A DNA stretch of 64,000 nt, from assembly GCA_036023115.1 (NCBI GenBank), contig JAYKKT010000056.1, positions 1,054,001 to 1,118,000 on the forward strand, read 5' to 3'. Source of the stretch: Brasenia schreberi. Its lineage: Eukaryota > Streptophyta > Magnoliopsida > Nymphaeales > Cabombaceae. Made by a program: the position numbers and the translations under genes. Below the pieces are notes generated by a model. That model did no database searches. It saw only the letters and a program-made list of their open reading frames with translations, and had not been told where the DNA came from. Of the stretch, positions 1 to 64,000 are shown one piece after another. Position 1 is the stretch's first letter, and every line of letters begins with the position of its first letter.

Positions 1-1380
1 TTCAGGTTGCTATCTAGAAAAAAGATGGTGCAAGGATTACCCTATATTTCTTCTTTCAATAAAGTATATGATCCATCCATGATAGGAAAAATACAGGAAT
101 ACTTTTCCTTAAGAACAAGTCATGGAGAGCAAAAAAACCATTGGAGTTAGTATACTCCTATCTTTGTGGGTTGCTTTAAGAATCATAAAATTAAGGTTAA
201 AGTATTTTGCTACCTTCATTGATGACTTTAGTAGAAAAATGTTGGTTTACTTCTTGAAACACAAATCTGATATTATTGATACTTTTAAGGAGTTTAAAGC
301 CTATATGAAGAAAGAATGTACGTAATCAATTCAAATTTTTTGAACCAATTGCGACATTGAATATATGGTGAAAGAAGATTTTTCCAAGAAAAGCGACATA
401 AAACACCAACTTACAGTAAAGTGCACACCTTAGCAAAATAGAATTGAAGAAAGAAAAAACCATATCATAATTGATATGGTTCATACCATATTGCATGTGA
501 AGTATCTATTAAAACAATTTTGGGCAGAATCAATTTTATGTGTCATGTGCATATTGAATTGATATCCAGCTAAAGGACTTGATTTCAAGATACCAATGGA
601 GGCATGGACTGATCAAACACCATCCGTTAGTCATCTTTGTCTATTTGAGTGTATTGCTTATGGATACCAAATGAGACCCATAAGAAACTTGATGACAAAA
701 ATGAGAAGTGTATTTTTTTAGTATAATGAAGAGAAAAAAAGTTGTTGATTGAATAATTTGATAACAAGTAAGGTGATAATTAGCCGTGATATCATCTTTG
801 AAGAAGACAAATGGAATTGAAGCATTGAAAAAAAGGAGCAATATAATGAAGAAGAATCATTTCAACGCAACTGGACTAATTTTGATGTTCAACCCCGATC
901 ATTACAATCTTTTAACATATTTGATAATGAGATCAACCCCTTGAAGAAGTTCTCTAAATAATTTAGTTAAATATTCCTCACGTCCAAAACAAGAACGAAC
1001 TTTACATGCTCATTTAAGGATTATTTGCTAAAGATAATACTTATGATAAAGAAATTGTTAATTATGCTCTATTTGCATATTGTGATCTAATGTTATTGAA
1101 TTCATAGGCACTCTCAAGTTGAAAGATAGATTGAAGCTATGAATGATGAAATTTGTGCAATAAAAAAACAATACATAGGAGGTAACTCTACTTTTAGAAA
1201 ACTAGAAGTCTATTAGTGTGATGTGGGTCTATAAGATCAAATATAGGACCAATTGAGAGGTCGACATGCTAAAAGCTTGCCTACTAGTTAAAGGATATAA
1301 ACAAAAACCCGAGGTTGATTACTTTGAGGTATTCTCTCCAAATACAACATTTAATGTCATTTATGCAAGAGACCTAGTGT
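1..1380 (+). pseudogene. Decayed Ty1/copia pol remnant (pre-integrase, integrase, start of RT)
   Basis: In all three forward frames broken copia pol can be followed. A GAG_pre-integrase-like stretch lies at 15-160 (KKMVQGLPYI, then a GKIQEYF..LRTSHGE equivalent of the usual GK..R..FP). The integrase core reads FATFIDDFSRKMLVYFLKHK near 205-265, and a later integrase part at 420-700 includes an NRIEERKN-like motif. A last reverse-transcriptase trace is at about 1190-1340. Stops and frameshifts are frequent, so it is dead. No LTR is seen, and the element starts outside the window. After about 1380 the similarity stops. Confidence 0.8.
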
Positions 1381-2239
1381 GTTTCTTTAAAAGAGTTGCT
1401 AGTTCTCTAGGACCTTGAATTGTCATTCATATCTCTTAGAGAGAATTTTTCTCCTTTCTTGGTTCATTCATTTATATAGTAAGTACATTTTGAATTTATC
1501 TAAGCTCAATCATTGGTTGATTTGAGAATTTTGTTCTTCCTTATTGAGTTTGAAGGTGCTTCATTCTTGCTTGATCTTATTTTGAGATTCAAAGATTAGT
1601 TACTATGAACTTTATTTTGAGGATCAAATATTAGAACCCACAAACTATGAATTTGTGAAGTGCTCTCCATTTGTGTGGACTACTTACTGAAATAAGCCAC
1701 CAAATATTTATATAAAGGAATAACCAGCATGGCCTTGTAGGTAGAATGACAAAATATTGTAAGCTTGAAACCTTTAGTTTCCCTTTATGTAGGGACTTCT
1801 AATATTATCTGAGGTCAAAACCAACATATCACAAAATATTGTAAGATTGAAACACTTTTTTGTGTTTTTAGCATACGACATATTGGTTCTAGGATGTATT
1901 CTTATCCAATGCTATTTTCATATAAACTACATGCTATTTGCATAGAAAATGCACGCTAAGATGTACTTTATTTACATAAGAACCAAATAAATATTTCTAT
2001 ATTTAGTTTTATCAAGTTCATCATATGGTTGAGCAAAATGATGTTTGCATTTCATATGACAAGAAATGGTTATCAAGCGGGCTCTCGGCTTGCATGTTAT
2101 GGACACCAAATTTGTCAATGAGCATTATTTTAACTTTTTGAAAACTTGGTCAATTTCCAATACTAATTTATATTTTTCTCATTATACATCTAATGGAGAC
2201 TATGATTTGTGATTGTCAATATCGTAGGATCATCATTCA
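1381..2239. other. AT-rich intergenic sequence, nothing recognised
   Basis: No frame has coding character and I recognise no element. It separates the copia remnant from the CACTA fossil and may hold decayed ends of either. Confidence 0.4.
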
Positions 2240-4650
2240 TAGATGTTGATTATTTGTCATATAGAAGTTGGATTTATTAGCCTATAATTAGGGTCAATAT
2301 TTATGTGAGTATAGTTATCATGCAGGAGTAAATGCATTGTTCATTGTGCCATGACAAATGCTCAAGGTAGAGATGATGAGAGGATCTATCGTCTATGTTC
2401 AAAATATGATAATAAATGCTTTGAAAGATCGAAACATGTCAAATTTTACCTTATTCATTATGGTTTTACTCAAATCTACATTGCATGGTTTTTTCATGGT
2501 TTGCAACAAAAATATAATTTTATGCTTAAAAATGATATTGGATATATGATAAACATATGTATTTTCTCCACCTAAAACACATGTAGATGTAAATGCCTAT
2601 GATAGAAAAGTTGCTAGAATTGAAGAAATGTATGAAAATTCAACCAATCTGCTATAATTAGGTGCACAAATGCAAATGCCTTCAAGATTATATGATACTT
2701 TCTATTAATATTAAAGGCTTCAAAGATAGTTTAGATTAAGCAGGAGTTCATGAGTTGGCATGCCATGTCTCCTAAAGACATTTTCAATGAGATTAGTATC
2801 CAAGATATTCATAAGTATGAAGACATTTTAATGAGGTGCATCAATTGTTTGCATAGAACCACAAAATAAGTGACTTAGCCTTGCAAGTGATGGTTTAGCC
2901 CATTAAGAATTTCATCTAGAAGTAGCCAAAGTTGTTGAATATTCATGATAACGTCATATAAGTTACCTACTTGTATGGCTATGAAATAATTATTTTTTAA
3001 TGTTTAGCCATTAAGAATTTCATCTAGATAGTTGAAGTCACATGTATATATTATTGATGTGTATCTTCAATCATTAATTGATGAGATGAAAGTATTTTGG
3101 AAAAATAAAGTCCTGGCATATGATTCAAAGAAGTAGGAAGTGTTTTGTATACATGTAGTTGTGATAATAACTTTCGTTGCTTATAGCATATCATCAAGAT
3201 GGAGACTAAGGGTTATTTGGCTTGTCCAGTTTGTCATGTGATTGATGCTTACTTTCGTTTGTCACATGCCAAAAAGTGTATGAATCATGCTTGGTAAAAA
3301 ATATACCATCATTTAATGGGAAGCCAAAATAGAAGGAGGCTCAAATTTTGTTAAGTGGCAAAGATGTTTTACGACAATGGAGAGGTTATGAAAACATCAT
3401 ATTTAGGAAAGCCTAATGTAGTGAAGATAGTACTATACCAGTTGGGTGGAAGAAAGAGGATATTTTTTTTGAGGTTCCATATTAAAAGATTTTATTGGTG
3501 CATCATAATCTTGATTTTATGCACATCGAGAAGAATATGTGACAAAATTTTATCATTTATAATAGAGAAGAATGAAAAATAGATGATAGTATCAAGTCAT
3601 GAATTGATATCGAGACATTGGGATTAATGAGTGTAGTCCATGAAAAGGTCTCTAATGCTCAAACCGATATACTTACCAATTGAAAATGAGGAAAAGAAAA
3701 CTTTTTTAGTACTTTATAATGAATTAAGTTACTTGATGAGTTTTCATCAATTATATTTTAAAAAGTACAAGTGTGTGAGCATAAGATTATTGGTTTGAAG
3801 AGTCATAATTGTCATTTTTAAAGTAACATTATTCCAATGTCTATGCATAAGATTGTACCAAAAGTAGTAATTGTTATAAATGAGTTGTATGTATTTTCCA
3901 TGAATTGTGCTAAAGGGTAATCAATATTGAAAGGATAAATGTATTAGAATATATTATTCCTAAGATTTTATACAAATTAAAGTTAAGTTTTCCTCCTATC
4001 TTTTTGGATATTATGGTGCATTTAGTCATCCACTTACTAAGAGAGGTCCAACATATTGGGTAGATATAATATTGATGGATGTATCACATAGAAAGGCTTT
4101 TATTTATATTCAAGAACTATATGCATGATAGTAGTTGACCCAAAGTATTGATTGCTGAAGGGTAGATAACAAAAGAAATGATAGACTTTTATACACAGTA
4201 TTTAATAAAAAATCAAGGCAAAAGTGACCAAGCCAATAAAATTTGAAGAAAGCTCAGTTGGTGTATTAAGTATTTAGTATAGGGCTTTCAAATTTTTTTT
4301 ATACAATATGAATCCTTTTATATCTATGGTTATAAATTTGATGTTAGACAACTATAAAGAGTTCATCATACACAAAATAGTGGTGTTGTGACAATAAGTG
4401 ATACCAGAGGTATGTATTATAGAGTTTTAAAGGATATTATTGAAATTTGGTATTTGTCTAAACGTTTTGTGTTCTTTTTTAAGTGTTTTTGATATGATAT
4501 CAAAGTCAAATAGAAAGTAGATGAAATAAAGTTAACATTAGCATGTATCTCTAAGCAATCACATCACGGTGAGCCATATATATTTTCAAGGCAAGCAATT
4601 CAAGTGTGATATTCAAGTGACCAAAGCAGATAAAATTGATATTTGCCTCT
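2240..4650 (+). pseudogene. Fossil CACTA (En/Spm) transposase gene
   Basis: The order of blocks matches plant CACTA TnpD-type transposases. First comes a transposase-associated domain at 2400-2510 (KHVKFYLIHYGFTQIYIAWF, the family's V..HL...GF...Y..W..HGE). A Transposase_21 block at 3200-3560 follows (GYLACPVCH, then HHNLDFMHIEKN across a frameshift). Next is a DUF4218-like block at 3980-4200 (LKLSFPPIFLDIMVHLVIHL, then the equivalent of EGxIAEGY). Last is a DUF4216-like block at 4385-4600 (MYYRVLKDIIEIWYLSKRFV, then GEPYIFSRQA). Stops and frameshifts break every block. I did not locate CACTA termini, so element ends are unknown. Confidence 0.75.
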
Positions 4651-5924
4651 AGAGGCTAAGAGATAGATGTGAATTGCTAGTGGAGAATGTATCATATGAA
4701 GGCACGTCCATTCTCGTGCAACATATGAAAGCTGTATATAATACTATCCTTTTTTATGTTCGATCATATGTACATAATGGTACACATATATCAAAGCAAA
4801 ATATATTCACATTGAAAGTGAGGCTAAATAGATAGTATTCACACTAGTATTCAAAACATGTTTTAGATGTTTTTTACTTATGTTATTCATAACTTAGTCC
4901 TTAACTTTAAAGTGTGAGTTCCAATCATGTAAAAGATAGGCTAAATAGATAGTATATTGGAATCAGTTGTCTAATTAATGGACATAAAGTTGTCTTTCTA
5001 ATGTATATAAACCTTTATCTTTGTACTCCTTATATATTTAAATAAATCAATACAATATTTGTTGTCTTTTATACATTCATAATTGTCTCATTTTGTTTTC
5101 TATTGTCAAGATTTTAATATATTATGCTTGTTTAGGAATTACAATTGATTGTATTCGAAACATTTTAATAAAGGCAAAAATAGGTTTCATTTGGGCAGTT
5201 ATTCCAATTGTTAACAGCAGTCATAAAACACAACAAAATATTCAGAATGTATCATGTTCGGTTGTTCAACAATTTGATTTTGTGTATTGGAACTCTTTAT
5301 TCTGACTAGGTGAACAATCATATTTGTTGGTCACAACCAGAACAAATTTTATTCAAGTTTTTGTTCTCTATTCTGGCAGTTAGCAATAGTCACAATAGTA
5401 TTATTTCGGCTCTGGAGTACACATGACAATTTGAATTAAACTTATTCCAATTATTTGTTGTTTCGACTTATTTTGGTTGTTGCTAGATTTTTCGAACTAT
5501 CGGAATAGTGGGAATATGTTATTATGACCTTTTTTATTCTATCTGACTAATTCTCACTGTTTTGCCATTATTCTGGCTATATGGACAGTCAAAATAAGTG
5601 AAATTCTATCTTTGAGGAAGAAGTGTTGAAATTTCTTATAATTGTGGAGGTATTTCTAATGATTGGGCAATTAGAGGTCAAAAGACTAAGTACATGAGCA
5701 TTCCTTGGTGCTAATTATAAAGGACTTCTTAAGACTCTCATAATTGGTTGCAGATTGAAGCTTATACAGTAGTCTTATACATCAACTTTGAGAATTTGAT
5801 GAGCATTGGGAGCCTCCTTGTGAGAATCTAGATCTTCTTGTGAACTTTGAACAAATGTAGATTGTTAGAATATTTGTATTCTTTCAACTTTTTAGATTTT
5901 GACTTGGACAACTTGAGTTCTTTC
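4651..5924. other. AT-rich sequence without recognisable genes
   Basis: Short ORFs here have no recognisable domain. Part may be the 3' non-coding end of the CACTA fossil. Confidence 0.4.
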
Positions 5925-6190
5925 TTAGGATGAGACTCAATTACAGATATAAGACAATCGGAGAGGAATGTCTAAGATGATTTGGATATATAGAGGCGAT
6001 AAATGAAGAAGGCATAAGAAACTAAACGTCAAACATATTAAAAAAGAGGAAAACTACAAGTGTTCATAGGAAACTATTAAAAGTCAATTTTTTTGGAGTG
6101 AACTACTAGTATAGAACACAATCAGCTCCATGGCATCAAAGAATTTATGTACCTTACCATGTCTAGTGTAGGAAAAGACTTGGTTTTTAC
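5925..6190 (+). mobile_element. Decayed 3' end of RTE-type LINE
   Basis: Translation gives a worn version of the family's C-terminal [10 protein letters not shown]...[14 protein letters not shown] region (5970-6070). The 3' end (6093-6178) follows: a TGGAGTGAACTACTAG counterpart of the family TGGGAGTTAACTGCTAA, then CAAAGAATTTATGTACC and a GTCTAGTGTAGGAAAAG counterpart of GTCTAGTATGGGAAAAG. The usual (TTG)n tail is replaced by TA repeats. Confidence 0.7.
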
Positions 6191-6204
6191 TTATATATAT
6201 ATAT

Positions 6205-6257
<53 letters not shown>

Positions 6258-6320
6258 CATATATATATATATATATGTATGTATATATATATATATATAC
6301 ATACATATATATATATATAC

Positions 6321-6351
<31 letters not shown>

Positions 6352-6432
6352 CATACATATACATATACAATATATATATGTATGTATATATATATATATA
6401 TATGTATGTATATATATATATATATATGTATG

Positions 6433-6472
<40 letters not shown>

Positions 6473-6512
6473 TGTATATATATACTGACAACCAAGCCTA
6501 TATATATATATA
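6191..6512. repeat. Compound (TA)n/(TATG/CATA)n microsatellite
   Basis: About 320 bases of TATA interrupted by regularly spaced TATGTATG / CATACATA blocks. It is self-complementary and produces long spurious Tyr/Ile ORFs on both strands. It lies exactly between two facing LINE tails. Confidence 0.95.
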
Positions 6513-6608
6513 ACAGTAAAAACCAAGTCCTTTCCTACACTAGACATGATAAGGTACATAAATTCTTTGATTCCTTGGAGCTCGATCGTGTTCTATATTG
6601 TCAGATTT
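6513..6608 (-). mobile_element. LINE 3' end, inverted relative to 5925-6190
   Basis: The reverse complement matches 6113-6187 closely: GTCTAGTGTAGGAAAGGACT and the AATTTATGTACCTTATCATG region both correspond. The two tails therefore face each other across the TA tract and form an inverted repeat with arms of roughly 80-90 bp. Confidence 0.85.
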
Positions 6609-7789
6609 CTGTAGCCAATTAATGGTCTTGTTTAGTTTGTATACCTGTGTTTACTGTTGGTGTTTTACGTGGATTCTGATTCTCCCTTACTCGTTTCAGT
6701 GGTTCCAACTATAAGGGATATTCTTGCAGGTCTTCTGAAGATAATACCATAAATAATACATCATTTTGGTGTAGGTCTCCGTCTACATCAGGAATTACAG
6801 TGGAAGTAGAGATCGAGATTCCCTCTCTTGAAACCACTTAAATGCCCCTTTTTAAGCATTTTGCTACACAAAGAGCACCATTAATGGACTAAAGAAAGTA
6901 CAGTGCAAGGTGAATTTCGTCCATTTTCCAAATGTAGGTCAAGCTACACGAGGTACATGTTGATGCATTAATATCATCTCATTCTAAGGTTGTGGTGACA
7001 CTGACTTGGTCTCCTTGTTCAACAAGATAAAGCACACCCTCGGACAATAGTTTGATATGTGTGAACTGAGTAAAAGTGCTGCTCATCAAGTAGAGATGGC
7101 GGTCCTTCTGTGAATTTTTCTTTGTATTTGTGCTTATTAAACCTTTGCTTCATATACTGATCAGCATGAAAGTAAAGGTGCTTCATATTCCATGCCTCTA
7201 TTTGAAACTTGTCTATTGTAAAAGACCCAAACAAAAAATTAGAAATATTTGGATTAGATTTGGAAAATTGGTTTCTAATGATAAGACACATGAGGTGACA
7301 CATTGAATCTTGAATTCTCACAGGCAGACCTTGCAAAATAGTTCAGGAGAAGAATGATTTTAGAGGGGAAGAGCCCACGACCTTAGGCCCTATTACAGTT
7401 CAGTCCGGTTCCACCACAGATTCACATCCAGATCCATTTGAAAAGAGGATAAAGATGGAAGAGATATTTATGGGGAGACCCTGATCCATTATATCCAAGA
7501 AGCTAACAAATATGGGTGTGGATATTAATCAAGAAAGATAAAGATTAAGCTTCAGAAAGTCTATGCATGAAACCCACCATGAGTCGCCCAAGACAGGTCC
7601 AGTATGAGTCGTCTAGTGCACATGTCCAACCCTAAGCGCATTTGATAAATCATGAGCCTAAACCTGATCAACCTTGACCTCGACTCACATATGCATTGCT
7701 GACCTTAACGGGTTTAAGCCCATTTTAGCCAACTTAGAATAGGTTCTTCTACTCCTATTGTCCTGATTCCCATCGAGATGAGTCCTAGG
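6609..7789. other. Intergenic sequence, no recognised gene
   Basis: A 105-codon reverse-strand ORF lies at 7019-7336, but I recognise no domain in it and it has no neighbouring exons or promoter signals. It is not called as a gene. Confidence 0.4.
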
Positions 7790-8030
7790 CGAACCTGGTT
7801 TATACATTATATATACATTGAGAATATATATATACACACACATATATGGATTCGTGTAGATACTTGCTTATACATTGGAGAATTTCATATATGTATGAGG
7901 GATTATAGATGCTTATACAATGGGGAGGCTGAAGCCAGATGCATGCCTGGTCGAACGCATGACCTTTGACTTGTTAGTCGATCCCCTAGCCAGTTGAGCT
8001 ATTGCTCGTTGTGATGGGTTTGAACTTTGT
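7790..8030 (-). mobile_element. tRNA-derived SINE, reverse orientation
   Basis: The reverse strand has a pol III-type head. A box-A-like TAGCTCAACTGGCTAGGG lies at about 7984-8001, and a box-B-like GCGTTCGACCA at about 7947-7957, roughly 30 bases downstream. A tRNA-unrelated body and a TA/CA-rich end near 7805-7850 follow. The head spacing and motifs are those of plant tRNA-derived SINEs. I cannot define exact ends or a TSD. A related head occurs at 43960-44045. Confidence 0.6.
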
Positions 8031-9123
8031 TGGTAAACCCTTTCGGATGAGAAAATATTTCTAATGAAGGTTCTTATGTCCTTTAAACATCAAACTGTTG
8101 TGATTTCAGAATATACTTTCAAATACTACATATACTAAACCATACAACCCTGTGCAACCCAAACCAAGAAGAGCTTATTAACATTATAGGTGTCAAACAA
8201 CAATCAGATTATCTCTTTGGTTGTCGAAACTCCAATTACCAGCTTAGTTAATTTAGCGATCTAATATCAAAAGACTTCGAAAGTGACATTAACTTGAACA
8301 AAAGATTGCGAAAATTTCTTAGAAGAGTTCTAATGTACGCTTAACAAAAAAGCGGGAAAAGAAAAACATGGGGAAGGCAATGATTTCACATATTATATGG
8401 TATTCAACTTAAATATTCCGATTCTTTCAGTAAAACAATCCACATCCTGCCAATAATTTGTACATGGGTAGGAAATATCGAATAATGGAGTTAATATCCA
8501 GATTCTGTTTTGCATTGATTCATTCAAACCTTACTACTCAGATCCAATTAAGGGAGGGCTATGTCCAAGCTGAATCCAGACTTTTACATCCCTTGACATA
8601 TTTTGACAATTGAAGGGCGTATATGTTCTTGATTGTGACTTAAGTTACAATTTTTGTTCGTGCAATACAAAATTTACTTGATAATAGTATTTCAATGCAG
8701 AGGCATATACAACTAGACGGCCAGTTTGGCACAGGCCTCGAAATTCCAACTGGAACCGGTGATAGTGGATCACCAGGTTTGGTTTCATCTCCATCTTTCA
8801 TGGAACCAGAACCGGTGGTTCCAAACAACCTATTTTGGAATTTTTTTCCTTTAAAATTTATTTTTAGGAATTTTTGCCAGTTCCCAGAAGTTTATGACTC
8901 AAACTGAAACTGCCTCAGATGACTGTAGAACCATAACCTGAACCAAACCCAAGCTGGTTTGGTTCCAGTTCCATGTTTCTGGGTAGCCAGAACTGACCAT
9001 GTCTACATACAAGCTTCTGAAAGAAGACATGATCCTTAATACAGCATGCAACTACACGGTATGTATATCCTAACAACCTAGAGATCATGCTGACACTTTT
9101 CATGTATAAATAACTATATTGAG
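8031..9123. other. Intergenic; possible decayed nonautonomous DNA transposon at 8715-8990
   Basis: Most of the stretch shows nothing. At 8715-8990 there are repeated GGAACC/GGTTCC-rich blocks in both orientations (ACTGGAACCGG, GGAACCAGAACCGG, TTTGGTTCCAGTTCC). Such composition is common in plant hAT-like nonautonomous elements, but no convincing terminal repeats or TSD were found. Confidence 0.3.
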
Positions 9124-9470
9124 TGATAACATATTAGACCATATACATAATGAGGTTATTAGAAACAAATTAGGATTGACACCAATAGAGGATAAAGTGA
9201 AAGAATATCGTTTAAGATAGTTTGGACATATAGAAAGAAGATTAAAAGAAGAACCTTTAAGAAGGTATGAAAAACTAAATTTAGAAAGTATTAAAAGAGG
9301 TAGAGGACGACCACAAAAGTGTTAGAAAGAAACAATAAAGAATGATCTAGCTTATTGTGAGTTAACTGCTAACATGACACATGATAGAGCTATGTGGAAA
9401 CAAAAAATCCATGTAACCGACCCCGTCTAGTATGGGAAAAGGCGTAGCTGTTGTTGATTGATAACATATT
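9124..9470 (+). mobile_element. 5'-truncated RTE LINE with 12-bp TSD
   Basis: The 3' end of the same LINE family as the copies at 26-30 kb and 45-50 kb occupies 9136-9458. It ends GTCTAGTATGGGAAAAGGCG then a short TTG tail. TGATAACATATT is repeated exactly at 9124-9135 and 9459-9470, the target-site duplication. The coding part corresponds to the last ~100 residues of the RT ORF and contains stops. Confidence 0.9.
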
Positions 9471-10073
9471 CAAAACATCTCTCATCATATTTTTTATTTA
9501 AAAAAAACCTTTGCCTGTATGATAGAGGTGTCAATGGTCGAGTTTGACTTAAATATGCAACAAAATTACATGTTAACTATCTGAATTCCAATTAAAATCT
9601 AAAGAAGTATCAATAAACAAGTCTTTCCCTACAACAATTGGGTTCAGTTGGGGTGAGGGTTTAGCGCAAAGACTCTCTAGGAGATTGTCATGTCCCCATG
9701 CTACTGTGGTGTATCATGCTCAACTTCATAAATCAATACGATTGGATGCATCAACATATCTTGTGATAGAAGATCTGTTTAAGTTTATAATGATTGTTCT
9801 TCTGTAACTCAACCCTCCTCCTATGTAGCAAAGTATTATAAAACATTATGGTCGTGCCTGGCTTCTACTTTTCTATTGGATGTGGGTAATGTTTTTCTCA
9901 TGCCCAAATTTGGTAAGAATGGCAACAATGCTCCGACAAATGAGGCCAGACAAAATTCAACTGGAACTGAGCAGGTTTAGCCGGTTGACTGGATCCAGGA
10001 AACCCAAATATTCTTGACCAGGTATTATATAGGCATATGTATATACATGAATATGATCTACAATCATGGCAGT

Positions 10074-10144
<71 letters not shown>

Positions 10145-10240
10145 TGTGTACATATCTGTATATTTAGCAAGTAATCTATCTGCCCTCTTATCCACTCAGA
10201 TAACTTGGTAGGTATTATATATGTATATATTAAATAAGTA
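9471..10240. other. Intergenic sequence with (AT)n tract
   Basis: Contains a near-perfect (AT)n microsatellite at 10074-10141 and otherwise nothing recognised. The 259-codon reverse ORF at 9898-10677 runs through the microsatellite and has no domain. Confidence 0.5.
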
Positions 10241-12710
10241 CTCAACCAGCATTCATGCCCAACCGTCGTTGTAAAGGTCTGAATTGGGGTTTCTTTCACG
10301 AGTAGCGGTGTGAGCAGGGGATGGAAATTTGGGGTTCGGGTATACAGAATCCGTAAAACTTGGGTTGCTACGTACTCCAAACATGTGTCCTGATTGGAAT
10401 ACACGAAGGACCCGAACCCAGTGCCACCCGTTGACACCCCCAACGTTGGAGGTTTGCAGAAAACGGTCTGGGACTCCGAGAAGAGAATGGATGCGAGAGT
10501 AGCCGTTCTGTTTATTACGCCACAAGACTTGTCCACGCAAAGAGAGCCAGCTCTCTCTCTCTCAGGAACTGGTTTACATTTCACCACCATCATTATTTTT
10601 ACCGTTCTGTTTGCCTCGATACTACGTTGGGGGTCATCCACCGGCCGCCGCATTACCTCAAGGTAAGCAGCAAACAAACAAGGAAGAGAGATTCTGGGTC
10701 AGACTTTTTCTTCTTATACGTTTTCTGCCTTTGCCTTGCATGAACGTGAAACAAGCCCCGTCTTCCTTCCTCTCGGTCCACCAGGACGCCCTCTTCCTCC
10801 TCCGAGATACCAACAATCTAGTTTTCTTGCTTTGTTCGTCTAACCGTACGTTCTTGTCTATCTCTCTCCTTCGTATCTTCGTGATTTCATGATTTTGGAA
10901 GAATTGAGAGAGAGAGAGACAGAGACGGAGAGCGATCGTCTTCTTTTAGGCCGCTTGTGTCACCAAAACCGTCGGATGCATCTTTGCTCACCGTCTATTG
11001 GTCGGTGCCATCTTTCTGATTCAGCACGGATCACCGGAAAATTGCTGCCGCACAGGTGGTTGCTCCAATACAACCACAATATGAGCTTCCATATCTCGAC
11101 TTGGAGAGTTGCGCTCTCGATTTAGCCAGAACCAATAGCTCGGCGACGTGGATTGCCTTACGCTTCTGTGTGTTTGATATGCGTGGGCGGTGAGTGAGAA
11201 TTGTGATGGTGTTAGGCTACCGCCCTTGAGCGCAAGCTTTACGATCGGTTGTTTTTTCAGAGTCTTAGTTCTCCTGTTTCCTTTTTGAATCTGCAATGCA
11301 GATCGTTGAGATTTTGATTAGTTTGGAATTTTTACAACTTCGATAGCATCACGGAAACGGGCATCTATAATTGCTGGTGATGTTCGCTATTCTCTCTTGC
11401 TCTGTCGCATCTCTATATATGGTTATCAGTCCCCAGCAAGAGTTGAGTGGTATTGTCAATTCATCTTTCAAAACATGTCGCTGATTAAATGCTGCTTCGG
11501 TCTTGGATCATAAAGTGTTGTTGGGATATTGCTGATATGCGTGAATAGTTTGTTAGGCAGGTCGTGATTCTTCCTAATTTAAGAGGTTTGGACAGTTTCT
11601 GGGAGGAGGAGGATGGGCATAGTAGATCTGGGAACTGATGGATTTAGTTCTTATGGATGAATAAAAACTTGATCGATTTCGGTGTTCGTGATATAGCAGA
11701 GATTCTGATGGTTTATGGAGAATCTAGGCTGGTTCAATGGGATACTGTAGTTTCCTTTTGGGCTCCTACCAGTAGCGGGTTGTTATTGTTACGTATCCTC
11801 TGCCGTTTGGTTTTCAGGGCAGTGGGTTTTTGGATTTTTCTCAACTTATCTTGACTTAATTAACTTAGCTTTTCTAGTTCTCAGGATAAGGACGGGAGAG
11901 AAGAATAATATTATAATACCTCTTTGTATGCCCAGGCACAACCGTATTGGAAACTTGTCGATGGTTATCCAGCTGCAGCGTTGTATCATATATGCACCAT
12001 AATCCTGTCCCGAATTTGGCTTCTCTTAAACCTTTTTTCATACTTATTCTCTGCCGTTTATATCTTTTTTCTTTTACTCTCTCTTTTTCTATAATAATCA
12101 AGTAGTAGAATAATTCCCAGCAAACTGATCTGACATAGCAACAAAAAAGACTTCTTAACCACTAAATTTTCCCTGAAGAAAAGCTTTATATCTTTCAACT
12201 AATTTAAAAAGGTTGTTCATTGTTGGTACATCGAACATTGTTCCCTGTAATACAAACGTGTCAGATTCATTTATTGTCATTTCATAACTTTTTCTGTGAC
12301 ATCCTGGGAACTCTTCGCAGTTATGCTTATTGCCTGTCTTCTGGTTGAATTGGAGGAGCAAACACTGGTTTGGAAGAATTTTGTTGTAGTGTTAGTCTAA
12401 CTAGTGATAGTGGAATTGGCCATCTAGCCCTTTCCTTTGATCCTTTTCTTTGTTCGTTATTGACTTTTCGTTTAGATTCCTGTCTTCTATAGGGGAAGAC
12501 GAAACTTCACACAGAAGTTCAGCTTTCTAATATTTAATACAGTAATTTCTTATTGTTTTCAACATCACAACAGTTTTTCCTTTTCATTTATTCCCATTTT
12601 TGTTATGAATTTCTTTTAGGGGGTCATCATAATGGTGGAAGCTGGTTTCTTTCCACTGAATGGTGCTTCTTTCACTTTGATTCTTGAAATTTGTATATTT
12701 TTATCAACAG
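10241..12710 (+). promoter_or_regulatory. Probable DRIP promoter, 5' UTR and 5'UTR intron
   Basis: Base composition becomes less AT-rich at about 10240-11300, with CT/GA tracts at 10551-10562 and 10904-10925, typical of plant core promoters and leaders. A strong acceptor (TTTTTATCAACAG) ends at 12710, giving 70 bases of 5'UTR before the DRIP ATG. A 5'UTR intron is therefore likely; CAAG|GTAAGC at 10662/10663 is one possible donor. I see no clear TATA box, and the transcription start is not fixed by sequence. Confidence 0.45.
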
Positions 12711-12780
12711 GAAATAGCTTCGGAGAGCCTTAGAGATTCTTGATTGCAAAGGAGCTAGAATACATGCTAGTGGATCTAAA

Positions 12781-14481
12781 ATGGCAACTCAGTATGTTAA
12801 AGTTAAAAGGAGCCTACTTGTGGGATGTTTGACTTGTCCCCTTTGCTCGAATCTTTTGAGGGATGCCACAACGATTTGTGTATGCCTTCACACATGTAAG
12901 AATCACCTTTAACTATTTTATGTTTCTGTGAGAAGTATATTTTTCCCTTGTCTTGTAGTGGTTTTGGAAACTTGCATTCTTTGTGCAATTTTTCCTAGTG
13001 GCAACATATGACTCTGGCCCCTTCTGTCCTTCAAGTTCATTAATTATTGTTTCCTTGCTGACAAGCATTCAACCAATCTTTTAGTTAATAAACCATTTTA
13101 TATCCTGCTTGTTTTACATCCATCATAGTGATCTGCAATTTCTGATCATCTAGTTTGCAAAGAGTGCATATACGAGAAGTTTGAGGACGACGAAACAAAC
13201 TCTTGCCCAATATGTGATGTTTACTTAGGCAGCTTGCCTCAAGAAAAATTAAGGTAATGGAAATTTCTCTCAATCATGTTCTCAATTACGGCTTTGCCTA
13301 CTCCTGCAAGCACATGGCATGAAATCTGCTATAGGAAGAAATGGCACCTAGCTGTCCTCTGAGATTCATCTGTTTTAAACTGACTTCAAGTGGCATTTAT
13401 TTTCTACAGACCTGACAACAATCTTCAAGATGTTAGAATGAAGTTATTTCCATTGGGGAAGCCTAAAGAAGCAGAGTCTGAGCCTGGACCTGCTATATCT
13501 GTCCCACTAAGAAGAAAGGAGAGATCATTATCATCCATTGTCATCAGTACTGATCCTTTGCCAACAACCCGTGCATCAACCAGAGCCAAAACTGCAGCAA
13601 GGAAGGCAGCTATATCACAAGGAGTTCCTACCAGGTCTTATGCTGGTAAAGATGTCCAGGATACTGATAGGGCTAATGGAATGGACCCACCAAATAAGCC
13701 TTCTATGGCATCAAAAAGAAAGGTTTAGTTAATGCATTCCTAATTATTATCTTGTCATTTACAAGTGATTCCAAAAGGAATATTTGGATATATTTGCCAA
13801 CAAAATTGATTTCACCTTCATGTTCCAGCGTGTCACAGGTGAGAATGTCTCTGCTCATATTGCAGAATGTGCTAGTCAGTCTTCAATTCAGGATTCAGTG
13901 AAAAAAGTTGGCATGGACCCAACCTGGGATCGATTAAATTTTCTTGCAGAAACTGCTGATAGAACCAAAGCAGAAAATTCAAGTCCATCTTTGCTTGATT
14001 CAAATAGAATAGAAAAAAAAGAACCTGATAGGTCTTCCGTAGGTATAAGTAAAAGAGTAAAGAAACGGGGCAATGGATCTACCTCTACAATTCAGAGGAA
14101 GGAGGCTGGTAAAGTTTGTCCTCCCATTGCCATGGGAGAAATAACTGCAAGTGATTCAAAATCTACAGACAAAATGTCCAGACCAAGAAAACCCAGAAAT
14201 GGAGTCTCCACAAATGGATTTTCTGATAAACGGAAGAACAGATTAAGGCCGGTATGGTTTGCACTATTCGCATGCGAGGACCAGTAAGCAACTTTCATGT
14301 TACTACAATGTTTTTCACATTACCTGCAATATAGCATACATTCAGATTTATGTTTCTTTTACGTATGTCCCTTCAAATAACCTATTCATTTTTTCCACGC
14401 TTCTACCATGTAAATGCTTTTGCTGCCTCACAGGTGTGGAGGTTCTTTCCCTCAAATTCCGAAGTGTTATATCAGAATAAA
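12781..14481 (+). CDS. DRIP: DRIP exons 1-5: RING, linker, start of RAWUL
   Basis: The ATG at 12781 is chosen because it opens the frame 18 codons before the first RING cysteine and follows an in-phase 5'UTR exon. The RING is split by intron 1 inside the codon for F39, between H37 and C40. Exon 3 starts with the conserved PDNNLQD motif. Exon 4 ends in [11 protein letters not shown] and is completed by exon 5 ([15 protein letters not shown]), the conserved entry to RAWUL. Confidence 0.93.
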
Positions 14482-17400
14482 GTAAGTTCTATATATGAAT
14501 TGTAATCACAAATATTTGGAGTTATAAATGTGCTTGCAACTGTGATTGCTGACATTAATGCCATTCTAAGCCATTGTGATGATTGCATTGTATCTGTCTC
14601 ATGAAGTGCCTGGACAAACTTCTGCTATTTCGGATCTTGATATAAGATGATTTGTTCCTGTTCTAGTTAGGTATCTCCAATGAATTGGATTGGTTTGAAT
14701 ATTGCACAGCACATCGCAAGTAAATGTCATCACCCCTTATGGTTTGTTGCACAGTATATAAAATAGACTATGGTAATGTGAACCTTTGTTGCAGTTCATA
14801 CACTTATAGTGGGAATCTTTTTGATTCCACTACTTGTAAAAGCAGCGTAAAAAAAATCCACATGCCAAGAAGAAAATCACAATATTTATCTTAACTTGCA
14901 CCCTTGGTACTCTTCAAGATGCCAAGGAGTAAGTAGCAATTGCTTCTGTTCAAAAGAGGAGACGAGGTGCTGGGGCTTGACTCTGTCTGATGAAGACTTC
15001 TATTCTTCATTGAATGTTACAGGGATTTCCACTCTGTGTGTAGATTTTTCATAACTCGAGTCTTATGCTTAAAATCCGATGCCAAGTGTACATAATGCAG
15101 GCTGCTGCGTTGCAATTGTTGGTTGTTCAGTGAACTTTATAGTTGGTGGTTGCTGATGCGCTTTCTTCTTAGTGCTATTAACAGGTTTTGCTAGTTGTTG
15201 TCTTCTTTCTTTTTCATAAAGAACAATAGCATGAATAACTAACATTGTCTCATTCTTTTGGGACATGCTGTGATCTAGATGGCATCTTTCATTGAAGATG
15301 AGGCCCTTGCATATTCCTTCTAGATGCTAATAGTACATTTTAGTCAGGATAGAGGACATGCAGCAAACAAAAGAAGTATATCTAGCACCTCTGGGATAAT
15401 GGTTAAGAATCAGTAGAACCAATATGTGAATATCTCTGATGCTTGTCTGGTGGATATCTAGGGAGGAAATATTAAAAATATACAGCAGAATCTACATCGG
15501 ATTGATTGGACTTTTTTGGCCTTCTGTTTTTCATGTTGCTGCTTCTTTTCTTCTTGTTCTTTCCTTCCAGAATTTTCAGGAAAGCTCCTAGATACATGAT
15601 GAACCTGGTGGTTCTAAATCTAAGGCATATTGATTCCTATAACTTTTTGGTTACTGGACCGGGCTTGATAAAGGGCGATGCAGCTGAAAAACTAGTGGTG
15701 CTTGAGGTCTTGTTTATGGATATACATACGTGTCTAAAGAATGGATCCTGGGAGAGGAAAAATTGTTCCTACTTGCTATATGTACAACAGACCAAGATAT
15801 TGGAACGCTAATTTTTTATTAAATATAATCCAATTTATGCAGTTGATTATACTAAAGGTTCTGCTACTAGCTGTGCAAAAACTGGATTTGACAAGGAGGC
15901 ACATTTTTAGCTACACTAGATAGCCTACAATTTATGCAAAATGATCATTGGTCCTTGGTATGTAGATTCTGTGGTTGCAAGCCACACGATAAGTTACAGT
16001 GGTGAGCTTTATAAGGTTGTTTCATATTTGGGTAGAGTCATATTGTTAAAGGAGTTGGTATTTACCAACCCCATCATAGATTGTTGAAGATGGTTTTATT
16101 CCTTTAGGTTGTTCTAGTTCTTTGAACTTCGAGTTGTATTTGTTGAAGAATACCAGAATTTACATGTTAGATTATTATTTTATGAGTCACTTAAGTAGGG
16201 GTAATCTTGTCTTGCAAGTTAGAATAGGTATAAAGTGAATTAGAGTAAGTTAGGGTTAATTGAAAAAGAAAGAAGTTAGCAGCCACAGAACCTAAGAAGA
16301 GTTGCATGTTGCCCAATGATGCTTCATTATGTACTTTGATGTTTTCTTCTTTGATAATATGAAATTCAATGCATCTTCAGTATGGTATTAGAGCGGGTTG
16401 CATGAATCAAAGGCGAAGGTGAGCTGTTGGAGAACGATAAGTGTGGAAGAGGCAGCAGGAGCAACCAACTAGATTTTTGCACCTTTTTTTCTATGAAAAC
16501 TTCACGTATGATAGCATTCAAGTTAGTTTAGAGTAACTTTTTGAAAGGAAAGATGGTTGATTGTCTATGCAGACTGATAGAAACGAATTCTTGATTATAA
16601 CTAATATGAAATTGAATAAAAAAACTACCTAGAATGGTCTAGGTCAGTTCTGTTGAAATTCAGAGTTGTGTTACAGAAGATTAAAACGAGAAATATGACT
16701 AATATTAAGGAGGAAAACCTGAGAGATTGAAGGAAGAAAATTACCAAAATGCCCCTAGTATTTCGGGCAAATATCTAAAAACATCAGAAATTATAAAACT
16801 AACACAAAGAACACTAGATATGCATATTCTTCAACACCCCCCTCAAGTTGGGAGTGAGATACTTCGAACTCCAAACTTGCCAAAAATCTTCATATATGTT
16901 TGCAACATTCTTCGTCTGTCTTCATCACTCATCTGATCTTCAACTTCTTTGACTGAAACATCTTCAACTTAGCTTTCCTAGCTAATCATCACAAGCAGGA
17001 TCTCTGATTGTAACATCAACTTAGCCTTCTCGGTTGTAATAATATAAACTCAGTCTTCCTGGCTGTAACAACATAAACTCAGTCTTCTTGGCTGTAACAA
17101 CAACAACTCAACCATCCTGGCTGTAACAACATCAACTTAGCTTTTCTGGCTGTAACAACAACAACTCAGCCTTCCTGGCTGTAACAACTTAGCCTTTCTG
17201 GTTGTAACAACATCAACTTAGCCTTCCTAGCTATAACAATATCAACTCAGCCTTCCTAGCTATAACAACAACAACTATAACAACAACTCAGTCATCCTTG
17301 CTGTAACAACATCATAAGCAACTACTTTGCCTGCAACACACATTTTAACAGTCCTCATAACTGCAAGCTTCACAAGAATCGATAGATTGGAGACATTCCA

Positions 17401-20400
17401 TCTAACCTGCTAACAACTCTACTTTGGTGCCCACACATGGCTACCTCTCTTTCTTACTTAATCCATCAAATTTTACTCTTTTATAGTATATACAATCTTC
17501 TGTACTCTTTTCCTGAATTTTCCAGTTCTCTTAAACATTTCCACTTCATCAAACACTTCATGTGCAGGTAAACTTCTCTTTTGAACATTTCATCAAACAC
17601 TTCATATGCATCATTCATCTGCTCACACGCTTTTCAACACAAGCTTTGTTTGAAGAAACTTGATGTCCCAATAGGGCTTCCACGCCAGTATTTTCATTGC
17701 AAACTTATGATTTTGGAAATTCCCACCAGGTTTGATTATCTCACCATTCGAATGTTCAATCCTAGGGCTCAACCTAACACCATGATCATACAACCAATCC
17801 TCCACTTGTTGAAGCTTAGAAGAGAATTCCTCCCTCTTTCTCAAGTCTTTCTACGCAGCATCAATATCCCATTTGCAATCAACCAGAGATGCTTTGACAT
17901 CCTTTATAGGGGCACTTGTCCTTTCCCTTAGTTGCTTTATAAGATTCAACTGTTCAGCAACAAACACATCAACAGAGAACATTCTAACTGGCATGAGATT
18001 CCCACCAATGCCACGATCACAGCCGTGGACTAAGAAAGGAACACGGCTTCTCTCTGTAATTCCTCTAAGGCATATCCACGATGAGTAACTGCTATTGCAT
18101 TGTCTCATGGCATTGAAGCCACTTATAAAGTGCTTTATCAGGTGCTTTCCATGTCTTAAACAAGCCATCTCAAACAATAGGTGCCTCGGTATTTCGCACT
18201 GCTGCGGGCAACAACCTGCATGGGCCACCAAGAATTCCTCCCTCTCTGAATCAGTCACAAAATCTTGATATTTATCATGAAGCTTATTTCTCATATCATA
18301 AAAATATGCCTCTACTGCATTTTTTTTTCTTTTTACTTTAGTTTCTTCCATGACCCAGTCCTGGAGAACCATTTCAAATTCCTTCTCCACAGACTTTTGT
18401 ACATCTGTGGCCACCATCACACCATAAACCATCTCTGAAACGGAGACATTTATCTTCTTCGCCTTGGCATCTGTATCCATTTGCTCAGCCTTGTCACCAG
18501 ATTCAGGAGTACCATTTGTCGAACCAAGTTTCCCATGAACTTTGGCATTATGATGAGCCCACTATATGCATAATCTCTTGAAAAAAAAATCTTTTCTCAT
18601 CACCAATCACACGATCTGGGACTAATCCGCCAACCTTGTCATTAAAGTCCTGCATAACCTTTTTGGAAATACGAATAGTGTAGTAATATGTAATGAGTGT
18701 GCAGCCACCAGTCACAATGAGTGTGCTGCAATACGAATAGTCCAATAAATTCAGCCACAAGCTTCTTAAAGTGCAATAAATGCCTCACTATCAATGCTGC
18801 AACACTGTACGTTACAACCTTAACTAATAAATGCAACCACCAGGATTTAGAAATTCTCCATTATTGCTCAAATAAATGTAGCCAACATTCCAATAAATGC
18901 AGCCACCAAACCCTCTTCCATGTGCAATAAAGGCAGCCTCATCTGCAAGCAGAGACTTCCTTTTAAATATGCAGCGCCATAAATCTCAGCACTAACGCCA
19001 CATTTGACTTTTTCATTTAGTGGCTTCCCTATAATGTTTATAGGATTTCTGGAGAGGACAATAAATTATGGCATGTGGTGTCACATGGATAAGGACAGTC
19101 GATTTCCTTTATGGTTCCTCTTCGAAAATACCAATCTCCAACAGCTTCAGGCAATCGTCTTGTTATGCAGTCTCGACGAATCTGAAGCAGACCATGTTTC
19201 TTGTAACTCACTCTGGCAATAGGTGAAACATGAATTCACAAAAAACTCCTCCAGTGCTGAATCCAGCAAGGGTCGCAATGCTATTAGCATGTCATCTCTA
19301 AAGCCTTGGAGAGAGATTATTTCTTTCGATGTACATGCAGTTGGATTCTGTTTGCAGCTTCTCCACTGTCCATGCAAATCAGCCGAAGGAGGAACTAGTA
19401 TATTATTAAATTGATATACATCATATGCATCATTCAAGAGGAAAATTGGCGTCTGAATAGGAACCAACTCATATTGTGGGAAAAAACACTGTGCTGGATA
19501 TTCTTGAACCTGGGTGCACTGTATTGGTAGATTTTTTTATCACCTCCTGAAGCATGACTACTCCTTAAAAAAATGACCTCATAGTATAAGAACCAGATAC
19601 ATCTTTTACATCAAGAAAAAATCCACCATCACTCAAGCATTTTACACTAGTGTGCTTCGGTAATAGCCTGGTAAAATCATCACAATGCAGGATCGCAGAT
19701 AGAGCTCTAGCAGAACAGCCTGAAAGTAAAGCTCTGTTATAAAACTCAGAATCTCCAGTAATAGGCCCTGATACCATGTTGAAATTTAGAGTTTTATTAC
19801 AGAAGATTAAAACGAAAAATATGACTAATATTAAGGAGGAAAACATGAGAGATTGAAGGAAGGGTTAGACCTCTCTTGTGAAAAGCAAGAGAGAGATTAT
19901 TACCTTATGCATGTGAAAAACCAGATTTAGGAAGTCTTGATTACCCACGATGTGAGAGGGATGATGCTCCTATGGCTGCATGGCTTATCAACTCTATGAT
20001 GCCCAATGTTAGACGATCATTCATTTACCTTGTGACAACCCATGAAATATGGGAGGCCGTGAGAGATGCATATTCAAGAAAGAAAAATATTGCGAAAGAA
20101 TATTAGCTTCTTGAGAAGATACAGAAGTGTAGGTAAGGACAGAGAAGAATCAGTGAATTCTATGTAGAAATGAGAAGTATGTGGAATGAATTGTCTTTCT
20201 TCACCATGATTCATTACAAAGAATGCGCAAGAGAGAGGGCAAGTGAATTTGAAAAAAGAAAAGTCTTTGATTTATTATGAGGAGTTTCTGATGAATATGA
20301 AAATGTAAAATAGCTTAATATGAAAAATATAAAATACAACATTCTAGTAAGTGAAGAGATGCCTACACTTGGTACTGTGTACTTGTTACTAATAAGAGAA

Positions 20401-23400
20401 AAGATAGGAAAAGTTTGGAGAGATTAGAGGTGACCAACATCGAGAAAACTACATTTATGAAAAGAGGGTACATCCCATCCATGAGAGGTAGGAGGGGGTC
20501 CCAGAGGCAGATGCCATGACTCCTTAGATGGACAAGACATGATGAGATGCAACCATTATGGGAAAGCTAAACGCACTAAGGAAAGGTGTTGGGAACTGAT
20601 AGGAAAACCAAACTATGTTAAAGATAAAACTATGATTACAAGAAATAAAACGACAGTACAAGTGGAGCAATTAATATGATTCTGAAGTGTTTGAAGGGAC
20701 TCAAAGGTAGACTTATAGAAAATCCTTCTTCTGCATCGATCTCTTCAGAAAGGATTCATGCAACCATGATTGCAACACTGGGTGAACAAGGAAGACCTAG
20801 CGGTAATATTTTTTATATTAATTCATTATCGCATATATATTGGATTATTGACTCAGGAGCTACAGAACACATGGTGAATTTTAAGGAGGGCTTGCCTGAT
20901 TATGTGGAATTGAATGATAAAGTTAAGATTGCAAACAATTCATTCATATCAGTAATTACAAGAGTAAAATTATGAACATCATTTGGAATACTTGATCTTG
21001 TTTTATATATACTGAGATCTCTATGAATCTTCTATTGATTATTGATTTATCGTGTAGATTGAATTATGCATTACATTTTTTTGCATCTTATTATGTATTT
21101 CAGGAACTAAGGATGATAAAGACCATTGGATATGGTAGGAGTGGGAGTGGAGGATTTTACACTTACGGGAGAAGAAGAGAAAACACATTAGCAAATATGG
21201 CATCAACACAGCATGAAGAAGAACTAATACTTTGGCATCATCGGTTGGGACACCCTCCAATTCAAAAACTTCACACTAGAATACCATAGTTGGCGAAATT
21301 TAAGAGTGACACTTGCATTTAATGTGAGGCATGTCAGTTAGGAAAGCATATTAGGTTTAGTTTCCCTAAAAGCATGTCAAGATCTCATGGTGTATTTGAT
21401 TTGATGCATTCACATGTATGGGGACCTTGCCTAGTTGCCTCTATTACTGGCCATAGATATTTTATCTTGTTTATTGATGATTACTCTCGCTTTACAACTG
21501 TTTACATGCTGAATTTCAGAGATGAAATTGCTACTATATTTCCATTATTTCATAGATTTGGTGAAAAAAATTTCAGCACAGGTTAAGGTTGTCCAATCAA
21601 ACAATAGGGGTGGGTATGCATAAGCCACCTTGAAAAACTACCTAGCAGCTCATGGGATTATACATAAACGTCCTGCACGTATACTCCACAACAGAAAGGA
21701 AGAATCAACATATTCTGGAGATGGCCAGAACACTAGTGATTGTTAGTTCAACCCCAAAATATCTATGGGGTGAGGTGGTTCTAACATCAGTATATCTAAT
21801 AAATTGGACGTCATTATCGTGTTTGGATGGAAAGGCACTCTTACACTTATTGTCTCCTAGTGAAAAATTCTTCAGTTTGAGTTCTAGGGTCTTTGGGTGT
21901 GTGTGTTTTATACATGTATCATGCCAATAGATGCTAATAGAGATAAGCTTGATCCTAGAGCTGTGAAATGTGTTTTGCTGGTTATTCTCCCTTTAAAAAG
22001 GGCTATAGATGCTATGATCCAACTACGAAAAAAAATTTGTATCTGAGATGTTACCTTCCATGAATGTATATATTACTATAGCAGTGAGAGGGAGACTAAA
22101 AACATAGCAAAACAAGAGGAAACACTATTGCCGATACTATATGAAGAAGATAAGGGAAGATGTCATGAGGAGGATAACAAAAATAACCCCCCCCCCCGCA
22201 AATGTGCGTATCCAATTAGTAATTACATTCAATCTTTTGGAGTGAATTCAAGAGATGTAAAGATTCTAAAAACTTGGGAAGAGGTCAACACATTTAGAGA
22301 ATAACAATATGGTGTATGCTTTGAAAAAGAACCAAACTTAGGTGATTGTGTCTCTACCTAAGGGGAGAGAATTCGTTAGATGTAAGTAAGGTATACACAG
22401 TGAATTATAAGCTCATAGGAGAAATTGATAGATATAAAGTAAGACTAGTGGTAAAAGGATATAGTCAATCTTATGGAATTACTATAATGAAACTTTCGCT
22501 CTTGTGGCAAAAATGACATCGATATGAGTATTGATAAGTCTAGCAGCAAATAAGGGATGAAAAATGTGGCAATTGGATGTTAATAATGCATAAAGAAAGC
22601 TCTATACATATTGAAACAGTCACTACGTGCTTAGTTTGAAAATTTTGGTGAAGGCATTATTAGCATTGATTACACGAGAAGTAAAAATGATCATACTCTA
22701 TTCTTTAAATTTGGAAATGGAATCTCTATATTAATCGTATATGTTGATGATATTGTAATAACTGGTGATGACATAGAAGAAATCAGCTACCTAAAGAAAA
22801 GACTTCATCAATTATTCGATTTAAAAGATCTTGGACAACTTCATTACTTTCTGAGAATTTTAGTCCTAAAGTCACAAAATGGTATATTCCTAACACAATA
22901 CAAATATGATTGACTTACTAAATGAAACAGGTACATTGGGATCAAAACCAAGTGAGATTCCCATGGACATTAATCACAAGTTGGGACTGGAAGGCAACAT
23001 AAAACCCAGTGGTGCTAAGAGATACTAGCAACTAGTAGGAAAGTTGATAATTTAACTATCACAAGACCAAATATAACCGATGCAGTTGGAATTCTCAGTA
23101 GATTTATGCATGCACCTAAGCAACAACATATGGATGCAGTCATTAAGATACTCCTATACTTGAAAAATACTCTTGGTAATGGCATTCTATATACCAAACA
23201 TGAACACACAGATCTAGAGTTGTATACATATGCTGATTGAGCAGGATCTATAGATAATAGGAAGTCCACAACTGGTTATATTGCTCTATTTGGAGAGAAA
23301 ACAATCTCTAGTGGCCAGATCGACTGCAAAAGCGAAGTATAGGGCAACAACACAAGGAACCAATGAAGGATTATGGCTTATTTCTCTACTTACAGAACTC

Positions 23401-26400
23401 CAACAACAAATCAAACTTTCAATATCCTTATATAGGGACAATAAGGCAACAATTCAAATTGCTACTAATCCAGTTTAGCATGAAAAAATAAAACACATAG
23501 AAGTAGACTGTCATTTTTTAAGAGAAAAGATTCAAACAAAACACTAAAGTGCAACATGTGAGATTTGAAAGTCAAATAACAGACATACTAACCAAAACAG
23601 TTCCAAAGGTCACATTAGACAGATTATGCATCAAGTTGGCAGTTTCAAACATCTTCCTCCCAACTTTAGGGGGAGTGTTGAAGGATACCAGAATTTATAC
23701 GTTACAATATTTTTTTTGTGTCACTTAAGTAGGGTAATTTTGTTTTTCAAGTTAGAACAGGTTAGTATAAAAGTGGATTAGAGTAAGTTATGGTTAATTG
23801 AAAAGAAAGAAGGTAGCAGCTGCAGAACCCAAGAAGGGCTGCACACTGCCCAATGATGATTCATTCTGTACTTTGATGTTTTCTTCTTCGATAATACGAA
23901 ATTCAATGCATCTTCAACAGTATTTTTGTGCTTCATATGATTTTTCTATGATTCCAAGTTTGTTGATGATACAAAATTTTGTTATGTACGCTCTTTCATC
24001 TCTATATTCACATATGAGAATGTTATACGTTAGGCAGTAGAACCTGTGAGCATGTACGTCTTCAAGAAACATGTTTCATCTCCCAAGTCTGATTGGAAGC
24101 TTGAAGCATACGACTTCCATCATGTGCTTCCAACATTTTGAAACTAAATAAGTTGTTTGTTTTGGCGTAGTGAACTAGGTTATTGTAGTAAAGTTTCATT
24201 AAGAATCTTGGCATCGAGCTAGTTCCTGAGTCATCTTTGAATAAAGAAGTTCATCGTACTAGTTGTTGGATTGTAGTAAAGTTTCATTAAGAGTCTTGAC
24301 AGTGGGCTAGTTCCTGAGTAATCTTTGAATAAAGAAGTTATTCTACTAGTTGTTAGATTTGTAAGCCGTGCACTCTAATTTGAAGTGTTCAGTGGAGGAT
24401 CATCAAGGAATTTGAGTTCTTTATTTTGATGTGTGGAGGCCAGCTCTAGTCTGTGTCTTCTGGTACAAGGTATCATGTCATAGTCATTGATGACTATTGT
24501 CACTTTATCTGGATACTTTTCATGAAATATGAGTTTGAATTCTTGGACATATTTGTGTAGGAGATATTATGTCATAATCATTGATGACTATCGTCACTGT
24601 ATCTGGGCACTTTTCATGAAGCATGGGTTTTCCTTCTCATTTAATTGTTTAGCATTACTTTGAGAAAAGTTGAGCTGTATATGCTAGTCAGAGATGAATA
24701 TATGGAGTTGAATCTTTGTACTGAAGGGGAAACCATACCCTTCACAGATTCCAAGAAGAAATCTGAAATGTCTATTTCATAGCTCATTGATATGAATTGC
24801 ATGTGCAGGGATGGAAATATACCCGTGTCATATATCAAGCAGTACCTTGTGCAAAAGCTTAATTTGAGACATGAGTCTGAGGTAATTGTTCTTTTCTTCA
24901 GATAAATAGCAGAAATCATCATATATTACTGCTTAGGGTCAACTTATTACTTTTTCAGACTCAACACCTTCTTATGATTATCAGTGCCATTGTTATTCGT
25001 TCTTCCTTGTCTATCACACTACCAGTGGAGTTGGGAATGATCACTTATCATCAGGAATGCACTTTTAATCATGAAATGCATGAAGATGAAAAGGACATAC
25101 ATTAGTAACTTAATTTTCTATACTTTCCCATGCAAATGCTTGTCTACATTTGTTCTCTTGATGTTCCGAGGCCATATGGTGGAAATTTGCTTCTGTTATC
25201 ACATCACAAACTGCCTTTTGTCAGTGTAAGAACATCCGGTCCAAGTAATGCCCTGTAATTGATGAGGTGTCTCGTTAGATGCAATCCTCTGCTGGATCCT
25301 GCTGGCCAATCTGCTTCTTGTGACTCCATTACTGAAAATTCTGGTGAACCCAATACCCCAAATTGGAACCTTCCCGTAATTCTATTAGGTCTTAATATGC
25401 ATAAATGTAAGCTTGTAGAAGGCATTGGACTCTCATAGAAAATGCATATTAACAATGTCATTTTGTTCATCTGCAAAATGGTATATGCTTACTGCACTTG
25501 GTGCCTCAATATAAACATATACTTACCGCAGGCTATATAGATTTCTTTGTTGGTTTGTTCGTTCTATACCTGTTGATTTGGGTAGTTCAAGATTCGTATT
25601 ATGATAGCCCATTTCAGTAAATGAGGCGTCTATATTGAGACAAATTCATGTAGTCTTGATTAAAAAACTCAACCTCACTAATGACAAATTCATGTAGTCT
25701 ATCTGAGATGTACTAGTGTAAACAAAGGCAATCCGTACAAAAAAGAAAGCAAGTAGCAACCACACACCACAGATGAGAGTTTTCTTCTTCAGTCAAAACC
25801 CAACGTATCTCCACCAGAAGGCATCGTCTCTGCAACTGCAGAGTCCGCAATGATGATATCATTGTTAGAAGGACTGCTGCCCGACACTGCCGCCACCTGC
25901 CGCTGCCACTTGCTGCCAGCTGCTGGGTCAGTTGTTGCAGCCAGCCAGCCAGCAGGCCAGCACCCAACGGCCAGCACACTAGCCATTGGGTGCTGGACCT
26001 CTTTCTTACTCTCCCTTCCTATTGTATTCTACCTTCCTTTGTCTATAATACCTCCTCTTTACTCTTGTAATATCAAGCCGTGGGGCTTTGCCTTGATAAT
26101 AAAGTGTTCTTTCTTGAAACTATTTATGTTGTGTAATTTAGTGCATAAGGCAAAATTGGATTGATTCTTGGTGAAGTGCTTAAGGCATTTTGTGTGGCTA
26201 TCGAGATCGGGTGAGGCTGATCTTAATTACATGGTATGAAAGCCTTGTCGAGGATGATTGTTCGAGAAAACGTGATCTTGGAAAGCGTATTAAGAAGGTT
26301 TTAATACAGTGGACTGTTTATCTCTTCAAGTAAGATATTTGTTGATTATATGTTTTGATAATGAAAGATAAAGAGTTTTGTTTCCGCCTAATAAACACCA

Positions 26401-29400
26401 ACTATAGGACATGGGCACAAACAACAACAACAACTAAGCCTTTTCCCATACTAGACGGGGTCAGCTACATGGATTCTTTGTTTTCACAGATCCCTATCGT
26501 GTGTCATGTTAGCAGTTAACTCCCAATAAGCTAGATCAATCTTTATTGTTTCTTTCCAACACTTTTGTGGTCATCCTCTACCTCTTTTAATACTTTACAA
26601 AATTAGTTTTTCTAACCTTCTTATAGGTTCTTCTTTTGATCTTCTTTCTATATGTCCAAACCATCTTAAACGATGTTCTCTCATTTTATCCTCTATTAAT
26701 GTCACTCCTAATTTGTTTCTAATAACCTCATTATGTATACAGTCTTTTCTTGTATGACCACTCATCCATCTCAACATCTTCATTTCTGTCATAGACATCT
26801 TTTGTACATGTTAATGATTAACTGCCCAACATTCAGAACCATAAAACATGGCAGGCATAATTACAACAACAACAACAACAACAACAACTAAGCCTTTTCC
26901 CATACTAGACAGGGTCGGCTACATGGATTCTTTGTTTCCACAGATCCCTATCATGTGCCATGTTAGCAGTTAACTCCCAATAAGCTAGATCATTCTTTAT
27001 TGTTTCTTTCCAACACTTTTGTGGTCGTCCTCTACCTCTTTTAATACTTTCCAAATTTAGTTTTTCTAACCTTCTTACAGGTTCTTCTTTTGATCTTCTT
27101 TCTATATGTCCAAACCATCTTAAACGATGTTCTCTCATTTTATCCTCTATTGGTGTCACTCCTAATTTGTTTCTAATAACCTCATTATATATATGGTCTT
27201 TTCTTGTATGACCACTCATCCATCTCAACATCTTCATTTCTGTCACAGATATCTTTTGTACATGTTGATGATTAACTGCCCAACACTCAGAACCATAAAA
27301 CATGGCAGGCTTAATTGCTGCTCTATAATATTTACCTTTTAACTTTAATGGTATCTTCTTATCACAAAGAATACCTGATGCTCCTCTCCATTTTAACCAA
27401 CCAGCATTAATTCTATGTGTAACATCTCCATCAATTCTTCTATCACTCTGAAAAATTGACCCTAGGTATTTAAAACTTTCCTTTTGGGGAATGCAATGTG
27501 TGCCAATTTTAATTTCCATGTCCTCTGAAGTAACCAAATGATTAAACTTACATTCCATATATTCTGTCTTTGTTCTACTAAGTCGGAGGCCTTTGCTTTC
27601 TAATGTTTCTCTCCATAGTTCCAATTTTCTATTAACTTTTTCCTTAGACTCCTCCACTAATACAATGTCATCTGCAAATAACATACAGCAAGGTACTTCA
27701 TCTTGAATATGTTTTGTTAACTCATCCATCACCATTATAAATAAGTATGGACTTAAAGTTGATCCTTGATATAACCCAATATTAACTTCAAAGAAGTCTG
27801 TCGTTCCTTCATGAGTCCTCACACATGTTTTTGCACCATCATACATGTCTCTTATAAGGTTAATATATGTCAATGGGATACCTCTTTTTTCCAAAGTTCT
27901 CTAAAGAACCTTGCTCGGTACCCTATCATAAGCTTTTTCTAGATCAATAAATATCATGTGAAGGTCTTTCTTTTTTGCTCTAAAATGTTCCATAAGACGT
28001 CTCAAAAGGTGAATCGCTTCAATAGTAGATCTGCCTGGCATGAATCCAAATTGGTTCTCTGTTGTACTTGATAGTTGTCTTAACCTACGTTCGATAATTC
28101 TTTCCTATAATTTCATAGTATGACTCATTAACTTGATGCCTCGATAATTCACACAATTTTGAATGTCTCTCTTGTTCTTATATATGGGTATAAGTGTACT
28201 TGCTCTCCATTCCTCGGGCATCTTTTGGTTTTTCCATATTTCATTAAATAGTCTTGTGAGCCAAGTGATTCCTATTTCTCCTAGTATTTTCCAAACTTCT
28301 ATAGGAATATTATCTGGTCCTAATTGCTGCTCTATAATATTTACCTTTTAACTTTAATGGTATCTTCTTATCACAAAGAATACGTGATGCTCTTCTCCAT
28401 TTTAACCAACCAGCATTAATTCTATGTGTAACATCTCCATCAATTCTTCCATCACTCTGAAAAATTGACCCTAGGTATTTAAAACTTTCCTTTTGGGGAA
28501 TGCAATGTGTGCCAATTTTAATTTTCATGTCCTCTGAAGTAACCAAATGATCAAACTTACATTCCATATATTCTATCTTTGTTCTACTAAGTCGGAGGCC
28601 TTTGCTTTCTAATGTTTCTCTCCATAGTTCCAATTTTCTATTAACTTTTTCCTTAGACTCCTCCACTAATACAATGTCATCTGCAAATAACATACACCAA
28701 GGTACTTCATCTTGAATATGTTTTGTTAACTCATCCATCACCATTATAAATAAGTATGTACTTAAAGTTGATCCTTGATATAACCCAATATTAACTTCAA
28801 AGAAGTCTGTCGTTCCTTCATGAGTCCTCACACATGTTTTTGCACCATCATACATGTCTCTTATAAGGTTAATATATGTCAATGGGATACCTCTTTTTTC
28901 CAAAGTTCTCCAAAGAACCTCCCTCGGTACCCTATCATAAGTTTTTTCTAGATCAATAAATATCATGTAAAGGTCTTTCTTTTTTGCTCTAAAATGTTCC
29001 ATAAGACGTCTCAAAAGGTGAATTGTTTCAATAGTAGATTTGCCTAGCATGAATCCAAATTGGTTCTCTGTTGTACTTGATACTTGTCTTAACCTATGTT
29101 CGATAATTCTTTCCTATAATTTCATAGTATGACTCATTAACTTAATACCTCGATAATTCACAATTTTGAATGTCTCCCTTGTTCTTATATATGGGTATAA
29201 GTGTACTTGCTCTCCATTCCTCGGGCATCTTTTGGTTTTTCCATATTTCATTAAATAGTCTTGTGAGCCAAGTGATTCCTATTTCTCCTAGTATTTTCCA
29301 AACTTCTATAGGAATATTATCTGGTCCTACCGATTTACCACCCTTCATATGTTTAAGAGCCTCTTTGACTTCATTCTTTTGAATACGTCGATAGAAATTA

Positions 29401-32400
29401 TGGTTTATATACTTTTCTGACTTGGCTAAATCTCCTAAGCTAATACTAACATCTTTATTTTCATTAAAAAGATTATAAAAATAGTTTTTCCATCTATTTC
29501 TTATATCATCGTTTGCCACTAAAAGTTTTTCATCCTCGTCTTTTATGCATCTAACATAAGTAAGATCTTTAGTTTTCTTATCTCTAGTCCTAGCTATCCT
29601 AAAAATATCTCTTTCACCTTATTTTGAGTTGAGTTTTTTTATATAAGTCCTCCCAAATCTTAGCTTTTGCTTCACTCACGGCCTTTTTCGCTTTCTTCTT
29701 TGCTTTCTTATAAACTTTTAAAGTTTCACTAGTTTTCTTGGCATAATGTAATTTGTAACATGCCCTCTTTGCCTTGATTTTATTTTGCACTACTTCACTC
29801 CACCACCAAGCTTCTTTTTGTGCCGGTACACCTCCCTTAGATACCCCTAACACATCTTTCGTCACTTTCCTAATATGTATAATCATATTGTTCCACATAT
29901 CAGAGGGTGTGCCAACATAATTCCAAACATCTCCTTGAAGGACATGGGCACAAACCATGAAAAATTATTTATATTTCAAGAAACTATGGGGTTATGTTAG
30001 CGGAACAAAAACCGAACCTTCAATTAATTTAAGTTTAGAACAAATGGAAGAATATGATGGAGGACATTGAACCGTTCTATGGATCCTTATGAACATTGTT
30101 AATGAGCATTTAAGAGACACTCTAACAGATTTTACAAATGCTAAAGAAGCATGAGATTATCTCAAAAGAAATAATATAAAGAGTGATATAGCTCACAATG
30201 GCCCTTGGAGATAAACTTATGACCTTAAGACAAGAAGATAAGGACATTAGTGAATTTTACATAGAATTTTCTAATATTTAGAATAAACTTTGTGGATATG
30301 AAAACAATATACATATTGTCTTGACATAAGGTAATTCGAATAAAATGAGGACTTTGTCCATCAGTTTCTTAAAAGTTTGAGGGAAGAATTCGAAGAAGTT
30401 AGAGTTAGTCTCATTCATAGAAAATCATTTCCTTTAAAAGAATAATATATTACCGATTTATAAATGACAAAAACCAGGCTAAAGGAAGCAAAAACTCAAA
30501 GAGACTCTTACTAGTTGCATCCAGACTAGGAGAAAACGTCGTGCCCTATCGACCTCCATATTTTAAGACTCATAGATAGCCTACTGTAAAGAATGAGGTA
30601 ATTTATTTTTATTGGAACTAGGTCATGTGTTTAAATTTTGTCCTAAATTAAAGAATAAAGTTGTTGTAGTCAAGAGAGAAGGAAAAGAAACTCTTGCTCT
30701 CAGTGATCTCTAAAACAAAATAAAGCAAAAGAACAGATGAAATGAAGCGCATCCATGGAGTAGTTTGTTCTACCAACTCTAACGGAACGGTAGGTACAAA
30801 ATCTTGGTTACTCGAATCTGGAGCTTCTTTTCATATGACGTGAAGAATTTTTTTAAGGAATTACACACAAAAGAAATATGATTCATGTGTTTACAGTCGA
30901 TGGAACTAAACTCAGTGTTAGTTTTAAAAATTAGTTTTATAAAATAGGAGATCTTCAAAATAAAAAAAAATAGTTTTAAAAATAAGTTTGGTTGTAATGT
31001 TAAATTTAAATCTTTTTCAGTATCTGACAATAATTATTTAGTCAGCTTCTCATCAAACGCTTGCATTATAAAGGATTGCCCAACGAAGAAGGTGATTGGA
31101 TATGGCCATAGAGGATTCTATGTAATGGACTATTTGCATGATGAAATCTTGGATAATGTAAAGTTTTATCTAAAGATGTTTTTTATGTCATAAAAGACAT
31201 GTCCATTTGAATGTTCAAAAATTGTATAGATGATATTCTATTGGAATTAAAAATGTTAGACTTTTTTTGTAAGGGTTGTGCTTTTAGAAAAATAAAATAT
31301 ACTTTGTTTTTTCAAAGAATGCTTATCTCAAGCAAACCTTTTGAAATAATCCACTCTAATGTTTGGAGTCTCGCCCCAATCTTCTCAAAAGAAAGATATC
31401 ATACTATGTTATTTTCATCAATGACTTTTCTAGATACACAAGGATGTATCTTTTGAAATCTAAGTGTTGAAAATTTTTATGATTTTTCATAACTTGATTA
31501 AAATCAATTTAATGTTAACATCAACGCAGTGTTGTTCGATGCATATCAGATCATGTATCATTTTAATTCACAATACATATCATATTGCACCGTATCATAA
31601 TTTAATACAAAAAATGTGGTAAAACTATAAAAAATTCAAAAAAACAAGAAAAAATATGATAATTGCAAAATTTTTATATAATATAAAAATATAGTACATA
31701 TTCATTATTCACCATTAAATAATTAAAAAAGAATTACATATTTTGAAGCAGAATCCTTAAAAAAAATATAACTTTCATAATTGAAAAAATATATTTATAC
31801 ATTGTAATCAGGATCATCAACTACATAATCTTCATCTTCTCCTTCTTAAAGATCCTCAACACCTTCTACTTGTACTTCAAAATAAAAATAAAAATCCTTG
31901 ATGATGTTATTGTTGTGCTCCTAAAATAATCCATGCAATGTCTTCTTCGGTTTGGAGTGTATTTGCTTCATTATCTTCCATAATCTACTCCTCTAATATA
32001 TCAAAATTATCCTAACTTATTGAACCAAATTGGGTTTTTTCCTATTTAACTTTTGTAATTATTTGCAAGAAGGAAAGATAAGTAATTAGTAAATAACATT
32101 AACAATTAAAGTTAAACAAAATATTGAATTGAATCTTTAAGTAGTAACTAATACAAGATTACCTCTGTCGGAGTCGTATGTTAAAACGGATGAAAACTAA
32201 GTCATTCAGTCGCTTAGGTTCCAACCTATTGCGCTTTTTTGTGTGGATGTGTTCAAAGACACTCCAATTCCTTTTAAAACCCATTGTACTACAGGTTTAG
32301 CTCATAACTCCTACTAAAAAATCTCTAAGGTTTGGGCAATAACTTCCAAACCTATTTCACCAAACATCTAATAGAAAAAGACAAATATCAAGGACTTAAT

Positions 32401-35400
32401 CCACAATAAATATAAGGTTTAAGAAACTTAAATATAAAGATAAATAATTTACCTAAGCGCATATTAGTGTGATTACGAATTGCTACAGGCAATTCCATCA
32501 AGTGAAGTGCATTATCATAGATCTTCGTCTCTTGATGAATAACATCTTCCCTATTCTTATTATGGACTAATTTGTATATACAATCAATGATACCTCGGTT
32601 TACCTCACCGTCCCTTTTAAAACTTGTTGAGTACCAGAATGTTAGGTTTAGGTAATAAGTTGTTGCATGAATAGGTTTATAAATTGTTTGTTCTGTTTGT
32701 TATATATAATATTCCACATAGACACATAATCCCTTTTTCTTTCATTAAAATTATTTTTAATGGCTTCTTTTACCCAATCCATGGCTTCATAAAGATAGCC
32801 CATAGATGGTTTCTCCTCACTATGAGTTAATCTCAAAACTTTAACTAAGGGACATATATTCCTCAATGGTCTTACACATGTATTCTAAAATATACGTATT
32901 TAAAATCTTATTTAACTTTCATTTTCTTCTATTTTGAGACAACTCTGTAAATTGTTATCACTCGTATGAGGAGAACATTCTCTTTAAGCCTTGCTTTTGT
33001 TTCACAATGCTATGTATAAATAAGAAATTAGTTTTACGAAGAAGCTTTGCACCATATGTATATATCCTTATCATATATAATACAAAAGCATGGTTGTAGA
33101 TAAATTTGGTGATATCTTGGCAACACTCAGTTGTTGCCTTTATCTCATTCATCTCAACAATATCTTCAAGAATGAGATCTAAACAATTGGTTAAACATGA
33201 TATATAATAAAAAGTCTCATAAGTATCTTATAACTCCTTTCCAGCTCCTTTATAGTTACTTGCATTATATGTAATAATTTGGACTATATTCTTTGGCCCA
33301 ACCTCTAATATCACCTTATCAAACTCTTGCCCTAGGACCATTATAATATGCATCTCTTCTGACACACCTAGAGATCTCAAAAACATAAGTTTTGTAGAAT
33401 AATAGATAATAAAGTTTATCAAAGTTCTTCCTCACCTATTTGTCCATCCATCTACCATGATAGTATATCTTGTCTCCAAACATTACTCTCTCAAAATTGA
33501 ATAATATTCTTACACTTTAAGGACAGTTTTATCTAATAGTTTGCCTCTTAACTTTTGATAAGAAAACATATTATACTATGAACCAATGTTTTGCATCTAT
33601 CTTTAAAATGAAAATTGTTTATTGCATTAAATAGAATGCATGCATCATAAAACCATCTACCCACTACAAGGTCTGCCTACTCATGTAATTGCTCCGAAGT
33701 CATAGGAGCACGAATTTGAAGTTGATCACCATGTGTAATGCTAGGAAGGGAAAATGATTCTATTAAGTTCTTCTACTCCTTCCTCTTCTACCACTTCCAC
33801 TTGCAACATCTATCACTTTCACTTACGACATCTTCAACAACTCTCTTTTCTGTGGTTGGTGGTTGAGAACTACTACTATCAACCTTTGTCCTACTATTAG
33901 AAGGAATACTATAACCCAATCCAACAACATCATCATCCTCTTCCTTAAACATTTCTAGATCATCCTTCTGTTATCTCCTCTCAACTATGCTATCAATCAT
34001 CTATAGACGTTATTTAATGGCTTCTGACAATTTTCTAATTTTGCTAGTGAAAGGAGCAACTTCTTTCGGTGATGTTTCAATTGTGAATTTCACCACTAAC
34101 TACCTTCTCACAAAACAAATATTTTATCTTCAATTTATTTTCCTCAATCGTTGTACCCCACTGCCATGCCGAATCATTGGATCGAGATTGAGAGTCAATA
34201 ACACCCCTTCTTGCCATCTTAATTAAACACTTCAATCCAAAAAAGTCTGAAAATAAAGCACTTTATAAATCCTCAATTTTCACATAAATCTCAAATAGAG
34301 TGTCTCCCGCATCACAAATATAATAAAAATCATATCCACGCACTTCATAACTTCATATTTTGTCATTCAAAAGAGAAAAAACGTAAATAACACCAAAAAA
34401 CAATAAATACAAAAGTAATTTAAAAACTCAAAAAGTATACCTAGAAAGCTGGTTGGGAGCCTTATACAGATGCTATAGAGCACTTTTTTTAGCCTTCAAC
34501 ACCAAGAATGGGGGAGCCACCGGAGGTACATTTGAGAGCCTTGAATAGAAGCTAGAAACCCACAAAAACGCGGATTTTTGTGAGGGTCCCAGTATGTATT
34601 GGTCGTATCATGCGATACAGCCTGTATCGCACAATATGACATGATATTTTCCTGTATATGATACATAAAGGTATATCTTATCGTGGAGCTTCATGATACA
34701 ATATGTATCATACCGTATCATACGATACGTATCGTACGATACGATGCAAATATGGATAACGCTGCATCAAAGTGTTTAGATCTAATTCTGATGGTGAATT
34801 TATTTCAAGAGATTTTGAAAACTATCTTAAAGAAAATAGGATAATTCATGAGACATCATGTACTAGGACTCCTCAGCAGTATGGTATTATTGAACTAAAG
34901 CATAGACACATAGTTGAAATTGCCCAAATCCTATTAATATATAATAATGTTTTAAAGAATCTTGAGGCTGAAGCCATTATGACTTCGGTTTTTCTTATAA
35001 ACATAGTTTTACAAAATGTCTCGCTCAAAGAGAAATTTTTGAAAGTTGTCTCTAATTACTCTTATCTTAGAATTTTTGGACGCAAATGTTTTGTAATAAG
35101 ATTGAGTGTGCATTCTTAGGATACGGTATAACAAAAAAGGGTATGAATGTTATGACCCTAAGAATGTTAAGCTTTATATGTCTTGGAATGTTTAGTTTCA
35201 TGAAAATGAATTTTACTATGGTAATGAAAACAATGACTCTAGTAATGATATAAGATATTCTTTCATGATTGATATTCTAGAAAACGAAGAACAAGAACGA
35301 GATAGGTTAACACCTGATAAGGATGTTCAAGAATCTAAACATATCATTTCTCCTTTTGAACGATATTATACTCGTAGATCGACTGAAACTCTCCCTAGAA

Positions 35401-38400
35401 TATTTACTAGAGAATCAAGACCTCTAGAGAAATTTGTTTCTTATGATACATTTTATTCTGCTCATAGAGTTGTGCTAACTACTTTGTCTACTTTTAAGGA
35501 ACTTAAAAACTTTAAAGAAGCCCAAATGAGGAGTTACAAGCCTTAAACAAAGCCCAAACATAGGAATTAGTAGAAAGACCTAACTCTAAGAAGCCTATAG
35601 GTTGTAGATGGGTTTATAAAATAAAAACAAAGAGTGATGAGATACTAGAAAGATATAAAGCGCGTTTAGTTGTCAAAAGATATACTAAAAAATATGGTAT
35701 AGACTATGATGAGACCTTTGCTCCTGTAGCCAAAATTACAACAATAAGAACCCTTATTACTATTAGTATTGTAAAGAATTAGAATGTTTTTCAAATGGAT
35801 GTCAAAAATACTTTCTTCAATGGTGTGTTAAAAAGACTTTATATGGTTTGAAATAGGCTCCTAAAGCATGATTTGATAGTTTAATGAGTTTATAATTAAC
35901 CTTGGTTTTCTTATGTGTTATGCTGATATTGCCTTATTTGTGAGAAGAAATACATAAGGTATTGTGAGAAGAAATACCTGCAAGTGATAATATCGGTATT
36001 CAGAACATTAAAGATGAGCTTCGTAAAGAAGTTGATATTAAGGATCTTGGCTTGTTGTATTATGTTTTTGGTATTGAAGTAACTCGTAATGATAAAGGTG
36101 TCTTTTTGTCACAAACAAAATTTGCTCGTGATATTGTTAATAGATCAAGATTATCTTATGACAAATTTATAGAAACTCCTAAAGTAATTGGCATAAAATG
36201 AGGCTTGGAGATGGTAACCACTTTAGGACTCCACTTCATATTGGCAAATGGTTGGTGGTTTAACCTATGTGACTATTACTTGACCTGATATTATGCATGA
36301 TGTACACACAATAAATTAATTTCAACATGCACCCACTATTATCTATATGAGTGTAGTAATGAGAATAGTCAGATATGTTAAACATCTTGTGAATAAAATC
36401 AATCTTATTGAATGAAAAATGGAACCAACTTACAGAATATGGCCGATTGGAGGCATTCCTCCAATCGGCCTAATCTCAGGAGACACACACACTGTAGCTG
36501 CCGCCTATTCCACTTTTCTTCTCATACTTTCTGCCTAAACCCTAATTAGCTATTTATACTTTATTCTAACTTAATTTCCTAATCTATCCCTACTAAGTAT
36601 TAACTATTTCTAAGATAACATAGGACTCAAATTAACAAAATAACATGAGACATGACGTTCTTTTACATGACTCGACTCTCAACACATGACACAACGACTC
36701 CCTTAACACTCCCCCTCAAGTTGGGTGGAAAATGTTGATGGCACCCAACTTGGATAAGGTCTCCTTTAATAGTTTGCTGGTAGTGGCTTTAGTTAAAAAA
36801 TCAGCCCTCTGTTTGGTAGAATGAACATACTCCAGCTGGAATTCTTTATTAGATATCTTCTCCCGGATGAAGTGACAGTCAATTTCTATATGCTTGGTCC
36901 TTTCATGATATACAGGATTAGATGCCATTTGAATTGCTGCACTGCTGTCACAATATAAAGGTATAGGATGGTTAAGTGAGTAACCTAATTCAGTTATCAA
37001 TGAAGATATCTATTTTCCTTCACACATGGCTTGTGCTATAGCTCTGTATTCAGCTTCTGCCGTAGATCTTGCAACCACAATTTGTTTTTTGCTTTTCCAA
37101 GATATAATATTACCCCCAAGTAAAGTAACATAGCCAGTAGTTGACTTTTTGTCATCATAAGAACTTGCCCAGTCAGCATCAGAATAGAGTTCAATGTCCA
37201 AATTTGATGATTTCGAATAAAGTAAACCCATTCCTGAAGTTGATTTGAGGTATCGAAGAATTCTATACACCGCATCCATCTGATTTTTTGTTGGTGAGTG
37301 CATATATCTGCTCGCAATCCCAACTGCATACGCTATGTCTGGTCGAGTAATGGTTAAATATATGAGCTTACCCACTAGCTTCTGATATTTATGGATGTCT
37401 TTGAACTCTTCACTGTCTCCGTTAAAAAATTTCTGGTTTACCTCCCTCCATTGGAATGTCACTGTGTTTACATTCAATCATTTGAATTTCTTCAAGGAAA
37501 TCCATAAGGTATTTTCGCTGAGTCAAGTAGATACCTTTGTCAGAGTAAAGAACTTCTATGCCTAAGAAATAATGAAGCCTGCCCAGATCCTTAATATCAA
37601 ATAGTCTATGAAGGCTCATTTTCAACTTTGATATTTCTTCAAGGTCATTTCCTGTAACAATAATATCATCAACATAGACGGCAAGAATAGATATTTTTGT
37701 CCCTTTCTTGAAGAATATTGTATGATCGTTGAGACTTCTACTGTATCACATACTACACACTACTTTACTGAATTTATCAAACCAAGCTCTTGGAGACTGC
37801 TTCAACCCATATATAGCTTTCTTGAGTTTACATACTCTATGGGAAGATGAAAAATTTCTGACCATTCCTGAAGGGAGTTCCATATATACTTCTTCATTTA
37901 AGTCTCCCTGTATGACATCCAATTGCCATAGATTCCATCCCAAGTTTGCTACCATACTTAGAAGTATTCTGATTGATGTAAGTTTAGCCATAGGTGCAAA
38001 TGTCTCTGTATAATCAATGCCGTATGACTGACTATATCCTTTAGCAACCAATCTGACTTTATATCTCTCCACCGTTCCATCTGCCTTATATTTAATAGTA
38101 AATACCTATTTGCATCCTACAGTATTCCTGTCAGAAGGCAACTGTGTAATGATCCATGCATTGTTTTTTTCCAATGCTTTCAATTCTTCTTCAATTGCTG
38201 CTTTCCATAAGGGGCACTTGATTGCTTCTTCAAACTTCGAAGGAATCTTGTGTTTTTCAGCATTCATGATGAAGGTTTGATAACTCTGAGAAGTGTTGGC
38301 ATATGAAACATAATTAGAAATTGGATATCGTACACCTGTACGCTTACCTTTACGAAGAGCAATAGGAATCTCAAGGTCACTCTCCACTTGCACTTGAGGA

Positions 38401-41400
38401 TCTTATTCAGGGGAAATTTCTCTAGCACATGGTTCTTCTTCTTCTTCAGAGTACACAATCTTCCGTTGTCCTTTCTTGTATGCCATAATCTCTTTTGGTT
38501 GCTGTGTGTTTTCATTGTGATGATCAACTATCTTAGGATACTCCCCCTCACTAGGAACTAGTGGACAAACAGAAGATGGAGTGGGAGGTGAGTCCAAGGA
38601 AATAGAATAATAAGGATGAAATTCAAAAAAAGGTTACATCCTTGGAAACATACAGTTTTTTAAGCAATGGGTCATAGCATTTGTATTCCTTTTGAGAGGT
38701 CGAATAGCCTAGAAAGATGCACTTAGTGGACTTGGCATCGAGTTTATCATGATGTGGAAGATGGATATGTACGAAATAGGTGCACCCAAAGATACGAGAA
38801 ATGAGATGAAAGGGTGTAGATGTTTTATTAAGGCAATGAATAGGACTCTCCCCCTGAATGGGATCATTCTATTGATAAGATAAACAACAGTAAGGACAAC
38901 ATCACCCCAATAGAATTCGGGAACATTACTTTGAAGGAGTAGGGTTCTAGCGACTTCCAGAATATGACGGTTCTTCCGTTCGGCAAGACCATTCTGCTGA
39001 GGTGTATAGGAACATGTAGTTTGATGAACAATTCTCTGTGCGTGTAAATAATTTTGTAACTGAGTACCAATGTATTCTCCCTCATTATCGGATCGAAGAA
39101 TTTTAACAGAAGCATTGAATTGAGTACAAATAAATTTATGCACAATAGGGAAAATAGAGGCAACTTGACTTTGTTTTCAATTACTAAATGATGGTAAGAC
39201 GAGTACAATCATCAATGAAAGGGACAAAATACTTATGACCAGACCAAGAGGTGACTGGACTTGGGCCCCATACATCAGAATGAATAAGTTCAAAAGGTTT
39301 AGAGCGTCGAGAATCACTTAGAGGATAAGATGCCCTTTGATGTTTCCCGAATTGACAAACTTCACATTCAAACTGAGATTTATTGGACTGGACTCTAAAA
39401 CTGGGAATGACATATGAAATTTTCGACACTAGAAGAGGACCAAGACGATAGTGCCAAAGACGAAGATCGGTATCAGGAACTGGTGTGGTTGAAACACTGT
39501 AAGAGATGGAAGGTAGACAATTGTCTTCAAGAATGTATAATCTTTTCTGTAGCCTACCATGTCCAAAGATTTTCCCCGTCTTCAGATCTTGAAATACACA
39601 ACCAGTAGGATGAAAAGTTACACAGCAATTCAGGGCACGAGTTAAAGAACTGACTGAAAGAAGATTTATCGAGAAACTGGGAACATGGTATACTGATGGT
39701 AAATTTGAAATACAAGTAGATACACTTCTCTTTCCAATCATATAAGTTAACGATCCATCTGCTAATTTGATCTGTTCCTGATCTCTAAGTGGCTTGTAAG
39801 CTGAAAAATAAGAAGAATCTCCTACCATATGATCGGTAGCCCTTGAATCAATTATCTAAATTCTAGAAGGAGAGTTAGGAGTGTGGATACCCTTTACTGT
39901 AGGTGTAGCCTGAGCCACTATAGCTTGAGTTGAGGAAACAAATGATTTGTCCGAGAATTTCTGTTCAAGGCCTTCTATTCTTTTTAGAATCTCCTGAATA
40001 CCATCAGTGCTAGGAGTGGAACTTTCTGCAGAATGGATAGAGGTATTACGATTTCGATAGTAATCTGGTTTGCCATGTAATTCCCAACAATAATCTCTGG
40101 TATGACGAGATTTGCCACAATGAGAGCAAACGAGTTTTTCCTTGTCATCTGAACTAATTTTACCACGGCCATGGCCACGACTCTGGTGTCCCCCTCTGCC
40201 ACGAAAGTGAGAAGTATCTCCTCCGACTTGAAGTGCATGTTGATCTGTACTAATAGCATAATTCTTCTCAAGATTCCGACGATCTTCCTCTTTGATTAAT
40301 AAAGAGTAAACAGTTCCCAATGTAGGAAGCTCTTTTCTGCCTAAGATATTCAGCTTTACTGATTCAAATTCTAGATTGATGCCCCACAATAAGTCAAAGA
40401 CTTTCTTCTTTTCAATTTCAGCCTGTCTTTTATTATAACAGGTAGAGCACTTTATATTCGTATAATAAAGTAATTCGTCTCAAAGACCTCGGAGATCTGT
40501 ATAATATTCACTGATAGACCGATTGGCTTGTTTACACTTTCGTATTCTCTCCGGAATTTCATACTCGTTGGCAACATTCTTTTTTCTGAAATAAGCATCT
40601 GCTACTGCACACCAAATCTCATAGGCAGATTCAAGAAATAAAAACGTTTTTGCAATTGATGGAATCATTGACTGGAGCAACCACGATGATATTAATGCAT
40701 CTTCTCTTTTTCAGGTGGAATAAAGACTGTCATGAGGCTCTGGAATTGAAGATTAACCCATCAGATGTGTCCATCTCCCCCTTTCTACAATTACAAGTTC
40801 CACAGATCTTGCCCATTCCATGTAGTTTCGACCATCTAATTTAGTCGTGGTGATCTGAAGAGTATTTCTTTTTTCAAAGAAGCCAGATTGTTCACCGGGA
40901 TGAAAGGAACTAGCAATGCCTTTACCTTTGTCAACCATTAATAATGAAATCAGAACGAAACTCTATAGTAAGGCAAGATGATCACGATTTTACAAAAAAA
41001 TATGAACGGAATGTGATGTTGCTCCACAAATCAGATTTCTTGGAATTCTTTTTCAAGAATCAGATATAATGATGAGTCGCATAATAGGAAGTACACGCCT
41101 GCCCCCTTTTTCGTAATTGTTTACCAATAGTTTCAAGTCCTCAATCTTGAATAAAAGGAAATCTTAAAACAAACTGAATAGCGCTGACTGATTTAACTGA
41201 AGAGCCGATTATATTAATCCCACTTTGAAAATATTGCAACTTGTGAATCACTAAATATCGCAGAATCACAGTTGAATCAAATATGCCTTGCAGTAGCTCA
41301 CAATATTCAATCTTGCTTGATATATTCTCTGTGCAGAATCAAGGATCAAGATGAAAGGGCAGCACGATCTCAAATCACAGACTTGTAAACACGCAGGATC

Positions 41401-43873
41401 ACGATGGAAGAGTCTTGTTCTTCTTCACCACCAAAAACAGCCAACAATAAAAGAAACACACGCAGGAATAGGCGGCAGAATTTTTTCTGTTCATCTTCCC
41501 TACTATTCCAAGATTTTCAAATGGGATTCTAAAGATTAACAACCGTTTAGGCTCTGATACCATCTTGTGATTAAAATCAATCTTATTGAATGAAAAATGG
41601 AACCAACTTACAGAATATGCAATCGGCCCAATCTCAGGAGACGCACACACTGCAGCTGCCGCCTATTCCACTTTTCTTCTCATACTTTCTACCTAAACTC
41701 TAATTAGCTATTTATACTTTATTCTAACTTAATTTCCTAATCTACTCCTACTAAGTATTAACTATTTCTAAGATAACATAGGACTCAAATTAACAAAATA
41801 ACATGAGACAGGACGTTCTTTTACATGACTCGACTCTCAACACATGACACAACGACTCCCTTAACAAAACATACCATAAAAAAGAGAGTTTCTTACTTTC
41901 CTTATCCTCTTTAAAATTAATTGCCTATACTTACGCTGATTGGGGAGGTAATTTCAATGACACAAACAATTTTTTGTGTGTTTTCAGGTGACTCTCTTAT
42001 CTCATGAAAGTGTAAAAAACAACAAAAGGTCTTACTCTCATCCACAGAGGCCGAATATAGAGCAGCAACAATAACAACAACAATAGAACTAACATACCTA
42101 CACGTACATTTGGAGTATCCGTCTCAGATGTACTGTGACAATAAGAGTGTCATGTATATTACACGTAACAACACCTTTCACGAGTGTACAAAGCACATTG
42201 AAATGGATTGTCAATATTTTTGAGAAGAATATCTATAAGAAAATCTTGATTTTCAGTATGTTCTCTTTCAACACCTCGGTTTCAAGAACTTATGAGCAAA
42301 TTGTTAGTTGTTTCTTTGTCAGTTTGAGAGAGGGTGTTAGAAGGACTCTTGCCCACCACCATTGTCACTTGCTGCCAGCTATTGGGCCAGCCGTTGCAGC
42401 CAGCCAGCTAGCTAGCCATTGGGTGCTGGCCCTATTTCTTACTCTCTCTTCCTATTGTATTCTACCTTCCTTTCTCTATAAATACTCCTCTTCACTTTTA
42501 TAATATCAAGCCATGGGGTTTTGCCTAGTGTTCTTTTTTCAAAGTGTCTATGTTGTACAATTTAGTGCTTAAGACAAAGTTGGACTGATTCTTAGTGAAG
42601 TACTTAAGGCACTTCGTATGACTATCGAGATCGGGTGAGACCGATCTCCAATTACAATCGTCACCTAGAACTGTGTAGTTGGAGAAAACCTGACCAGGAT
42701 AGACTTTGTCCGTGCACAACCTCACACAAAGGTGGAGTCAAGAGGGACTTTTGTGGAGGAAAGCGCTGAACGTTATGCCTAGAGCTATCAAAACAATCCT
42801 GGCTACTTTCTTCCATCGATGGTTTTGCCTTGTAAAAGTTTTTGTATTTGAGTATTTACCATCAACTTAATATTATCCCATGTAAGTTTCTTTGTTGAAA
42901 TTCTATATTGACATGCATTTCTTGCATTATGTCTTCCATGCACCTGTTTCAGCTTGAGAGTGCTACTTGAATTGTCTACCAGTCCAAAGCCACAAACGTT
43001 TTCTGTTAATCCAGCCCATTTGCAGTAGCCCAGTATGCACTGGACCTCTCTTTGCACCTATAAAACACAATTCACTATACTATCTTTTGCATTATCTGTG
43101 TTGCCTGCTTCTGAACGATCTACTAATTCCCCATGCATTTTACTCGGTGAAAACCCATTTCTGGGCATTGACGTATCCTGCCTTCCTGATTATAAGATTG
43201 GATGAAGTGCTCGCTGAGAACTACTTGTAGCTCATGCCTCAAACATATTAAAAAATGCTGCTTTCTGATAGCAAGGATAAAGTATTAGGCTACCATAACA
43301 AAACATCTTAAAGTACTTTAATATGCCAATTTAATCAATGGTTGTACCATATTATTTGTAGTTTGAATATTTAAATTGTGAAGCCTAAATAGGAGCTCTT
43401 TTAGTGTATCTTCACGGAAAACCATGTTGATATGGTTCCAAGTGTACTGAACAAGCAGCCTTGTATGGTACAATATGTACGCTATGCTAAATCCTGAAAG
43501 TTTTGCCTATAAAGTTCCTCTTATGCTCGATTTTTGTTTTTCTATTTTCATGATTGTGTTGAAAGTTTCTCTTATGCCCTGTCTAGTATGGGAAAAGGCT
43601 TAGTTGTTGTTGTTGTTGTATTTTCATGATTGTGTGATGTGTTTCTCTTGTTAGGAGTCCGCCTCTTAATACTTTCTGCGGCTTTGCTTGTCATCGCAGG
43701 TTGAGGTTATGTGCTGCGGCCATTCTGTAGAGCCAAGCTTTTCTCTGCATGATCTAGTTGATATCTGGATAAAGAATGAAGAAGACGGCGCTCATGCTCT
43801 TAGAAAGGACAGCAAGGGCTGTGACATTCCGGAGTATGTCATGGTGTTGAATTACAGCAGGAAACTTGAGTAA
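12781..43873 (+). CDS. DRIP: DRIP-type RING/RAWUL E3 ubiquitin-protein ligase, 7 exons, giant introns
   Basis: Coding exons are 12781-12895, 13154-13253, 13410-13722, 13829-14283, 14434-14481, 24809-24881 and 43700-43873. All have GT/AG borders and consistent phases (1,2,0,2,2,0), giving 1278 nt and 425 aa. Arabidopsis DRIP1/2 are about 420 aa. A complete C3HC4 RING is formed by C19, C22, C35, H37, C40, C43, C56 and C59. Basic, Ser-rich linkers follow (for example [10 protein letters not shown]). The C-terminal RAWUL ubiquitin-like domain covers about residues 325-425 ([33 protein letters not shown]). In Arabidopsis DRIPs are nuclear E3 ligases that ubiquitinate DREB2A and restrain drought responses; that role is transferred from the family. 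No stop or frameshift is seen. Introns 5 (10,327 bp) and 6 (18,818 bp) are filled with transposons. Confidence 0.93.
14482..16135 (+). other. First part of DRIP intron 5, no recognised element
   Basis: Unique-looking intronic sequence. A 101-codon forward ORF at 15506-15811 has a hydrophobic start but no recognised domain, and I treat it as chance. Confidence 0.5.
16141..16379 (+). repeat. copia-1 5' LTR
   Basis: 239 bp, TGTTGAAGAATACC...CATCTTCA. It is missing the last three bases (ACA) that the 3' copy retains. Confidence 0.92.
16651..16836 (-). repeat. 3' LTR of the capturing element
   Basis: 186 bp beginning TGTTGAAATT and ending TTCTTCAACA on the + strand. It is followed at once by the complement of a polypurine tract. 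The first ~90 bp match 19777-19862. Confidence 0.85.
16965..17335 (-). repeat. Minisatellite, about 30-bp unit, roughly ten copies
   Basis: Tandem degenerate copies of CAGCCTTCCTGGCTGTAACA plus CATCAACTTAG / ACAACAACT spacers. It lies between the captured genes and the polypurine tract, which is the 3' non-coding position of the capturing element. Confidence 0.85.
17770..17834 (-). pseudogene. Captured HSP70-15-like fragment, distal piece
   Basis: Reads [18 protein letters not shown], the conserved continuation of REEF in plant HSP110-type Hsp70s (the usual form being REEF..KL..VEDWLY). It is continuous with the fragment at 18232-18530 except for the intervening EF-Ts segment. Downstream to about 17600 the frame continues into sequence I do not recognise. 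Confidence 0.8.
17833..18231 (-). pseudogene. Captured mitochondrial elongation factor Ts 5' fragment
   Basis: Reverse-strand translation gives a presequence-like stretch, then [35 protein letters not shown], a stop (TAG at 17853-17851, in place of the usual Gln codon) and KDLRKR. This is the N-terminal UBA-like domain of plant mitochondrial EF-Ts, which in the parent acts as nucleotide-exchange factor for EF-Tu. Only about the first 130 residues' worth is present. It is inserted in frame within the chaperone fragment. Confidence 0.85.
18232..18530 (-). pseudogene. Captured HSP70-15/HSP110-type chaperone fragment
   Basis: Reads [20 protein letters not shown], then [42 protein letters not shown] and DSEREEF. 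This is the linker and start of the C-terminal helical domain of plant HSP70-14/15-type co-chaperones. Parental genes are multi-exon, yet no intron is seen here. The open frame of 209 codons (18480-17854) spans this piece and EF-Ts. It is only a fragment, without ATPase domain. Confidence 0.88.
18531..19019 (-). other. Middle of the capturing element, origin unknown
   Basis: The reverse frame at about 18552-18680 reads [20 protein letters not shown] with few lesions and might be a fourth captured fragment, but I do not recognise it. The rest is AT-rich with repeated AATAAATGCAGCCACCA-like words. Confidence 0.4.
19020..19764 (-). pseudogene. Captured pectin acetylesterase 3' fragment
   Basis: On the reverse strand from just after the primer-binding site: [39 protein letters not shown], then (after frameshifts) [68 protein letters not shown] and CDTTCHNLL before a stop. 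That is the C-terminal half of a pectin acetylesterase (family CE13), continuous across positions where plant genes have introns, so probably mRNA-derived. The GCSAGG nucleophile motif reads GCSARA. At least two frameshifts make it non-coding. Confidence 0.9.
19777..19862 (-). repeat. 5' LTR of the capturing element (truncated)
   Basis: Matches the left LTR through TGACTAATATTAAGGAGGAA and GATTGAAGGAAG. It is bordered at 19766-19776 by CCCTGATACCA, the complement of the primer-binding site. The match cannot be followed far past 19862; sequence to about 19905 may be LTR absent from the other copy. Confidence 0.82.
23676..23919 (+). repeat. copia-1 3' LTR
   Basis: 244 bp, preceded by the polypurine tract. 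It ends CTTCAACA, the exact inverse of its start TGTTGAAG. It differs from the 5' copy by many substitutions, so the element is old. Confidence 0.92.
24160..24360 (+). repeat. Two tandem ~88-bp repeats
   Basis: TTGTAGTAAAGTTTCATTAA through GAATAAAGAAGTT and ACTAGTTGTT occurs twice head to tail at about 24185-24271 and 24272-24358, with a few substitutions. Confidence 0.8.
24400..24635 (+). pseudogene. Copia integrase scrap, partly duplicated
   Basis: The forward frames contain a worn HSDVWGP-like block and then [17 protein letters not shown], the IDDYSRFTW motif of copia integrase. The motif is repeated about 90 bp later as [17 protein letters not shown]. It ends about 170 bp before DRIP exon 6. 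Confidence 0.65.
24809..24881 (+). CDS. DRIP: DRIP exon 6 (73 nt, RAWUL part)
   Basis: A 73-nt exon isolated among repeats. It is preceded by GAATTGCATGTGCAG and followed by GTAATTG. Its first base completes the AA left by exon 5 to give Lys, then [20 protein letters not shown]. The fit of phase and motif to exons 5 and 7 is what identifies it. Confidence 0.92.
24990..25857 (+). other. Start of DRIP intron 6, no recognised element
   Basis: No domain-bearing ORF. Reverse ORFs at 25204-25476 and 25713-25979 are unsupported; the latter overlaps the LTR of copia-2. Confidence 0.5.
25863..26231 (+). repeat. copia-2 5' LTR
   Basis: 369 bp. It is longer than the 3' copy mainly through about 35-40 bp of CCAGC-rich sequence near 25950-25985. 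Confidence 0.9.
26406..29955 (-). mobile_element. 5'-truncated RTE LINE (LINE-A) with 17-bp TSD, split by a second LINE
   Basis: AGGACATGGGCACAAAC is repeated exactly at 26406-26422 and 29939-29955. Between them, on the reverse strand, lies an RTE-clade LINE. It starts at the end of the endonuclease-RT linker ([14 protein letters not shown]), followed by RT motifs ([39 protein letters not shown]) and the C-terminal RWFGHIERR, and ends with GTCTAGTATGGGAAAAGGC and a (TTG)n tail. Sequence 26863-28320 is a separate copy inserted within it. The ORF is broken at several places, and the endonuclease domain is absent. Confidence 0.92.
26858..28325 (-). mobile_element. RTE LINE (LINE-B) inserted inside LINE-A
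   Basis: It has its own (TTG)n tail at 26863-26888 and a 329-codon open frame (26905-27894) covering the RT palm ([12 protein letters not shown]) to the C-terminus. The host LINE reads GGCAGGC(A)TAATT on one side (to 26862) and TAATTGCTGC from 28321, so TAATT is duplicated. The 5' end is truncated within the RT N-terminus. Confidence 0.88.
31519..34772 (-). mobile_element. Complete but dead hAT transposon with 8-bp TSD
   Basis: Ends CAGTGTTGTTC (31527) and, inverted, CAGCGTTATCC (34764) form the terminal repeats. CATCAACG / CATCAAAG (31519-31526, 34765-34772) is an 8-bp TSD with one change, as expected of hAT. On the reverse strand a decayed transposase shows a BED-type zinc finger region (34215-34060), DUF659-like parts ([20 protein letters not shown] at about 33250), [14 protein letters not shown] (about 33100), [20 protein letters not shown] (about 32800) and a dimerisation region [20 protein letters not shown] (about 32260). 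Stops and frameshifts separate all parts. It sits in the integrase of copia-2. Confidence 0.9.
34570..34764. repeat. Subterminal GTATC/GATAC palindrome cluster of the hAT
   Basis: Dense alternating GTATC and GATAC words, including CGATACGTATCGTACGATACG, in the last 200 bp of the element. Subterminal repeats of this sort are binding sites for hAT transposases; that role here is inferred. Confidence 0.65.
36385..36708 (-). repeat. copia-3 3' LTR with internal hairpin
   Basis: 324 bp. It contains the perfect palindrome GGCCGATTGGAGG-CATT-CCTCCAATCGGCC (about 36444-36473), which the other LTR lacks. Confidence 0.92.
41563..41866 (-). repeat. copia-3 5' LTR
   Basis: 304 bp, about 20 bp shorter than the other LTR because only one arm (CAATCGGCC) of the hairpin is present. 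It ends ...CACAAGA directly against the primer-binding site. Confidence 0.92.
42335..42656 (+). repeat. copia-2 3' LTR
   Basis: 322 bp. It shares TTCCTATTGTATTCTACCTT and CTATCGAGATCGGGTGAG with the 5' copy and ends AATTACA. Confidence 0.9.
42662..43542 (+). other. Last part of DRIP intron 6, no recognised element
   Basis: A reverse ORF at 42803-43057 has no recognisable domain. Confidence 0.45.
43543..43635 (+). mobile_element. Minimal LINE-tail insertion with 17-bp TSD, next to DRIP exon 7
   Basis: TATTTTCATGATTGTGT is repeated at 43543-43559 and 43619-43635. The ~59 bases between end in GTCTAGTATGGGAAAAGGCT and (TTG)n, the last ~45 bases of the RTE family. It ends 64 bases before exon 7. 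Confidence 0.9.
43700..43873 (+). CDS. DRIP: DRIP exon 7 (C-terminal RAWUL and stop)
   Basis: Begins after CATCGCAG with [10 protein letters not shown] and ends YSRKLE-TAA. A LINE-tail insertion lies only 80 bases upstream of its 3' splice site. The 3'UTR is not delimited; an AATAAA at 44080 is one candidate signal. Confidence 0.92.
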   Translation, partial: VEVMCCGHSVEPSFSLHDLVDIWIKNEEDGAHALRKDSKGCDIPEYVMVLNYSRKLE

Positions 43874-43954
43874 GAAATAAAGGGAACTTGTATCTGCAAC
43901 TTCCGGTGGAAAATGGTAGCCTTATTATTGGTACGTCATATTCCATATTTTTGT

Positions 43955-44045
43955 CATACCAGATGCACACCTGGGTGTCTAACTCTTGACCTACCAATAG
44001 AGCACCGAACCCCTAACCAGTGTTATTTGCCCACTTGGAGGCTCA
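43955..44045 (-). mobile_element. Decayed tRNA-derived SINE head
   Basis: The reverse strand reads AACACTGGTTAGGGGTTCGG, later GTCAAGAGTTAGACACCCAG and GTGTGCATCTGG. These match the order and spacing of ACTGGCTAGGGGATCG, GTCATGCGTTCGACCA and CATGCATCTGG in the SINE at 7790-8030, so it is probably the same family. Confidence 0.5.
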
Positions 44046-44129
44046 TGTTGCGGATGTTCAGTGTACATATGCTACATATAATAAAAGCGGTATTCTCATT
44101 CTTTTTATTTCATTATGCATATCTCGAAT

Positions 44130-44454
44130 TGCTGAATCTTTATTTGGATGATGACCGCTTCAAATGAGGGAAAGGTCTCTAAAATGTTGGAAGGAAATAA
44201 TAGAACATGATCTTTTTTTCGTAGGTAAATGCTATTATTTCATTGCATCATGCTCAGCAGCTAATGTAGCGGACTCCATTTAGTATGTCAAAAGGCTTCT
44301 TTTTTTTCATTTGGTTGGTACAAGGTAGATTGGAGACTGAATGAACTTTGTTACTCACTGAAACAGAAATCTGCTTTTATCATCAAGAAATTGAAATATA
44401 TATGTTTCAGCCGACCCATCTCGGAAAAAGGCTTAGTTGTTGTTGATGTTATAT

Positions 44455-44513
<59 letters not shown>

Positions 44514-44770
44514 ATTTCCTGAGTTTATTTTGATGGTGACCACTTCAAAAGAGAGAATGGAAGGTCTATAAATGTTGGAAGGAAACAATAGAACATGATC
44601 TTGTGCTTTTGAGATAAATACTAATATCTCATAACGTCATGCTTAACAGCTACTAAGAGCACATTTAGCAGAATCTATTTAGTATGAGAAAAGGCTTTGT
44701 TTTGGTTTTTGTTCGGTTGATACAAGGTACCATGAAGTTTGTCACTCGTTAAGAAATTGAAATATCTGCC
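44130..44770 (+). repeat. Direct duplication (~390-bp spacing) carrying LINE tails
   Basis: Segments 44145-44405 and 44530-44768 share GACC(G/A)CTTCAAA, TGTTGGAAGGAAA(T/C)AATAGA, the GTATG..AAAAGGCTT LINE end, GTTGATACAAGGTA-like sequence and AAGAAATTGAAATAT. Each includes a worn RTE LINE 3' end. A further LINE tail (CGACCCATCTCGGAAAAAGG) is at about 44413-44445. Confidence 0.7.
44457..44513. repeat. (AC)n(AT)n microsatellite
   Basis: Uninterrupted CA repeats followed by TA repeats, placed right after a LINE tail. Confidence 0.95.
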
Positions 44771-45398
44771 TGCTGATGAGATCGGAATCTCTCAGTATTT
44801 GCACCTCTCCCACATGGCAGTTACGCCTTGTGAAACATACCTCTTAGAGGTTGCCTTACTTCACAGTTTATACATCCACAGGGCAGTAGCAGTGTATCCT
44901 TTATCACAGCTTACACCCACGAGGCTGTTGATGCATTTTCACTTGAATACTGCTGATGCTTTTGCATACCCACCAATTGTATTATGGGAGGAAACGTGAA
45001 CATTTGAAAACACTGTTGACATGTCAAAGGCTATGATGAAGTTGGAATCACTAATTTAATTGCACCTAGATATGTCAAGGACAACGAGGGTCGGGGTGGT
45101 AAGCATTCTCCAGAATGCTCCTTGAATTACCTTGAGAAGACCCAAGATGAATTCCTTTTAAGAGGGTTGAGTCTTCGCAAATGATAGAATGAACGAATAA
45201 GAGTATCCCACTCCACTTGAGAAATAGTGGTTAGCAGTCATTTTTGAAATAAAACACAAAGGGGAAGGGTGGAGGAGAAAGCTTGGGGCGAGGATGGGGC
45301 GGTGTAAATCTAAGCCATTAATTTAAATCTTCATCATAATCGTCCACATTATTGATCATCAATTTCTGAATCTAGTTATTAATTAATCTACACTATTG
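44771..45398. other. Intergenic, nothing recognised
   Basis: Short forward ORF 44739-44999 has no domain. A purine-rich stretch (GGGGAAGGGTGGAGGAG) is at about 45260. Confidence 0.4.
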
Positions 45399-48300
45399 AT
45401 CTATTCATTTTAAAACTCCGCTCATGTAAAGGATCACCCTTGCATTGTCGGTCTCAAGCCCGGATAAAGGAGGAGGGTTGTGGTAGGCTTCCGACAGTCA
45501 GCGTAAAACTTCATCGGATTTTTATAACATGGATTACAAAAATTATGAGCATTGCTTTAGGGCGTCCCCACCTAGCGACGTGTTGCAGAGCCTGAATGTA
45601 GTAATAAATAAGCAAGGGCCACTACATTTTCGCCTGAATGTAGTGAATCAATTGTAGAGAGGGTTCCCACATCATGGACGAGTGTGGATAAAGAAGTTAG
45701 TCCCGCTACATTGCCACCCGAATATAGTGAATAATTTTCAAAGAGGGTCTCTGCATTTTGAATATGGACGGATGCGGGTAAAGAAGCTAGTCGTAGATAA
45801 TAAGGTTCGTATTGGTTCTTGGAATAACAACTACAACAACAACTACAGCAACAACAACTAAGGCTTTTCCCATACTAGACGGGGTCGGCTACATGGATTC
45901 TTTATTTTCACATATCCCTATCGTGTGCCATGTTAGCAGTTAACTCACAATAAGCTAGATCATTCTTTATTGTTTCTTTCCAACACTTTTGTGATCGTCG
46001 TCTAGCTCTTTTAATACTTTCCAAATTTAGTTTTTCAAACCTTCTTAAAGGTTCTTCTTTTGATCTTCTTTCTATATGTCCAAACAATCTTAAACGATAT
46101 TCTCTCATTTTATCCTCTATTGGTGCCACTCCTAATTTGTTTCTAATAATCTCATTATGTATACAATCTTTTCTTGTATGACTACTAATCCATCTCAACA
46201 TCTTCATTTCTATCAAGACATCTTTTGTACATGTTGATAATTAACTGTCCAACACTCAAAACCATAAAACATGGCAAGCCTAATTGATGCTCTATAATAT
46301 TTTCCTTTTAACTTTATTGGTATCTTCTTATCACAAAAAATACTTAATGCTCCTCTTCATTTTAACCAACCAGCATTAATTCTATGCATAACATCTCCAT
46401 CAATTCTTCCATCACTCTGAAAAATTGAAACTAGGTATTTAAAACTATTCTTTTGGAGGATGCAATGTGTGCTAATTTTAATTTCTATGTCCTCTGAGGT
46501 AACCAAACAATTAAACTTACATTCCATATATTTTGTCTTTGTTCTACTAAGTCAAAGGCCTTTGCTTTCTAATGTTTCTCTCCATAGTTCCAATTTTCTA
46601 TTAACTTTTACCTTAGACTCCTCCACTAATATAATGTCATCTGTAAATAACATACACTAAGGTACTTCATCTTGAATATGTTTTGTTAACTCATTTATCA
46701 CCATTATAAATAAGTATGAACTTAATGTTGATCCTTGATGTAACCCAATATTAACTTCAAAGAAATCTATCATTCTTTCATGAGTCCTCACACATGTTTT
46801 TGCACCATCATACATGTCCCTTATAAGAGACAAAATTGGTTGGAGAAAAAGTAAAGGAGATAGAGGATACAAGTTTTAAATTATGGTACTCAGGTAAAAA
46901 AAAGGCTTGAAACGAAGTTGGTATTGTCATAAATAAAGATTTAAAGGATAGTGTAGTAGACATACAATGATATGGTGATCGAATTATGACGTTGAAATTA
47001 GTGTTAGGAGCAGAGGTTTTGAATATGGTTTGTGCTTACACATCCCAAGTATGACTAAAAGATAGTATAAAAGCAACTTTTTGGAAAGAGTTAGATAAGG
47101 TGATTCAAAAGATTTCACAAAGAGAGATGATTTGTTTAGGAGGAGACTTAAATGGATATGTTGGTAAAGAGGCATTAGGATATCAAGGGATTCGTGGAAA
47201 CTTTGGTTTTGGGGATATAAATAGGGAAGGTAGAGAGATTTTAAATTTTGTTATGGCATTTGATCTCTTTATAGTCAATACAATCTTCAAAAAATGAGAT
47301 GAACATTTAATTACTTATAAGAGTGGCTTATTACAAACACAAATTGATTACTTTATTTGTAGAAAAAAAAGATAGAGCGTGTTGTAAAGATTGCAAGGTA
47401 ATTACAGGAGAAAGCTTAACCACCCAACATTGACTTTTAGTTATGGATTTACAAATAAAAAAATGAACAAAGAAGAAAAAAGTGCATCGAGTTATTCATA
47501 CTAAGTGGTAGAACCTCAAAAGCAAGAAAGAAGATATATTTAAACACAAAGTCCTTCAAAGAGATGTTTGGAATTATGTTGGTATACCCTATGATATGTG
47601 AAACAATATGGCTATACATATTAAGAGAGTGGCGAAAGATGTGTTAGGTGTATCTAAGGGAGGTGTACCGGTACAAAAAGAAGCTTGGTGGTGGAGTGAA
47701 GTAGTGCAAAATAAGGCAAAGAGGGCATGTTACAAATTACATTATGCTAAGAAAACTAGTGAAACTTTAGAGACTTATAAGAAAGCAAAGAAGGAAGCAA
47801 AAAAGGCAGTGGGTGAAGCAAAAGCTAAAATTTAGGAGAATTTACATAAAAAACTCAACTCAAAAGAGGGTGAAAGAGATATTTTTAGGATAGTTAGGGC
47901 TAGAGATAAGAAAACTAAAGATCTTAATTATATTAGAAGAATCAAAGACGAGGATGAAAAAAATCTAGTGGAAAATGATGATATAAGAAATAGATGAAAA
48001 AACTATTTTTATAAGCTTTTCAATGAAAATAAAGATGTTAGTATTAGCTTAAGAGAGTTAGCTAAATCATAAAAGTATATAAACCACAATTTCTACCGAC
48101 GTATTCAAAAGAATAAAGTCAAAGAGGCTCTTAAATATATGAAGGGTGGTAAATCGATAGGATCAGATAATATTCCTATAAAAGTTTGAAAAATACTAGG
48201 AGAAATAAGAATCACTTGGCTTACAAGACTATTTAATGAAATATGGAAAAACCAAAAGATGCCTGAGGAATGGAGAGCAAATACACTTATACCCATATAT

Positions 48301-49588
48301 AAGAACAAAAGAGACATTAAAAATTGTGTGAATTATCGAGGTATCAAATTAATGAGCCATACTATGAAGTTGTGGAAAAGAATTATTGAACGTAGGTTAA
48401 GTATCAAGTACAACAGAGAACCAATTTGGATTCATGTAGGCAGATCTACTATTGAAGCAATTCACCTTTTGAGACATCTTATGAAACATTTTAGAGTAAA
48501 AAAGAAAGACCTTCACATATATTTATTGATCTAGAAAATGCTTATGATAGGGTACCGAGGGAGGTTCTTTAGATAACTTTGAAAAAAGGAGGTATCCCAT
48601 TGACATACATTAACCTTATAAGAGACATGTATGATGGTGCAAAAACATGTGTGAGGACTCATGAAGGAATGACAGATTTCTTTGAAGTTAATATTAGGTT
48701 ACATCAAGGATCAACTTTAAGTTCATACTTATTTATAATGGTGATAAATGAGTTAACAAAACATATTCAAAATGAAGTACCTTGGTGTATGTTATTTACA
48801 GATGACATTATACTAGTGGAGGAGTCTAAGGTAAAAGTTAATAGAAAATTGGAACTATGGAGAGAAACATTAGAAAGCAAAGGCCTTTGACTTAGTAGAA
48901 CAAAGACAAAATATATGGAATGTAAGTTTAATTGTTTGGTTACATCAGAGGACATAGAAATTAAAATTGGCACACATTGCACCTCAAAAAGAAAGTTTTA
49001 AATACCTAGGGTCAAATTTTCAAAGTGATGGAAGAATTGATTGAGATGGTACGCATAGAATTAATGCTGGTTGATGAGAGGAGCATCAGGTATTCTTTGT
49101 GATAGGAAGATACCATTAAAGTTAAAAGGTAAATATTATAGAGGAACAATTAGGCCTGCCATGTTTTATGGTTTTGAGTGTTGGGCAATTAACCATCAAC
49201 ATATACAAAAGATGTCTTGTGACATAAATAAAGATGTTAAGATGGATGAGTAGTTATACACGAAAAGACCGTATACATAATGAGGTTATTAGAAACAAAT
49301 TAAGAGGTACTAATAGAGGATAAAATGAGAGAATATTGTTTAAGATGGTTTGGACATATAGAAAGAAGATAAAAAGAAGAACCTATAAGAAGGTATGAAA
49401 AACTAAACTTTGAAAGTATTAAAAGAGCTAGAGGACGACCACATAGTGTTGGAAAGAAAAAATAAAGAATGATCTACCCTATTGTGAGTTAGCTGCTAAT
49501 ATGCAAAGAATCCATGTAGCCAACTCCGTCTAGTATGAGAAAAGGCTTAGTTGTTGTTGTTGTTGTTTATTTATCTATTCATTTTAAA
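45399..49588 (+). mobile_element. Full-length RTE LINE (LINE-C) with 16-bp TSD, broken by an inverted LINE
   Basis: ATCTATTCATTTTAAA flanks it at 45399-45414 and 49573-49588. The 5' region (45415-45807) contains GCCCGGATAAAGGAGGAGGG and two ~85-bp near-repeats (45625-45800). The ORF begins with APE-endonuclease sequence GTT..VRIGSWN (45808-45828). It is interrupted, resumes at 46829 with ETKWVGEKAKEIEDT (reading through shifts), CLGGDLNGYVG and ITYKSGLLQTQIDY, then linker and RT ([12 protein letters not shown] at about 48790), and ends GTCTAGTATGAGAAAAGGCT plus (TTG)n. Removing the ~990-bp insert leaves about 3.2 kb, the normal RTE length. Many stops; the FADD catalytic motif reads FTDD. Confidence 0.92.
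45829..46828 (-). mobile_element. Inverted, 5'-truncated RTE LINE inside LINE-C
   Basis: The left end is a (GTT)n tail and the complement of GTCTAGTATGGGAAAAGGC. Reverse-strand translation gives [20 protein letters not shown] and, at the right end, [17 protein letters not shown]. It forms a ~950-bp inverted repeat with 48607-49567. About 25 codons of LINE-C between GSWN and ETKW are missing at the site. Confidence 0.9.
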
Positions 49589-50469
49589 TGAGAAACTATA
49601 TTAAATTTTGAATTAACTTTATGTAATTAATTGGCATTTAGAGAACTTAAACTTTGAATCGGCATAATCAATATGTAGACCACTAACCTAATTACAGTTT
49701 TTGAATTCGAATAAACTCTTCATTGGTTGCACATGTCGGTGGATCTAAGTTGGTTCTCCAATGCTATGATTGGTGTTCCTCTTATTGATTGCTAAATTCT
49801 TGTGCCGTCTAAGGGGAATGTAGGAATGTTGAGCCTCGAGATGTCTGTCATGGAAGTTCCTTTTGCTATGAAGAGTGTCGAATGAGTCATAACATCTCCA
49901 CCATGCTTCCTGTTTGAGCTAATCTTTCCTCCTGATAACAAGACACTCAAACCTACAACTTGCTAGAAAAGGAAATGCAACTATGAGACTGGCATTGAGT
50001 AATCGAACTGACATTACGGCCATTAAAGCACATGAAAAGAAACTAAGCATAAATTGCATCTCCATTCTTTCTTTTATCTTTTTAAAAAATTCCTGGTTTG
50101 CTGAGAGAGCCTCCAACGTTTGATTGTTACTGTCTTTAATCTCAAAGTGGGTATTTTACTTTGATTCAATACTTAAGAATAAAGCAAATATCTAAATCGG
50201 TTTGGTTTTCAAAAGGAATTTGGAAACGACATGGTCCAAAGTGACACAAAGCACCAAAGAGCTGATTTCTACTGCACAATGCATGAACTTGAACTCATAG
50301 GTTCCTTTGAGTCACTAATCACAGCATGAGAGTCATGACACCAAAGGATTCCAGTACGGCAGGCTAAGAATTTGTACGATGCATCAAAAACGCTTGTAGA
50401 TGGAATTAGAAACTAGAAAGTTTACCAATCTGCAAAGGAGTCGTGCACTCCTGAGCAAAATATTCAGTG
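49589..50469. other. Intergenic, nothing recognised
   Basis: No coding signal or repeat boundary seen. Confidence 0.4.
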
Positions 50470-50935
50470 TCATCACCCCAGAAATGGGTTTTGGAAAATA
50501 AATGTTGATTTTGCAAAATCGGATGACATGGGGACGCCTACAGATGGTAATTCGTGACTAGCAACGTTATTTTATTGCAAAAGCAGCTATGCAAGAAGAG
50601 TGGCAGACGAATTCGAACCAGGTAAAACTTGTGGCGGTTCAAAGAGGTCTTCAATTTGTTGCAGACATGGGAGCAATAAATATTATCGTTGAAACAAACT
50701 CCCTGCTGGTAGCAAAGGGGCTCCATCCAGAATTTCGAAGAGGACAGATCTCATGAGGATCTATTGAAACCGGAAATATTACAATTAGAAAGTCGCTTTA
50801 ACTTCTTGTTACATGAATGCACAAGACGCCAATGCCAGAAAGCAGCTGATGCAGTAGCAAAATTGTTTATAACGTGGACTCTTTCTTGTATGTGGATTAG
50901 GGAAGCGTCAATCTTTCTGTCCGCAATTCTCATTG
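50470..50935 (+). pseudogene. RNase H-like (RVT_3 type) remnant
   Basis: The forward frame reads MLILQNR...VIRD, FIAKAAMQEEWQTN, LVAVQRGLQFVADMGAINII, VETNSLLVAKGLHPEF and later FNFLLHECTRRQCQKAADAV. These are the VIRD..G, A...G...A.D.G, VE.DS and R..N..AD..A landmarks of plant RNase H-like domains linked to non-LTR elements. It carries several stops and a frameshift. The rest of an element is not visible. Confidence 0.65.
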
Positions 50936-52640
50936 CTGGTTTAAGAATGTAATCTTTACCTCAAAAAAATTGTATTTCCTACTCGTGACCAATCCAACCT
51001 GAATCCAAAATCCAATTGACCTGGTCTTTTATAGGATATCCACCTGCAAGACTGCAAAGAGGTTCAGTGGTTTTCTTTAGTCCCTCAAGACTCAAGCGCA
51101 AGTCTTCGTTTTAGTCCTTTTGATTCGCTGCTTAAATATTAAAAGACAAGTATCGATCCCATTCGCCAATATCTAATCAAGTCGGATGTCATTCACAGTT
51201 GCCCTACTAAGTGGTCTTGCAATTAGGCTTTGCCTGTAAAGTTAAGATGAATGCTTTATGTCAAGAGAGGTCATTTCTTATCTGCACATCTCTATAAATA
51301 GGACGACATAAAAAAAAAACAGGAACTCCTTACATATATATAATACATGTTAACATGTCGAAACCAATCTTAACCACCTAATTTTAAGATTGACGATTAA
51401 GATTTGATGAATCAAGTATACTTAAAAAAAGTAAAATATTTTAATTTCAAATGTCAATCATCTATTTTTCAAAATAGTGTTTGAACATACAATGTTACTA
51501 TCTATTGGAGTGATCGGAACGATGAGTTTTGACACGCATTTTACTACTCTATGCTACAATTCATGCAAGCCAAGTTTGCTACCTAGCCATGCTTGGCCAC
51601 TACAATAAAACCAAAGGTCTCAATCCATGTACTACCTACCATTCATGACTTACAGTTGATAGGAATGCAAAGGAAGTTGTGGGGCTTCGATGCACTCTCA
51701 TTGTATGAACATGTTCGCCATCGGATCACCTTGCTTGTAGAGGGGTGACTATACTCTTAGGGATTGTCTTAAGAACAACACCTCAATATCGATTCCCAAT
51801 CCTCCTTTCTAATTTTCTTAGCCTTAATAACTCGTCGACAAAAGACACAAAGTTAAGTCCCCTTCAAGTTTTGGTCGATGAGTAGCACAAGACTTCCAAA
51901 CACTATCATCTCGATAGAGGGTGATGTCTCATTATTTTTCAGCCTTTTATGCAAAGTTGTAATGTTCTCTCTAACTGACATTGCAAGCGATAACGTCCTT
52001 CACCCTCTCAATGCTTCTGGGTGTTGGGTTCATGACTAGCAAGCACTTATATAGCCGAATGATGTCCAATAGGATCTAACACATTGTGATACAAACTTGT
52101 TCTGCTCAGGCTAGAAACATAACTGGCACCAGGCCATAATGTCAGATTAGTCTTAGCAAATTTTCAAAGTATTACGACAATCAATTGTTCAAACAACTTT
52201 TAATAGAAAATGTGAGTTGGACCTATCCCTCAATGTTGTTGGAGTTGAGCTCTTGTAGATGGCATTACTCTTAAGTAGTTGTCACTCGAGAAATTAATTT
52301 AACACTCTAGAAAAAGGTTAGGATAGCACTATTCTGTGACGCGTGATAAACATTAATCTTTAGGTTTATTTTCCCCATCAGTATCAAATAATTGAATGCA
52401 ATGGACCCAGCAAATACCTTTAGAATATAATGAAGACCCTTGATTTGTCTTACAAGAATACAACCGAGTCTTACAAAAACCAACAAAGCAAAGATGATGA
52501 TGGTTCAAATCTAATTAGTACTGCAATATGACTTGTAAATTCTCTTAAAAATCTAAGTAAGGAAGGACTTACATAATGAGAGAAAAAGTTGGATGAATCT
52601 TCTTTATGTACAACTATATATAGACATGATGAAGACTTAA
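50936..52640. other. Intergenic, nothing recognised
   Basis: No ORF with a domain, no clear repeat. Confidence 0.4.
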
Positions 52641-52644
52641 CTCA

Positions 52645-53045
52645 CGATATACTACTAATGAGCATAATTGTCACTTAAGAAGTAGCTTTTAATTTCATAA
52701 CATGGATGCTAAATACTCAAGAGTTACATGTAGTGATGAGCACAATTATCTCTTAAGTAAGTACTTCTTAATGCCACAACATGATTAAAAAAATACTCAT
52801 AAGTTATATCACTACATGTACTACTAATGAATATAGTTATCACTTATTAAGTGGTTCTTAATTTCACATGGCTGAAAAATACTCATAAGTTATAGTCACT
52901 ATATGTAATACTAATGAACATAGTTATCACTTAATTAAGTGGTTCTTAATTTCACATGACTGAAAAATACTCATAAGTTATATCCACTATATGTTTTACT
53001 AATTGACACAATTATCACTTAAGTAAGTGTCTGAAAAATGCTCAC
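52645..53045. repeat. Tandem array, ~87-bp unit, about 4.5 copies
   Basis: Units start near 52650, 52732, 52822, 52909 and 52997 with ACTAATGAACATAGTTATCA. They continue with CTTAATTAAGTGGTTCTTAA and TGAAAAATACTCATAAGTTA. The middle units are most alike, the outer ones more worn. Confidence 0.88.
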
Positions 53046-53454
53046 AATTGGGTTACAATCATAACCTTCACTAAATATATTTTGGTATTTTAAAAATCAC
53101 CCAATATATACTTTGACCAAGAGTGGTCCTTAGCATCCAATTAACTCATGCCATATAACTTGACAAACACAAGAGAGTAAAATTAACAAAGAGCACAAAT
53201 GATATAAACACTTAAAGACAACAATTCTTTATTGATAGCAGAAAAGAGTGTTTAGCCCAAGAGTTTGGAGCCACTTCTCTCCAAGAGTTTTTTTTTACAA
53301 GAGGTGACACTATAGTCAAAAGGTCGCATATCAATATTAATCCTACATCAACGGTTTTGATCATAGAAACAAGTTTTCTAACTTAGATGTTAGAGAAAAA
53401 GAAACGAGTGAAAAGAGCGTGCTGTTTTCCATTTATTAATGATATTATCTAAAA

Positions 53455-53550
53455 AATTTGGCATTGAAGTGGCGATCCGTAAAGTCGTCCTCCTAGCACA
53501 CAGGTCATGAATTTGATGTTGTGCATGTGCATATGTGTAACCAGGTTGGC
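53455..53550 (+). mobile_element. Possible tRNA-derived SINE head
   Basis: GTGGCGATCCGTAAAGTCGT resembles a SINE box A (GTGGC.CA..GGTAAAGTCGT). ACAGGTCATGAATTTGATG, about 30 bases on, resembles the box-B region ACAGGTCATGGGTTCGATT. Body and ends not defined. Confidence 0.4.
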
Positions 53551-54397
53551 AATCAAAATTGTTGATTCGTGTGGAGTCGGACCCGTGAACCAAACTTGAG
53601 TGCAGTGAGCAGTTTCATGTTTGAGGTCATGTTGTGCTGCAGAGGAAACAGGTCAACCCGAACATAACTTCCTTTTTACATCATTTGTGATGTACACGAA
53701 ACACAGACATATGTCATGTTTGAAGGGTTTTCATATCGTCTGAAAAATCATGAAATTTTGGGTTTTGTGTCATGTTTTATGTCATGTAATATAAAACCAG
53801 GTCGACCTGAAGAAGACCAATCTAATTTCACATCAGTTTGCCTCGAGGAACACGAGATTTTCGTCCCCCGGGGGACTTGGACTACGTCAAATAGATGGGG
53901 CATGGGGTTTGGTTTGTCCCCAGGCGTACCGGACTATGCCAAATAGCTGAGGCATAAGTTATAAATGCATGTATTTCTTTCATTTTATCGTCTGTGGGAT
54001 CGACAATAAGAACATTAGTTGATAATAAAGAATTAAATATGTATCTAATGATAAATATATTTAAAATTATAATTTAATCATCATAATTCAGTTTGAGTTT
54101 ACCCGATTAAAGGCCCATCAGCCACCCACTCTCAGGGGTGGGCTGCTGGAACATCTCCTGATGTGAAATGCATGGGCCAGCGGGCGTGCACGCAAATCCC
54201 TCTGCAATACCCGAAACCAACAGCTTATTATTTAAATAAAATCTGACAGAAAAATGAAAAAGACATTGCTTTCACGAGCTGAATGTTCATGTTGAGTTCA
54301 TATGGTTTAGAGAATTAAACATGAACAAGGTAGGGCGATTTCTTCAGCTCCAAGCTTTTGGACGATTTCATAAGATGATCGAGTGTCAACTCTGAGC

Positions 54398-54795
54398 TAG
54401 ATGGCAACCTCTACCCGCCCTGCCCTACCACGGGGCGGGAAAAAAAACCTGCCCAGCTGTGGGGCGGGGCAAAACAGATAAGACCTGCAAGTGGGGCGTA
54501 ACAGGATTTAAAGGAAACCCACGCCACCCCTATATATAGATATGTGTGTGTGAGACTGTGAAATATATGCATATCATGTGAATATATATATATATATAGA
54601 TATAACTAATAATATGTAGCCTAGATTTTATGTTTTATATGAAATATATGATATAAAGTAAATTTTTTAAAAGAATTTATTTCTATAAGTCAAAGTAGGG
54701 CGGGGTGAGGTAAGTTATACAAAAATGGGTGCGGGGTTGATCCTCCAGGTCCGTGGGGCAGGGCGCCAATGACAAGTTCCCAATGGAGGGTATAC
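54398..54795. mobile_element. Possible nonautonomous DNA transposon with GC-rich ends
   Basis: Ends rich in CCCGCCCTGCCCTACC (left, about 54414) and, inverted, GGCGCCCTGCCCCACGGAC (right) enclose an AT-rich centre (54530-54680). Further GGGGCGGG copies in both orientations lie inside each end. The structure fits a small TIR element; TSD not identified. Confidence 0.45.
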
Positions 54796-55489
54796 TTTTG
54801 AAATCTGCGAGGTACAGAAGTTCTTTACCCTCTTAAGACCAAACATGCATCTACCAGTAAAATTCAATAAAGCTTTATAGCGTAACAGATAAACCATTCA
54901 AGATACAATTAATTTGTATAGTCGCAACCGATGTTTCTTATACAAGATTCATGCAAATAAATGCGTGTACCATCACCATTCAGAATCATATGTATCTTTT
55001 TCATCTATTGAGATGATAGGTGAAATCGGTTGTGTAGATTCAAATGCAGGCGTTGCCTTCATCATGCCCAATCAGATCGTATCTGATAGTCTATTTCCTT
55101 CCAACACTTTTATGATACTTTTTCAGCATTTTAAATATTTTTTTGATCATCATATACGTTTTTAACTAATATGCATGCTCTTGAAATGTTTACTTTGGGC
55201 ATCCAAAAAATACTTTTTCCTTTTAATTTACTACTTATATGAATAATTATTATAAAAGAAAAATGTTCCTGAAACAGCCAAGAGTGCTGCCAGCAATAAG
55301 AAAAACCAAACGTTCCCCCACAATAAGTAGCGTCGGGTAATGAAAAAAGTTCCATCCCTCTTGAAAAAGGAGGCAGCTATCCAGAGGAACCACTTTCTTC
55401 TAGGAACTCAACATGGTGTTCTTTTTCAAATATAGGTAGCCCCACACTTCATAATCATTTGTGAGTATTTAAGAAAAACAATAGGTTTG

Positions 55490-55532
55490 TAACTAGCCGA
55501 CCCCATCTAATACAGGAAATAGACCTTTTCAC
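55490..55532 (+). mobile_element. RTE LINE tail scrap
   Basis: TAGCCGACCCCATCTAATAC, then AGGAAATAGACC and a CACAACAAC stretch, corresponds to the family end TAGCCGACCCCGTCTAGTAT followed by GGGAAAAGGC. Confidence 0.6.
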
Positions 55533-55639
55533 AACAACTAATAATATATAGCTCACGTGGTGGGCTCACCTACGAAGTTATGTGTTTGATATTTGGCCAC
55601 GTGAATGTCACTTCTTCCTCTCAATTGTAACAAAAAAGC

Positions 55640-56745
55640 AAGGTGTTCCATTTGCTATACCTTAATATCACCTTAAGGTATGGTACTTTATTTTTAACAT
55701 TGTAAGTTTTGGTACCTAACGTAGTTGGTGGAAAATGTTGACATGACATAGTAGCTTAGGTAATATGGCATAAATTTTTTAATCATCTCTTACATGGTGT
55801 TGATGTCAATGTTGATTTGGCACTAACATTAAACACCAGACATAATGCTAAAACTTCAATTTAGTATCTTTTGGTACAATGAAAATTCACTTAATTGTGT
55901 TTTTCTATCTTGAAAATCTACTTCAATATCCTGTGGAATGTTAAAAAAAGTATTTTTAAATTTTAGTAAATAATATTTTAATCAAGTTTATTTATGTAAT
56001 TAATAATTAAGAATTTCATTGAAATGTTTCAAACTAATACTTAAAATTAAGTTGATGTGAAAACTATTTTTTCTTAAATTATCACAAAAGGCATATTTGT
56101 ACTTTAAATTTTATTTATTGACAGGCTTCTATCATATAAACAAAAATCTTGAATCCAACATTAAGGCCACAACAAAATATGTATTCTGCAATACTGTTAA
56201 GAAAAAAATAGTTTCTAATATCAAATGCTATAAATGTACAAAATTTAGTCCAGCATCGATGATTGCATAAAAACTAAAAGTTATTGATGTAAATAGATAT
56301 TTAAATTAATACTTAAATGTTTAAATAAATTAATTCTAATTAATACTTCAAACTAATAATTAATATTTAAATAAAGTTTTTAGCATAAATTAATTAAAAT
56401 TACTATTAAAACATTTTCATAAGGTTTTTCTAATAAATATATTTATATTAATAGCCTTGATTGAAATATTAATTAATAATTTACTACTGTTCCATACCGA
56501 TTTATCATTTGCAAAGTGCCACAGGGTATCGAAGTAGATTTTCATAGTATCTAAATTGAAGTTTTACTATGACAACTGACTTCACAAACATGCCACGTCA
56601 AAGATTGGTATCATGTGAGACATTACGTTATGTCAACATTCTCCATCAGCGAGATGACAATGTTAATTTTGAAACCTTAAGACTGTTGAAGTATAGAAAG
56701 TGAAACACGGTATCAATGTAGATTTTCTCTAAACCGCAAGCTGAA
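55640..56745. mobile_element. Foldback-like element with long inverted arms
   Basis: Left-arm words recur inverted in the right arm: AAAACTTCAATTTAGTATC (55849) against GTATCTAAATTGAAGTTTTA (56552); AAATCTACTTCAATATCCTGTG (in two parts, 55914) against ACAGGGTATCGAAGTAGATT (56522); GAAAATGTTGACAT against ATGTCAACATTCTC. The arms are roughly 200-250 bp around an AT-rich centre. The class (MULE-type foldback or other) is not determined. Confidence 0.65.
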
Positions 56746-57103
56746 GTTTCCCCATCAAGAAAAGTATTAGCTTTATCTGATTGCTACAGGTCTGTTTGCA
56801 CGCATTATACCGTAAGGGTTTCCTTCCTTTTATGGAAACGTTGGGGCTAGGTAGGGCTCCGTCGAATGTGCATGCATAGAGGTATTGAAACCATGACCTT
56901 CAAGTCTAAGGTTCGTATAGGACTTGACTGTTGTTTTCAGTGGCAATTTTAGATGTGACCTCCTAAATTCAACCCAAACCGGACACGAAAAATAAGTATA
57001 CTCAAAAGGGGTTAGGCACCCCAAGTCGAGAGTGGATCGTTGAAAAGTGATCCCAGGAAAATCCGCCAGGTCTTGATTAAGCAAAACGGGAACCTAACCC
57101 GAA

Positions 57104-57104
<1 letters not shown>

Positions 57105-57184
<80 letters not shown>
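57105..57184. repeat. (TA)n(GA)n microsatellite
   Basis: About 42 bases of TA followed by 38 bases of GA. It produces the low-complexity part of the reverse ORF at 57012-57212. Confidence 0.97.
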
Positions 57185-57188
<4 letters not shown>

Positions 57189-57189
57189 A

Positions 57190-59415
57190 TATTCATGCTT
57201 AGATCCAATCAAACATTCTTACAGTTCGATCAGAATCCATAGTAAAAATTTGATTTTAAAAAGTGAATTGTATTATTATACATTAAATATGTCATACAAA
57301 GAGTATAATTATATAATTCATTTTTTAAATTCAAATATCTACTCTTCATCATGTTATAGATAGAATTAAGCATATATATATAACATGTATTATATATATT
57401 TTGTTAAAATAAAACATGTGTTTTACAACACACATGAGAGAGAGGAGTGTTTTATAGTGGGGGGAACCAGTCAAGGTCTACGTCTCCAAAATGGACACGG
57501 ACAAAAGTTGGGTTTAGTCTGGGTCAATGTATTTTTGACCTATTGACCCGATCTTTTGTGTTTGTTTTTTCAAACAATGAAGCTCCCTCATAAAGTGGAA
57601 ACCTAACCACAAAATCAATCAATAAATGGCAAACGCCCAGGCAACCATAAAAGCCCGTATAACCCATGGCCAATTCCGTAATTGATCCGGTCCCATAACT
57701 GGCCGGGTCACGTATCTTTCGTTTTTCCCTGACTAGGTGCGCTCCGAACCCATCAATGTTCGTGACCCGAATATCACGCTCTAAGTACCGTAAATTGTCC
57801 TTTCTGGCCTCCTGCTTCGACGCACTACTGATTGACGAAACGATTCGAAACTGTCTGAGATTTTTATACGAGGGCATTTTGATATTTTGGATGGAGACTA
57901 ATGCCAGGTGTCCCAGTAGGTCCAGGTTAGTGGGTCCCATGAGATAAAGTTCAATGTCTTTACTTGGGCAAGGCTCAGATCTGAACCTGCAGCTCTGCTT
58001 AGCTTTTGCCACGTGTTCGAAGATGAATGGCCTTGAACAAGTCGTAGGGATATATTTGGAATTCACTTTTGTTCCCACGCACAAGCACAGAGAGAAAGAG
58101 AGCGGATAAATTTTAGAATATATTAAATTAGTGGAAATGACTAATGGTAAAATAATTCCATTTCACTTATTATTTACGAGTCTGTCACTTAACCGAACAT
58201 GAGCAATGAGATGCATGAGTGGATTCTACAAGGTATTAAACCTTGTTTAAATATAGGGCACTCGTACTCGGGTGTCGTGGGTGGTGGGTTCAATTCAATA
58301 GTGGACCCATTAATTCTTTTAAGGTAAGGAACACTTTTATTTTGGGTTTTTGGGGTAAGGTGCATTTGTATTTCAGACAAGGCATAGTATTTCATGTCTA
58401 CAAAGTACTTCACATTTTCTTATATATATATATATTGTGGCAGACCAAAAAAAATCAGATTTCAGCGGCCACTGATTTAATTCCATGAGCATTAGAATTA
58501 AGCATCCTATTGAAAGAAAAGAAAGTTAATGTCAAAGCACGTAAATTAGCCTTGACCATCTTGGGTACTTTGCTGCTTGTTTTTCTAACCTTTTGAGCTA
58601 TCCTTTGTTGGAAGATGTTAGAGATAGTTTTGACCGTTTTCGATGATAAACTAATAATGCTTCATAATGCATGTGTCTCTGAATTATTTAAAATTATTAT
58701 ATGTATAGATATGTACGATTGTATACTTGGTATATTGAAATGGTTTATTAGTTGCATCTTGCATGAGTGGATCTGGGTACTAGTGAAACATCATCTGGTA
58801 TGAATGGACTTATCTCGCACCTGTATAAGATGTTTGTTGAACGATGGATGAGTGTATCAGGTAGTGTTAATTTGTAGGTCTTTATGTATTATGTGAAATA
58901 TCAATAGTCATAGAGCTGTGGTTCGTTATCCTGATTGTATAAACCAGTGGCATTAACAAAAGGATGTGGATTCGTATATAGGTATGTTGGGTGGTGCGAA
59001 CGTGTGGACTGTTTTATTGATCATATTAGGCCACTTATAGTTTGCATTTGACGGTATAGCAGAGACATACGAACTAGTATCATAAACTAACGGGAGTAGT
59101 AAGTATCTTTTAAATCCAAGAGGGATGCAACGGTCTCAATAATATGTAAAATTATACATTTAATTTTTCTGAGGGTGTTTAATAAATTTTGAGTTTCTCT
59201 ATCTTAAAGCCAAATCTAGCTTCTGATGCAATTCAGCCGATTCCACAATTTTTATGAAATAAAGATTCGATTCAGAAACCGATTCAGGAGAGCTTTTGTG
59301 CACTCTCACCCAGTTTTCTGCGCGTAATGGATCCTATGGTTTTCTGGTGGTTTCTTACAGAGGATAGGGTGAAATCAGATTAGAGAGAAAATCGCAGATA
59401 GAATAACAGTAGAGG
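57190..59415 (+). other. Intergenic region upstream of the ELF4-like gene
   Basis: Less AT-rich at 57500-58090, with an extended G-box GCCACGTG at 58008-58015. No recognisable gene; the 186-codon reverse ORF at 57524-58084 has no domain. Distal regulatory function is possible but unproven. Confidence 0.4.
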
Positions 59416-59421
59416 ATCACG

Positions 59422-60460
59422 TATATAAAAAAGAGAAAAGGGAGCTCTCTTTCGGGTGTGCCATTGTTGGTGATTGAGTGATTAGTGTAGTCCGAAGGAT
59501 CTCTGATCGAGAATCAGGCCGTCTTTTTATGGTTCTGTGGTTCTGTTTCTCTCTCTAGACTTCGCTTCGTCCTTTCGCCGGCGATTTCACGGCTTCCTTT
59601 ACGAGGGAGAAGATTTTCGCCACCAAGAAGAAAATGTTCCTTGTTTTCTGAGGTACGAAGAAAGGAAGAAAATCTAGATTGTCGTCTTTCCGTAACTCAT
59701 TTGTTTATTTTTTTCTGTGCCTTTTAATCAGATTTGTTCCTCCTCCTCTCTCTGTCGTTCGGATTTTGTGGGCTTGGGTGTCGCTGAAAATTGTTTTTCT
59801 TTGTTGGGTTCTCAATCACCTTTGGACTTTTGTTTTCTAATTATGAACCAAACCGATGAAACTTGACAGAAAATCTTGATGATGCGCGCTCTCTCTTTCT
59901 CTCTCCATCTTTTATGTCTACCTTTTCGTCTTTCAGAAAAATATCTGCTGGTATTCTCATGCGGTTGAACATTTGTGCTGCCATATTTGTCCTTTCTTTT
60001 GGTTCTCCCTCAAGCCACCTTTTTTACTTTTTTTTTTGTCTTACTGGTTTCCATTTTACTGTGTTCTCCTTATCTTGTCTACATTAGATAGAATTTGTTT
60101 TTTGTTTCTTTAACTTTTAGATTTCCTGTCCGCAGCTTGTATATCACATTGTTTGAGAGAGAGAGAGTTTATTCCTTCCTTGTACAGATATAAGGCATCT
60201 CCTTTCTTCATAATCTAGTTGGTTTTGTAGTGAGATGAATTGATGTCCTTTCTCCATTTCTTGGTCAGTTGGTTTGTTTGTGTATAGAGATGAAATTGAT
60301 GCCTGACCATTAAATTATTTGTCAAAGAATGAAAAGATGATCATATTCCTTCCTCCTTTATTTCAATGAGCATCCTTTTCTTAAAAGTTATAGTACCAAC
60401 AACTTTACCATGATTCTTTGCATCTTCAGGCCTCTTATTGACTGAATTCTAGCGGTTATA
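59422..60460 (+). promoter_or_regulatory. ELF4-like core promoter, 5'UTR and 5'UTR intron with evening element
   Basis: A TATA box TATATAAA lies at 59422-59429, so transcription should start near 59453. A CT-rich leader follows. A donor CTGAG|GTACGAAG at 59652/59653 and an acceptor CATCTTCAG at 60429 define a probable 777-bp 5'UTR intron. Within it, AAAATATCT (59938-59946) is a perfect evening element, a binding site for morning MYB clock factors. Exon 2 begins at 60430, 31 bases before the ATG. Confidence 0.65.
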
Positions 60461-60805
60461 ATGGAGGGAGATACACATCCTGGCCCTGGCAATGCCACCC
60501 AGCTGGACAGCAAGGTGCTTCAAACCTTTCAAAAGAGTTTTCTTCAGGTTCAGAACATTTTGGACCAAAACAGGGTACTGATCAATGAGATCAACAAAAA
60601 TCATGAGTCGAGGATCCCTGATAACCTGAGCAAGAACCTTGGTTTGATCAGAGAGCTAAACAACAATATCCGGCGAGTTGTTGATCTATATGCAGATCTC
60701 TCGAGCTCCTTTACTAAATCAATGGAGGCTTCTTCTGGGAGATTTAGCGGGAACACGTCTGAAGCTTGGTCACAAAAGAGTCAGGCCAAGGTGAATCTCA
60801 GCTGA
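60461..60805 (+). CDS. EFL: ELF4-LIKE protein (DUF1313), circadian clock component
   Basis: 114 aa in a single uninterrupted coding exon. The ELF4/DUF1313 helical domain spans about residues 18-88: VLQTFQKSFLQVQNILDQNR, LINEINKNHES, IPDNLSKNLGLIRELNNNIR and RVVDLYADLSSSF. The N-terminal MEGDTHPGPGNATQ and the LDQNR/NHES/DLSSSF variants place it with the ELF4-LIKE 2/3/4 subgroup rather than ELF4 itself. The ATG opens the conserved MEGD start of that subgroup and is preceded by a 5'UTR exon. ELF4 acts with ELF3 and LUX in the nuclear evening complex that represses clock and growth genes; EFL members are less studied, so that role is inferred. Length matches the family (about 110-120 aa). No lesion seen. 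Confidence 0.95.
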   Translation: MEGDTHPGPGNATQLDSKVLQTFQKSFLQVQNILDQNRVLINEINKNHESRIPDNLSKNLGLIRELNNNIRRVVDLYADLSSSFTKSMEASSGRFSGNTSEAWSQKSQAKVNLS

Positions 60806-61389
60806 AGATTTATGATTTCTTTGACATGGTGAAATACCGGAAGAAAAACATAGGGAATTCATGTGCCTCCTTAGGCAACCAACATATAATTTATGTAACT
60901 CTGTATTACTTGTAGTTTGCAATGTTTGAGTCCCTCGTGCTTTTGCTATCTTGTTCTATCGTCTGAAGAGAGAAAGGACACAGAAGATAATGGGAGAAAC
61001 CTTGTGGTGGGAAGTTTATTGCGACGCAGATGCCTTGTTTCTATACGATGCTGCTAACTGTCCCTTGTTTTGTTTTCTTTCTCGCCATCACTGTGTGGAA
61101 CAGTTGATTTGACTGTATTAGTTATAAAAGTTGTAAAGTTCTTGTCGGGAAAAACATACTTTTTATGTTGAAAGTGAGCTCTTCAATCTTTTTTGAGATG
61201 GAATAGTAAGATATCTTAGCTTGGCCTTGTTCTTTTCGTAAGTCCATGAATTTTGTGGTTGCTTCTCTTATCTACCATCATCATTGAAGCTAGTGAACAC
61301 ATGTACTTGCTTTATTACCATTTTGGTGTTTGTTGTTAGTATTGGAGGCAATGTTTAAGTGTACGATTTGCATCAATATGTATCATATC
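60806..61389 (+). other. ELF4-like 3'UTR and intergenic sequence
   Basis: TTTG- and TTGT-rich sequence consistent with a plant 3'UTR for the first few hundred bases. The exact poly(A) site is not clear. Confidence 0.4.
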
Positions 61390-64000
61390 CAATGTTGTTC
61401 GATGCATATAGTATCATATATTGTTTTAGTCTACGATACGTAGTATCGTACCATTGCATATCATAATTTAATATTAAAAATTAATAAAAATCTTAAAAAA
61501 TAAGAAAAATATGATAATTGCCAATAACTCATATAATTCAAAAGTTTAGTACATATTTATCATTCACCATTCAACAATTGAAAAAAATTACATATTTTGA
61601 AACAGAAAATGAAATACATTTACACATTATAATGAGGATCATTAACTAAATAATCTTCATCTTCTCCTTACTGAATATTCTCACCACCTTCTGCTTTAAA
61701 ATTAAATTAAAATCTTCGTCTCCTTGATGATATTATTGCGCTCCTTCCAAATTAATCTATGCAATATCTTCTTTGATTAAGAGTATATTTTCTTCATTAT
61801 TTTTCATAATTCACTCATCTAATATATCAAAATTATTCAAATGTATTGGATCAAATTGGTTTTTCTCTCTATTTAACTTTTTTAATTGCTTATAAGAAAG
61901 AAAGATAAGTAATTAGTAAATAATATTAACAATAGAAGTCAAACAAAATATTGAATTAAATCTTTAAGTAGTAATTAATACAAGATTACCTCTATCGGAG
62001 TTGAATGTTACAACAGATGAAAACTAAATCATTGAGTTGTTATGTTCCAACTTGTGCTTTTTTGTGTAGATGTATTAAAAGATACTCCAATTCCTTTCAC
62101 AACCTGTTGCATTAAAGGTTTGACTCAGAACTCTTACTGCAAAATCTCTAAAATTTGAGCAATCACTTTCAAACCTATTCTACCAAACATTTGTAAAAAG
62201 AAGACAAATATCAGGAACTTAATCGACAATAGATATAAGATTTAAAAAACTTATATACAAAGATAAACAGTTTACCTGAGCTCATATTAGTACGGTTACA
62301 AATTGCTACAAGCAAACCCATTAAGTAAAGAGCATTATCATAGATCTCTATCTCTCGATGTATAACATTTGCTCTACTCTCATCAAGGACTTAATCTGTC
62401 TATACAATCGATGATACATCGGTTTACCTCAGGGTTTAGGTAATAAGTTGTTACATTAATAGACTGATGCAATTATTTGTTCCATTTGTTATCTATAATG
62501 TTTTGAACGAGTATATAATTTTTTTTTCTTTCATTAAAATTACTTCTAATGGCTTCTTTTGTCATATCCATGGCTTCATAAAGATAACCCAAAGATGGTT
62601 CCTCCTCTCAATTAGTCAATTTCAAAACTTTCACTAAAAGACATATAATCCTCAATAGTCTTATATATGCATTCCAAAATATACTCCTAAAGACTGTATT
62701 TGAAATCTCATTTAACTTTTTTTTCTTTCTATTTTGATGCAACTATATAAATTATTGTCACTCATATGAGGAAAACATTATCTTTAAGGCTTGTTTTTGT
62801 TTCACAATGATCTGTACAAATAAGAAATTAGTTGTAGACCGAGTTGTAGTTATACAAAAGAGTTCTACATCATTTGTATATCTCTTTATCATATATAATA
62901 TAAAAGCATGATTGTAGATAAATTTGGTGATACCTTGGCAACATTAAGTTGTTGCCTTTATGTCATCCATCTCACTAATATCCTCAAGGATGAGATCTAA
63001 ACAATGGGTTGCACATGGTGTCTAGTAGAAAGTCCCATAAGTATCTGATAACTCATTCTCAGCTGCTTTATAGTTACATACATTATCTGTAATGAATTGG
63101 ATTATATTCTCTAACCCAACCTCTTATATCACTTTATTAAACTTTTGCCTTAGGACCTCTGTAGTATGTTTCTCTTTTGACACGTTTAGAGATCTCAAAA
63201 ACATAAGTTATTTAGGACAATATAGAAGAAAGTTTAACAAAGTTCTTTCTTGTCAATCTATCCATCTATCTACCATGATAGTACATCTTATCTTCTATTA
63301 CTCTCTTAAAGTCGAACATTATTCTTGCACTTTAAAGACAGTTTTATCTAATAGTTTCTCTCAAATTTTGATAATAAAACATCTTATACTATGAACCAAT
63401 GTTAACAATTGTATCTATCATTGCTTAAAATGAAAACTGATTGTTGCATTAAATGGAATATATATATCATAAAATCATTTATGCATTGTAAGGTTTGCAT
63501 ACTCATGCAATTGCTTTAAAGTTATATCAGCATGAATTCGAGGTTGAGCACCATGTGTAATGCTAGGAGGAAAAAATGATTCTATAACAGAGTAAGCTCT
63601 TCTTCTACTACTTCCTCTTCTACCACTTCCACTTGCAACATCTATCATTTTCACTTACAACATCTTCAACAACTCTCTTTCTCTTGGTTGACAGTCGAAA
63701 ACTACTACTACCAACCTTTGTCTTACCATCAGTAGGAATACTATCACCCAATCCAACAATATTATCATCATCTTCCTTAAATATCTCTAAATCATTCTTC
63801 AGTTGTCTCCTCTCAAGTATACTATCAATCATTTGTAGATATTGTTATTGAATGATTTCTGACAATTTCCTAACTCTACGAGCAATTTCTTTTCTAGTCT
63901 CTCTTAGGTGATGTTTTAATCGTTAAATTCCACTACTAACCACCTTCTTACAAAACAAATATTTTATTTTAATTTGTTTCTCTCAACTGATGTATCCCAC
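61390..64000 (-). mobile_element. Second hAT copy of the 31.5-34.8 kb family, cut by the window end
   Basis: Begins CAATGTTGTTCGATGCATAT, one base different from the end at 31527. It follows that element collinearly for its whole length: the dimerisation region is near 62000-62110, YNHAFI-like sequence near 62900, and the acidic IVGLGDSIPTDGKTKVGSSS linker at 63680-63760. It stops in the BED zinc-finger region at the window edge, so the other terminal repeat lies outside. Decayed throughout and in the same orientation as the first copy. Confidence 0.88.

Follow-up and report, generated by a model that had tools for sequence, protein, structure and literature searches.

Fragments of three host genes in a putative copia-type LTR element of Brasenia schreberi

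The maize LTR element Bs1 retains part of its own gag-derived frame, and the LTRs of TRIM elements are short, at about 100-250 bp. Bs1 is described as holding fragments from three unrelated host genes that make up a chimeric gene, which is both transcribed and translated (PMC13317346), and only exons were captured (PMC4717578). GmaRetroS15 from soybean is a TRIM, a short coding-incompetent LTR element, with three host-gene fragments that again consist of exons only. The gene-carrying TRIMs reported alongside it measure 1,172-1,449 bp, have both LTRs as well as 5-bp target-site duplications (TSDs), and all but two of the 30 occur in at least two copies (PMC4717578). LTR-mediated retroposition has been explained by template switching at microsimilarities, with an mRNA and the LTR RNA enclosed in one particle and several switches theoretically possible (Tan et al. 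2016, as summarised in PMC5408686). Under the conditions of one maize survey, none of 425 gene-carrying elements was a multi-gene capture.

Layout of the element and its insertion site

The locus described here lies in a window of 64,000 nucleotides of B. schreberi DNA. The best reading of its minus strand at 16651-19862, and one supported by the sequence, is a non-autonomous Ty1/copia-type LTR retrotransposon that carries pieces of host genes and is without detectable gag or pol. The element and its surroundings comprise:

16141..23919, plus strand: older Copia element in whose gag the element sits; LTRs at 16141-16379 and 23676-23919 (86% identical), 5-bp TSD GTATT; from sequence comparison, TSD read from the flanks
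16651..16836, minus strand: 3' LTR, complete, 186 bp, TG...CA ends; from sequence and the repeat with 19777-19862
16825..16879, minus strand: Copia-derived internal 3' end and LTR start, with 80% identity over 56 columns to the polypurine tract (PPT) zone of the host Copia (23632-23687); from sequence comparison
16837..16844, minus strand: PPT GAGGGGGG, adjoining the 3' LTR on its upstream side; from sequence
19764..19776, minus strand: primer-binding site (PBS) TGGTATCAGGGCC; from sequence
19777..19862, minus strand: 5' LTR remnant, the PBS-proximal 86 bp of 186 bp; from repeat match and sequence

The direct terminal repeats (16651-16736 and 19777-19862) are identical at 81 of 86 positions (94%). 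Read along the minus strand, the right-hand repeat terminates in TTTCAACA and leads directly into TGGTATCAGGGCC (19776-19764), which presumably matches tRNA-Met. The left LTR runs from TGTTGAAG to CAACA (16836-16651) and is immediately preceded by ACTTGAGGGGGG. A PBS after the 5' LTR and a PPT before the 3' LTR are therefore found on a common strand, as is characteristic of LTR retrotransposons. The interior (16837-19776, 2940 bp) gives no match to gag or pol in any of its six frames at E values up to 5. An earlier note had described this 3.2 kb interval as a reverse-strand LTR element with PBS and PPT and no gag/pol, and this holds with one correction: the 3' LTR is complete, but only 86 of the 186 bp of the 5' LTR are present.

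As a result of this truncation only one LTR in 16651-19862 is full, and a TSD is not demonstrable. The last 4, 5 and 6 nucleotides of the left flank are absent from the right flank within its initial 138 bp, and the flank pentamers AGTTC and GGTTA agree at three of five positions. When joined, the flanks give a nearly continuous gag whose reading frame is compatible about equally with the removal of 2, 5 or 8 bp, so that a TSD of 5 bp altered at two positions is possible. Given a single complete LTR and no clear TSD, integrase-mediated insertion of the element is putative. It is conceivable, if rather doubtful, that an incomplete reverse transcript was joined here without integrase, a proposal that concerns the insertion step only and would add to the main explanation. 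Outer U3, the 100 bp that are missing, is synthesised last in the 5' LTR, which would allow an unfinished cDNA to be joined at that end; it is exactly the distal LTR end that is gone, and the near-continuity of gag without a clear TSD agrees with such a joining. However, a later deletion of U3 and flank would look identical, and the altered 5-bp TSD is compatible with the joined-flank frame as well.

The host Copia contains an RVT_2 remnant. The whole-LTR score lies about 4 standard deviations above 200 base shuffles, which together with the 56-column PPT zone relates the element to an autonomous Copia. The element and the host Copia share this PPT zone and the LTR start; the host Copia differs in its remnants of gag-pol and in the greater length of its LTRs (about 240 bp), and it is not the direct donor of the element's LTR. 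As a mobile unit the mosaic is an unproven candidate read from one copy. Eight 10-kb stretches of the assembly contain no match to the element at an E value of 1e-5, which carries little weight: together they make up 80 kb, and one or more contigs of the assembly measure 9 Mb.

Gene fragments in the interior

The interior is a mosaic in which 1426 bp, about half, can be assigned to genes, and all three host-gene fragments are in sense orientation relative to the element:

17012..17276, minus strand: 29-bp tandem array, about 9 copies; from repeat analysis
17571..17627, minus strand: weak PPR-repeat-like stretch, a possible but unproven fourth gene; Pfam PPR_2, E 0.084, bit score 13.4 (cut-off 30)
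17779..17837, minus strand: HSP70-15-like fragment, part b, 18 residues; from continuity with part a
17823..17837, minus strand: 15-bp direct repeat AGAGGGAGGAATTCT, copy 2, at the EF-Ts/HSP70-b junction; from sequence
17833..18168, minus strand: mitochondrial EF-Ts fragment, Met1 to LRKR, 112 codons; from protein search and alignment
17851..18480, minus strand: chimeric HSP70/EF-Ts open frame, 209 codons; from the ORF list
18169..18230, minus strand: 62 nt before the EF-Ts ATG, probably EF-Ts 5' UTR; from position only
18231..18245, minus strand: 15-bp direct repeat AGAGGGAGGAATTCT, copy 1, at the HSP70-a/EF-Ts junction; from sequence
18231..18525, minus strand: HSP70-15-like fragment, part a; from protein searches and continuity with part b
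19060..19738, minus strand: pectin acetylesterase (PAE) fragment, intronless, with frame breaks, Pfam positions 148-351 of 355; 19123-19738 by Pfam, extended to about 19060 by eye

PAE is identified by Pfam, the protein searches having covered HSP70/EF-Ts and the tail. PF03283 is matched by two ORFs (E 1.5e-28 and 4.8e-20) and, when the region is read through with X at the stops, at E 1.3e-37. The fragment is contiguous across profile positions 148-351 with no intron-sized gap. PAE genes of Citrus have 11-12 introns and are said to resemble those of Arabidopsis with 10-12 (PMC7764809), and the lack of a gap thus supports an mRNA origin.

The HSP70 portion comprises only about 113 residues from mid-gene and matches HSP70-14/15-type proteins (E 4.1e-34 for the best match, 73% identical where aligned). 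It is broken by an EF-Ts insert of 393 bp, made up of 62 nt 5' of the ATG and about 112 codons, beyond which it continues. The 15-bp direct repeat lies on either side of the insert, and the HSP70 shift is 408 bp, in frame. With EF-Ts left out, parts a and b form one ungapped run over the join in all 145 matched proteins, out of the 240 listed by the HSP70 and EF-Ts searches, all of which were considered without motif preselection. The EF-Ts fragment includes the start codon, is truncated at its 3' end and has a single in-frame TAG (17853-17851) where aligned homologues have Gln. Its best match is from Nymphaea thermarum (E 8.6e-28, 56%), and water lilies are its nearest relatives among the matches found. 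Neither HSP70 nor EF-Ts contains intron-sized gaps relative to homologous proteins. In the PDB the 209-codon frame matches yeast SSE1 (E 3.1e-6, residues 7-82) and, at only E 0.038, bacterial EF-Ts (residues 176-207); seven rows besides three for SSE1 and this one for EF-Ts are taken as chance.

The earlier note had correctly recognised intronless sense fragments of PAE, an HSP70-15/HSP110-type chaperone and mitochondrial EF-Ts. It had two genes fused in a 209-codon frame, which does exist (18480-17851) but forms part of an HSP70-EF-Ts-HSP70 sandwich instead of a simple row, and PAE starting directly at the PBS, which is nearly so, with homology beginning about 25 nt later (19738).

Of the stretches outside the gene matches, the one that separates PAE from HSP70 measures about 530 bp and the one after HSP70 about 500 bp, beyond which lies the 29-bp tandem array. 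The PPR_2 match after HSP70 covers 19 residues, and a protein search of the PPR-like part returned none of 13 candidates at E values up to 10. Neither 17623-17796 nor 18548-18760 had a match in the PDB. Sub-cut-off Pfam matches of the chimeric frame and the interior to rpo30_N (poxvirus), DUF6806, ERG2_Sigma1R, HBS1_N and GIP1_N are taken as chance, as are three plus-strand matches in the interior below their cut-offs.

Proposed origin by template switching

The shared sense orientation, the absence of introns and the LTR/PBS/PPT arrangement lead to the reading of a gene-carrying LTR retrotransposon. It is proposed, with a probability of roughly 0.85, that this is a non-autonomous Ty1/copia-type element in which reverse-transcribed pieces of host mRNA took the place of gag-pol. 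The earlier suggestion that host mRNA replaced the internal region is supported by the same features and by the Copia-homologous internal 3' end. The element RNA would have retained its cis requirements (LTR, PBS, PPT), with proteins supplied by a relative. During minus-strand synthesis in a virus-like particle, reverse transcriptase would have jumped from the element RNA to cellular mRNAs packaged with it and then returned, and template switching of this kind has been modelled (PMC5408686, PMC13317346).

The sandwich argues for template switching more directly than a simple fusion would. LRKR is followed by G in 84 of the 84 EF-Ts proteins in which the script located the motifs; the parental codons should therefore read AGG GGN, and the 3' junction of the insert probably represents about 6 nt of microhomology (AGAGGG) common to HSP70. 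At this point the enzyme may have left an HSP70-bearing RNA for EF-Ts mRNA, which it copied almost to the 5' end before it resumed on a second template carrying HSP70, 15 nt behind the point of exit. The captures would have taken at least two rounds, with the EF-Ts round nested. The chances are about even that EF-Ts was gained by such nested capture at the RNA level, with the mRNA copied to its capped end and the return made to a second packaged copy. If so, an exon-only domain was placed inside an existing frame, which was kept, and the short duplication that bounds it mimics a TSD; this would constitute a route to interleaved domain proteins in LTR elements, with a searchable signature. The element would next have inserted into the older Copia and later decayed by frame breaks, the nonsense codon and the truncation of its 5' LTR. 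Judged from its letters, it is a decayed element that has lost its own genes and has pieces of three unrelated host mRNAs aboard, and it probably has no present function. The in-frame sandwich is rejected as a sign of selection, since the frame now has a nonsense codon and since the two junction phases and an open 62-nt leader are by our own estimate expected by chance in a few percent.

It is very unlikely that separate LINE-type retrocopies of the three genes landed by chance inside an LTR element or in the space separating two LTR fragments. Such retrocopies would account for the missing introns, and at 15 bp the repeat flanking EF-Ts is as long as a LINE TSD usually is. However, the EF-Ts piece has its start codon and a truncated 3' end, whereas typical LINE products show the reverse pattern, and for no fragment does the interval reaching from 20 nt upstream of its 3' end to 80 nt downstream contain an A-run above 5 nt; a switch of template to an mRNA followed by a return therefore fits the EF-Ts piece better. 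The uniform orientation of the fragments, a PBS-to-PPT interval with almost no leader and the mid-gene origin of so short an HSP70 piece also speak against LINE activity. A DNA-level mosaic, built for instance by ectopic recombination within an LTR element or as filler during repair, is highly improbable too: end-joining likewise leaves microhomology and short duplications and the 5' LTR end is irregular, but DNA capture would usually bring introns, which the HSP70 and EF-Ts parents presumably have in these intervals, and there is no intron-sized gap against the PAE profile or the HSP70 and EF-Ts homologues. Random orientation would also be expected, where all three are sense.

Comparison with known gene captures

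Overall, the element is a further case of the known but rarely reported shuffling of genes by LTR elements, here from an apparently early-branching flowering plant. Few documented cases of multi-gene capture by one LTR element were found, namely Bs1 and two TRIMs in one survey (PMC4717578). The view that a three-gene capture is unusual accords with the maize survey and is tempered by the precedents of Bs1 and GmaRetroS15 (PMC13317346, PMC4717578). The preserved junction, in which 15 bp are repeated on both sides of a nested mRNA piece starting before its ATG, bears directly on how the enzyme switches templates, and if other copies share it the captures could be dated and ordered.

The mechanism proposed for the element is the one modelled by Tan et al. 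(2016), although the description in PMC5408686 gives no example of nested capture. Like GmaRetroS15 the element has no coding capacity of its own and three gene fragments, and its 186-bp LTR and the failure to find gag/pol agree with a TRIM. Classification as a TRIM is nevertheless rejected on account of its length, 3.2 kb as against the published range of gene-carrying TRIMs (PMC4717578), from which it also differs in having one broken LTR and one captured mRNA inside another. With at least two unrelated genes (PAE, HSP70, EF-Ts) without intron-sized gaps between PBS and PPT, the element is Bs1-like in kind, not in sequence family. Both hold fragments from three unrelated host genes in one LTR element, but the genes and the plant lineage are different, and the element has no detected gag and a broken frame.

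Architecture and gene content of the element

The earlier note had described a minus-strand LTR retrotransposon at 16651-19862 with pieces of three host genes, for a pectin acetylesterase (PAE), an HSP70-15/HSP110-type chaperone and mitochondrial EF-Ts, between a primer-binding site (PBS) and a polypurine tract (PPT); the order of LTRs, PBS and PPT together with the gene matches establishes such an element as real, and the note's reading of it was a good one. The host genes account for 1426 bp of the 2940-bp interior, where a search of six frames, with matches up to E 5 considered, found neither gag nor pol. Six other families were matched in this search and rejected, all being under their cut-offs.

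Features of the element, 5' to 3' on the minus strand
19862-19777, minus: truncated 5' LTR
19776-19764, minus: PBS TGGTATCAGGGCC
19738 to ~19060, minus: PAE fragment
~530 bp, minus: interval
18525-18231, minus: HSP70 part a
18230-17833, minus: EF-Ts including leader
17837-17779, minus: HSP70 part b
~500 bp, minus: interval
17276-17012, minus: 29-bp tandem array, ~nine copies, not accounted for by any captured gene
~130 bp, minus: interval
16844-16837, minus: PPT, within the Copia-derived end
16836-16651, minus: 3' LTR, complete, 186 bp

In the PAE fragment two frames cover profile positions 148-204 and 187-351, respectively, the DNA being contiguous with frame breaks, and a third-frame C-terminus reaching ~19060 is taken, by eye, to resemble plant PAE. 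No intron-sized gap interrupts the fragment across half of the protein, whereas PAE genes have 11-12 introns in Citrus, said to be similar to Arabidopsis with 10-12 (PMC7764809), and this points to an mRNA origin.

The HSP70 part matched 374 proteins at E <= 0.001, of which the best 120 all carry the HSP70 domain PF00012 (120/120) and are 58-78% identical over the aligned part. The EF-Ts part matched 330 proteins, the best 120 being EF-Ts mixed with short HSP70 entries. The best EF-Ts among the matches listed is from Nymphaea thermarum (56% identity, Met1 to LRKR) and the second from Victoria cruziana; among the fetched proteins only these two EF-Ts start with MACLR, as in the element. These matches make a host close to Nymphaeales likely; Nymphaea or Victoria themselves would fit only for an old copy, the identity otherwise being too low. 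A PDB search with the chimeric frame returned SSE1 (E 3.1e-6) and, in weak agreement for EF-Ts, bacterial EF-Ts (E 0.038). Counted stop to stop, this frame spans 236 codons (18561 to 17851). The TAG that closes it at 17853-17851 aligns with Gln in the homologues, and past this one codon the frame runs on to a stop at 17625-17623. Its openness was not accepted as evidence of function.

The EF-Ts insert and proposed template switching

The nested junction is unusually clear. HSP70 part b (18 residues) directly adjoins EF-Ts, and when EF-Ts is omitted parts a and b are gap-free at the join in 145/145 proteins matched (240 listed from the HSP70 and EF-Ts searches), including 120/120 of those listed from the HSP70 search alone. 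The EF-Ts piece starts 62 nt upstream of the ATG and stops after roughly the first 30% of the protein, so that about 70% is missing at the C-terminal side; no A-run longer than 3 nt occurs near its 3' end. LINE retroposition typically gives the opposite pattern. A reverse transcriptase that switched onto EF-Ts mRNA, ran to the mRNA 5' end and switched back would account exactly for a piece that begins before the ATG, is truncated at its 3' end and has no poly(A).

AGAGGGAGGAATTCT is present at both edges of the insert, at a spacing of 408 bp, a multiple of three. The repeat implies that the return point had already been copied once, which would be natural with a second packaged RNA as return template. 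We infer the order of these switching events. G follows LRKR in all 84 EF-Ts proteins in which both motifs were located by script, and parental EF-Ts should therefore go on with GGN at the codon for which the element has the HSP70 GAG; the predicted shared sequence is then AGAGGG.

Nesting in an older Copia and its surroundings

PPT-zone identity, and the interruption of a gag that relatives have without the insertion, show the element to be a copia-type derivative that lies nested within an older Copia. Its last 43 interior bp and first 12 LTR bases match the corresponding zone of the older plus-strand Copia (16141-23919) at 80% identity over 56 columns. That Copia has LTRs at 16141-16379 and 23676-23919 (86% identical), a 5-bp target-site duplication GTATT read from flanking sequence, and a decayed gag-pol with remnants of RVT_2, Pol_BBD and gag_pre-integrs. 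Its gag is split, WSRSV ending at 16649 and the remainder resuming from 19863, and the reading across the split agrees with insertion-free relatives at 40869-40048 and in L007, a sampled 10-kb stretch of contig C10.

The two LTR remnants of the element differ at 5 of 86 sites (Jukes-Cantor 0.06), which at a rate for rice would correspond to ~2 million years, with wide error. The outer 100 bp of the 5' LTR are absent and no clear target-site duplication was found at the flanks; a deletion after the element had inserted would fit this loss, and so would an insertion from a reverse transcript that was still incomplete. When the flanks are joined, the gag frame is restored about equally with 2, 5 or 8 bp removed, the target being the L007 gag minus one tandem copy; in this Copia relative an 18-residue stretch is tandemly duplicated (L007:6028-6160).

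Elsewhere in the window a second Copia with gag and pol remnants lies on the minus strand (36845-40869). Reverse-transcriptase (PF00078) element copies at 26420-29943 and 45829-49567, repeated, partly inverted and 84-98% identical, also occur on contig C10 (L007). An imperfect palindrome at 6110-6597, possibly a foldback element, aligns with its reverse complement at 87% identity across 492 columns, and a ~2.7 kb direct duplication (31527-34161 and 61390-64000, 78% identical) extends past the window end.

Relation to known gene-capturing elements

No match to the element was found in 80 kb sampled of the B. schreberi assembly, a sample far too small to count. Four of the sampled stretches (L002, L003, L005 and L006; 1-10000 of contigs C1, C2, C4 and C5) have a GC of 0.61-0.66, whereas the remaining four contigs sampled have 0.33-0.44; the GC-rich ones are perhaps contaminant contigs in the assembly. 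No account of this element appeared among the matches listed from the literature searched, which lacked most subscription papers.

The element adds to a known kind, the gene-capturing LTR elements. A maize survey counted 425 LTR elements that contain gene fragments; under the conditions of that survey, more than one standard gene was seen in none of them (PMC2774510). Microsimilarity-driven switching has been described, several switches being theoretically possible (PMC5408686), and template switching is proposed for fused elements (PMC1950507). A 2026 review (PMC13317346) describes abnormal template switching as well as maize Bs1, in which three transductions from three host genes gave a chimeric gene, both transcribed and translated.
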